From Pempheris klunzingeri (Eukaryota > Chordata > Actinopteri > Acropomatiformes > Pempheridae): a stretch of 64,000 nt of DNA. Each line of letters opens with the position of its first letter. The stretch's first letter is position 1. The notes under the pieces are model-generated. The model was not told the origin of the DNA, made no database searches, and saw only the letters and a program-made list of their open reading frames with translations. Below, piece after piece: positions 1 to 64,000 of this stretch. The DNA lies in NCBI RefSeq assembly GCF_042242105.1, contig NC_092034.1, positions 1,706,644-1,770,643 on the forward strand. The letters are read 5' to 3'. The position numbers and the translations under genes were made by a program.

Positions 1-196
1 ATCCATTTAACGAAAACAAGAGTTAACGTATTCATTAAAATGTTTTGTGCATATTATATAGAAATATGTATTTATGTCTACAAAATATCAAATATGACAA
101 CAGAAGATGTGTTTTCTGGGGATGAGGAGTGAAAGTGATGCACCGTCTATGAAAGAGGTAAAGAAAGAGCAGAGGAAGACGGGGAGGACGGAGGAC

Positions 197-3100
197 CTGC
201 TTGCCGTTGACCAGCAGCGTGAGGCTGTCGAACAGGCGGTAGATGGAGTACCGCGGCTGGTGGATGGACAGGATGATGGTGCGGCCGTTGTCTGCCATCC
301 TGAACAAACGGGGACACGTTAAAGTGTCGTCGCTTACAGACACGTGGACTTAAAAGGTTCTGGGACTGAGCTGTGCCGTTGGCTGCACCAGGATTAAATC
401 CAACATCGCTCATCTCTGATTTGATGTCCTGAAAAAGATCCTGATAGAAGAGTTTTATGGCTACATGCTAATGCTACATGCTCATGCGTTTGAAATGAGT
501 CCTCTGTGTTTCCTGACCCTGCGTTAGCTTAGCTTAGCATATTGAAGGGGCGCAACGCCAAATTTAGTGCCATGAATTTAACGTTAACAGCAGCAAATGA
601 TCTTTTCTGTGTAGCAGAGCAGGTTTTGTTTTGTTCCATTAGCTCCCAGGTGTGGACTAGAGCTGAGGCTCATGGGTAATGTATGCGCCGACCTCTTGAG
701 CAGCAGCAGCACAGAGTTGGCGGTGCTGGCGTCGAGGCCCGTGGTGGGTTCGTCCAGGAAGAGGACGGACGGGTCGATGATCAGCTCCATGCCGATGTTC
801 GTCCTCTTCCTCTCACCGCCGGAGATTCCTCGAATCAGCTGGGTGCCCACCTGACCGGACACACACCGAGACAATGAAAAAGTTGTGTGAACTCAGCATC
901 AAATCACTACTTTTCTTTCCTTTGATATTTTATTTTGTCGTCTTTTTTGTTGCTCTTTTGTCTTTTTTATCATCATTCTCTGCTTTATTCTCTTTTTTTG
1001 TTGCTTTCATTCTTTGTTTTTATCGTTCATTTTGTTTTCTTGTCACTTTTGGCGTTTTTTGTTGCTCTCACCCTTTTCCAGTTGCTAATATTAGCTAAAG
1101 TTGCTTTCATTCTCTTTGTCCTCATCAGTCTTTCTTTCTGTCGTTATTTATCGTCACTGTTCCTTCCCCTCTCCCCTCCTCACCCTGGAGTCGGCCACTC
1201 GGCTCAGTCCCAGCTCCTGGATCAGCTTGTTGACTTTCTGCTCTTTCTCCTCCTGAGGGATGGACGACGGGAGTCGCAGCGCCGCAGAGAAGCTGAAGTT
1301 CTCTCTGACCGTCAGAGTTCCCATCACCACGTCGTCCTGGAGACGAGAAAACATCATTAACAACAACATCCCGTCTCCCCCCTCTGTCCTAAGATACTCC
1401 CACCAGATGCACACACTTCATACGTGCAGGAAAATGCTTTGTGAGCTGGCTGATTACTGTTAGCTCTGGTTTGTCAACAGCACGATTTGACTTATAGAGG
1501 CACCTGTTTTGCAGTTTAGCAGAAGAATAATTTACTAGCAACATTCAACATGGCCGCTCATCGCCTGCTTTCATGACAAATCTACATGCACAAGCTAACA
1601 AACCACTGCAACACATTTAGATATTACAGGAAAATGAAGTCAGCTTCAGTCATCCCAGTCGTTATTGTGATTCCAATGCCGTTATAGAAAGTTACATAAT
1701 CATGAACTTGAATTAGCCGCTGTCTTTAGCTAACGTTACAGTTAGCAGGAGGCTAATCTATTAGCAGCATCCAACATGGCCACCTCTCCTGGTGAATCAC
1801 CAACATGTGGATGTTCTCAGAGTCTGATAATAACGTTCCCTCCATGACAGAAGCTAACGAAGCCGTCACCACATCCAGATGTTCCAGGAACTTTCAGCCA
1901 CATCTGAAGGTCTGTGGAGCAGCCAATAGGAACGCTCTCTCTCTCTGAGAGGACCTGTGATTGGACAAAGCCTCCTGTCACCAGGTAGATTTACTAAAAC
2001 CTGAAAACAGCCCAGAGACGGAGATTTTTATGGATTTTTGCCCAATAACACCAAAAATAATCATAATTTATTGGTGCTGTGACTTCTGACCTTAGTATTT
2101 CTAATATTATTTCAACTGTAGGCGACTGAAGCAGATTTGGCTTCAGAAGCCGGTCTTATTGTTGACTGCAGTCCCTTCCTGCTCCAACCAGGAAACCCTC
2201 CTGAATCAAAGATGATCTATTGGCTCCTGTAGCTCCCACTTCCTGTCCGTCTTCCTTTCTGTCTCACCCACCTGCACCACATATCCAGACAGACACTTGA
2301 AGTTTGGGGGCTGAGGAGCTCCGTCGATTAAAACCTCTCCCGACAGGCCTGCAGGGTCCTTCCTGGCTGCCAAAACATCCAGGAACCTGAACGGCAAACG
2401 GCGCCCATTAACAACTCGGTCAGGACGCTTTAAACATCAGGTCGTCTCACTCGTGGGGACACTGCCAACTCTGTAATCATAACGCCTGATGACACGACGT
2501 CATGCTGCTACAGCGTTTGTGAACACAGAAGAAGACAAACAAAGACACTCACGATGATTTGCCGCTTCCCGTCGCTCCCATGATGGCATTCAGACCCGGC
2601 TTCATGGTCCCACTGAGACAGAAACAGAGGAGACATTTGTCAGATTTTGCTGGATGTACAACAACAGGCTTCAAAAACACCTGAAACACATATAAACCAG
2701 ATATAAATCCTTCTCAAAACTTATCGAAAAAACTCCTAAAAATCAATGATCCCATGTACGGATATTCTCTGTCCAAATAAAAGATTATATATACATATAT
2801 TTTACAATGATTAATATTGGAAACAGCTCTATAGGGCGTGAAGACTTTACTTATTTATTCAGTTATTTTAAAAGGAATAGTTCATCATTTTATGAATAAA
2901 TATGAAGCGACAGCTGGTTAGCCTCGTTTAGCATTAGCAAAGTCACCACTAATTTCTTCTACAACATTAAACAGACTCATCGATCTGTGTTTGGAGTGAC
3001 GGGGCAGTTTCTCTACTGCGTGTCTTTGACTGTTGGTGAACTTTGTGCTTGAAGGCGTCACGCTGTTGTGTTTTTGGGGAACTGAAAGAGTTTTTTTTGT

Positions 3101-6099
3101 GGTTTTTCAAACCGAGGAAACTCTGACGGTTCAGTTTTGATTCATCTTTTTCTGACGCAGGGAAAAAAAAACTTCCTCCTCCTCCAAGTCCATCAGGTCA
3201 TTTACTCTGAATATTACACACAACACTGCAACCATGACGCTGCAGTTTAGTTTTTTAAGCTCTTCCTAAGGAACCGAGGAAACTCTTCTGCAGGACTTCC
3301 CCTCCCCAGAAACATTTCACCACTGAAACCATGAAGCAGCGATTTCTCTCTTTCAGTTCTTGTAACTTTTTCCTCTTTCCTTCTCCTCAGTTCTTTCCTT
3401 TGAAGTAGCTTTTAAGGAAATCATCCGGCTTAGAAAAGGAGCGTAAAACACAAATCTCCAGACTTTCTGAAGGGATTGTAGCCAACATGAACAAGAGGAA
3501 GTGAAGAGAGGCCAAAGCCGAGTCCACCCACCTCCCCAACTTCCACATGAAAACCAAATGTTTAATTTCCTGCCTCCTCCTGATAACAGATAAAGCGCTG
3601 CTCCTGTCAGACTGCTGGCAGGTATAAGGTACCCAGACTTCTTTTTATGTGACTGATATTTTAGCCATTACCATCCAATATATAGAAAAAAATATGATGG
3701 CTGTTAATTGGGCTTGTTATTTATTTATTTGCTGTTAAAGATCATGAAGGAAAACTGATGGTAAAATCAGCTGCTCAAACTAAACCAACCTTCAACTTTG
3801 AGTCAGTGTGGTCAATGATTGCATACACTGAACAATAAAGATAGCTCCTGCTATAAACAGTACGCACATGCTGCTCTCAAACAAACATAATCGAAGCCTT
3901 TACAGGTTTGTACTCTTGAGCTTAAGAACAGCTGTGAGCTAAATGCTAATATCAGCGTGCTAACATGCTAATGTGTAGCAGGTATACAGTTTAGCATGTT
4001 TTGCTAACGTTCGCTGGTTAGCACTAACAACAAAGTCCAGCTGAGGCTAATGGGAATGTGTTATGTTTTTCCAAAGCACTGGACAAACTGGCGTTCGACA
4101 AAGAGTCAGAGGATCACCAAAGTTATTATAATTCATCCTGAGGGGACCACGAATGTCTGCACCAAACTTCAACAGCAGTCAATCAAATAGTTGTTGAGAT
4201 ATTTCATCCCAAAACCACAAATGTTACCTTCTTGGTGGAACAAAATCATCAGGATTCATCCTCTGAGAACCACGAATGTCTGTACAAACATTTCCACCAA
4301 TCCATCCGATAAAAATTTTGATATTTCACAGGACAAGTGAAATATTCGCCCTAAATGATCAAATGATGATAAAGTCAGCAGGGTTAACCTACTGGACACT
4401 TTTCCAATTTTCAAGGGATAAATAATTGAGATATTTATTTTGTTAAAGACAAAAATAATAAACCTCAAGGAGGTGCTCGAGGAAAAGTCATTCATCCTCT
4501 TATGATCATGAATGTTTCACAGTAATCCATCCAACAGTTGTTTGACACCGACATCTCCAGAGCTGAGATCCCTCTGCTGTTCTTAGATCCTTTAAATTTG
4601 AGATGAATTCTTTAGACAAACACGTTTCACTGAATTTAACTTTCACAGAGGTGCTTCAGCATCCTGCCGCTGTGTCAGTTTGTTGGTTTTAATCAGAGAC
4701 TCATTGTATTCTTGCGAGCTGCTGTGTGTCTCTGTGTTTGTCGCAGAGGCAAAGTGGGAACTCAAGTTTCTCCACAAAGCAAACTTCCTTCCTCCGCCTC
4801 CGAACGCCAGTGTGTTTGATCCAAGCGGGCCTTGATCGTGTCACGTTTGCCTCCCAGGTGGGCTCCCGCCGGCACGTAGGCAAACAAACCCACAATAAGT
4901 GCACGTGTAGGCGCTCCCGCAGACCCCAGAGTCTCAAAACACAAAGACAATGAGGCCTGTTTGCGCCCTCTGAGAAGGGGTCGTGCCACGCCGGCATTTA
5001 ACATGATTAAATTCTGCAGTGAAAATCAGTTCATGTCAATGCAGCCACCTGTATCAGTGGATTTTCTTGCATAGGCAGAGAAATTCCAAGCACATTTCTT
5101 GCCCTTAGTTCAGCTTTGGTGAACTTTCTTATCAGTTTTCAGCTCTGAGTGCTCAGTTTTATTAAAGATCTTCTGTCAGAGGATAAAGTGTTAGTTTACT
5201 CACAGTTCTTCTTCTTCTTAAAGTGTGTGAGCTCATTTAATAACGCTTTTATTTACTGTTTACTATCACTTTAAATCTCAGGTTACACTGTACATCCACT
5301 GTATGTATGGATATACATATTTATGTGTATTTAGAATTATGTGTATATATTTATTTTACTGTTTACAAGCTATGTAGCCACCAAAGTATGTATATTTGTG
5401 TGCAATGCTTGTCTATGTTTAACCTGCCATAGCGTTCTCAGTTTATTCATTTCATCTTCCATCTACATTTCATTATTTTATGTATAATATTTTATCCCTA
5501 TATTTTAAATTCTCCACTTGTTTGTGTCCTTATGTGTTTATAAAAGTCATTGCCAACTACTCCTCACAGCTCACTGTAATTGTTTTGCACGTGACAATAA
5601 AAAACTTGACACCAATGTCCTGTTAGCGACTGAGCTAACAAGTTTGCTAGCGGTGTGGCCACACCAGAAACTAGCACAGAAAAATTCATCCAGACAAAAT
5701 ATTCAGTTATATAAAAGCTTGGTGACATAGTGGCTACTGTAGCTAGCAAGCGCACACATTTTTTAAATAAGCTTTTAATTGAGAAGTATCGGCTGAATGG
5801 CAGCGGACTCACTTGAGGTCGATGAGGATGTCTTTGGTCGTACCCTTCTTCCAGCACAGACAGCTCCCTCCCTGCGTCACCTTGTAGTGGATATTGTGGA
5901 AGCTGACGGTGGCGCCGAGCCGCTTTTGGTCCAAACCTGCAGACTGAAGAACAGCTAATTCACCCCGACACAGCGGTTACGCCGACGTACGGCCTAAACG
6001 TGTGATGTTGGTGCCGAGAAAAGACGGCGTGAAGGAGCGTACCTGGTGTTTAGAGGCTCCATTCTGCCCAAGCTCCATCGACACTCGGCTCTCCGACAT
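197..6099 (-). CDS. abcg2: ABC transporter G family member 2 (BCRP-like half transporter), 5' part only
   Basis: Plasma-membrane ATP-driven exporter of urate, porphyrins and xenobiotics; works as a dimer. Seven coding exons are seen, listed in transcript order: 6099-6043, 5943-5813, 2612-2553, 2386-2272, 1336-1184, 850-693 and 299-197. They join in phase to give the first 259 residues, which form the nucleotide-binding domain. Visible motifs are Walker A GATGSGKS (about 75-82), signature SGGER (182-186), Walker B VLFLDE (201-206) and H-loop SIHQPRYSI (His about 238). The N-terminal SFHNIHYKV and the [10 protein letters not shown] block are typical of ABCG2. The start is the ATG in [12 protein letters not shown]; an in-phase acceptor (TTCAG before TCTGCAGG) links it to exon 2. 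The rest of the protein, including the membrane domain, would lie beyond base 1. The neighbour is ppm1k, as in human 4q22. Which teleost abcg2 paralogue this is cannot be decided here. Confidence 0.93.
1976..2017 (+). repeat. Short interspersed segment shared with the TLR intron
   Basis: A stretch of about 42 bp beginning TGTCACCAGGTAGATTTACT is nearly identical (one substitution) to 32031-32072 in the last intron of the TLR gene. Weaker similarity continues upstream of both copies (TGTGATYCCAATGCYGTTAT). It is probably a fragment of an interspersed repeat lying in an abcg2 intron. Confidence 0.6.
3935..4530 (+). repeat. Interspersed repeat of the GCTAACATGCTAATG type, copy 1
   Basis: This stretch contains GCTAACATGCTAATG, TAGCACTAACAACAAAGTCCAGCTGAGGCTAATGGGAAT-like text and ATTCATCCTGAGGGGACCACGAATGTCTG, followed by a second diverged repeat of the last part. 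The same order of blocks recurs at about 27030-27440. It is a diverged dispersed repeat in the long abcg2 intron 2. No coding capacity is seen. The family name cannot be given without a repeat library. Confidence 0.6.
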
Positions 6100-7671
6100 C
6101 CTTTACGTCTCCTCCTGAACGCAAAACACTGTCAACAACACTTTACTTTATTCATTTTGTTTGAATCAACATACATCAATAAATTCCTTTTTTTAAAATC
6201 ACTCAGTTATTTTCAAAAAAGGTTCAAGTTAAGTGATTCTAAACCGATAAACTTTATCCTCCAACCTAAACAATAAAATACATACTTATGGTCCTGTTGA
6301 ATTGCTAAAACATACAATCCATTCGACATTCAACACTTAACTCACGTAATTAGCTGTAATTAGCTCACTAGCTAATGGTGTTTTGTTATCATTAGCTTGG
6401 CAGATGGAGGTATTTTGCCAAACAGGAATCATATGAAACAAGCTGCTGGAACTAGCGTTTCATTAATCCAGCTAACAATTACAATAAGACAGTTTAAATG
6501 AGTGTTTAACCCCACAGAGAAGAACCAATATGAAAGAGCAATGCTAATGTTGGTGTGTTGTTAGAACTTTGTTCTCATGGCTGTCTGTTGTGGTTTCTCT
6601 TATCGGTTTTTTGTTATCTTATTTATGATCTTGTTATGTTACAGTCTTTCTTTCTCTACGCCTGTAAAGCGTAAAGAGGGAGACATTATTAGTAGCTAAT
6701 TATTCGTAGGGTTACAAGTTTTGTTAGAAGAACTCAAAGTTTAACGTCCTGGTCTTGTTCGTTAAACATTATGTTTCCCAAACACATCAGCTAATGAAGA
6801 TCCTGTGATTAAACTGAAAGCTCTAGAACAGCTTCTACACAGACACTGAGAAAGTGACAAATATGATCTCTACACATAAGCTAACCTAAACCTAACCTAA
6901 AAACACTCACGTCATGCATTGAAAGTCCTTGAAAATGTCCCCTGACGTCTGATATTATTTCCTGATATAATTACATGTTCAATATTGATGCATCAACATG
7001 TGAGCAGCATTTTACAGTTGGAGCAGTTTTAGTGCCGTATGATACAATATCATCTATCTGGTCCCTCCAAAAGGTCACCAGATAAATCGGAGGGGTCAGG
7101 AGATGATTACAGGGAGAGGAAAGCTCAGATACAGAAATCTAATATTTTTTAGACGTTCCTCAAATGTTTTTAATGGAAATGGAAATACTGAAGTCAAAAT
7201 AACTTGAAATTGCACTTGTACTCTGGCCTTTGACCTCCTCACTGTCAAGCAGAATCTAATGTTGAACTCAACAGACTCCGGAGGACAGAAACAGCTCAAC
7301 TTAAAGTCGTACTTCCCGATTCTGTTCTATAAACCACAAGCACCAAGTTAAAAAAAAAAAAGCCTTAAAATATCACTGTAGCTGAAGATAAAGACAATAA
7401 AAGTTCACGACTCACCTGCTGAAGCCAGAAAATCCCTGTGAGAAGAGCTGTTAATGTACATCCAAACCACAGCACACTGACTGCAGAGATCAATGTGTGT
7501 GAGGGAGGTACAGTCAACTCTGTGTGTGTGTGTGTGTGTGTTAAACCCTGTTTTATGGCTGTAGGCATGATAAGGGAAGTAGGGAGAAGGGCAACAGAGT
7601 GTGTGTAACTCTCTCTCTCTCCTACCATTGGCACAACGGTGGCCGCCAAAGTATGTCCACTATTGCTCTTT

Positions 7672-8265
7672 TCAGAGCCACCAGACTCCATTGATAAAAA
7701 CAGTAATTTTACCCCACAGGACACAGCAGTTGGTGTGAGGCAGCAGTAGACCAGTAACGAGCTCTGCAAAGTGTGTGACAGCATTATGGAAAGGATCCCT
7801 ACAGAGACAGACCTGGAAGATCCTTTTGGTTTAACCACAAACTGCCGTTATATCGCTCTCTGCACACACACCAGACTACATTCACTAAAACAGGGATTTA
7901 TAGCTCACAGAACACGAGTTTCTAGATTCTATTTGCTATGACTTTGGTGTTGTCAAGAGCTAGTTTGGATCCAAAAATAACTCTTCAGAACACTCAGGTC
8001 ACACAGTAACACAAATAAAGTAACCAACTGAGGCAGCAGTAGACCAACAGCTCCTGTGTCCTGTGAGGTAAAATCCCTGTTTTTATGAATGTAGTCTGGT
8101 GTGTGTGCAGTGAGCGATATAACGGCTGTTTGTGGTTAAACCAAAAGGATCTTCCAGGTCTCTCTCTGTAGGGATCCTTTCCATGATGCTGTCACACACT
8201 TAGAATAACACTCTGAGCCTGTCAGTGGATCAAACAAGCTCTTTTACTGGACCAGAAGGATCACG
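7672..8265. repeat. Fold-back (MITE-like) element, copy A
   Basis: Two long arms face each other. The left arm runs from GTGTGACAGCATTATGGAAA (about 7768) through CTGGAAGATCCTTTTGGTTTAACC and CACCAGACTACATTCACTAAAACAGGGAT. The right arm carries the reverse complement of each block and ends at GGATCCTTTCCATGATGCTGTCACAC (about 8195). The centre includes GCTATGACTTTGGTGTT and a matching inverted piece. Part of another copy (CACCAGACTCCATTGATAAAAACAG) lies directly upstream at 7678-7750. No ORF for a transposase is seen, so it is non-autonomous. Confidence 0.75.
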
Positions 8266-9660
8266 TTGCAGTCGTTTTGCTATGATCTAAGTGATCAATT
8301 CTAGAAGTTGTTGTACCTACCAGACAACAATGAATTATTTATTATTGCTGCAATGTTGATTTTAGAATATTCCTGATTTAATTTGTGTTGAAATATTCCA
8401 ACTGCACTGATCAATTTTATCCATTTTATAAGAAAACATTACTTTAGACTCGATTTCAAAATAAAGGTGGAAGCAATATTCAGATCCTTAGTAAAAATAG
8501 CAATACCCCAAAAATACTATATTACCAGCAAAATGTACTTAAAAGTATGAAACATAAAAGTATGATGAAGATATATTTTGCCAAGTAACTAAAGCTGTTC
8601 AATTAGAATTGAATATTACAACAAAACGTTTTCAATGTTAATTAGAACTTTAAATCATAAAGTGTTTCATATGTTTCTCAAACGTTGTTCAGGTCAGTGT
8701 GACCTGACAGACTGGTGTCTCCTCTATTGTTTTAAGAAGCAGATGTAACATCTTGATTGTAAGAAACAGAAAGTTCTTGCTCTGTAAACATCTTCCTGAT
8801 AGACACAAGCCTACGCAGACAACGCTGACGGCTGCTGGAGACTGACACACGAACCCACCGGACCAATCCAACAATGGTTACGTGTGATATTGTGGTACTC
8901 TACCCTTTAAAATCTGTTGGCTATCCCAGCTCATGGCTCCTCTGGCCAGAACCTCCCCCCGAGGTCTGCCATGAGCCCGGCGCTGCCTGAACCCCAGCGT
9001 TGCACTGCATTGTATTTCACCTGTGAACCTGAATTAAAGGCGCTTCTGAGACCGACTGAACCCTCCGGCTGATCTGTGAATATCTCGGGCTGTCCATTAT
9101 CTTCAAAGCTGTCAGATAGATGTACAATAACTCCGTCTGAGAGGTGGTGGAGTAAAAGTAGTGTGACAAGGAAGTACTCAGGTAAGTACAAGTACCTCAG
9201 ATGTGTACTTTAGTGCAGTACTTGAATGAATGTTTCTTTCCTCCACAGGTTTCAGAAGCTCATCATTTATTTTGTGTGAAAAATAATCTAAATCAGTAAC
9301 TACAGACGGGTGACATGCAGTGAGGACGGAGTACAGTGGAAATACTAAAAGTAAAGTACAAGTACTTCACTCTGTGCTGCACACAGCTCTGAGAGCAGGT
9401 GGCGTCTGGTTACTCACACCTGGATGATCCACTCAGGCACACGTGAGGACAGCCTGGGCCTGTGATTGGGTCCTTTCTGACAAATCAGCAGGTGAATGCA
9501 GCACCTTTCCAGAGATCTAACCGACCCCGAGCTGATGCTGAGATCAATGAGCCTTTTTCAGCAGGAAGTGAGTCTGCAGTTAAAAGCTGAGATCCACAAA
9601 CAGAATCAGAGTCAGAGGGACCTCTGCTGGTCGGCCTCCGTCACTGCACACTGACTGAAG

Positions 9661-10014
9661 CTGCTGTCTGCTGGTCTGTAACTGACTGTAACTGACTGTC
9701 TGTAACTGACTGTAACTGACTGTCTGTAACTGACTGACTGTCTGTAACTGACTGAAACTGTCTGTCTGTCTGTAACTGACTGTCTGTCTGTAACTGACTG
9801 TCTGAAACTGTCTGTCTGTCTGTAACTGACTGTCTGTCTGTCTGTAACTGTCTGTCTGTAACTGACTGAAACTGGCTGTCTGTCTGTAACTGACTGTCTG
9901 TCGGTCTGTAACTGTCTGTCTGTAACTGACTGTCTGTAACTGATTGACTGTCTGAAACTGGCTGTCTGTCTGTCTGCCTGTCTATAACTGTCTGTCTGTA
10001 ACTGCCTGTCTGTG
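9661..10014 (+). repeat. CTGTCTGTAACTGACTG minisatellite
   Basis: About 350 bp made of irregular CTGT and CTGTAACTGACTG units. It creates a long Gln/Thr/Ser-rich open frame on the minus strand that reflects the repeat and not a gene. Variants such as GAAACTG and GGCTG show mild divergence. Confidence 0.9.
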
Positions 10015-10118
10015 GTTCAGACATGAGAGACAACAGGAAGCTGTACCTCTAACTCGGGGTTAAAGCACCTCTGGTTAACAGTGTGTGAGTGAGTGAAGCG
10101 TCTGCTGGAACTCCAGAC

Positions 10119-10248
10119 TTTGATGTGAACGTTCTAGAATGCCGTGATGTCAGCTCTCTTTGATGTGAACGTTCTAGAATGCCGTGATGTCAGCTCTCTT
10201 TGATGTGAACGTTCTAGAATGCTGTGATGTCAGCTCTCTTTGATGTGA
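10119..10248 (+). repeat. Three tandem 40-bp units, each with a heat-shock-element motif
   Basis: Units start at 10119, 10159 and 10199, with a truncated fourth at 10239. Copies 1 and 2 are identical and copy 3 differs by one base. Each unit contains GAACGTTCTAGAA (10127-10139, 10167-10179, 10207-10219), which fits the GAAnnTTCnnGAA arrangement of a three-pentamer HSF site. Each also has TGATGTCA, one base from a palindromic CRE. The array lies about 4 kb upstream of the abcg2 start codon and just beyond the likely 3' end of ppm1k. Regulatory activity is inferred only. Confidence 0.8.
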
Positions 10249-11792
10249 GCTCCGTCGGTTGCTGGAAACAAAAGGACAATTTATAGTTTCTTCCTATTTT
10301 CTCTATCAGGCGCTAGCTAAGGGCTAAAGTCAGGGTTAGCCTGCCTGGAGTGTGAAAGCTTAGATAGAACTAGTTGATAGTCGCACACACACACATCTGT
10401 GTTTGCTCAGCACACACACAGAGTTACATCACAACATTTTCTGAAGGTTAGCACACACGCAGTCGGTCACAAGGTGTTTAGGTTCAAGTTCCTGTGAGTG
10501 CGTCAAAGTGTATTTGGTGTCAATGACCTACACTGTGTTCATATATGTGTGTGTGTGTGTGTGTCCTGTGGTCACATGAAGGAATTTGAGGAATCTCAGA
10601 TATCTTCTATATTTACCAACCGACACCTGAACACATCACCGCTCACTTGGAGGGCGGGAGATTGGGCGTGCGAGCTGTCAGTCAAACAGTTTGTGTGATG
10701 ACGTGGAGCTAAAAGTGAAAGTCGGCACGTGAACATCTGCTGAACAAACTGAAGCAAAGTGAATCCTGTCAGTTTGAACAAACTTTATTCATCCCTGCAA
10801 ACCTTCAGCCTCTCATGGGTAGTGTTCAACTCTGTGGGGGAGGGGTGGGGGGGTCAGAGGTCAAAGGTTCAAGTCTGGAGCTGGTGGATGATCTCAATCT
10901 CGATAATTCAATATAAACTCATGTTTCATTCTGCGTTCTACTATTTCACATTATCGTCCATTATAGTGTTAACACTGAGGTGGGGCTCATTTTAACTGGT
11001 TTATATGCTGTTGGGGTAGTTAAATGTGCCCCCCGTCCACCCACACAGGTGATGGATGGTCTTCAGAGAGACGCGTATGAATTTACAGCGAGATAAATAA
11101 CTTAGAAAAATAAAAAACACTGTCGGGGCGCCGTAAATCAGAGAGAAGTCACAAAATAGAAACATAATCCAGTAAATTTTCCATTTTCATACCATTAATC
11201 TATTGATACAGGAAACAACATCCCAGGAACACAGAATCATGACTGTGGAGGAGAATCAGGGTTTCGCTCGTGGCTCTAATCCATCGTACCAGGCAGAATG
11301 AAAGCCGATAAACAGCAGCAGTGACGTCTGTGATGTTTCCTTCAGACTTTCCGTCACTCAAACGTCTCACCAAGTGTTGAATATCGGTGGAGAAGTTGCA
11401 TGAACTGTATCTCTATGTTTGTGGGACGTTACATGCAGCTCTTTCTAACCCCAGTGGAAAAACTCAAATCCTCACTGAGGTCAACGTGAAAAGTAAAACT
11501 TCCTTAAAAGTGGACAGTTTTGGAAGTTAATTAAATAAAATCGAAAACACACAGGAGGGATGTTGGATGTTTGCATGCAGAACAAAGTGGACAAACACTG
11601 ACAAACCTCTCTGTATGTACAATATATTAATATACACTTTATGTACACTAGTCAGTGGGACACTGAAGGCAGCACGACTGTGGTCGTAGTGACGGTCGGG
11701 GGGGTCGACTCAGGGGGGGTTACAGATGATTTCAGGTTAAAAAAAATGATGAAAAATGTTTGTTTCTTCAAGTCAAAGTCGTGTTGACTGCT

Positions 11793-11838
<46 letters not shown>
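11793..11838 (+). repeat. (GT)n microsatellite next to the ppm1k stop codon
   Basis: An uninterrupted GT run lies two bases beyond the ppm1k stop codon, so it forms the start of the 3' UTR. On the transcript it reads as (AC)n. Confidence 0.95.
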
Positions 11839-11839
<1 letters not shown>

Positions 11840-14800
11840 CTACGCCCATCTCCCACTCGAGGTGAAGTTCCTGCTCATGCTGTAGACGGCGGTGGAGCTC
11901 TGGTGTTTGCCCCACGCTCCTAACGGGACGATGATGATGGTGGCGTTGTCCTCCGAGCCGTACTGCAGCGCCTTAAAGACACACGCTAGCTTTAACCTCT
12001 CACCCACAATTCCTTTCACCGCTATGCGGAATGACAAAACAAAAAGCGAGACCCGAGTACCTGCTGAGCGATGACGTCGGCCGCCTCCGTGGGGTCTTGC
12101 CGCTGGCTGATGACATCGCAGATCTCCTGGTCGCTCAGCAGGAAGTTGATGCCGTCGGTGGTCAGAGCGAGGAAGGAGTCGTTGGCGTGCTGGACCTGCG
12201 GAGACGGACGGAGACGTTAGGCTGTGCAGCGTCCATGCAGCGTTGCCATGGAGACACCGACACAAACCATCAACTGCTGCCACAAGGTGAGTCTTAAAGT
12301 TACAATCTCAGAGACGAGCCGACTTCTCTCCTGATTCATCAGCTCAGTGAACAGTTTCTGCTCTCAGTCTCTAGTTTACAGTCTTCTTCAGTTCATTTAG
12401 TCAGTGATGGTCCATTTAGAGGAAGATACACCAGGAAGAGGGGGGAGGGGCTTTAGGGCGGGGCTTCCTGCTCACTGACCAATCAGAGGAGGAGGTCTTT
12501 GTGAAATGAACTCCACTTCTGGCTCCAAAAGAAACAAGATGGTGACGCCCGTAAAGTCAAACTCGAGGCTTCAAAGCGGCGTCCACAAACTAGTCGGTAG
12601 CGTCATGGTGGCTACGTCCACGTCTTCTAAGCAGTCTGTGTGGGTGATGGAGAACTACCTGTGCACCACCTGTGATGTTACAGGTGAATGTCGCCACCAG
12701 GGGACAGACATCCAGCTGAAAACCTTCCACATTATAACTTTAATGACTTCAAATATGTCACAGAACTCGTCAGTGTGATGTCTGTTTACGGCTTCAGTTG
12801 TTGATACAAAAACTGCAGGAGAAAATATATAAGACCAGAAATACTAAACTTATAAATAATATAATGGCTTTTGTAATTTTTCACTTCTTCACTCACTATG
12901 GATCGTTTTCCTTTTATTACCTGACCTCAGTGCATCTTTTCTTATGTGGTATCTCTACTTGTTTGCCTGGTAAAAGTATAAAAATCTTACTTTGATGAAT
13001 GTTGAGCCTGAAGTCTGATAATGAGTCTGAGATGTCCCACCATGGCCACCGTACAGATAAAAGGCCCTTGTGATGACAGAATAGTGTGAACGTTTCCTGT
13101 ACGTTAATGTCTTTGTCTTCCAAACCAGCTCGGACTCACGTTGACTCGCTGCGTGTCCGGCTCAGCGATGACGCCGCTGGTTTTCAGGTGGAAGTCTCCG
13201 ATGCTGCGCGTCATGGCGAGCCGCCCGTTAACGTTGGCCTGACCCACGCTGTTCCACGTCACGAAGCCGCCAAACCTCTGGATCCTGAACACACACACAC
13301 ACACACACACCAAAAACCAGTTTCAGAGAGACAACAGCAGCCACAGTTAGCTGCCCGTCCCTTTAAGACTTCATGTGACGTGTTGACATGTGTTTGGGCG
13401 ATCGCCAGAGTTAAACATAACCTGTTACATAACAGCAGCTGCTTTAAGCTGCAGGGAAACCCAAACCTGGCCACCGGCCACAGCCCGACATACCTGAGAG
13501 CCTATTTATACACTAGAACCTGATCGGCCGCCTGAAACCTGCCGCTCCATCGGACGTCTGCTGCACGAAGAAGAAGAGGAAGAAGACGAACTACACCTGG
13601 ACCTGATTTATTCATCTTATATAATCTAGACATTATAATTAACACAGGCGGCACACAACACAAAATATTCATTCATTTAATTAGTCAGTAATTCGATGGG
13701 CAGGAGCAGTACATTTAGAAACTGAAATATTCAAAGCTAATATGTGTGTGCGGAGTAATAATGATAATAGTGTTGGTACTGTTCTAATTGAAATTGTGGA
13801 GGAAAAAAAATCCAATTTAACTTTAAAACTCTGGTCAATATTATGAGTTTCTGTTCCTTTTCACAATAAAAGTTTTTATTGGAAGTAAATTTATATTTTA
13901 TAATCCCACAATTTCACATTTTCATGATTATATGTAATATTTTGTATTTAATCATTTACAATATAACACACACAGTCTCTACTAATCATACTAGTGCACC
14001 TGTTTGTGTACCTGTGTCTCTCGTCCTTGCGGTCAGGTGTGTGGTCTTTGGTGAGCTTCTTGGCTCGTCCCTTCCTGCACAGCAGCGCCCGGCTGTCACC
14101 GACGCTGCCGACCACCAGCTCCACGCCGTCACGTAGCATGGCGACCGTCGCCGTGGTGCCGGCTGTCAGGAAGGAGGCTGGTTCAGGAGGAGAGGAAGTT
14201 TTTAAAACACCTTTTACTACTTACAGAGTCAATACTTTAGTTTATCTCTCGGTGTGTGCTTTATTTATTTTGTTTCTCACGGTTGTCGAAGAAGCTCAGG
14301 TGTGCGTGCAGAGACTCGTCGGCGCCTAAAAACGCTTTCTTTAAGACGTTCTCCAGGTCGTCGTCCTCCTCCAAAGCGTCTCTGAACGGAAACATTCAAT
14401 AAGTGACGCTCCTACGTGTTTTTATTCTGAATATTCTGGTGACGCTGTCTTCGGGGTTTCACCTGATGAACTCCTCCATGAAGGTGTGGCAGTAGTCGGC
14501 GGCGTGCGGCCCGCCGTGGCCGTCGAACACGGCGAAGTACAGCAGGTTGTCATGGATACGGGCGACTCGGAGACGGTCCTCGTTCTGCTTCCTGAGACCC
14601 AGAACAGACGCGCTGCCGACCCGGGACAGGCTGACCTGAGAGGGGGGGAGGTCGGTTCATCCTTTCATCCATTATTCAGCCATTCACATATAGTTCATCC
14701 TTTCATCCATGTGTCATCCATCCATCCATTTACACATTCATTTGTTCCACTCAACATGCCATGTAGCCAACTACTCATCCATTCTTGTATCCATTTATTG

Positions 14801-15831
14801 ATCTACTCACCGCTTCATGCACTCATTCATCCATCTCTTCATCTATTCATCCACACATGCATCATTCATCCAGTCACCTGTGGAATGGGTTTTCCGTATC
14901 TGATACTGGAGGGCAGCAGTATCGGCTCTTCTATCCGGTTGTCCCAGATACCAAACGAGTCCCAGGTGACCGGCCGGCCGCTGCCGTCGCTGTCGAAGCG
15001 AACCGACCCGCTGGCCCGCCGCACGCCCACGACCCCGAACGACCCAGCGCCCACCTGCAGGCCGATCAGACAGTCGCTCAGTCCACACAGCTGTAGTAGC
15101 TGCTATAATCCTGAGGGGCAACTCAAATCACCCAATGACGTCCACTAAAAGTGCTCACCAGACTTTATTGTTAAAAACAGTGATTTTACCTCACAGAACA
15201 CTTGTTTCTAGTTTCTAGTTGCTGTGACTTTGGTGTTTTAAAAAGTTATTTTAATATTCTAACTTTCTTAAACTTTAAAACACCAAAGTCACAGAATAAC
15301 ACAAACTGACTGATGGAGGCAGCAGCAGAGCAGCAGCTCCTGTGTCCTGTTCTCTAAAATCCCTGTTTTAGTGAATGTAGTCTGGTGTGTGTGCTGTTTG
15401 TGGTTAAACCAAAAGGATCTTCCAGGTCTCTCTCTGTAGGGATCCTTTCCATGATGCTGTCACACACTTAGAATAACACTCTGAGCCTGTCAGTGGATCA
15501 AACAAGCTCTTTTAGTGGACCTACTGTGATCAGGTGCAGTTGCAAGTACAGCTGCTGCTGGCTGAGGTGATCTACTGGATCAATTCACTTTTAGTACCTA
15601 CCAGTCATTTAGACGCCACAATATGTACAACAATTACAAATTATGCTCCAGTCTTCAAAAAGCAGCACTGCGTGGTTAATATTATATTATACATTATATT
15701 GTATATAGATATAGATTCACCTGCCCAGAAGCTGTGGAGGTTTCTGGCGAAGAGCGAGTGACGAGGAAGGTTTGTCTGGCGATGGTGGAGCGACCACAAC
15801 GCAGCAGGTTGAGCATCACTGTTGACGGCAT
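11840..15831 (-). CDS. ppm1k: Protein phosphatase 1K, mitochondrial (PP2Cm)
   Basis: Mn/Mg-dependent serine/threonine phosphatase of the mitochondrial matrix that dephosphorylates the branched-chain ketoacid dehydrogenase E1-alpha subunit and so activates BCAA breakdown. Coding exons in transcript order: 15831-15721, 15054-14878, 14635-14463, 14381-14281, 14177-14012, 13284-13140, 12195-12061 and 11971-11840. All join in phase to give 379 residues, against 372 in human. The N-terminus [15 protein letters not shown] is basic and free of acidic residues, as expected of a mitochondrial presequence. PP2C motifs are present: KQNEDR (112-117), FDGHGG (133-138), [42 protein letters not shown] and a C-terminal EDN, so the metal-binding aspartates are kept. 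The end, NFTSSGRWA, matches the vertebrate consensus. The acceptor at 14178 was preferred over one 15 bp inside because it keeps the conserved FLTAGT segment. Intron 1 holds a fold-back repeat. Confidence 0.96.
14641..14876 (+). repeat. Degenerate ATTCATCC-type simple repeat in a ppm1k intron
   Basis: The intron between ppm1k coding exons 2 and 3 is filled almost entirely by CATCC/ATTCATCC-like units with substitutions. It makes spurious open frames on the plus strand. Confidence 0.75.
15159..15520. repeat. Fold-back (MITE-like) element, copy B
   Basis: Same family as copy A. The left arm begins CACCAGACTTTATTGTTAAAAACAGTGATTTTACC. The centre is palindromic: TGTGACTTTGGTGTTTTAAA facing its inverse at about 15276-15296. 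The right arm ends in the block GGATCTTCCAGGTC ... CATGATGCTGTCACAC followed by GATCAAACAAGCTCTTTTAGTGG. It lies inside ppm1k intron 1. Confidence 0.75.
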
Positions 15832-16700
15832 GGCTGACTGTTCTTAACAGCTGTGGAGGGAACACCTGGACGGGCAGCGGGTTTCTGAAACATCGGACCA
15901 ACAGTCAAAAACACAAAGATAATCAGTTAACGAGAAAGAAAGCATCAAATCCTCTCGTCTGGGAGGATAGAATCAGTTTTTTTTGTTTAGAATATTTACT
16001 TAATAAATGACCCAAGTGATAAACAACTAACTATAAATCAAAACAGTTGCCAATTAATTCTTGTTAATCAAAGTTTAAAGGGTCCCTGGTGAGAACTGGT
16101 GGCAACTAACCTAATATTTCAGGCACTTTTGGGTCAGTTTTTATCCACCTGTTTTAAGTGCATTTTCACATTGAAAAAAAGTTTTAATGCAGAAAATAAT
16201 TTAAAAAAAAGTTGTTTTCTGTTTCTCAATATTTGCATAACAGTAGTGGATGGAAAAACGTGCACGAATCCCCACTTTCTTCTGCAGGTTTTCTGAAAAA
16301 GCGAAGCTACTTTTGGAGAAACCCGACGGATGCACCGGGGAGGAGTGAGAGGAAGAGAGGGGGTCAGCTGCTGGCAACACTCAGGAGTTTAATCCATCGA
16401 GCTGGTTGACATTAACGAGGATTATCTTCCTCATTCTCCCTCCTCCTCATCGTTTTGTACAGCATGCACTGTGTGTGTGTGTGTGCTCCACAAATAGCCG
16501 CCCGTCTCCTGCTGTGTTTTCGCTCTGTGTCGTCTCCTATCCATAACAAGCATTGCAAGACAAACACACCCAGCGGGGCTCTAAAAATACTTCAGCTGAA
16601 AAGGGGTGACCTTAAAACTGCAATTTTTGTTGTTGTTGGTGTTTTAAGTTAGAACTTAGGGTTCTTGAGCTTTTATTTTGAAGGGTATGCTCCATCAAGT

Positions 16701-16948
16701 ACATGATTGCATCAGAAATAATGACACAATGTGTCGCTGTAAAACCCTCATAGCAATATGAGTGTTTTTACTTTTGATGCTTAAAGTACATTTTGCTGAT
16801 AAAACTTGAACTTTTACTTTTAATTAAGTATTTTAAACCTGTAGTATTGTTACCTTAAATATCTTAAATATAAAGTACTACTAAAATAAGGAATGACACT
16901 AAATAAATAGAACATTAAAGTATGTAATAGCTTAATAACTCATTTTAA
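16701..16948 (+). repeat. Direct duplication in the ppm1k 5' intron, copy 1
   Basis: About 250 bp starting ACATGATTGCATCAGAAATA and ending CTTAATAACTCATTTTAA is repeated in the same orientation at 17948-18202 with only small differences, such as loss of CA in ACACAATG. The interior (TACTTTTGATGCTTAAAGTACATTTTGC) belongs to a dispersed TACTTTTAC-type repeat seen elsewhere in the window. Confidence 0.85.
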
Positions 16949-17274
16949 TTTGCACCACTATATTGTGAATTTGCACCTGATCTTATGATTAAAGTCTGTG
17001 TTATTGTCTGCAAAGTTACAGGTAACTAAAGCTGTTGAATAACAGTGGAGTAAAAAGTGAAATAATCAAGTATGAAGCAGCAGAAAATGGAAATACTCCA
17101 GTTCTCTAGACACTCCAGTTGTCACCTTTAGCCCATTTTCCTGTGACAGTTTTTTTTTTTTTGCCAAACCATCACCGTAAAGTGGTGTCCCAAAATAAAT
17201 AAAGCAGCAATCAAATAAAAACTGATTACGCCACCAGCGGCTGATATACACACATAAGACAGTTGTAACGTTAT

Positions 17275-17277
<3 letters not shown>

Positions 17278-17336
<59 letters not shown>
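17278..17336 (+). repeat. (GT)n microsatellite
   Basis: Long uninterrupted GT run in the 5' intron of ppm1k. Confidence 0.95.
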
Positions 17337-17338
<2 letters not shown>

Positions 17339-17461
17339 CCTTCACATGGCACTGCAGAACAGTGTGTGCAAACTAAAACACATGTGACCTACTTGTTGTT
17401 GACAAAACATAACAATGCACATGCATGTTCGGGTGCACAGAGGCTTCTTATATACCTTACC

Positions 17462-17735
17462 AAATCAGATATTTATCTATTTATTCAACAAGAACTACAA
17501 ACAAATGTTATTCAGATCCAGAACATCCTGCAGAAAATAAATAAATAAATATATATATATAAAACATATACCAGGTGGTACTCAGAACAACACCAAAGCA
17601 CCACCCCCCTCGTACTGGAGCAGATTTTAAAATGGTGACAAATCAGATATTTATCTATTTATTTAACAAAGACTACAAATAAACGTTATTCAGATCCAGA
17701 ACATTCTGCACAAAATGTATATATATATAAAAAAA
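17462..17735 (+). repeat. Two direct copies of a ~95-bp AT-rich unit
   Basis: CAAATCAGATATTTATCTAT ... TTATTCAGATCCAGAACAT is present at about 17462-17560 and again at about 17641-17735, each ending in a short (AT)n run. The two copies are separated by about 80 unrelated bases. Confidence 0.75.
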
Positions 17736-17947
17736 CATCTATTGTACTAAGAACAAGTTTGAGGCAGTTTTATACTACTACAGTTTTTCGGACTGGAAAT
17801 ATTATACTTTTACTCCACTACATTCATCTGACAGCTTCAGTTACTTTGCAGGACAGCGTTTTACGAACCACAAACGTAGAAGATCAGCAAATGTTTTTGA
17901 TATAAAACATTAAACCTCAACCAACTATGACAAAAAAAGGTAATTAC

Positions 17948-18202
17948 ACATGATTGCATCAGAAATAATGACAATGTGTCGCTGTAAAACCCTCATAGCA
18001 ATATGAGTGTTTTTACTTTTGATGCTTAAAGTACATTTTGCTGATAAAACTTGAACTTTTACTTTTAAAGGAGTATTTTAACGTATAGTATTGCTACCTT
18101 AAATGTCTTAAATATAAAGTACTACTAATATAAACATACTAAAGGAATGACACTAAATAAATAGAACATTATAGTATGTAATAGCTTAATAACTCATTTT
18201 AA
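17948..18202 (+). repeat. Direct duplication in the ppm1k 5' intron, copy 2
   Basis: Second copy of the 16701-16948 segment, about 1 kb downstream, same orientation and nearly identical. It lies only about 50 bp from the non-coding first-exon donor of ppm1k. Confidence 0.85.
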
Positions 18203-18254
18203 ATCACTGTGAAGATGACAGTAAAAATCAAAATGGCGGTTGTAAAAAACTCAC

Positions 18255-18500
18255 CTTCTCCTTCTTCTTTTATCGCTAATTATTTCCCGCCGCTCCTGTT
18301 TCCGTGACAACCGGAGCTCCAGCAGCTGCCTCAGCCGTCAGTGGCCCCGCGCGCTACGGCTCTTCAGGTGGGGGGGGCTCGAGGGCGTTTAAAGGGAGCG
18401 GCTGCCGGCCAATCAAAAACCCGGGAACGCAGCGACGTCATCGCCGAACGCCGGGGTGGAATGTGAACGCTTTTGGCGCGAAGCCAAACCCGGAAGGAAC
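18255..18500 (-). promoter_or_regulatory. ppm1k non-coding first exon and GC-rich promoter
   Basis: A minus-strand donor GAAGGAGAAG/GTGAG places the end of a leader exon at 18255; its 5' end is not defined. The next acceptor fits TTTCAG just upstream of the ATG at 15831 (about 15885). The 18290-18500 stretch is rich in G+C and CpG compared with its surroundings and contains TTTGGCGCGAAG, similar to an E2F site. The transcription start is inferred, not seen. Confidence 0.5.
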
Positions 18501-19870
18501 GTCTTCTCTCTGAATACCTGCAGTAGTTAGTCAGTAGGACTAGTAGTACTAGTAGTAACTCCTGTAAGGTAAGTATCCTGTTTTTAACACAGTAAAGATG
18601 CTGTACTTACTGTAAAACTAGTAAAAAAAAAAAAAAAAAGTAATTATATCTATGAAACCAAGTACTTTTACTTCAGGATTGTGCTAAACTACAAGTTTGA
18701 GGTACTTATACTTTACTTGAGTATTTCCATGTTATGCTACACTGCTTTATACTTAAACTCCACTATATTTTGAAGGCAAATATTCTTATTTTGTACACAA
18801 GTACATGTGTTAAAATATAAATCAATAAATAAATGACGGTATATTACTATAAGTTAAGCTACACAGCAGTATTTAAAGTGATTAAAATGAGCTCCACCTT
18901 CACCAGCTGCACTGTAGGAGCTCTGCTGTTTGCCACTCAAGTAAAACGTCTCAATACTTCTTCCACCATTATTTCTAACCACTCTTATACATGTGCAGAG
19001 GAGCAGCTCCCCCTAGTGGCTAATAAGATAACTCCTAAAACCGTTACAGATCCAGACAGAGGACAACAGTAACACAGTCAGGTGGGAATTTACTGTAAAA
19101 TTGTAATGTGGAGTTGAGTTACAAGTGATCAGCTTTCTACTTCAGAAACACTTTGAACGGCTTCATCTACTGGTGCTAATTTCAGATCAAACCAAGAGTC
19201 TGTTTTGTTTATTTCTAGCAAAATCACAAAAACAATCTGTTTCAACATGTAGAGACAAACTACTGAATTAACATTTGATATTCGGTCAAATTAGTTCAGA
19301 GCCTTAAATTTAACCAAACAGTGGCATTAAAAAGCTTTAAAATCTATGTAAACCCTGATAATGGAAGAACCGTCATCTCACAGCGAGGGTTGTGTCTACA
19401 GAACATACTGCATTCATTTGAATTATTTTTCTGAATACTAATAGTTTTTTGTGCAAAATACTGAAAATGATATGAACTCTGTTTAAATATGTGTAATTTA
19501 AGAATCACTACGTAACATAAAGAGGCTCGTAAACATTAGAAATAATCAGAGAATAACAAAACATCCTCAAACCATCACAGTGTATTTTGAAAAATCCTCA
19601 AGAGTCAATAAGAAATAATCAAAGCTTTCTTCTTCTTCTACCGTTACACTGACCTCTTGTCTGGAGTCCATATTTATCGTCCACGCTGATCTCATTGGTT
19701 TGTTGTCTTTGCTGGACGGATCCTTCAGGGCCTCCGTAGGGGCGAAAGGGGAACATCCCACCGACCGTTACACCAAACAATCAAATGATCGATGGAGAGA
19801 ATAATCAGCAGATGAATCCAGAATCATCAGCTGAATTATGATACTAAATAGATCAAAATTAAGATCCTTT

Positions 19871-20143
19871 TTGTTTAACCAGAGACACACCAGACCCCAT
19901 TGACAAAAACGCTGATTTTACACAAGAGAACACAGAGACCTTTTGCTTTGTAGCTGCTGTGACTTTGGCGTTTTAAAGTTATTTAGGATCTGAAAATAAC
20001 TCTTTAAACCACCAAAGTCACACAATAACACAAAGAAACCAAACAATTGAGGCAGTAGTAGACCAGCAACTCTTGTGTTCTGTGAGGTAAAATTGCAGTT
20101 TTTGTCTATGGAGTCTGGTGGCTTTGAAGAAACCAAAATAAAT
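19871..20143. repeat. Fold-back (MITE-like) element, copy C
   Basis: Left arm CACCAGACCCCATTGACAAAAACG and right arm TTTTTGTCTATGGAGTCTGGTG are inverted copies. The interior pair TGTGACTTTGGCGTTTTAAA and TTTAAACCACCAAAGTCACA also face each other, so most of the 270 bp could form one hairpin. Confidence 0.75.
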
Positions 20144-20198
20144 AGTGTTTTCTAGGTTAGAGACACCAAATGAACAGGATCACCATCTCTATGATATT

Positions 20199-20230
<32 letters not shown>

Positions 20231-20378
20231 CTGAATAAAACATGGCGGAGAGACTCTGTTGTTAACATGAGCGTGACTTTAATGTTTCTGAATAATTCAG
20301 AGAAGCAGCTCGGTGCTCCATCAACAACACAAGTCCTCCGCTACAGGGGGGAGTTATGTTATGAAACAGGGCTGAGGG

Positions 20379-20985
20379 GGAGGAGGGGGAGGAGGAGAGA
20401 GAGAGAGAGGAGGAGGTGAAGTTTAAGTGTGACGACATGAATGAAAGGGCAGTGTTAAATGTGATGTATTGAGGGAAGAGGAGAGGAGGGAGGGGAGGAG
20501 GAGGGAAGGGGAGAGGAGGGGAGGAGGGGAGGGAAGGAGAGAGAGGAGGAGAGGGGAGGAAGAGAGAAGGAGAGGTAAGGGGAGAGGGGAGGAGGGAAGA
20601 GGGGAGGAGAAGAAGAGGGAAGGAGAGAGGGAGGAGGGGAGGAGTGAGAGGAGAGGAAAGGAGGGAGGAGGAGAAGAGGAGAGGAGAGGGGGAGGAGGAG
20701 AGGGAATGAGAGTGGGAGGAGGAGGGAAGGGAAGAGGAGGGAGGAAAGGAGAAGGGGGAGGAGGAGAGGAAAGGAGGGAAGAAGGGAGGAGGAGAGGGGA
20801 GGAAAGGAGAGGAGAGTAGAGAGGTGGGAAGGAGAGAGGAAAGAAGTTATGACAGGAGGGAAAGAAAGGAAAGAGGAGGGAAAGACAAGGAGAGGAAAGG
20901 AAAGAAAAGGAAGGAAAACAGGAGTCAAAGAAAAGAAAGTGGAGGAAGTAAAGTGTTTCCCATCTGAGAAATTAGCAGAAAACAA
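20379..20985 (+). repeat. Long (GGA/GAA)-rich polypurine tract
   Basis: About 600 bp of nearly pure A/G sequence on the plus strand with very few pyrimidines, made of GGAGG, GGAAGG and GAGAGG units. It ends in (CA)n at about 20986. Open frames through it (Arg/Glu/Gly-rich on plus, Ser/Pro/Leu-rich on minus) are artefacts of composition. Mirror-symmetric purine tracts of this kind can form triplex DNA. Confidence 0.9.
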
Positions 20986-21399
20986 CACACACACACACAC
21001 TCACACACACACACACACTTCCTTGAGTGGTTTGCGCCGCCTTTCGTCAAAAAGGAAGTAGATGAAATATTCACGACCAGTGAGGAGCTGCTGTCTTCTT
21101 CACTTCACCTCAAAAACTGTACTTCTCAGTTCTTCTCACACTCCGAACCAAACAAGCACTACGACTTAACATCGCCGCCTGTCAGTGTCACAGAGGAACG
21201 CTCATACTTATATGAACCTTATCGGCCACACTGGTTTGTTTTATGTGCACGAGGGTTTTATTGCTATTAAATCCAAACATGTTGAGCTCAAACCGCCTGA
21301 CCTTTGACCCCGACCCGCTAGTGAAAACATGCAGACGTGTTGTGTGACACAGTGGTCGTACGAGGAGGTGTTTTTAAAAGTAGGATTTCTGGAACAGTC

Positions 21400-25034
<3,635 letters not shown>

Positions 25035-25908
25035 GGTGGTGATAGAAAATCAGGGAGCAGCCAGAATCAAATAGCAGCACCTGATTGGACAGATGGCGAA
25101 ATTATCAATAGAAGCCAACTACAGTACAATTCCTGAACTATATACCATTTATCAAACCAATAGAAAATAATGAATTCATGAATTTAGATTGATTTATTAA
25201 ATGACTTATATTACTGATACTAATGCCATCTTAAATTATCATGTTGCATCTACAAATATATTTTCCTGACTGTTAAATATCAACTCAGTTGCTGTTATTT
25301 CTGTTCTTTCCAACAGCTATTTTCTGTCAAACAGACGAATCCTCTCGGGATCAGTTTTTGCTCTTTTTGCTCTTTCCCCTGCTGGGCCTCACACAGCCGA
25401 ACTCATGACTGAAATGTCAGAAATTTTAATACCCTTCTTCTTGTCTTAATCAAGGATCCAACAATGAAAAATTACTGTTATTTTGCACACAAATAAACCT
25501 GATTTATCTGAACTAAAACGTGTGGTTTGTTTGGTATGGAAACAACATATCAGAGCATCAAAATAATCAAACTATAACTATGATTAATAAAGTACATCCA
25601 TCTATCTAGATGAAATGCCGTTAATAGGAGTATCATAGGAGTTATATAATCATCATCAAGATCATGTTTTTTTAGTGTAAAATTTTAATCAGCAAAGTGA
25701 CCAGTGCCACTACCTGCAGCTGTCAGATAAAACAACAACAATTTTGACTGAAATCGGCGCTTTAGTAGATTTCCAAATTAATGAGAACATAATGATATAA
25801 ACATTTACAGGAGAAAAAAAGTACAGTTAATTTAGGTTTAATATCACAAATCAGCATTAAGTCGCTGTAATCTCACTACAGTAATATTATATGTCCGTCT
25901 CTACATAC

Positions 25909-26040
25909 CGTTTCAGAGTCCACGGTCACCAGCGGCGGTCGACGGTGAAAATCCCATCATGGTGTCTGACGACCGCCTGCCGAGAAAGAGAGGAAAGCTT
26001 CAGCTCGGTGGTACCTCCTCAGAGCTCGACCACGGTAATG
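25909..26040 (-). promoter_or_regulatory. Possible gprin3 leader exon and promoter
   Basis: A minus-strand donor-like AAACG/GTATGTAG ends a possible non-coding exon at 25909. An acceptor-like CCAATCAG/GTGCTG at 25081 lies 47 bp upstream of the gprin3 ATG. The region 25920-26040 is richer in CpG than its flanks. The 5' end cannot be set from sequence alone. Confidence 0.35.
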
Positions 26041-26309
26041 AATAAATAAAAGGAGGAGGGCGAGAGGGAGGAGGGCAGCCATCATCACCATGTTTCTCTC
26101 TCCTCCTTTCCCTCCTCCTTATCCTGTTTTGTCCTCCTCTTCCTCTTTGGTGGTTCTTTTCCATTCTTGTTCTTTTCTTGATTCTTCAGTCCCTCCTCCC
26201 CAAACCTTCTCTCCCATCTTTCTCTTTATCTTCATCTTCCCAATTCTTCTTTTTTCAGACCTCTACCACCTTTCAATTCTTGGTCTCCCTTCTTCTTCCA
26301 TCCTGTATC

Positions 26310-26725
26310 TGTTTAATGGACGTCCATCCATCCATTTTCTTCCATTTGTCCAGGGTCGGGTCACGGTGCCGGTAGGCTAAGGAGGGGACTCCAGCTCCTC
26401 CTGGTGGATCCTGATTTGTTCCCAGGCCAGATCAGATATATAATCCCTCCAAGGAGTTCTGGATCTGCCCCGGGGTGTCCTCCCAGCTGGATGCCCAGGA
26501 GGCATTCAGACCAGATGCCCAAATCATGTGGAGGAGCAGCGGCTCTACTCCGAGCTCCTCACCCCGTCTCTAAGGCTGAGCCCAGACACCCTGAGGAGGA
26601 AACTCATTTTAGCTGCTTGTATTCACGACTTCAATCTCTTGGTCATGACCCAAAGCCTACGGCCATAGGTGAGCTTACGGCTCAGCTCCCGCTTCACCAC
26701 TGCATTACTGCCACCGCCACATTCA
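26310..26725 (-). mobile_element. Degraded LINE (RTE/Rex3-like) reverse-transcriptase C-terminal fragment
   Basis: Read on the minus strand, the text resembles the C-terminal tail of a fish non-LTR retrotransposon ORF: LWVMTK, QAAKMSFL-RVSGLSLRD, FGHLV and TLDKWKKMDGW, interrupted by several stop codons. It is a dead 3' fragment; no endonuclease or RT core is left. The open frame on the plus strand at 26404-26760 is its antisense shadow. Family assignment is from memory of the motif order only. Confidence 0.7.
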
Positions 26726-27029
26726 GACATTTAGTGGACTTCCTGAGCCACGTTTATTGACACTGTTTTTAGTTTGAGTTATAGATTGTAGAAAAGAAGT
26801 GGACCAGGGGTTCATAAACTAATTTTTCTCACCTGATTTATTTCAGGTGAGAAGTAAACAGTAACCAGTTTTCCTACCTGCCGACTAACCAATCAGAGGC
26901 AGGGGAAAAAAAAATCACGCACCACTTCATGCTCCAAAATCAGGCAACAGCCTTGAACTAAGTGGCTTCATCCACTTCTTAAATACAGTCTATGGTTTGA
27001 GTCAATAGATTAAAGATGAATGCTAACAT

Positions 27030-27440
27030 GCAAACGTTTAGCATCACTTCGCTTTACGTATAGTGACCTTAGTTTAGCGTGTTAGCGGGCTAACATCTGC
27101 TACTTAGCACTAAATAGAGAGTACAGCTGAGGCTGATGGGAATATCTTTAATTTTGATGATATTTGGTCATAAAACAAACAGAAATTTTGACCTGATGAT
27201 GGATCAAAGATTAATCCTCTGGGGCCTGTGAATATCTGCACAGGAATGTCACACTAAACCATCTGTTAGATGCCAATATACATCACTAAGATCTGTGAAA
27301 ACTTTTATCTGCTCATGGGACAAAGAACTGAACAGATGGTCACCAAAGTCAGTAGGATTCACCCTCTGTGGACCAAGAACATCTGTATGAAATGTCATGT
27401 CAGTCCATCCAATAGATGAGACATAAAGATGAGATATTTC
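27030..27440 (+). repeat. Interspersed repeat of the GCTAACATGCTAATG type, copy 2
   Basis: Blocks GCTAACATCTGCTACTTAGC, GTACAGCTGAGGCTGATGGG, TTTGGTCATAAAACAAACAG and ATTCACCCTCTGTGGACCAAG follow in the same order as in the copy at about 3935-4530. Non-coding. Confidence 0.6.
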
Positions 27441-28644
27441 AGTCTGGATCAGAGTGGACTGACCGACTGTGTAGAGCAAAACTATTCTGGACCACCAAAA
27501 TACTCTGTAACGTCTTTGTAATCAATGACCTTGAACATTTTTTTCAATTTATCTAAAAAGGTTTTAACAAAAAAGAAGAAAAAAAAAATTAATTAATGAG
27601 CCATGACAGCTAGTTCCTGTTTCTGAAGAGTATGGCGCAACTTCCTCTATTCCTGTGTCTGCAAAGGCTCTTCCACTTTTCACTTTGGTACTGGTCACTT
27701 TGGTAGTGTACGTGGTTAAGGCTCGGACTCTGCTGAGAAAAGGTTTGTGGAAGGTAAGTTCATCGATATGGAACCAAACAGCATCAGCTCTCTATCGCAT
27801 GAATATTAATCACCATAAGAAATGTGTGATGTGTTTTCATTGTTTAGAGTGACATAAATAATGGAAATATTTGGGGGAAAAAAGTGTAGTTGGTCAATTA
27901 TGGCCATATGGCAACAATGTGCAATCATGGAAGTGTCATAAAATCTATTTTTGGATTTGGTTGAACAAACAACAAATCAAACTCATGAATGCTTGAGTGA
28001 AATGTGTAACCCAATATCGTTGTTGTATGTACTCAAAAAAAAAAACGACCAACATATAATTTGGAAGTTGTGATTCCTTTTGTTAAAACAACAGTTTCCA
28101 GTGGTATTATTTATAATCCAAGTGGGACGTAATGGTTACAAAATGTCTCAAATTGCAAAATAGATAAAATAAATAAACAGCAATCATGGGTTTCTGCTTT
28201 TTTTGTAATTCAAAGTTGTGAACATGGTGTCTGGTGCTGCAGGAGGCCCTCTGGGGGACTGTGGGTGAGGGTCGGGCCTCCCAGAGCCCACAGAGCAGGT
28301 CTAGACCACAGCCTGGGAAACGGGCCACACAGGAACAAATTAATTCAACCATTTTACCGAAAACCTATCACATCTGAACTGGTTTTCATGATTAAAATCA
28401 ACAGTTAACTTACCCCAGATACTTTTTTTTTTCTTGAGGGGATGTTGCCTGAATATTGAGCAATTAGTCATGACCTCAGTATGTGATACTGAGGTCTGTG
28501 GAAAAAGGAAGTTCTTGCCATTTGACAGCTAAAATTAACATCCTCAGAGCTGCTGAGGAGTAATGATTTATTTATTCTGTTCTTGTCTCAGCCTCCTCAG
28601 GTCCACGTCCAAAGAAGTGAACAAAACTGTGTCCAAAGATCAAC

Positions 28645-31600
28645 ATGTTGGCTACAGGAATTTGGCCTCTGTTCCTTCACACTCTTCTGTCATTCCTGCT
28701 TGGTCACAATCCCTCGCTGGCTTTTTCACTGAAGAACTGCACGATTGTGTATCCTGAAAATGTGAACAGTGTGCAGGTCGCGTGCAGTGACCGTGACCTT
28801 ACTGCGATTCCCGATGACATTCCCAGAAATGCGACATCCCTCGATCTCAGCTCAAATAACATTGTAAATATCAAAAGAGCAGATTTAAGCTGTCTGTCGA
28901 AGGTCGTCTCTGCACTAGTTCAATATAATTCGATTTCACACATTGATGACGGAGCTTTTGCAGACTTGGTAGAGCTGAGGGTCCTTATCATGGATGAGAA
29001 TGAACTCACAAATCTGACAGACAACATGTTTCTGGGACTGTCCAAATTAGTTACGATATCTCTGATGGGGAACCATATCTCACACATCTCCCCTAAAGCC
29101 TTTCAGTCCCTGGTCAGCATCCGTAGTGTCATACTGGGTAGCAACCAGCTACAGAGAATTACAGAAATTGCTCCAATCTTAAAACTACCATATATAAAAG
29201 ACTTATACCTTGGGTATAACAAGTTCGCCTCTTTTGACACAGACGACCTGCCTTTGAACGTCTCAAATCTTAGGTTTCTACAGATGGACATGAACCCACT
29301 GACAAAGTTCAGCATCACAAAAGACATCTTTCCTCATCTTCATGGTCTCGGCTTGAACAAGTGTAGCTGCGACCTCGAGTGGGACGTACCAAACAGAACC
29401 TTCCTGGGGAGGCTGACGAGTTTGTACTTTGCCGGAACTGACATTAGCTTTGAGGTGTACAGAACGGTGCTGCAGGACGCTACCTTGCTACAAAGACTTT
29501 CGCTGTCAACCATGAAGACGTGGATTGATAAAGGTCTAATAGACTTCGCTTGCCAAATTCCCTCTCTAAGAATTCTTGACGTAAGTGATAATGAAATTGG
29601 CACCGTAGGCGATAACCTGCTGCGGTCTTGTTCTCAGCTCACTGAGCTCACGTTATCTGCCGATGGCCTGTCTGGGATGTCAGATCGTTCACTCAGATCA
29701 ATGACACAGCTCAGGAGTCTGGAGTTGCACAGGAACGCTCTGTCCAAACTGCCACTTGCACTCCGAGGACTCTCCACACTGGAAATGTTGGATCTGAGCT
29801 CCAATCTCATCAGTGAGCTCGACTGCCTCGACTTTGTGAATTTAACGAGATTAACAGAACTTAACCTCCAACGCAATTGCATTTTAAATCTTCGAAGGTG
29901 CATCTTTCAACCCTTGAATGATTTGAAGGTCCTTAATATTCAAGAAAATTATGTTTTTATTCTTGACTTTAAAGTTAATTTGCAGAAACTGGAATCTTTA
30001 AAACTGAACAACAATGGTCACTTAAAGTTGAGGCAAGGAGACTTTGGGAATCTGTCTGCTCTCATTAATTTGGATTTAGATTCAGACACATTTTACTCAC
30101 TGTGGGAAGGGGTTTTCGAAGGACTTTATAATCTCCAAACTCTTAGTTTTAGGATCGCCTATTGCCACAAAGAGCATTTCAGAGGATTAAAACACTTAGA
30201 AAATCTGACACTACATCTTACCAATGATTGGACCCAGAAGAGTCCTCAACAAAATGATGAAGCACCTTTCTCAAATTTATACAACTTGAAGAAGCTTGTA
30301 ATCAAAGTGTACGACGAACACCTTATGCACATATCACCGGAGCTCCTCAAGGGTCTGAAATCTTTAGAGCACTTCATGGCTGACAGATTCTTCACAAAGT
30401 CATTGCACCAGGACACATTTAAATACACTCCCCGACTGAAGGGTCTTCAGATATCGCACAGTGATCTGTCATGTTTAACCCCTGAACTGTTCTGGCCAAT
30501 CCCGAACCTGCAGGTGCTCGATCTCTCCAGTAATAAATTGAGGTCGTTAGATTTCCTGGCCAGGGTCCAACTGCCAGGACTCCGCTGGCTAAAACTCAGC
30601 AGGAATTTGTTGACAATCATCAATGAAACAGTCCTCCAATCCTTCCCTGCCTTGACCTATCTGGACCTGACTGACAACCCTCTAACATGTGAATGCTCTA
30701 CTTCTGGCTTTAACCAATGGGTGCAGAGCAGCAACCAGACACAGGTTGTTAATGGCCACCAGTATGCTTGTGCCTTTCCTTTGAGCCAACAGGGAAACAA
30801 GTTCCTGGACTTTGACATCCACTCCTGTTGGATAGACGCGAGCTTCCTCTGCTTCATCTCCAGCTCTTGTCTGATTGTGTTCACTCTCCTCGCATCCTTC
30901 ATCTACCACTTCCTCAGGTGGCACCTAGCCTACGCCTACTACCTCTTCCTAGCCTTCGTCTACGATAAGAAGAAGAGAAGGAACGATGCTATCAGTACGA
31001 TGCTTTTGTGTCCTACAACGTTCACGATGAGGCCTGGGTCTACAGAGAGATGCTGCCAGTGCTGGAAGGAGAGCAAGGCTGGAGACTCTGTCTGCACCAC
31101 AGGGACTTTGAACCAGGTACAGACATTCATCTGTTTATGTTTATACTCTTCATGTCAATCCTTCACAAAGCAGCAACAGGATTTTTAACAACACAGGCCC
31201 TCTTTTCTCTGCTTCCTCTTTCACTGTCGTCTAAAATGTGGGCTTTTTCCTGTCAGAGATGTTGTGCAACTCTGACTGATGCTCCATCTATTTAAAAAAA
31301 AAAAAAACTATATTCAAAATGCGAATTTCATCTCCAACTAGGTTCAGTCCAAACTTCCGAGGGTTATCGTCAGAAAGCGTTCAACCCTAGACCATTACTG
31401 GTGGTCATTACAAGACTTTTTTTTACTTTTGTGAGTTTTTCAAAAAGTTTTACATTTTATGGTGAAAATCAAGGTCAGTGAAGTTACCATATACGGTTTC
31501 TTGCCGGTCTGTAATGAAGCCTGATTGTCCCTGATTGGCTTGGAGAAATCTCGTAGTTCTGCTGCCTCATGGTGAGGCAAGGGGGGGCATTTTGAACTGC

Positions 31601-32458
31601 CACTTCAGTAACCAAATATGGCCCCTTGCCCGATAAAAGGCTATGAAGGCGTCAGTATTTACCATCCTTTGTTGTTTTCAAAGGTAAGCCCATCGTGGAG
31701 AACATCACAGATGCCATCTACGGCAGCAGGAAGACCATCTGTGTGATCAGCCAGCACTACCTGCAGAGTGAGTGGTGCTCCAGGGAGATTCAGATGGCCA
31801 GGTGGGGGCGCCGTCTCTTTATCCGTGCACACTTGAAGCTGGGGGAGGCAGTTTTCTGGCAAAGAAAAGGCAGATTTAAAAAATACAGCTCTACCATCTC
31901 CGTGCTAAGTCCCTCAAATCGACAACCAGGGCTTATTTGTGCGCTTTGACGTTAGCAGATTGAACAGATTGTGACTGTGATCCCAATGCTGTTATATTGT
32001 ATAGCAGCAATTCTGTTTTCTTTGCTAGCATGTCACCAGGTAGATTTACTAAAACTTGAAAACAGCCCAGAGGAGCAGCACAAGGCCAGTTTACTGTCAG
32101 ACCAGCTGATCTACAACCTGAACTATGACACCAAAACTAAACTGCCTGCCTCAGCTTTATCACTTTCATCTCACCTGGTCTCAGACTGGTTCCAGCTCAT
32201 GTCCTGTGTTTGGGCGTCTGCAGCTTCCGTCTGTTTGACGAGCAGGAGGACGTGTTGATCCTGCTCTTCATGGAGGACATCCCGGCCCGGCAACTGTCGC
32301 TCTACTACCGAATGAGGCACCTGGTGAACAAACAAACCTACCTGAGCTGGTCACAAGCCGGCCGTCACACCGGAGTCTTCTGGCAGAACATACGGCGAGC
32401 TCTGAACGCAGCTGAAAGTCCCACCGAGCACACACACCTCCTCACTGGACACCTGTAA
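28645..32458 (+). CDS. Toll-like receptor, TLR13/22/23 (TLR11) group, with a frameshift
   Basis: Type I membrane pattern-recognition receptor of innate immunity. Exons: 28645-31116, 31684-31801 and 32224-32458, joined in phase; about 940 residues if the frame is followed. Order: signal peptide (about 1-27), some 20 leucine-rich repeats, cysteine-rich LRRCT (NPLTCECS, about 680-730), membrane helix (about 733-757), then a TIR domain with YDAFVSYN, LHHRDFEPG, YLQSEWC and FWQN motifs. Motifs and length fit fish TLR22/23 or TLR13-like receptors; I cannot separate these. Oddity: at 30976-30984, just after the membrane helix, the frame shifts by a net loss of one base, so the first ORF ends at 31188 without a TIR domain. 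An AATAAA at 32581-32586, 123 bp after the stop, is a good poly(A) signal. An acceptor at about 28590 suggests an upstream leader exon. Confidence 0.88.
32031..32072 (+). repeat. Segment shared with an abcg2 intron
   Basis: Near-identical partner of 1976-2017, inside the last TLR intron. Confidence 0.6.
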
Positions 32459-35018
32459 TTCAGCTGTAATTCATCCAGTCAGGCTTCTTATTCAAAGTCA
32501 CCTGGTTTTCTCTCAAACCTCTTGAATTACAACATGCTGTATTGCAGGTGTTCATGTTTTTTTTTCCCAAAGACACCAAAAATAAATGTTCTACGCGAAT
32601 CAGGTTTACGCGAAGTGCGATTTTACATGCAGGACTTTAACTGGTAGCATTTCTACTTCTTGGTTATTGGTACATAAGTAGAACGTCTGAGTTCTTCTTC
32701 TACCACTGGAAGGACGGCTGTATTTACCAGGCAAGGAGGATATTTTTCCTCTTAGCTTCATTTTTATTATTATTGTTTTAAATCTGTCTTGTGAGTCCAC
32801 AGGCTTCATGGACAACCATAAACCACTTATTTTTACTCAGACAAAGATTTTATTTTAATGAAGCAGCAATGAAAATGTAGTTTTACTCAGAAAAATCTAA
32901 AATATATCCTTCTTCATCTGATTAACAAGGGCAGATGGATTACTAATACTGCCATTTTGGAGTGCTAACTGTAATATTTATGCTTCCATTGATGCACGTG
33001 GACTGAATTGTCGGACAGAGGTGTGTTTTTCTGAATGATGTTTAGTCTCATTTTGTTCACAGCGGCACACTGATGGTTACCTGGATACTACGGCTGTCTG
33101 TCACCGCCACCTGAGGGCTGTTTGTGTTGGCGGCAAAGAGACAAAGAGTATTTTCACATCTAGAAATGCTCTCGTCAAAAATACACAAAAACTGGACTTT
33201 TAAAAAGAAGAGTCAGCTTTTCTCTTTTGAGTAAAAGAGGTTTAGAGGACGGTCTTAACATCGACAACACGTAACACACCTGAATTTTTAGTTTTTTGGT
33301 TTGTTTTTTTATCTGATGATAAAATTATTAATGAATGATTCATAAAATATAGTGAGTTTGTCACTTAAAGCAGTTTTTCTTTCTCTTTTAGTGGCACACG
33401 AGGTCACATTTCTCTGTAGTATAGTCGAGTATATTGAGAGCTTTAAATTGATAATATAAAATATAAAAATTCCTCACCTGGGATCAAATTTGCATCATTT
33501 CATTTTAGTTTGTTCATTTATTTTGCTTCATTTTCATTTTATTAGGTCTGCTCATATTTTGTATATATATATATTTTTTTGAATATGTGCGATAAGGTTT
33601 TATACAGCAAAAAAAGGAAAAGATTGTTCAAAGTGCATATTGTATTGTTGTTGAAAATTAAATAAACTCTTTGAGAATGAAATGACAAATATATATTATA
33701 TTTCAAAAACACAAATAAAAGCTCTTTGACCTTATTTTTTTCTGTCCAGCAAAATACAAAATACAAAATGCATATTTTGTAATTAAATACATACCTTCAA
33801 TACATTTAGTGGAGATACGTTGTAAATGTGTAAATGTGTTATGTGTCACGTCTCCATACAGCGTCCTGGCTCTGGCACTCCTAAATGGAATGCAGCCATT
33901 ATTGATCCGGTTTTATTAGTTACACCTGTGTTTGATTGGTACTTTTCTCTCTGCTTTTATCCACAGGAATCAAAACATTTCTTCTGGGTTTTCTCATGAC
34001 AAAAGCTGACAGGACGCACCATTAACATCCAGAAACTTCTCCAAAGTTCACCAGCTGAGGCCGCAGACAGATTAGTGGTGCCATTATAGATGAGACGCAT
34101 CAACAAAGAGTTTTAACTCTGTGTCTGTCTGCTTGAGTGCCACGCCCACTTCAGCTGTCTCAGCCAATAGGACGCTGCAACAGGGATGCTACCTGACAAC
34201 AACAGCTGACTGGGTATTGTCCTTCAGTGTGTGTGTTTGTGTTTGTGTTTGCACACCAGCCTCATTATTCAGTGGATGGACATCCGACACGGTGGGCAGA
34301 AAGGGGAGCAGCTCTTCTTGTTATGTACAGCTAATTTAAGGAAAACCTGCTTAATTGCCACATACGCCAACACGTAAACACACAAATACTCCAGAGTGAA
34401 GATCACCAGCTGCTGTTTGGACGTCGATCTGCTGAGTCACAGCATGTGGGAGGAGAGCTTCGACACAGAGCAGTAAGCCACCTCTCCGAAACACTCCAAA
34501 AACATTACTCTGATTGGTACAAAACAGCATCATCTACATATACAGCAGCATTTTGAGCTGCCAGTTGCTGGTTTACATGGAGACAGTTGAGATTCTTGGT
34601 TGTGCTCTTTGGAAATGGTGGAACTTAAAAACTAGCAAGCAACGTTAGGCTCATATTTAGCACCAACAAAAGGAAGAAGCTAAAATTATGGAACATTATG
34701 AAATGTACTAACTGAAAATGTTGTGGGTTAGCTAGTTAGCTTTGCTGACACTAAACATTTAGATTAGTCAGATATATTTATCTATCAAGCTTAGTTTGTT
34801 AGCTTGCTAGGTTAGCTAGCCAACTGACTTTCCAACATCAGTGCCGTGTTATATTGTATAATAATGTTGTTTCCAGAGCTCCTTTTGTGTCGCTGCTCTG
34901 GTTAGCTAAATATGCAGACAGTAGGCCTAAATATTGGAAGCTCCACCGCAGAGAAATGTTTGTACATTTAAAGCTTGTGTGGGTACTATACGGTGTGTGT
35001 GTGTTTCTATGTGTCTGC
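32459..35018. other. TLR to ppme1-like intergenic interval
   Basis: Largely AT-rich non-coding DNA after the TLR poly(A) signal at 32581. No repeat-rich block or coding exon was recognised except a possible first exon of the ppme1-like gene: ATG at 34444, followed by a GTAAGC donor at 34473. That exon would join in phase to an acceptor at 35029/35030. Confidence 0.4.
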
Positions 35019-38000
35019 ATGTCGACCAGTGAGGTCGGCGGTAAGCAAGACTACTCGCCGGTGTCCTGGCGGGAGTATTTTGACCAGATGGAGGATGTGG
35101 GCGTGGGTCTGGCCAACAGTGGGGATGTCTTCAGGATTTATAAAGCAGGAACTGATGGACCCCTGCTGGTTCTGCTGCACGGAGGAGGACACTCGGCTCT
35201 GTCCTGGGCCGTCTTCACTGTGAGCGTCTGCACAGGCATCTGGTTGATTAATTCGCTGAACAGCTGATCAATTGATGCTCAATACTAGCACCATGTCTCA
35301 GTTCTTTTCTGTTTTGCAGACAGCCATCGCCAGCAGAGTGAACTGCAGGGTACTCGCTATGGACCTCAGGGGTCACGGTGAGGCAATAACATGTATGAAA
35401 AGAAGTTGTGTTGTAGAGATTGTAGACTGGGTCTCACCTGGGCAGGTATGAATGGTTCTGAATTGGATTATTAGCAGTGATGTGGAAAAAATGTCAAATT
35501 TGCATTAACTGCTATTCAACTTTTTTCTTTAATTGAAATACTGCAGGTGTTAATGTTACTGGATTTTGAACCACATATTTGTCTAATATGTGGTAATCTG
35601 TTAATTTAATTATTTTCTCTTAAATGCTTTTAAAATCACTGACTACAAATCTCTGAGGAGGGTCTCCCTGATTTAATATTAAATACGTTTTATCAGTCTG
35701 ATTTCAGTGGTTCAGTGTCAAGCTGCTATTATGATGTTGTTTTTTCAGACATCAGTGTTATTGTGATAATCTCCTCTGTTAAGGTGCCACCCTGGTGCAC
35801 CAATCGGACGACTTCTCAACTCAAACTATGTCCAGGTAAAAGCACAAGACACAAACTTCCAGCTTCTTACTTTAAATTAACAACCCTGCAAGTGACCGTA
35901 GGTAGTTCTCAAGGAAATCTGCTAGTATTCAGTCAGTGTTTATCAAGCCAAACTAGAGCTGCAACGATCAGTCTATTAATCGATTTGCTGAGTATCATAA
36001 AACATATTGGTAACTAGTTTGATAACTGACTAATCACTTAAGCCCTTTTGAAAACAAACAAACAAAGTTCTTAAATATGAAAATCTGCAGCTTTTTTTTG
36101 GTTTGGCGTCATAATTAATTGAATACTTTGGGGTTTTGGACAAGAGGTGATATTGTGATGGACGTTTTTCACTGTTTTATAATGGAATAAACCAAATGAT
36201 TGATCGATCAATAGAGAAAATAACTGGCAGATTAATCTGTAACAAAAATTGTTGGATGCAGCCCCAAACCTGATTATTATATAACCAAAAACAAGCACTA
36301 CCAAACCAGTTACCAATACTGTTGCTATCTGCTGCAATCAGTATTTGCTCCACCCCTCCCCAGTGACGTAGCCAATGTGATTCGAGTCTGCTATGGTGAC
36401 ACGCCTCCCCCCATCGTCCTGATTGGCCATGGTGTCGGTGGGGCGATCGCGGTGCATACAGCCAGCAACATGCTGCTACCAACCACAGTGGGCCTGGTGG
36501 CTATAGATGTTGTGGAAGGTAAGTGGAGGTATAAGTAGAAGCATTTTTACTCCCATCACCTGTGCATGCTGTGGATGTTCACATGTAACCTGGTCTTCTT
36601 CCTTCCTGTAGGCAGCGCAATGGAGGCACTCCACAGCATACAGAACTTCCTGAAAGGGAGGCCCAAGTCCTTCAAGTCCATGGACCACGCTATAGAGTGG
36701 AGGTGAGTATTTAAGGCTCAGTTTACACACTGAGTCACATACTGTGTGCATATCTGTTGGCCAGATAACAAATCTTATTCAGTCATGTTTTTTCTGGGTT
36801 ACAAGCACATGAGGGTTGGCTCAAGTCCAGTCCAGAGGGTGGTGGTAATTCACCTGGGACCGTTTACAAACTGCTAAAAACACTAGAAGTGAATGTGAAT
36901 TTAGCAGTTAAGCTGCAGCAATTAGCTTTTAGCACTAATAGCTAGCCAGCTAGCTAAGTCATTTTGTGTCCACTGATTTACAGACGTCTCTTTCGCAATG
37001 TAAAAATTGGTTTCAAAGCCTGGAGCATGTCCCTGGGGCTTGGACAGATTCTATAAGTAACCATTTCCACATAGCCTTTTTGATCTCAAATCTAGCCAAT
37101 GCCCAAGACTCATGAAGTTACGAAATGTAAATGGGTTTGAAAACACCTACAGGGTACAGATCAGAGCCAACCAGGTGGTCACAAGATAATTTACTGAATA
37201 TCGGAATAACTCAAGAACTGCCTGTATCCAACAAGCAACCATATTTACATTTCTGTGAAAAAACAAAGCTTTGATCATAATTGGTAATTAAATAGTTACA
37301 TTCAGACACACTCCTTACCACCCTGACCTTCATCTTTAATTGAAGTGTCCATTAGCTGCACTCACAAATCTAAACTAAACTTATTTCTCCTCTTCGTCTT
37401 CCTTTTAGCGTCAAGAGCGGGCAAATCAGGAACCTTGAATCTGCCAGAGTCTCCATGGTTGGTCAGATCAAAAGGTGAGCTGGACTGACGCTCAGGTTTG
37501 GAAGTAGATTACCCAACTGGCACCCAACCCAACATGACTGCGGTAAAGTAGACCCCTTGACTTGCTAAGATAACGTCCTCTCTCGTCTCGCTTCCTGTCT
37601 TGTCAGATGTGAGGTGGAGTCCGACGGTCTTGAGCAGGCCAGTCCGGTGATGGACATGGTTGTCGAGCGTAACGAAAAGTTTTACGATCAGACCTACGTT
37701 AATGACAAAGAAAACGCTGCCTCAGAGGTGAGCCTCAGTGAAGGCCAGGTATGAAAACCACTGCACAGAAACATTGACTTGCACTTATTTGCTAAGCTAA
37801 ACCTTAACTTTTAAATATTGCTTTGCCTTACTGACTTGAATTCTTTCCAACTGCCATTGACACTTCCATTGACTTTCATTTCAACACCTTACCACAACTC
37901 TTACTTGTATTGTGGAACCCCAAACTTCAACTAGATAAATACAGACAGGTAAACGTGTCATTTATAGTCTAACACTATCATTTACTTGCATTCATTTGCT

Positions 38001-40680
38001 GCTACAAATGCTCTGAACTTCAAAATAAAAAACACACTTAGCAGCACTTCCATTGACTTCCATTAATCTCCAAACATCAAAACCTAACCACAGCTCATAA
38101 ACTTCTCATACAGACTTAGATACCAACATGTGTGATACTTAATATGACTTGTGATTCCACTGACTTGCATTTAATATTCAACTTTTACCAGCAATGCAGA
38201 TAGTTTAACTTATTATGAAGAGTTATAATGAACCACGCTGTGTTTCTATGTCTACACATCCCAGAGTGTCTACAAGTGGCGTATAGATCTGTCAAAGTCA
38301 GAAAAGTACTGGGACGGCTGGTTTAGAGGAACCTCCAATCTCTTCCTGGCTTGCAACCTGCCCAAACTGCTGCTATTGGCCGGTGGGTACTCAAAAGCAT
38401 CCACGAGTCATTTCCTTGTGTAAAATAATACACGGAATGTGATTTTTGGTATCAACTGTTTTCAGGAATCGACCGGCTGGACAGAGACCTGACTATCGGC
38501 CAGGTGCAAGGTGAGCCGGTGACTCCGCGCGTGCAGTGGTTGCCATGGAAACCCTTCAGCTTTGGTGCGATGAGTTGTTGCCACGGATGTTAGTAGAGAA
38601 CTGGACACGGCGTTGGAGGCAGGGCTCCGTTCATTCCTATGAAATTAGCTTAGTGGTGCACAAAGAACAAAGACCCTCAAATTCCTGGGTATAAAAGTAC
38701 CCGGATCTTCCCGGCCCAGGTTTCTTCCTGTTAAAGGGGAGTTCTTCCTGCCTCTGTTTCCTAATATAATATCTGATGCTGCTCATGTGGGGATTCTTGA
38801 ATCCTCAATTTTTAATTCCTGAATCGTTGGGTCTCTCTCAAGAGAAAGCGTCTTGAGATAACGCTGTTATGAATTAGCACTATATGAATAAAGATTGATT
38901 GATCTTCCACACTGCTGGGCTTACAGAGCGTGGCACACTAGTGTCTCAGGCCTGTCAGGCCAGCTAACTTCCTGTTAGCCCTCCGCTAATTTGAATGGGG
39001 ATAAAATTATTTTATCACGCGGCTCGTCTACACTTTCCAGATGTTATCTGACTGAATTGATAAATTCTGATGGTGATTGTGACCCTAAAAAAGGTATCTG
39101 CTGGTTTATGGATGTCTCTTTCTCAATGGAAGTCTATGGAGAAAATTATTTTAAACAGATACATCTTTCAACATCAGTAAATCCAAAAACGTCCCAAACC
39201 CCCAAAACAGCAACAAATGCTGCAGTTGATAAAAACTGAATCAAGTACTTTGTACCAGACTATGACGGGACATGAATAAAAAGCACAAAAAGAAAACAAG
39301 CAAAAAACAAGTATTCTTCTCCTTCTTCAGCTAAATTATCTATTTCAAACTCTCCATGATGCATTTCTGTAGAATAAACAACCCAACAGGATATAAAGGA
39401 GTTAAAATGAGCTCAACCATATAAATCTACAGCAGCAGAAAACAACATGAACACGTTAAGGCAGCATCAGATATAAAGGAAACACTGACGGGGAAAATAC
39501 TACATACTATAGAGCTTTTCATGCAGGGTTTTTACGTGCAGTAGAGTATTTTCAGTGTCTAATATTAATAAGTAAAGGATTTGAATACTTTGTCCACATC
39601 TGGCTATCCGCACAAAAGATTTTTTATTGGGTTTTTTTTTGCCAGCACTAACAGCAGATGTTAGCAGGGCTGATGGGAAATGGAGTCCAGGAGAAACAAC
39701 ATGCGATGTGTAGAGAAACGCTGTCATATTGGGAATAGTTCTTGACATTCTTGTCACACTGGTTCTCCAACTGCGAGGGATGGATGAAGGGCATCTACAC
39801 TGCAGCAGAGGCGTCTCTAGAGACACACACACACACTTACACTCAGGTGTACACAGATACACACACCTTGAGGCGGCAGCTCCTCTCCAGAGTCAGCTGG
39901 TGCTGTCAGTCAACAACCACTGGAAGTGACAGCCCAGGAGGGCGTGCGATAAAATAGCATCAAATATACGTGTGTGAGTGTTGGTGAGACAGGTACGTCC
40001 ACCCTGAACTGTCTGTCTGTCTCGCTCTCCAGGTAAATTCATGATGCAGGTGCTGCCGCCCTGTGGCCATGCGGTGCAAGAAGACAAACCAGAGAAAGTA
40101 AGAACACCTTTAACGTCTCGGTCTTAATCAGTGGTGGAATGTAACTAAGTACATTTACTCCAGTACTTTTACTTTATTTTATACTCTAGTTTGACTGCTT
40201 TAAATACTTAGATTCACATTATTAACACAAAATATAACTAATAATTAGTTGCTGAGATATTTCAGTGCGAAACAACCAACAATCTCTTCCCTTAAACCTC
40301 CATGAAAAAAAGTAAAACAGCAGTAAAACACTAAGTATCATGGGTTTTAATGTGGCAGAGGTGGAGATGCTGTATTTCCCACTTGTGGTATTTGGTTGTA
40401 TTCAGTTTTACGGGCTAAAAGTTTACTCACGTGTGCTGCTGCCCCAATAAGTACATAAATACATTGGTTTGTCTGTTTATGTGAGTAGGTGGCTGAAGCT
40501 GTGGCCGCCTTCCTGATGAGACACAAGTTTGCTGAAGCCAGAAGAGAAACCAAGAGGTAAAACATTCAGATATCTAAAGCACAAAGCTAAACACTGTCAG
40601 CTGCCATTAAAATAAACTCCTACCTGACTCATGAAAACGTTCCTTATTCTTTCTCCAGCTCCGACTCCGTCACACGATGA
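35019..40680 (+). CDS. PPME1-like protein (PP2A methylesterase homologue) lacking the catalytic serine
   Basis: PPME1 is an alpha/beta hydrolase that removes the C-terminal methyl ester from the PP2A catalytic subunit. Exons: 35019-35219, 35320-35377, 35784-35835, 36364-36518, 36612-36702, 37409-37474, 37607-37727, 38265-38382, 38466-38510, 40033-40097, 40489-40556 and 40659-40680. All phases agree, giving about 353 residues (human 386). Kept: HGGGHSALSW loop (54-63), Asp152 in IDVVEGSAM, the SGQIRNLESARVSMVGQ block, WDGWFRG, and His in CGHAVQE. Lost: the nucleophile. Human GHSMGG reads GHGVGG here, with Gly127 encoded by GGT at 36431-36433. The acidic linker of PPME1 is absent; exon 7 carries unrelated sequence. 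The start is uncertain: ATG at 35019, or an upstream exon 34444-34472 joined in phase to 35030. A donor-like CAGGTAAG after the stop suggests a 3' UTR intron. Probably a pseudoenzyme paralogue. Confidence 0.87.
38690..38908 (+). mobile_element. LINE 3' tail (L2-like)
   Basis: TTAAAGGGGAGTTCTTCCTG, TGCTCATGTGGGGATTCTTG, GGGTCTCTCTCAAGAGAAAG, CTTGAGATAACGC and a terminal ATGAATAAAGATTGATTGAT form the typical 3' end of a common fish LINE. It lies in the intron between ppme1-like exons 9 and 10. No ORF remains. Confidence 0.7.
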
Positions 40681-43439
40681 GGTCGGCAGGTAAGATGTCA
40701 TTTAACATCTTCACCTGCTTGACTTCTGCTGAGCCTGACAGCGGTAGAGGAAGTACTCAGAATCAGAAAAACTGACTCACAGTATCAAAAGTTAAAGTTA
40801 TCAATGCAGAGAAGTGGCTGTGCATATACGTACTGTACATAAACACATACACATGTATATATGTCTGACCACCACATCCTATTACAGAGACTGGAACACT
40901 TTACTGGCATAAAGTCCTATTGATCAGATCGATTTCAGTTCGTACACGTTAACAATGAGTCCTCTGTCCACACTAATGGAGTTCCACAAGGTTCAGTGCT
41001 TGGATCGATACTATTCACCTTATATATGCTTCATCTGGGTAATATTATCAGGAAACACTCCATTAATTTCCACTGTTATGCAGATGATACTCAATTATAC
41101 TTATCAATAAAGCCAGAAGACTAAACTGAAGTTGTTCTGCTCGCCCCCCAGACACCTGAGAGACACCTTTTCTAACAATATAGCTGCTCTGGTCTATGAA
41201 TCAGGTCTATAAATAAAGATTGATTGATATAGTACATTAATAAATATGTTGTAGACTAACTGCAAGTTTAAACATCGATATATTTGCTCCAAAAAATTAT
41301 GTAAAAGACAGACAGATAGCTACTACAGGGCTTAAAGCTTGTTTTTCTCTTCTCAGACCAGGAGAAAGGAGCTCCAGATTCAGAGCTGACTGCTTCCACA
41401 TTTTCCTGAAGACGAGTTACAGACCTCCATTTTTATTTCCCATCTTCATCCTTTGTCTGAAGCTGCTGAATTTATACTCCGATAGCTCAGACTGTTTCTG
41501 TTCCGCTCCAAAGTATTTAATCAACCTGGAAAAAGATTAAAAGAGGCGTAGATTAAATATTAGAAATGACAAAATATAAATAATATTCACATAAAGATAT
41601 TAAGGCAAATTATTGGGATGCCGAGTCAAAATTGCAAGATATTAAATAACATTTATGACTTTGTCACCAGTTTGAGAAATTATGTGAACATTTTTACTCA
41701 TTAAATCAAAAATCACAAGATGTTTTAGGTCAAAATCATGTGATAGTACGTTTTGACTCCGTCACATAAATGTTCTCCTGCTAGCTAACAGTAGCTAGCT
41801 AGCTCAAACCTCCATTTAGAGCTGCTTTAACATCAGCTCCAACAGTAATCTGGTGAAGACATCGTTCTTACAAATCTTACATCTTTAAAATTCAATTTCT
41901 ACCATTTTACCATCCAGTGTCAGAAACTTTCCCTGCGATTAGTTTCGTGTTTACGTGAAAAACAACTTTACTTTTCATTTAACTTAACGATAATTATGGA
42001 TGAACTACTCACCTGTTTCCTCAGAAATGTTCCTCATGCAGAACTAAGTTGACGAAACATTCTCATGACAAACGCCAAATATTTTTACCATTATCATCCA
42101 TAAAAGTAAAAAATAAGCTAATAATACTAAAATGCATAGACTTACACCTGCACAATGCTCTGTTTAATTCTAATAGTTTAAACAATGGCCATTTTTAAGC
42201 GGGAATGTCGGGCTACATGGTATTTTTAAGATAGCAACTAGCTGTCTTAAGTAGCTATCTAGTACTAGCATTTAAGCTAACGAGAACTGCTAGCCAGCTA
42301 GCTGAAGATGAGTAATGACTTATTTGAAATTATAATTTAAGAGTCTTATTACTTCATTTTATTGCATTAGACAAAATAGTTTGACGTGACATTACCAACC
42401 GTGTTGCCTTCCATCTTATTAGCATTTTCCTCACAAAGGTAAACTAAAGTGCAGCACAAACTTGGTTACAAGCCATGTAAACATAGACGGACAGCGATAA
42501 ATACAATCTGTTCTGCCAATGATAAACAGAAAAGTATGTTTGAGAATTACTGAAAACGAGTGAAGAGAGATGTTTACCTTGTACGACCGTCAACGTGGGG
42601 AATAAAACATGCTAACGTTAGCAAAAATAAGGATGCCCCGTGCAGCTGGGCTACCGTTTAGTCTGCTGCCTCCTCCAGCTAGCTTGTCCCGTTACTACCA
42701 ATAGATGATTAAAAAGAACTAGTTTTTTAGTCTGTGTTTGTATGTTAACACATTCTCGGATGTAACTGTTGTTCTTTATTTACACTGTGTAGTATTAGCG
42801 CCCATTCACCTCATTAGATGAATGTGTTCGTTGTTCAGTATAAAGTTCACTGTGATTTATCTCCGTGTCCTTTCTGTGTCTTCAATTTATGACTGGTGTT
42901 TATTTTCTTCACTGGTAGAAATGTGTTTTATGTGATGTGGATAAAAGGTAGTTAGCATTAGCAACAATAAACCAGCAAGAAACTAATTAAGAAGCTGTGA
43001 CACCCTCATAAACTTTGTACATTAAATCTGGCAAAGAATAAAATAAGTGACAATCTCGTAATTACAACAAAAACATTCAATACTTACGAGTTCTGCATCT
43101 CGTAATACAGCTACCACTTGTTTTTCTATCTGCAACTCTGAAGCGTCTCCATTATTTCCTGCAGCTTTGCGACCGCTGGATGTTCCTTGAATGAAACACA
43201 TGAGCATCAATGCTAAATAAGTCAGTTTTCATTGGTGAAAAACTTGTTTTCACCAATGAAACAGCAAGATACACATGAACCCTCATGGAAAGTGTAAAAC
43301 ACTGATGATGACTGTTCTAATTTAATTTGCATAATTTGGAAAAACAAAAAAGTCCCATTGTTGGTTTTTTTGTTTGTTTGTTTTTAAGAGGACACACAAA
43401 CACCAGGCAGGAATAAAAACAAAAACTTGCAATAAAATT
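40681..43439. other. ppme1-like 3' region and intergenic DNA
   Basis: After the stop codon at 40680 a donor-like GGCAG/GTAAG and an acceptor-like TTCTCAG at about 41357 suggest a 3' UTR intron that contains the LINE fragment. Beyond about 41540 the DNA is AT-rich with many GCTAGC/GCTAAC words. A possible minus-strand exon at about 43193-43086 ends in a good donor (GAACTC/GTAAGT) and would encode a short peptide ending EKQVVAVLRDAEL; I do not recognise it and its acceptor is weak. Confidence 0.35.
40909..41232 (+). mobile_element. LINE reverse-transcriptase fragment (L2-like)
   Basis: One frame encodes [13 protein letters not shown] and, 26 residues on, [16 protein letters not shown], which are RT motifs including the YADD active site. 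A LINE-like tail (TCTATAAATAAAGATTGATTG) follows at about 41208-41228. It is truncated at both ends and dead. It sits in or near the 3' UTR intron of the ppme1-like gene. Confidence 0.75.
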
Positions 43440-46400
43440 TTATTTAAATTCCTGAATCAGAACACGTGCAACAACTGAAACACAGAAACAACTCGGCGTC
43501 ACGCCTTCTTGTATTTACAGGTGTGTATGTCGGTATTGTTGCGTTTGTGTGCACAGGACAACCACACAAACAGACACTGTAAAACAATTAGTATTGTAGA
43601 AACACACACAACACCATTTCACACCCTGTTGTCATGGTAGCAGAAGAGTTAACATGGCTACAGACGCATCGACTCGACTAAACTTTTGCCGTCTCTGGAA
43701 GGATCTGAAATTTGTTTCGTTCTTGTTTTCTCTTAATTTTCTTTGCCGATGATGTCCCCGTCTATATATGAAATAACAAGACAGCGAAGAGACGTAAAAC
43801 CCAGTGAAGAATTGCAGAAACTGTAATAATAGTGAGACAGAAGAAGAGACTTTTCCAGAACCCTCCAGAGAAACAGAGTTAAAGTGCATCAACAAAAGAG
43901 GCACAGCAACCAATCAAAACACAGGATCCAGGGAAACCAGGAAAACACAAAGAACCAATCAGACGTCATTACTGGCAGTGACATGAAGGTCCCATTTTTG
44001 AGATGTCAAAACTAATTTCGGAAGCGATTTACGGAACCTAGTTTTGAACCGTGGACTCAAAGTCTCGTATTTATGACTTAAGTAATTACAAAATCTATAA
44101 TTATGAGAGACAGGTCATATTTAAGAGATGCAAGTCATATTTACAAGATCAGTTCTATTGACTTTGTTGAATCCTGTGTTTGTCCCGTAAAGCAGGAAAA
44201 CGGTGGCTGAACTCGGTCGTAACATTTAGTGTCACAAACAGTTCTTCTGTCTCATAAACACAAAATCAAAACACTGGCTAATACAGGTGCTAAAGCAGAC
44301 TGTGATAAATGTTTCCAAAATAATGCTAGAATAGCTCCATTAATCATTAAATGGGAACAAAGTACTTTTCATATAAGCTTTCTAATTACTGTATGTTAAA
44401 AGTCCTGTTTTAATGGAAGGTATCATTTGAAATATTTTTATTCGATGTGTTTGGTACTGATACCAAAATGTAAACACAAGCAGCCGTACTTTGTCTAAAT
44501 AACACAGCGTACAACTGACAAACCACCAAGCTGACCAGTATTTGACAGTTTTAGATGCTACGGATTCACTTCGGTTTTTAAAAGACAATAAAATAAAAAT
44601 TGCGGTTCGATAGCGAGCACTAAAGGGGACCGACATGCCACAGCAGCCTCAGTCTCTGCTAGAAAAACGAGAAAAATGGAATCAGACGGGGCGTCAGTTC
44701 ACTTTCACTGACCAGTCACGTAAAAAAAGTAAGAAAATGAAACAGCACAAATGTGAAAATAACACAAAGCTCAATTAAATCCCTTGAAAATAAAGCTTAC
44801 AACACAAAGGAGGTGACTTTAATTAAAACATTCACAGAAGACAAGCCGCACAAATCCATCCTCTTCATATGTTACAAACAAACGCCCCCCCCCCTCCAGA
44901 TCATTTTTAATTACCTAATGTTTGTTTTCTACTTACTAACTGACTGACTGGTCCAGGAGAGAAGAAAGATCAGGAAGCAAAGTACAAAGAAACTTAAAAA
45001 CACTGGTTTCTGAGAGAAAATGAAGAGAGTGGTGGGACTGGAAACACCAACATGAGCACTGCTTCTTACTAACAAACATTTCATCACGAAAACCTGATAT
45101 CGTGAAACGTTTCCAGTTTATTTTTCATGCGAGCGGTCGTATGCTGACTACAGGTCCAGGTTCATTTGAAAAACAATATAATGTACACGCACGGCCATTC
45201 AAAGGTCTCGAATACACTTAAATGTATTGTTTTAATTCAGAATTCAGCGTCACGAGTCTTTAAATTAAAGTCGTCAGTGAAACATCGTCTGTTTAGACTG
45301 CTGGAAAAAAGGATTTTAAGACAGACGTAAGAAAAGTAAAGAGTACAGCAGTGGTTCTCCAGCCTACACCCACTTCTCTCAGGCTACATCACCAGATCCC
45401 GAGAGTTTACGGACAAATTTACAATAGTTTAGCTTCATATCATCAAGGTCCTTTGCGTTCTGTATGTATGTACACCTGCCTGATCGATCGATGCTCAATC
45501 ACATTGAGAATCGTCAGGCTGTGGGTCATGAAGGGAGGGGGGGGTCAGTCTTTGCTGCTGGGTGTCTTCGTTACAAAAATAAACGTCTCCTCTGGTATCA
45601 AAATAGACGACAATCTGTGTCTCTCTCTTAGTTTCAGGAAGCTCGCGGCGCCGGCGACACCACGACGCGACCACGGCGCTGTGCAGTCTGCACAGTCTGC
45701 ACACCAGTTTGGCAAACGGACACGTGGCGTAGTGAACGAGTGGAATAAAACATCTTGTATTTACATGAGCTGAGAAGCAGGGAAGGTTTCTACAGCTGTA
45801 ACTTAGGTACCGTGTTTCTTATCAGCTTTCACAGCTTGTTTTGGCGGCTTTAACTTAAACTCTCGACAGGATAACTCCGCTAACGCCGACTGTGGTGACA
45901 GACGACGGGTCTGAAAATCTCAGGTTTGCTTAAATTCAGAGAAAAGATCCCTGATAGCAAAGTAAAAGATCCAATCGTTGATTGTCGGGTTAAAGGTAAA
46001 TGTTTTAAAAAGGCAGCATGAGGCCGGGTGGTGTTTTGACGGCCACGATGGAAGACTGACTTTAACCAAACTGGTCGACCCCGGCTGGTTTTAGAATCGG
46101 ACCAGATTTCTGTGAAATAACCAGATTGTGACACCTGATCCTGCTGCATTCACATAGATTCAGGCAGACGCCTTCAGACAGTCCAACAGAACGAAACATG
46201 CCTGACAATATGTTGCTATGGTAATGTTGTATCATTAAGAAGTCAAATATATTAAAAACTACAATATTGTAGAGCGTCATACAGTATATTGTACATGACT
46301 GAATCTTTTCCTCAGTTAGTCTACGGCGGTAAATTCAGATTCAGAGGACGGCAAAGGTTAAAATATCTGTGTACCGTTGCCGATATTCTCTGCCGGCCTC

Positions 46401-48305
46401 ACTTAATTTTACCGTCCACTAACCTGATCTCCAGTTTGCCTGAATCCATGTGATCAGATGGATTTCTGGCAGATCTGAAGTTTTGTTTCTTCGCGGTTCC
46501 TTAGTTCAGTTTCCCAACATGGCTGCAATCGAATGATCCATTATAAACTGTCGGCGGCTTGTTTTATTGTTTCTCCAGCTTTGGGTCATTTTCTTCTCTC
46601 TTTCCATTCAAAGCTGCTTTTCTCTCCTTTCCGTCAACACTATCGATGATGCAGCCATCTTGTTTGAATAAACTTGAAACTTTATTGCTCGCCGCTTCAA
46701 ATGTTGCGTCCAGTGCGAGCGCAGACAGAAAGACGGATTAAAGGTGCGAGTTAACAAAAATCTACATGATGAATTAACGCATGCGGTGCCGCTAAGCATT
46801 ATGGGTGTTTTATTTAACTTGTATAAATAGAGGAACTATTTAAAGAGGACAGCAGGAAAACTCTCCTACATTATGGTGGCATTTCTCTCCAAACGTATTA
46901 AGACCCAAGCTGTAAAATCACTAGTTTCACACCTTTTACTTCCTTCCATCTGTGCTTTACAGTCGTAGTAGTGAAATTCTACATTTTGATTTACCTTTCT
47001 GCTACTTCGCAGCCCTGCAAACAGTGAAGAGCGTTTTTCATGATCAGACGCACATTTGAACCCTGTTTGGAACCACAGCCGAGGACAGAAAGCGTCCAAC
47101 CCAAATTCTGAGCATTGTAAAGATAAAAGAGCCTTGAATTACACAGACAGGCAGAAAGAGAAAAAACAAAATACTGTGTGTAGTTTCTATTCAGTCTGCA
47201 GTCAAACTGTAGCTGTAATACTGCAAAACACTAGAAAAAAGAAACCGAACCGTCTGCCCAGAGCAGCTGGTGTGTCCTTTCAACATAAAAGTCCTCCTTT
47301 CCAAAATGAAAGTCAGTCGCTGCAGACGTCACAAACATCTAGAAACGGCGCCTGGCGCGTCGGCAGGCAAGATGAGCTGAAGTAACCGGAGATTAAACCT
47401 TCACCCTCCAGAATTCGGACAGGACGTTGTAGTTGTTGTGCCTCTCTATCTGGAGATACCAGGTACTGAACATCCCACAAAAGGTCCTGAGACAAGAGCA
47501 CTCGTTACTGAAGAAGAACAGGTAGAAATACGCAGGAAAAGCAAGATTCCTGGTCTGGATCAAACACTGAGACTTTAAAAAAAACAAACGCAACCCTGGT
47601 GTTTGGAGTTCTCGTGCATTCATCAAGATCTTCCACATTTTCTGACGAAGGAGAAAAATATCCTTCGCAGAATAAATCCTCCCGTTGGCAGCCAACGAGT
47701 TTGAGATCATCCTCGAGTATAAAGTTCGGATGAGGTCCATCGGGTCAGGAGACGAAGTTCCACAGTATCTGAAGTGAAGGACTGGACTGGCAGGACCAGA
47801 GAGGATGCTGGGTAGTGCATTTCTAGCAACAGCAGGAATTGAAGCTAATGTGGGAGTACGAAGTGACAACACAAAGGTAGGTTGAGTTACATGATGGTTT
47901 AACGGCGTCTACGAGGGTGAGAGCAGGTAAACACACCCACGTTGTGTTCAGTGGGTCCCCGATCCAGGAGGAGGAACACCGAGGACAAGCCAGGTCCTGA
48001 TCTAAAGCAACACGCGCACACTAATCTACTTAGGTCCGCTCTGTCAAAACAAGTTCTTCGCCCTGCCTCTAGCTAGGCCCGAGTCCACCGGGGGGGCGAG
48101 TTGGTTTGGTTCAGCTAAGTTTTGTATCACACAGGTCCAAAGAGAGAAAATCCCAGTAAAATACTGGTGCTGGTTGCGCTCAAGTGTTTGGTTCAGATGT
48201 GGTTTCAGAGTCAGGTCACCTCCGGAGCGCCGGGGCCACTAAAGTCTGGTCAGATCTGAACCTGATCGGAGGCCGTTTTGGCCCGGCGTTCTGGTTTGGC
48301 TCCTC
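43440..48305 (-). other. Probable long 3' UTR of rnf150
   Basis: No coding exon is seen between the rnf150 stop codon and a minus-strand AATAAA near 43445-43438 (plus-strand TTTTATTT). Other AATAAA hexamers occur inside the interval, so shorter forms are possible. The extent is inferred from lack of other genes and from the signal; human RNF150 also has a long 3' UTR. Confidence 0.4.
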
Positions 48306-51300
48306 TCAGGACTTGTCCCCCAGTTGAGACTGTTCCATGGAGCCCTCTTCGTCTGAGAGACCCGTTTCCACGGTGATGACCAGGGACGCCACTGAGGCGC
48401 TGCTCGCCATTGGCTGCAGTTCACCTAGAAGAGGGGAGGGAGGGAGGGAGGGAGGGAGGGAGGGAGGGAGGACGGGGTTAGACTGACCAGAATCTGAATA
48501 CAAGACCTGACACATGATTCAGTCCCAAAGAAGACTTCAGTTAGTTTGGGCCTAATTTTACAAACAAACCTTAGTAAAAAAAACACCCTGACCTGTTCAG
48601 TTCAGTTCTAATAAACTCAGGTGTGGTTCTGGAGTGAAGGACCGAACACTCGGACCAAGAGCGTCCTTTTGGCTTTGAAGCACAGTGTTTGTAGTGTGAG
48701 AACGAACGTGTGCTTTCAGTTTCAGTTTGCTGTATTTTAGAGACCATCAGAAACCAGCAAACTAGCTCAGGCTGTAAATGTTGTGGTGAGTGTTCACTGA
48801 AAAGTATTAGTGGAGGAAATAAACATGACAGGAGATAGATTTGTTGTATTTTGAACACAGAGCATAAGATCGAACTGTCGACAGTAAAGTGGAAATGACC
48901 AGAATCAAGTTGAAAGTCGAGAACAAAGCTGGAATGTTGAGATTAACGACGGAATGTTGAGATTAACGACGGAATGTTGAGATTAACGACAGAATGTTGA
49001 GATTAACGACGGAATGACAAGAAAAAAGTTGAAACAAACTTCATTCTCAAAACTTCTATCCAATTCTCAAAATGCAAGTTCAACTTCATTTTTGTAACGC
49101 AAACTCATTTTTCCCTTGATGCCTGACCACGATACTCCTTCATAATATACTTAAAATATAATGTTATATTGCTATTATAATAATAAATAATGTTTAATTC
49201 ATCCTTCATGCCTACCTACCTCACCCAAAAATCCACTTTCAGCAAAAAAATCACTAATTAGATGAAGAAAGAAATGTAAAAATCTTGTGACTTTAAATAC
49301 AGTAAAACTGTGAGAAAGAAGTGTAATGTGGCAGAAACACCACTAGGGGTCAGTTTAACACCATTTATCTGGCCACCAAATGACAAGGACCACACAGCTC
49401 ACAGTGTGTGTGTGTGTGTGTTACCTGTGTGTGTGTCGGTGGTGGCCGTCACCGGGCTGTCTCTCAGGGTGTCGGGGTCCTGGTAGTCCTGTGGGAGTCC
49501 CACCCGTCGCACGCCGGGGTCCAGCACCACCGAGGAGCCGCCTTCGCTTAGCGTGCCGTCGCTGGACGCCCCGGACACCACGGCCTCCAGAGCCAGGGCC
49601 CCGACTCCACCCGCGCCGACCCCGCCCACGCCGCCAAGGGCGAGGTCGTAGTCCAGCGGCAGGTCGTCCAGACAGTCTGCGTTCAGCTGGAGAGGAGAGA
49701 GCAGAACGGGGTGCAGCCGTTAATGTGAGGGTTTCTACACCTGCACCACAGGTTAGGTGTCATTAGGTCACTTTGGATTTGAAATGCTGTTATCTTGTTT
49801 ATGTATTTTATTACAATCTGCGAAGCACTTTGAAACTGTTGTCCTGAAAGGTGCCATCGTCCTTGACGACTGTTAAAAACTTGGATATGTTTACAAAAAT
49901 CTATTTGTCGCTGCAATAAATAGGCAGTTTAGTTGTGTTAACATGTTTGACAGCAGAGGGGTTTTTTCCACTGGTGTTATTATTGACTATTAATATGTCT
50001 CCAGTATTTGAGGCCTTCCTGGGTCAGTGGACCGTCACCATCTTGGTTTCATGGTCATCACCTCCCTGGTGTATCTTCCTCTAAATGGACCATAATTTAC
50101 AAATGAACGTCCTGCTGTGCTGAAGAAGACTGTAAACTAGAGACTGAGAGCAGAAACTCATCAGGAAAATGTTCGCTGAGAAGTCGGCTCATTCTCTCAT
50201 TGACTTCCATCCAGTCAGACTTCTGTTTGGACATTAGAGAGAATGCAGCTTTAGGGCTTCAGACTGTGGTAAATACGAATCCCTTAGATCTTCTTAAACC
50301 CGCCCATGATCTAGCGTGGGACTCACGGCGATGCCCAGGGCCTTCAGGATGTTCATCTTGCACATGGGACACGTGCGATGATCCAGCAGCCACGGATCCA
50401 CGCAGCTCTTATGGAACAAATGTCTGAAGAGGAGAGAAAAAACACGTTATTAATCAATTATTCTGCTTTTCATCTGCACACACACACACTCACACTCACA
50501 CACAGTATACAGCTGCTTCCACTTAGTGCGGTTACACAAAAGCGAGAAAAGAATCCAGATAAACACGCTTTTTATTTTTCATCTCGTGAAACTGATTCAG
50601 TGATCTCACGAACTCTTGTTTCTGCACAAACCTAAAATATTTTTCTCTAATCGCAAGAACAGAAACATAAACGGAGAGCAGCCTCCTTCATCAGAGTCAT
50701 TCTGAGAGGACATGAAAACAAGGGTTCCTTTGAAGACCATTTTAGAGCCAACACAGCCCCCGTTCCTGGTGAATATTAGTTATGGTGGTGCTTCATAACT
50801 GTACTGAGAAAACACTCTTTCTACACTTTAATCTGATTCAATCTGTTTTCATTCACCAACAACAGCGGAGAGACAGTTAAAGGACTTTATACATTGTGTG
50901 TGTGTTCAAAATGACTGGTAGGTACAAAAAGTGTTGGAACTGGTCCAGGAGTAGTAGGTTTAACCCTCTCTTCAAAGACACCAGACTCCATTGACGAAAA
51001 CAGTCATTTTACTGTGACTGCTATTGAAGTGACTTCTTTTAAAAATGTTTTTTTAAAAACAATTTAAGACGCAGCACAGATTAAATGAAATACTGATGTT
51101 TAAAAAGCAGGAAACAAGCTGACTGAACGAGCATCTCTGTCCAAAGGGTGATTTTAAGGCTAATAAACAACAATAAACCACATCTTTGTTTTATCAATGA
51201 AACAATACTGGGCGTCTGTGTTTGACCGATCAGTGAGGATCTCCACCCCTAAAGCATCATGGAAACACTCTTCTTGACCCACTATGTTGTTTGTGACCGT

Positions 51301-54092
51301 TATCCACCAAAACACCGAGCGGCTTCCTTCCATGTGCCTATAAACCCGCTTCCTGCTCCAGTGTTTTACCTGCAGGGCAGTATGCGGACCACGTCGTTGG
51401 CCTTGTAGCCCTCGATGCAGACGGCACAGTTGTCGAAGTCGACCTCCGTCTCCTGGTCGCCCTTCCTGATGGTGCGAACTTGCAGCTTACTGATCGCCTT
51501 CTTCGCCGCGTCGCCAAGACGACGCTGTGGGAGAGAGAGAGAGGGTGAGGAGACGACGGCGGCGGGCTGAGATCAGCGGCATTAAACAGTTTCACATGTT
51601 TATTCTCTCTGTTGTATCTGATCCCAACATATATTTTAAAAAAAAAACCTTTCACAAACAGCCGTTAATTACACCCCCTCATATATCAGCAGAAGCAGCA
51701 GTGATAAATTATGACAGTTTGGATGAAAACACGATCAATGCGTTTCAAAATCAGTTCATTGTCTTTGTGCTTCTGATGACGTCACCGTGTTACAGTCGTT
51801 TTTCTCCAGTTATTTGATTTCTGAGGCATCACACATCAAAGTAAAGTATCACCACTGTACTCGTGTAACCAGGTTTCTAATTAGTTATCTACGTGTGAAG
51901 AAAATGCTGTAAGTCAACGGTAAACATGCATTAGTTCTTTCACAATTTCAAAGGGCCGTTTGAGGGTTAAGACTTGGTTTCAAAGTTAAGGTTAGATTTA
52001 GGCATTTAGTTGTGATGGTAAAAGTTGGGCTTAAATTGTGTTTATTCGGACGCAGGAGAGATCACTGGTGTTTTAATCGCTGTATGGGTTTTACACCTGA
52101 GTTGTGAGGACACTCCTACATTGTGAGAACAGGTCTTCACAACTTCGAAGGCCGTTTCAGGGTTAAGAGTTGGTTTTAAAGTTAGTGTTAGAATTAGGTT
52201 ATCGTCAGGCTAAGGGTCTGGGGAATGTCTTATGTCACTGAGTGTCCTCATGAATATAGAAAGATGACAGTGTGTGTGTGTGTGTGTGTGCGTACCTGGT
52301 TCCTGTCCCGTGCGTTGGCGTATCTGAACCTCTGAATGTAGTAGAAGACGAGCCAGGCGAGAGAGATGATCATCAGCACGATGAAGGAGATGGACACGAA
52401 CACCACCGACGTCCTGCTGACGTACTTCTGCAGGTTCCTCGTCCCAATCGTGATCGTCATGGTGACAGTGATGTTACGCTCCAGCAGTAACGCCACCTCG
52501 CGGCCTTTTGGCTCCGGGATCATGATGGCAACCACCTCGCCTGTACCTGATACACACAGTGGGAGGGGGGGTAAATTAGTCAGACAGCTGTAGTCTTAGT
52601 TTAGTTAGTGGTTAGTTTAGGTTAATCGCCACTAAAAACGAGTAAACATCAGTCAGTCAGATGCTGTTCGACCATCCAGGAAGTGACTAATTAACATCCA
52701 ATCAAACTGCTGTGTGGAGACATTTCTCCAACAGGTAAAATAGACAGAAAAATGAATGGAGATTGGTGCAGGAACACAAACTAATGATGAGCTTATCCGG
52801 CGGCTCCAAACCTTTTTGGCCAAAAATCATAATAGTGCATTTTATTCATAGAGAGCTTTAAAAAATACAAGGAAGCTTAATTTCAGGCACTTTACTCAAA
52901 ACAAGCACCTTGAAACACCACATTTTCAAGGATCTCCAGCACCTGTACAACCCTGTGCATCCATTGGTTATTAACTAACACGATGAGTCGCTCGGGTTTG
53001 TGTCAGCTGATGAATTAAGTCCAGTATTCACTCTCTTTTTGCTCTGTTTTTGGTCTCCACCACCTACTGAGGGCAATATTGGGTTCTTTAGCCGCTACAT
53101 TCTTTGCTGTGTTCACCAGCTGGTCTCTGACCGTGTGGAGCAAGTCATGTGCGGAGTATTTTTTAGGGGGTTTTCTCTGAAAATGACATTAAAAAGTGGC
53201 TGTAAAAGTGTGGCTGAACCGCTGAAACAATGAACTGAAACTCAATAAAACAGCTAAAAGCAGAATAAATCTCATCCTTTAGCACAGAATCTGTAAAAAT
53301 ATAAATTATTTAAAGCTTAAACAAGCAGTTATTGTCATCAATTGATCATTTTGCCTTTTCCATTTGAAAGTAGTGCAAAAATATTCAAAGTGTTGGAAAT
53401 AATTGGTAAGTACAAAAGGTTTTATAATTGGTCCAGTAAACCACCACCACCAGAACCTGTAAGAACCTTTTTGTCAAAGACACCAGACTCCATTCAGAAA
53501 AACAGCAATTTTACCTCATGGAATGAATTAGTTGCTAGACTAGATGCTATGAATTTAATGTTTTAAAATGTTGTTTCTGATCCAAACTAGCTCTTTAAGA
53601 CACGGAAATCACAAAATAACACTAACTGACTAACTCATTGAGGCAGCAGTAGACCAGCAACCCCTGTGTTTCTGCAAGGTAAAAATCACTGGTTTTGTCA
53701 AAGGAGTCTGGTGTGTTTGAAGAGGCCGATGTAATGGTTGAAAATCCCGCAGCCATTTGTTTCTGAGACGTTAAAAAGTGATTTCTTGAGTGAACGAGCA
53801 ACTGAAAGTGACAAATGAAGAGCCCGGAGGAGGAAGATGAAAGCAGAAACAACACTTGCTTCTCCACAGAGAAACAAGGGGTCAAAGGTCAGAGCGTGCA
53901 GCCGCTAATGATCCATCGTGTTCCTCAAGGACGCTTAAACAGAGGAGTGTGACGCCCAGAGCCACAAGCCGAACCACAACAGCTGCTTACTCGGAGGCTG
54001 TAACTGAAAAATAGATTAAAGAACACACACACGAACACCGTCTCTGTACTTGTGAAGAAGACAAGTGTGAACACAACTCCTTTCAGCCCTGC

Positions 54093-54137
<45 letters not shown>

Positions 54138-57100
54138 AGTGTGTGTCTGCTGCATTCAGGCTGTTTTGATTCAATTCTGCAATTTGAGGTTATCCTTGTG
54201 ACTGAGGCCTGACTAACTCGGCCTCAAATAACCCTTAAGACAGAGGAAAATTCTCCAGTAGGAAGGTTCATCCCCACAGTGAGATGTGACTGCAGTTACT
54301 TCACTTCCTCATGGAATATTGAACAAGAAAAACCAGCTCATCAGCGGCTTTGTAATGTGGAATTGCGGCCGTGATCGCACACAAATGATATGTCAGAGAA
54401 GTTGAAGAGTGCGGTGAATTCCTCCTGCACTTACAAACGGGTGTGACAGCGCGGCCGGGAATGTGTCGACACAAGTTTACAAGAAACCAGTCATGCGTGC
54501 AGACAGATGGTTTCACCGACAGCGAGGTGGAACGATCCTGTGCAGGAGCTGAATCGGGGTCATAATGGCCCTGCTGATGTCCCAAAATCAGTCTGGAACC
54601 ACACCTAGCTTCCCGAGCAGAGCTACATGTCAGGTTCCCTGGTTTTTCCTATTTTAAAACCTGGGAAATGTTGAAATGTGTCGGATTTTGTCTGCAACAA
54701 ACAGCTATAGAAGATAATAAAGTGCTTGTTTGATCCACTGACAGGCTCAGAGTGTTATTCTAAGTGTGTGACAGCATCATGGAAAGGATCCCTACAGAGA
54801 GAGACCTGGAAGATCGTTTTTTAAAACCAGAAACAGCCCCTTATTTTGCTCTCTTCAAACACACCAGACTGCATTGAAAAAAACAGCAATTTCACCTTGT
54901 AGAACGCAGAAGTTTCTGGACTAGTTGCTGTGAATTTGGCGTTTTAACATGTTGGTTCGAATCCAAACCAACTCTTAAAAACCACCAAATTAACACAATA
55001 ACACAAATTATTTAAGCTATCGAGGCAACACTGCACCAGCAACAACTCTGTTCTGCAAGGCAAAATTGCTGTTTTTGTCAATGGAGTCTGGTGGTTTTGA
55101 AAATGGTGGCCAGGAGATGTGAAAGTCCCCGACCAATCACATCTTTAACGACATTTGTGATGTCACTGGGAGGAAGATGATGGCAACAGATAACTCCCAG
55201 TAACAAGAACGTAAACAAACAAAGGTGCTATGATTGATCGCGGATCACTGGAAACAGTATCGTCCAACACCGATCACATGTGAGATGAGAAAGTATTAAG
55301 AATTCATATTTGTATTTATTGGCAGCAACGTGACTTCAACTTCATCCTCCGCCTGGTTACTGGGGAGAGTTTAGCAAATTAAAATTTACCGTGGAATAAG
55401 ATAAACAGCATTTTATGAAATAGAAATTATAATAAAAGCTGCACACAACACACCAAGTTAGAATAAATCATGTATACAGAGGCAACACAAGTCCAACAGA
55501 CAAACAAACTCCAGTGACTCAGACCATTCAACCCAACGTTTCTTCTTCTTTAACATCAAATTAAAACTTCAGAAGGAACTAGAAACAGGCCCACGGGAGG
55601 AACTGAAGAAGAAGTTAGCAGCCGTCCGTTTAGCTTTGTTTTTAGCCTCGGAGGCTAACGTTAGCATCTGTCAGGTGCTAATAGCGTTAGATTTTACCTG
55701 ATAAAACCTCAGGCAGACCTCCGTCTCTTCTCTTTGTCTGCTGATCCACGTCTTTGCGGAGCAGTGATGCGTATCTTTATCGATTAGTGATTGATGAATT
55801 ATTTGAAAACACCACGCCCACTTAGGAAGCAGGGAGTGTTTATTATTTTATTATTTACAGCTCGTCAGGCATCATCTTGTGTTATTGGAGGATGTTTGCT
55901 AGGACGCAAGTTTGCCATTTTTGCTTTGAAGTTAATTTAGTCACTGTGTGTGTGTGTGTGTGTGTGTGAGAATTCCCCCACAGCCAGCACTGAACTCACA
56001 TCAACCCCTCCAAACACACAAACAGCAACAAAATCAATTAGCCGCTGCCTAAAAATACTCCTCTGGGATCAATGTCTCTCTGCGAGCACACAAACAGTCG
56101 TCCTTCTATACCTGCGAGGACCTCGTTAACTTTTTAACGTTTAACACAACACAATAAAACCCCCAAACGGCCCCTTTGGGCGGGTGGGAACCAGAGTATC
56201 CTCGTTCTTGTGCGTCATTCTCCTAACTTAAGGAAACATTGTGGTGGCAGAGATCAGACTAGCTTGTTGTTCTGAGCAGCTCTGAGTTAATCTGAGGGTT
56301 GAAGTGAGGAATGATAAATCCGTCCGACTCCACAGAGGCTGTTTTTCAGGTGGATTAAGGCTCGTTCAAAGCAGAGAAGTCGGACCAGAACACAGATATG
56401 ATCACCATCACCCCCAAATCTAAGTCTCCTTCCCCTCAGAAATGCTTCTCAACCCTCTGATGGAAACACTCCGTCTGTGTTTCTTCTTCTGGTGATGTCG
56501 TCTCTTGGAGGATCTTCTTCTTCTTCATGTCCCTAAAATGTGTCCAACCTCAGCTAGAAGGTTCCAGAAGTCACTGAAGCAGAATGAGTGAGAAAAGACT
56601 TCAGACTGGAGAAACATGGAGGAAATCCAGGAATCAGACATGTTGTTCATCAGAGGAGACTAAAGAGAGACAGAGAACATGTTGATCCAGAACAACAGTG
56701 GATCTAAAGATCTGTGAACCTCCAGAGGAGATCTGAACTGTTTCAGGTTTTATTTTCTGAGCGACGGAGATTTGATAGAACAGAAAGATTTCCCCTGAGC
56801 CTCCATTGGTGCTTCTGCTTATTGTCCTCATGGTGGCCTCCATAGACCTCCACTACACACTATAGACCTCCACTACACACTATAGACCTCCACTACACAC
56901 TATAGACCTCCACTAACACACTGACTAACTAGCACACACACACTATAGACCTCCACTACACACTATAGACCTCCACTACACACTATAGACCTCCACTACA
57001 CACTAACACACTGACTAACTAACACACACACACACACACTATAGACCTCCACTACACACTGACATACTGACTAACTAACACACACACACTATAGACCTCC

Positions 57101-60100
57101 ACTACACACTGACACACTGACTAACTAACACACACACACTATAGACCTCCACTACACACTGACATACTGACTAACTAGCACACACACACTATAGACCTCC
57201 ACTACACACTGACACACTGACTAACTAACACACACACACACACACACTATAGACCTCCACTACACACTGACACACTGACTAACTAACACACACACACACA
57301 CTATAGACCTCCACTACACACTGACATACTGACTAACTAGCACACACACACTATAGACCTCCACTAACTTTTTTACTCTACACACTGAGGATCTGGAGCT
57401 CAGAGGTCAACGGACCCCTTTGAAAATGGCTAATTTGAGTCAGAAACTCCACGACGGCTCTTGAACGCAGCACAGAAGTTATTTGGGGGCTCATGTGTCT
57501 GAAGAACGAGGAAAAACTTCCCATCAAAAGGATAAATAAGTAAATATAAACGACCCCGACACCAAAACGCCACGAGGAAGTCGATTGAGAGTAAACACGC
57601 TCTCTGCTGGTCGTATTTCTCGTATTTCCAGCTCCCAAACGTCGTCTCCAGCTGTCGGAGGAGCAGCTGTTCCTGTGGATAAAAGCAGCGTGTCTGGACT
57701 GGGAGGCCTCCGCTACTACCGCTGTGTAACCCAACGCTTCATCACAACTGCTGACGGACGTCACACGGAGTTTCTCCGGACGTAACCGAATCGGGGGAGC
57801 GCTGATGTGGTTACGGGAGGTCTGGGAATCCCGGGAGACCGATGAAGCTTATCACAGTGCATCAGGGAGTCTACGCGTATCAGCGAGTTAGATCCACCAC
57901 AGTCTGAGGAGATTCAAGGCCAGTTTTCCACTAAAAACACATCTATTGTCCGTTCAAACTGATAATAACTGGCTGAGATCAAGAACATCTGTCCAAATAT
58001 GTTTATTGGTGCGAAGAATTATATTTTTTCTTACTGATATTAATCAGTATAACTGTGTTAGAGTCTGAAATTAGGTGTTTGTGTTATTATGGTTCTGTTT
58101 TACTGTTTAAACTTTTAAATAAAGAGGTAAACGCTGCCCATCTTCAATCTTTATCTATAGAGCGCCAATTCATAACAGCGTCATCTCAGCAGCTCAGACC
58201 AAACTCTTTGATTAGAGAGAGACCCAAAGATTCAGAATTTAAGATTTAAGAATCCCCACATGAGGAAGATCAGATATTATATGAGTGACAGGAAGAAGTC
58301 CCCTTTAAGAGGAAGAAACCTCAAATGTGTTTCCTCCACATCATTTATTGCTCCTCACATCTATATTCTGAGGGTGCGAGGGGTCATGTTTCCCACGGAG
58401 GCTCTTGCTAACTCCAGCATGTTTACATCTTGTGTTCATTAGCGTGTGTTGTCCCAAATAATCAACTGATAAAATAAAAACTTTAAAAGACACAACATCA
58501 CCATCAGCTCATGTTATATGTTCAATAGAGCCGAACCACAACAGGATAACAGACATTTAAATTCTCCTCTGATCTGATTTCATCAAAGATTAAATGTTCA
58601 TGTGTTTTGTTCTGGGGTTCAATAAATAAATATTCAAACCTTCCCAAACAGAATCAAATCACGTTTAAGGCCTTTTTATGAGCTGGTGTGAGTTTAAGTC
58701 ACTTTAGGGACCTGTGGCCCGACACAGTCTGAGGCTGTGATGACGCAGCAGGAAACTGGTCCAGTCCAGCAGCGTCACAGACCTGCAGTCAGCAGTTTGT
58801 CTGCTGGTCTGATAACCAGTTCAGACAGACTGGGATCCAGTTCAACACCGTCACTGCTCTCAGCCCAGAGCTGCAGCCGAGGATTACTTTCATTATCAAC
58901 TAATCAGATGATTATTCGGCCGATTAAAAAGGTCAGAAAGTCGTGAAAAAGGCTGGTGTGATGTCTTAAAATTCAGACAAACAAATAAATATTCATGAAA
59001 AGATCTGGATGTGTTTCTGAGAAGCTACCTTATAAGGAAAACAGTGTGGAAACTTTAAATTGCCAAATATTTGAATGGAGTCTGGTGTGGCAGTCTCAGT
59101 CGGCCCGTCTCCCTTCTCTTACTGTTTCTGAATGAAGCGGTTCAGTTTGGGTTGTTGCTCTTATATTCTAAGTTGTTTTGGGTAAAAGTGTCGGCTAAGT
59201 AAATGTAATATAACGTAGTGGCCTCATCTTTTCAGCTCCGCTTCTAAAATCTGTCTACGGCTCAGTTCAAGCAAAGGAAATCTACCGTTTAATGGTTTCT
59301 GCTGCTTTTAAACTGTATTAGGAACCATCATCCTAGAGGAAATCTAAATTAGCAAAATCACACATTATAAAAAACACTCTGATGTTATTAACGTGAGTGG
59401 AGCTGCAACGATGAGGTGATTCACGGATTGATAGAATCGTTTAAGCAGTTTTCAAGCAAAAAAACCCCATAAAAATCTTTTGTTCCAGGTTCTCAAATAG
59501 AAAAAATAGCTTAATTTCTTGGTTTTACATAAAACAATATTGATTATTTGAGTTTTAACTATTTGACGGACAAACAAAGACATCTGATGAGGATATTTCA
59601 TGATGTTTTAGCTCTCAAACCATTTAATAATAATGATAATAGTGATTTTATGATGGTGTGAATATAAACGCCCACCTATGGGTGACAGTTATTAGAGCTG
59701 CTCTCAGAAATAAACCACATTAACTGGCAGTTTAACTGGAAACAGTGATGATCATGAGGTGCAGCCCTGCAGGTGAGTGAAACACAAGAAACTTACTGGT
59801 TTTCAGTCATTTTAAGGTGGAAGCAAATTCACATTATTAAATAGTTTTGCTCCTGAACCACCTCCAGGATTATGATGCAGATAAACCTCTTCCCTACTTG
59901 TGCACCAGCCCAGCGGGACCTGCAGCTCCGTACCTGGATGAGGCATCGTGATGGTGTCGTTGGCGTTGGCGGAGCCCACGTTGAAGATGACCACCGCCGA
60001 GGCGTTGTGCGCTGCAGCGTGGCGGATCTTGTCCTTGTAGGTGCAGTTCCCCCGGGCCAGCAGGGCCACCCAGGCCCCGGCCTGCGCGGGCACCGCGAAC

Positions 60101-60390
60101 CGGGTGTTGGGGTCGCAGGCCTGGCGGTCGTGCGGGGCGGCGGGCAGCACCACCACCCCCTTGGCGTCCCTCTTGGGGGAGTGCTCCCCGTAGCGCCCGC
60201 ACTCCGTCTTCTCGGTGCGGAGCTCCGAGGTGGCCGGGTCCATGTAGGTGATGTTGACGAAGGCGGTGTACCACTCCTCCCGCTCGGCCACGGTGAAGTC
60301 CAGGCACAGCAGGTGGACGAAGCAGAAGGAGAGCAGCCACGTAGAGAGGGCCAGGCTGCGGCAGGCCGCCACCAGAGAGCCCGGGGCCAT
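48306..60390 (-). CDS. rnf150: RING finger protein 150 (PA-TM-RING E3 ubiquitin ligase)
   Basis: Membrane-anchored E3 ligase of the PA-TM-RING (RNF13/RNF128/RNF130) family. Exons in transcript order: 60390-59934, 52546-52296, 51524-51370, 50423-50327, 49686-49425 and 48424-48306; all in phase, 446 residues (human 438). Order: signal peptide [20 protein letters not shown], identical to the family member RNF150; luminal PA domain with [13 protein letters not shown] and IMIPEPKG; membrane helix about 200-222 ([20 protein letters not shown]); RING-H2 at 269-309 starting CAVC, with CRHLFHKSC and CPMC, all eight ligands present. Exon 5 encodes a Gly/Ala/Val-rich insert ([18 protein letters not shown]) not found in the human protein. 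The tail ends [21 protein letters not shown]. Intron 1 is about 7.4 kb and carries a tandem array, fold-back elements and a LINE tail. The first exon is strongly GC-rich. Confidence 0.96.
48432..48472 (+). repeat. (GGGA)n tetranucleotide repeat
   Basis: About ten GGGA/GGAG units, just upstream of the acceptor of the last rnf150 exon. On the transcript this is a (TCCC)n polypyrimidine tract next to the 3' splice site. Confidence 0.9.
48930..49016 (+). repeat. Four tandem copies of a 20-bp unit
   Basis: GGAATGTTGAGATTAACGAC repeated four times with one or two substitutions, in the last rnf150 intron. Confidence 0.9.
50969..51025 (+). repeat. Fold-back element, truncated copy D
   Basis: Only the left arm is present: CACCAGACTCCATTGACGAA followed by AACAGTCATTTTACTGTGAC. 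It lies in an rnf150 intron. Confidence 0.6.
53464..53728. repeat. Fold-back (MITE-like) element, copy E
   Basis: Left arm ACACCAGACTCCATTCAGAA ... CAATTTTACC; right arm GGTAAAAATCACTGGTTTTG ... GGAGTCTGGTGTG. The interior ATGTTTTAAAATGTTG and the GAGGCAGCAGTAGACCAGCA block match the other copies. In rnf150 intron 1. Confidence 0.75.
54093..54134 (+). repeat. (GT)n microsatellite
   Basis: GT run in rnf150 intron 1. Confidence 0.95.
54720..55105. repeat. Fold-back (MITE-like) element, copy F
   Basis: Outer segment GTGCTTGTTTGATCCACTGA ... GTGTGTGACAGCATCATGGA matches the right end of copies A and B in inverse orientation. The core runs from CACCAGACTGCATTG to AATGGAGTCTGGTGG. In rnf150 intron 1. 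Confidence 0.75.
56836..57365 (+). repeat. Tandem satellite-like array (CTATAGACCTCCACTACACA)
   Basis: About 530 bp built from a 22-bp unit (CTATAGACCTCCACTACACA plus CA) interleaved with GACACACTGACTAACTAACA blocks and short (CA)n. Higher-order units of about 60-70 bp are visible in the right two thirds. In rnf150 intron 1. There is no palindromic repeat with unique spacers, so it is not CRISPR-like. Confidence 0.9.
58110..58325 (-). mobile_element. LINE 3' tail (L2-like), inverted copy
   Basis: The reverse complement carries the same blocks as 38690-38908: AGGTTTCTTCCTCTTAAAGG, TCATGTGGGGATTCTT, TGGGTCTCTCTCTAATC and GAATTGGCGCTCTATAG. The element is oriented along the minus strand in rnf150 intron 1. 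Confidence 0.7.
59030..59115 (+). repeat. Repeat sharing GCCARATATTTGTATGGAGTC, copy 1
   Basis: GAAAACAGTGTGGAAACTTT followed by AATTGCCAAATATTTGAATGGAGTCTGGTGTGG matches two copies at 61905-62000 and 62108-62190. Its end, GGAGTCTGGTGTGG, is the same as the arm end of the fold-back family. Confidence 0.6.
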
Positions 60391-60930
60391 GGTGAGCCTC
60401 CCCGGTGAGAGCGAACCGTCCGTCGGTCGGAGGAGCCCGATAGCGTCACCGCCGCAGACGCCTACTCCACCATGCTACCAGCCGTCCGGGCAGGAGCTTC
60501 TCTAATCCGCCTTCCTGTTTCTCTTCGACGCCCGCTCCGTTGTCCCCCCTCCCGTCCCTTGTGTCACCCTTTTCCCGTGTTTTCAGCCGCTCCCCTCCGC
60601 CGCTCTCAGGCTAACGCTACCGAGCAGCAGACGCCTGCTAGCCGCCTCCATTACAACCAAGAACAAAACAAAAACACCCCCGGGACGAGCCTGGCCGCGC
60701 ACACAGCTGTGGACTAAACCCTCCGCGGGGACGCCGCCACTGAACCGCATCGAAATTAATTTAAAAGAAACAAACAAACCCCCGGCGGTGAGCTCGCCCC
60801 TCGCCGGGTAAACGGCTGATAATTCGGGATATTCTCGGCTAGCTGCTGGTCGGCTAAGCTGCTTTGTTTTGACTGGGCCTGAGCGGACCAACGGTAAGCT
60901 AGCTGGACTCACACAGCTAACTTCCGCTTC
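60391..60930 (-). promoter_or_regulatory. GC-rich 5' region of rnf150
   Basis: From the rnf150 first exon (59934-60390) to about 60800 the DNA is rich in G+C and CpG compared with AT-rich flanks, as in a CpG-island promoter. No TATA box at a clear distance is seen and the transcription start cannot be placed. Confidence 0.45.
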
Positions 60931-61389
60931 TATCATCTAAAATAAAAGGCGTGTTATATTAGAAGAAACGCTTCCGTTGCTTTATCATATATTCAACCCG
61001 CCGCTATGTGACAACAACTATATATATGTTATGAAATATATGTTATTTCACACGTCCTATACGTTAAACCTATCAAACCATAAAGCGCTTCCTTTTATTT
61101 TGAAGGGAAAAACGTGATATTTCCGTTTTGAGCGCCTCGGACTCTACGCAGCTTGACGCAGCTCCACCTGTGTGCGGTGATGCTGAGCGGCGCCACCTGG
61201 CGGCCCGGCAGACAAACAGCTGCTGTTCACCCAAAACAATACAAATCCACCACTTTTTCAGCTTTGTGACAAAATCATACAAGATCCAAGCTTTTAATGC
61301 ACTTTTTAAAAATTATACTTTTTGCTTTCTTCCAAATAGAAACAGAAAAATTGCAAAACAATAGAATTATCATCCGTGGATCAAGTATT

Positions 61390-61730
61390 CAAACCATTTA
61401 ATGAAGTAAAAGTAGCAATAATACAGTGTAAAATTGCTCTGTCACAAGTATTTTGCACTCCGGCCTTGGATTAGTATAGTTAAAGTACTCATTATGCAGT
61501 GTCCCATTTCATAATAATAATTTAATTTAATGTTGCAGCTGGTAAAGATGGCTTATATACTGCTGGTATCTTGTTCTATGACACCACTTCATAATATATT
61601 AGTTTATTTATATTCTGAATTAATAAACTGATCAGAAAAGTGTCAAATAAATGTAGTAAAATATTATAAAATATTTGTCTCGAAGTATAAAGTAGCATCA
61701 AGTGGAAATACTCAACTCATTTTGGCTCCT
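61390..61730 (+). repeat. TACTTTTAC-type interspersed repeat tract
   Basis: Words such as AGTAAAAGTAGCAATAATACAGTG, TACTCATTATGCAG, AAAATATTTGTCTCGAAGTATAAAGTAGCATCA and GAAATACTC resemble the diverged repeat at 8460-8650, 9170-9390, 16680-17060, 17760-18210 and 18655-18860. Non-coding. Confidence 0.5.
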
Positions 61731-61902
61731 GTAATTTTACCTGATCTGGGTTTTTTTTTTGAGGAACCATGAGTCAAAATATAGTTTCAATGCTACTAAT
61801 GTTTTAGTTCTTTAAGTGTTTATAACAAACCAGAGGCAGGAGTAATGGTTGGTCACTGGGATAAATTAGGGTGTGATTTTTGAGCGGCACTAGTTTGTAC
61901 GT

Positions 61903-62245
61903 GGTTAGATTATGAGGTGAACAGTGTAGAAACTTTAAAATGCCAGATATTTGTATGGAGTCTGGTGTAGTGCTTCTCCATGGACTCTCAGTCTGATTTT
62001 GTCGTTCTGTTAATTGTGATTCCGTCCCAATAAAGAAATAAGGTTCAGCCCTAATATAAAACAAACAACTAAATATTAATGAGGAGATTTTAATGTGTTT
62101 CTGAAAGGTTAGACTATGAGGTGAACAGTGTAGAAACGTTAAAATGCCAGATATTTGTATGGAGTCTGGCGTGGCGCTCCTCCATGTCCCAGCCTGATTT
62201 TTGTCCTTTTGTTAGTGGTGATCTGGTCCAGTCTGATGCAGATTG
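61903..62245 (+). repeat. Two direct copies of a ~200-bp unit
   Basis: GAGGTGAACAGTGTAGAAAC ... TGCCAGATATTTGTATGGAGTCTGG occurs at about 61915 and again at about 62118, with similar flanks, so the period is about 204 bp. Related to 59030-59115. Confidence 0.7.
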
Positions 62246-62493
62246 AGTCTGTTGTTGTACTGGTTTAGTTCAGCCCTCATCAGTAAGCATCGCTACCCAT
62301 TCAATTAATTAATTTGATTTGACAGAAATAGATCAAATATTCATTTAATGCAGAAACATGTTTGTAAATCAAACACCTGCAGCCACAGTGAACAGCACAG
62401 ACGATCATTATGAACATACAAATACAATTTACACGATAAAACGATAAAACAACCTTTTGATAAAACCAAAAAAGTAAAGTTAAAAGCAGTCGT

Positions 62494-62614
62494 TTATCCG
62501 AAGCTGCCGTCTGGAGGTCTGTACAGTTTGGGGAACGTGAGGAGCTGAACGCTGCTGAAGGCGAACTTCCTGCTGCCCACGTTCTTCTGCACGTTCTCCA
62601 TCCTGCAACCGTCC
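62494..62614 (-). CDS. Unidentified short terminal exon
   Basis: Preceded on the minus strand by a (GT)n run and GTGCAG, which can act as an acceptor at 62615. One frame reads [19 protein letters not shown], then [16 protein letters not shown] and a stop at 62496-62494. All three frames are open over most of this length, so the choice rests on protein-like composition. I do not recognise the family. It would be the 3' end of a gene lying to the right, or a false exon. Confidence 0.25.
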
Positions 62615-63724
62615 CTGCACACACACACACACACATTGCAGAAACACACACGAATGAACAGTGGCGCGTGGATGTCTAATTACACACACTTCATCAGTGT
62701 TTGTAAACCAAAAAAGATTCGTTTTAGCTTGAAAACATCAGCAAAATAAACGATAATATAATACGAACAACAACAGCGATAATAATAATGGTAATAATCA
62801 TAATAATATTGAATAAATACCCGTCATGTTCAGTCTGAGGAAAAACACTTTGGTTGAATTATAACATCGAAAATTAACTGAAATAAATCATGTGACACAC
62901 GTAGTTACTGCAAAATGAACATTGTCTTCACAGGTCATCACGGCTGCTAAGAGACTTAGTTAAAGTAGTTAAAGTAGTTAGTAGTTAGTTCACTTCTCTA
63001 CTTCACTGTCCAGGAAATCTTCCTCTGATCCTCCATGTGAGACAGGATCTGTTTTCGCTGTCCATTTAACCGTTTAACAAAAGGCCACCGCAGGACAACG
63101 AAGGAGATTCTGGTCGTTTTTTTGCCTCAAATCGACTGTAAGACTCTTAAGAAACAACGTTGGCTCAGTGAATAAACAGCGCTGCCTGATGGGAGATGGT
63201 TCCCGGTGACCTGTACAGTCACAGTGAGGCTCGTAGGGAATCTAAACGCCGTCGGTTTCGTTATTCTGCAGCCTGATTTTATGATATTCAGGCGGCAGAG
63301 GAGAAAATCTGAATAACGCCTGAACAGCAGAAAACAGAGAGATGCTGACGCCTGAAGCCTCAAAGTGCTCCGATCTCATTCTAGTGAATCTAAATGGAAA
63401 TATTGAGACTGTGATTTTTTTTTCTTTTGCAGTTATTTAAAAGCAAAAATGTGCAGAACTTTTAAAGGTTTTGGGACAAAACTTTTAAACTGAAGAGGAA
63501 GTTAGTAAAATCTGTCCTTTCCTGTGACGTGCTTGGACGGTTTGTCTTCTCCTGAATGAAGCCTCACTGCTTTGATTTAGAAATATTACTTGTTTTATAT
63601 ATAGTTTCACTTCACTCTAATAAACTTCTGACTCTGCTGAACTTGTCGGACAAGCAAAGAAGAATCTTTTTAGTTTTAGTGTCTAAAGTGAGACAGCCGT
63701 GTGGTCCAGTGCTCCCAGTCCGGC

Positions 63725-63962
63725 CTACTGGTATTTGGCCAGCAGTAACACCAGGCTGAGGATGAGCCACAGGACCAGCAGGTGGGAGGTCACCAGGAGG
63801 AAGGCCACCGGGTACAGGTGTCGTCTGGGGGCTTTGGGGGCCAAAGCCAGCGGGAGCCAGGAGCTCTGGAGGCCCGGGGGACGCTCCCCTGGGTCCAGCC
63901 CACAGACAGTGAGCCCTGACTGGGCATAACAGCCGAGCATCTGCCCCCAGGACAGACGGGAC
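63725..63962 (-). CDS. Unidentified C-terminal exon with a membrane anchor
   Basis: A CTGCTGCTCCTCCAG acceptor at 63963 is followed by an open frame to a stop at 63727-63725. It encodes [19 protein letters not shown], a Pro-rich stretch ([12 protein letters not shown]), a basic KAPRRH and a hydrophobic helix ([18 protein letters not shown]) at the very end. This looks like the last exon of a tail-anchored or single-pass membrane protein whose other exons are off the right edge. Family not recognised. Confidence 0.45.
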
Positions 63963-64000
63963 CTGGAGGAGCAGCAGGAGGAGGAGGAGTGTGTGTGTGT

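Follow-up and report, generated by a model that had tools for sequence, protein, structure and literature searches.

Results

Gene content of the window and structure of ppme1-like

The window, a stretch of 64,000 nucleotides from Pempheris klunzingeri, was found to carry a homologue of protein phosphatase methylesterase 1 (PPME1), referred to here as ppme1-like, between a Toll-like receptor gene and a candidate rnf150 gene (Table 1). The gene occupies positions 35019 to 40680 of the forward strand and comprises 12 exons in phase. Once joined, these exons span 1062 nt and encode 353 codons followed by a stop, with no internal stop codons, and all 11 introns show GT-AG borders, which bears out the open, in-phase PPME1 homologue described in the initial annotation. 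The Toll-like receptor gene is treated here as tlr23a, the partner of ppme1-like in the published gene pair. The neighbour with PA-domain and RING-like exons is taken as rnf150, the Pfam match of its RING-like exon being under the cut-off.

Table 1. Features of the ppme1-like locus (positions in the window; nt, nucleotides; C14, contig carrying the canonical ppme1)
Feature	Position	Strand	Remarks
Toll-like receptor gene (LRR + TIR)	28657..32458	+	best PDB match TLR13; end is the stop of the last in-frame ORF
ppme1-like exon 1	35019..35219	+	putative start codon; ATG at 35019 without homology support
ppme1-like exon 2	35320..35377	+	58 nt, as in C14
ppme1-like exon 3	35784..35835	+	52 nt, as in C14
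ppme1-like exon 4	36364..36518	+	155 nt, as in C14; nucleophile elbow GHGVGG and triad Asp
GGT codon, Gly for catalytic Ser (human S156)	36431..36433	+	seen in one assembly
ppme1-like exon 5	36612..36702	+	91 nt, as in C14; N192H, R199K
ppme1-like exon 6	37409..37474	+	66 nt, as in C14
ppme1-like exon 7	37607..37727	+	121 nt (127 in C14); encodes the diverged internal loop, with MDMVVE (LxxIxE-like)
ppme1-like exon 8	38265..38382	+	118 nt (130 in C14)
ppme1-like exon 9	38466..38510	+	45 nt, as in C14; TIGQVQG, M335V
ppme1-like exon 10	40033..40097	+	65 nt, as in C14; triad His in CGHAVQE
ppme1-like exon 11	40489..40556	+	68 nt, as in C14; C-terminal helix
ppme1-like exon 12	40659..40680	+	22 nt, stop TGA; without homology support; C-terminus differs from that of C14
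rnf150 candidate	51369..60474	-	PA-domain exon (PDB match RNF128) and RING-like exon; bounds taken from the ORFs examined

Homology to PPME1 and the canonical copy

ppme1-like is a true PPME1 homologue. In phmmer searches it matched human PPME1 with E-values of 1.6e-144 (7soy), 4.3e-140 (3c5v) and 1.4e-139 (3c5w), as against 3.9e-09 for the best non-PPME1 chain, and its Abhydrolase_6 and Abhydrolase_1 matches exceeded the cut-off. Identity to the human protein amounts to 210 of 333 aligned residues (63%). The whole fold, the triad Asp and His, the HGGGH and TIGQxQGKF motifs and an LxxIxE-type loop motif are common to ppme1-like and human PPME1 (3C5V, 3C5W, 7SOY), whereas S156 is replaced by Gly, the substitutions M157V, M335V, R37G, R39Q, N192H and R199K are present, and the loop is shorter and diverged.

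The genome contains one other clear ppme1, located on contig C14 next to two UCP2/UCP3-like genes. It carries GHSMGG and the full S-D-H triad, and is therefore the second, canonical copy for which a search had been suggested. Given this copy, ppme1-like is an extra one, and a loss of activity in it would leave the cell its enzyme. The two proteins share 204 of 347 residues (59%). All 11 ppme1-like introns correspond to introns 3-13 of the C14 gene, with equal phases, and 8 of the 10 internal exons are identical in length. A processed (retro) copy is ruled out by these common introns, and a tandem duplicate by the location of the canonical gene on another contig. The C14 gene differs by its GHSMGG elbow, an acidic loop, a U12-like AT-AC intron and an exon for the N-terminus. 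Exon 1 of ppme1-like runs across the site of this AT-AC intron, which is absent here.

Catalytic site

The nucleophile elbow of ppme1-like reads GGC CAT GGT GTC GGT GGG and encodes GHGVGG, not GHSMGG. Residues G127, D152 and H315 align with human S156, D181 and H349, respectively. Both the replacement of the catalytic serine by glycine and the retention of the other two triad residues, as first read from the locus, were thus recovered, with the Asp 25 residues after G127 and the His within CGHAVQE. M157, next to the lost nucleophile, is replaced by valine, and the HGGGH block is intact. Searching with a DNA pattern of the elbow gave no useful signal (278 and 288 matches, versus 447 and 405 for the control).

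In the accessible text of two studies, human PME-1 S156A is described as inactive, yet able to bind and inhibit PP2Ac (PMC6120246; PMC4683032), in agreement with the statement of the initial annotation on Ser156 mutants. The nucleophile is gone in both proteins, but the laboratory mutant has an engineered alanine in an otherwise intact enzyme, whereas ppme1-like has glycine in a diverged paralogue. An essential catalytic residue is gone from ppme1-like and a canonical copy lies elsewhere in the genome, a combination expected of a pseudoenzyme.

Selection and integrity

Purifying selection has maintained ppme1-like over the long term. The pairwise omega between ppme1-like and the C14 copy was 0.041 (2dlnL of 208 against omega of 1), a value obtained with saturated dS and averaged over both lineages, which leaves room for recent relaxation. 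LWL85 gave a dN of 0.36 and a dS of 1.88, a ratio of about 0.19, while dS was not obtainable by NG86 owing to saturation. Of 1000 neutral simulations per level, a single one retained the open frame at 0.25 substitutions per site, and none did so at 0.5, at 1.0 or at 1.5. The dN/dS computation that the initial annotation had called for therefore yielded values well under 1 and, together with the open frame, the canonical splice sites and the simulations, upholds its view that this is not a decayed pseudogene; as an old state, decay is ruled out. Lineage-specific changes numbered 80 in ppme1-like, 21 in the C14 copy and 12 in the human protein, and ppme1-like evolves faster than the C14 copy.

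PP2A and B56 contact surface

Of the positions common to the human and C14 proteins, 189 of 269 are kept in ppme1-like. Conservation is high in block 191-238 (36 of 44) and in block 319-352, where M335 and the triad His lie (28 of 34, though M335 itself is valine). Among 24 human PPME1 positions checked, 9 are kept and 15 are changed, including M335V, R37G, R39Q, N192H and R199K. The conserved surface blocks of the initial annotation are less well supported than it stated, the PP2A contacts being kept in part. According to the available part of one report, M335D abolishes stable PP2A binding and inhibition by PME-1 (PMC6120246).

With regard to B56 contacts, Q195, N196 and K217 are kept, R199 is replaced by lysine, and R37G, R39Q and N192H are altered. 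The loop retains 4 of 23 shared residues. Its MDMVVE fits a relaxed LxxIxE pattern, but this is weak evidence, as human and C14 PPME1 each show two matches to the pattern within the folded core. An alternative in-frame donor after position 37748 would add 7 residues to exon 7, which encodes this loop.

No convincing exon for the N-terminal docking region (residues 1-18) was found in approximately 3 kb upstream, a search that would overlook an exon that has diverged or lies farther away; no candidate passed the donor filter, and the best alignments scored 23-27 without a shared motif. Deletion of these 18 residues in PME-1 (delta-N18) abolishes PR70 binding and weakens binding to B56 and B-alpha.

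Neighbourhood and age

A gene named ppme1-like adjoins tlr23a in mudskipper, yellowtail kingfish, amberjack and Asian seabass, as stated in the accessible portion of PMC6403153, and Solea BAC 4D15 carries ppme1 and rnf150, according to excerpts of PMC6579814 and PMC7915175. As far as these three sources are available, their loci equal the window gene in name and neighbours, and the published fish genes are very likely its orthologues. The active site is not discussed in the same portions of the three papers. An orthologue pattern search gave no confirmed match, either among 441 in genome contigs or among 53 in viral contigs.

ppme1-like is closer to the human protein than to the C14 copy, and the C14-only changes exceed the human-only ones. 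This comparison, made with a fast-evolving window copy and no outgroup, leans towards a split that would predate the fish-tetrapod split. UCP3L, CAMKK1 and C2CD3 belong to a known teleost duplicate block; no UCP2 was recognized in the window (best match E 0.38).

Discussion

We propose that ppme1-like is a catalytically dead PPME1 paralogue that binds PP2A and acts as a non-catalytic brake and competitor of canonical PPME1, a reading to which we give about even chances on the strength of sequence comparisons. It would be an old, DNA-based paralogue kept beside the tlr23a-like and rnf150-like genes. The exchange of serine for glycine would end methylesterase chemistry while the alpha/beta-hydrolase fold stays. 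ppme1-like is probably still a PP2A binder: its conserved TIGQxQG-containing face may dock onto the PP2A catalytic subunit, and the pocket without a nucleophile could take up the PP2Ac tail. The phosphatase site would then be occluded and the methyl-Leu309 tail shielded, with no demethylation, and ppme1-like would compete with the C14 enzyme. Valine at position 335, the changes at R37, R39, N192 and R199 and the diverged loop count against such binding. With no N-terminal docking region found in the roughly 3 kb upstream, ppme1-like probably has a narrower range than PPME1, with the PP2A core enzyme as the likely target and B56 holoenzymes as a possible one via the remaining LxxIxE-like motif.

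The retained Asp and His invite another explanation. Neither D181 nor H349 would be required after an old loss of catalysis, so the glycine could be recent: a substitution private to the species or individual, or else an error in base calling. In other fish this paralogue would then be an active, specialised methylesterase, and the triad residues would persist here because catalysis was lost only lately. The intact HGGGH block, the lack of any further lesion and the single step from AGT to GGT, seen in a single assembly, fit such a history. M157 and M335 are altered as well, however, which indicates that the site moved by more than one step, and the large excess of ppme1-like-only changes is the pattern of a paralogue with an altered duty. 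We regard a recent private change as rather unlikely, though it deserves attention. Less probable still is a pseudoenzyme that no longer acts on PP2A and whose retained fold would scaffold a different partner, in the manner of NDRG proteins. The lost or weakened PP2A and B56 contact residues and the N-terminal region not found within about 3 kb upstream would suit this role, whereas the conservation of blocks 319-352 and 191-238 and the survival of a B56-like motif in an otherwise diverged loop speak for PP2A. The faster evolution of ppme1-like relative to the C14 copy and its possibly shortened N-terminus could also mark a dying duplicate, an early pseudogene without function. This is highly improbable in view of the open frame, the uniformly canonical splice sites, an omega far below 1, the rarity with which simulations keep the frame, and, as far as the accessible text of PMC6403153 and the Solea BAC reports goes, a gene so named at the equivalent place in other fish.

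The two activities of PME-1, demethylation of PP2Ac and blocking of PP2A by binding, are hard to separate in cells. If the preferred reading of ppme1-like as a PP2A-binding pseudoenzyme is true, a natural paralogue without demethylation would show that selection can preserve binding by itself, and ppme1-like would offer a ready experiment for separating the two. A role of ppme1 in tlr23a signalling is proposed in the available part of the mudskipper paper (PMC6403153); since ppme1-like should not demethylate, that idea would read differently. It is doubtful, and a little less probable than the scaffold role, that percomorphs possess next to tlr23a a natural S156A equivalent that clamps PP2A (the core enzyme, perhaps B56 forms) without demethylation, sets PP2A in innate-immune signalling and competes with the canonical enzyme. 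NDRG proteins likewise retain the fold and miss the nucleophile, but NDRG3 is described, in the accessible portion of PMC7022630, with every triad site substituted, whereas ppme1-like loses the nucleophile alone.

Structure and identity of the ppme1-like gene

Direct reading of the sequence indicates that the ppme1-like gene would encode a catalytically dead PPME1 paralogue. The exon chain proposed in the initial annotation was borne out: its 12 exons join into a 1062-nt frame that runs through 353 codons to its stop codon without meeting an earlier one, and all 11 introns are GT-AG. The nucleophile elbow also reads as previously claimed, GHGVGG, with the GGT codon at 36431-36433. In a phmmer comparison with PDB, the protein matched human PPME1 with E values of 1.6e-144, 4.3e-140 and 1.4e-139, the best non-PPME1 chain reaching 3.9e-09. 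Exon 7 has two in-phase donors, 37727 and 37748, which lie 21 nt apart and, if both were used, would yield loop isoforms differing in length. A similar tail, aataaagattgattga, occurs in one intron and in the 3' flank, in stretches that are probably mobile-element remains.

Coordinates of the ppme1-like exons and of other features in the window
Feature	Position	Strand	Remark
ppme1-like, exons 1-6	35019-35219, 35320-35377, 35784-35835, 36364-36518, 36612-36702, 37409-37474	+	
ppme1-like, exons 7-12	37607-37727, 38265-38382, 38466-38510, 40033-40097, 40489-40556, 40659-40680	+	
Stretch with aataaagattgattga tail	38600-39000		intron
Stretch with aataaagattgattga tail	40900-41220		3' flank
ABCG2-like exon	587-892	-	
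PPM1K-like exon	14462-14656	-	
Two long low-complexity ORFs	21403-25049	-	442 and 615 aa

A canonical ppme1 elsewhere in the genome

A six-frame search of the same genome (646 Mb, 439 contigs, E up to 1) gave 19 matches, comprising 11 at the window locus, 7 on another contig, C14 (~9.1617-9.1650 Mb), and 1 on C10; the last is weak (E 0.67) and was left out of consideration. The initial annotation had suggested looking for a second ppme1 with GHSMGG, and one is present on C14. In a model of 14 exons and 377 residues, one of whose donors (gtctctct) is weak, this gene has both other catalytic residues (Asp and His) and an acidic loop as well as an N-terminal exon. It is adjoined by two UCP2/UCP3-like genes, which matches the location of teleost PPME1 described in the accessible text of PMC3428666, and an ORF judged by eye to be DNAJB13-like is also nearby. 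Given the GHSMGG motif, the full triad and this neighbourhood, the C14 gene is the canonical enzyme and the window gene is an extra copy.

Identity is 273/339 between human and C14, 210/333 between human and window, and 204/347 between C14 and window. The 11 window introns share their phases with C14 introns 3-13, and eight of ten internal exons are equal in length, the two unequal ones carrying the loop. Between KD and IFRIY, the C14 gene (L028, - strand) has an intron, located between genome positions 9165244 and 9165030, with an AC end and the donor ATATCCTT, a motif that we take to be U12-type; it is read as a U12-type AT-AC intron, and the window copy has no intron at this place.

Constraint and rate of change

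Window-C14 identity by codon position is 67, 80 and 37%. Among common fourfold sites, 27/92 are identical versus 24% expected from composition, so synonymous change is saturated. The pairwise codon model gave an omega of 0.041 (2dlnL 208 versus omega 1) with a dS of 7.8 that is unreliable as a number, LWL85 gave a dN of 0.36 and a dS of 1.88 (ratio ~0.19), and NG86 returned no dS; these ratios are averages over both lineages and are compatible with recent relaxation. Under neutral simulation, the frame was still open in 1/1000 runs at 0.25 substitutions per site and in 0/1000 at each of 0.5, 1.0 and 1.5. Across 333 gap-free columns, human, C14 and window agree at 189 and all three disagree at 31; the window copy alone departs at 80, versus C14 alone at 21 and human alone at 12, which makes the window copy the fastest-changing.

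Functional sites and PP2A binding

With regard to the functional sites, 24 human PPME1 positions were checked, drawn from the accessible parts of PMC9398451 and PMC6120246 plus some neighbours. Nine are kept (D181, Q195, N196, K217, E256, M341, Q342, V343 and H349) and 15 are changed (R37G, R39Q, S156G, M157V, N192H, R199K, V251M, E252D, G253M, I254V, I255V, E257R, E258N, M335V and Q346P). PMC9398451, in the part available, names the residue pair M342/V343; position 342 is Q in the numbering used here, so that pair carries no weight in the present reading. As Asp and His are retained, a recent loss of the serine is allowed.

According to the accessible text of PMC6120246 and PMC4683032, S156A PME-1 is inactive, yet retains PP2Ac binding and inhibition. 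The former also describes M335D as lacking stable binding, with demethylation still present at about half lower efficacy. In the portions of the PME-1 literature examined, no experiment with Gly in position 156 or Val in position 335 was found, nor was any report of the missing serine in the incompletely covered literature on teleost PPME1, ppme1-like and PPME1 pseudoenzymes. The PP2A binding put forward initially is still plausible for the window protein, but it is less secure than was held because several contact residues are changed.

Scored against positions common to human and C14, with block limits chosen by the analyst, retention is 28/34 in block 319-352, 36/44 in block 191-238 and 4/23 in loop 239-282. 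A search of the ~3 kb upstream did not turn up a convincing N-terminal docking exon. At human positions 251-256 the window protein reads MDMVVE, which fits the relaxed LxxIxE pattern [LVMICF]xx[IVL]xE; this is weak evidence, since human and C14 PPME1 each have two matches to the pattern within the folded core. In the C14 copy, Gly replaces human V251 of the B56 motif, so the C14 loop has no match, whereas the window loop has one; on sequence grounds, it is possible that B56 docking is divided between the two paralogues.

Genomic neighbourhood

Upstream, at a distance of 2.5 kb and in the same orientation, lies a TLR gene (best PDB match TLR13). On the downstream side are an exon with a PA domain, matching RNF128 in the PDB, and a RING-like exon that scored under the Pfam cut-off; the two are taken as a putative rnf150. 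Published synteny suggests that ppme1-like has been kept in place across several percomorph families. The window also contains two low-complexity ORFs and exons resembling ABCG2 and PPM1K, the latter itself a phosphatase.
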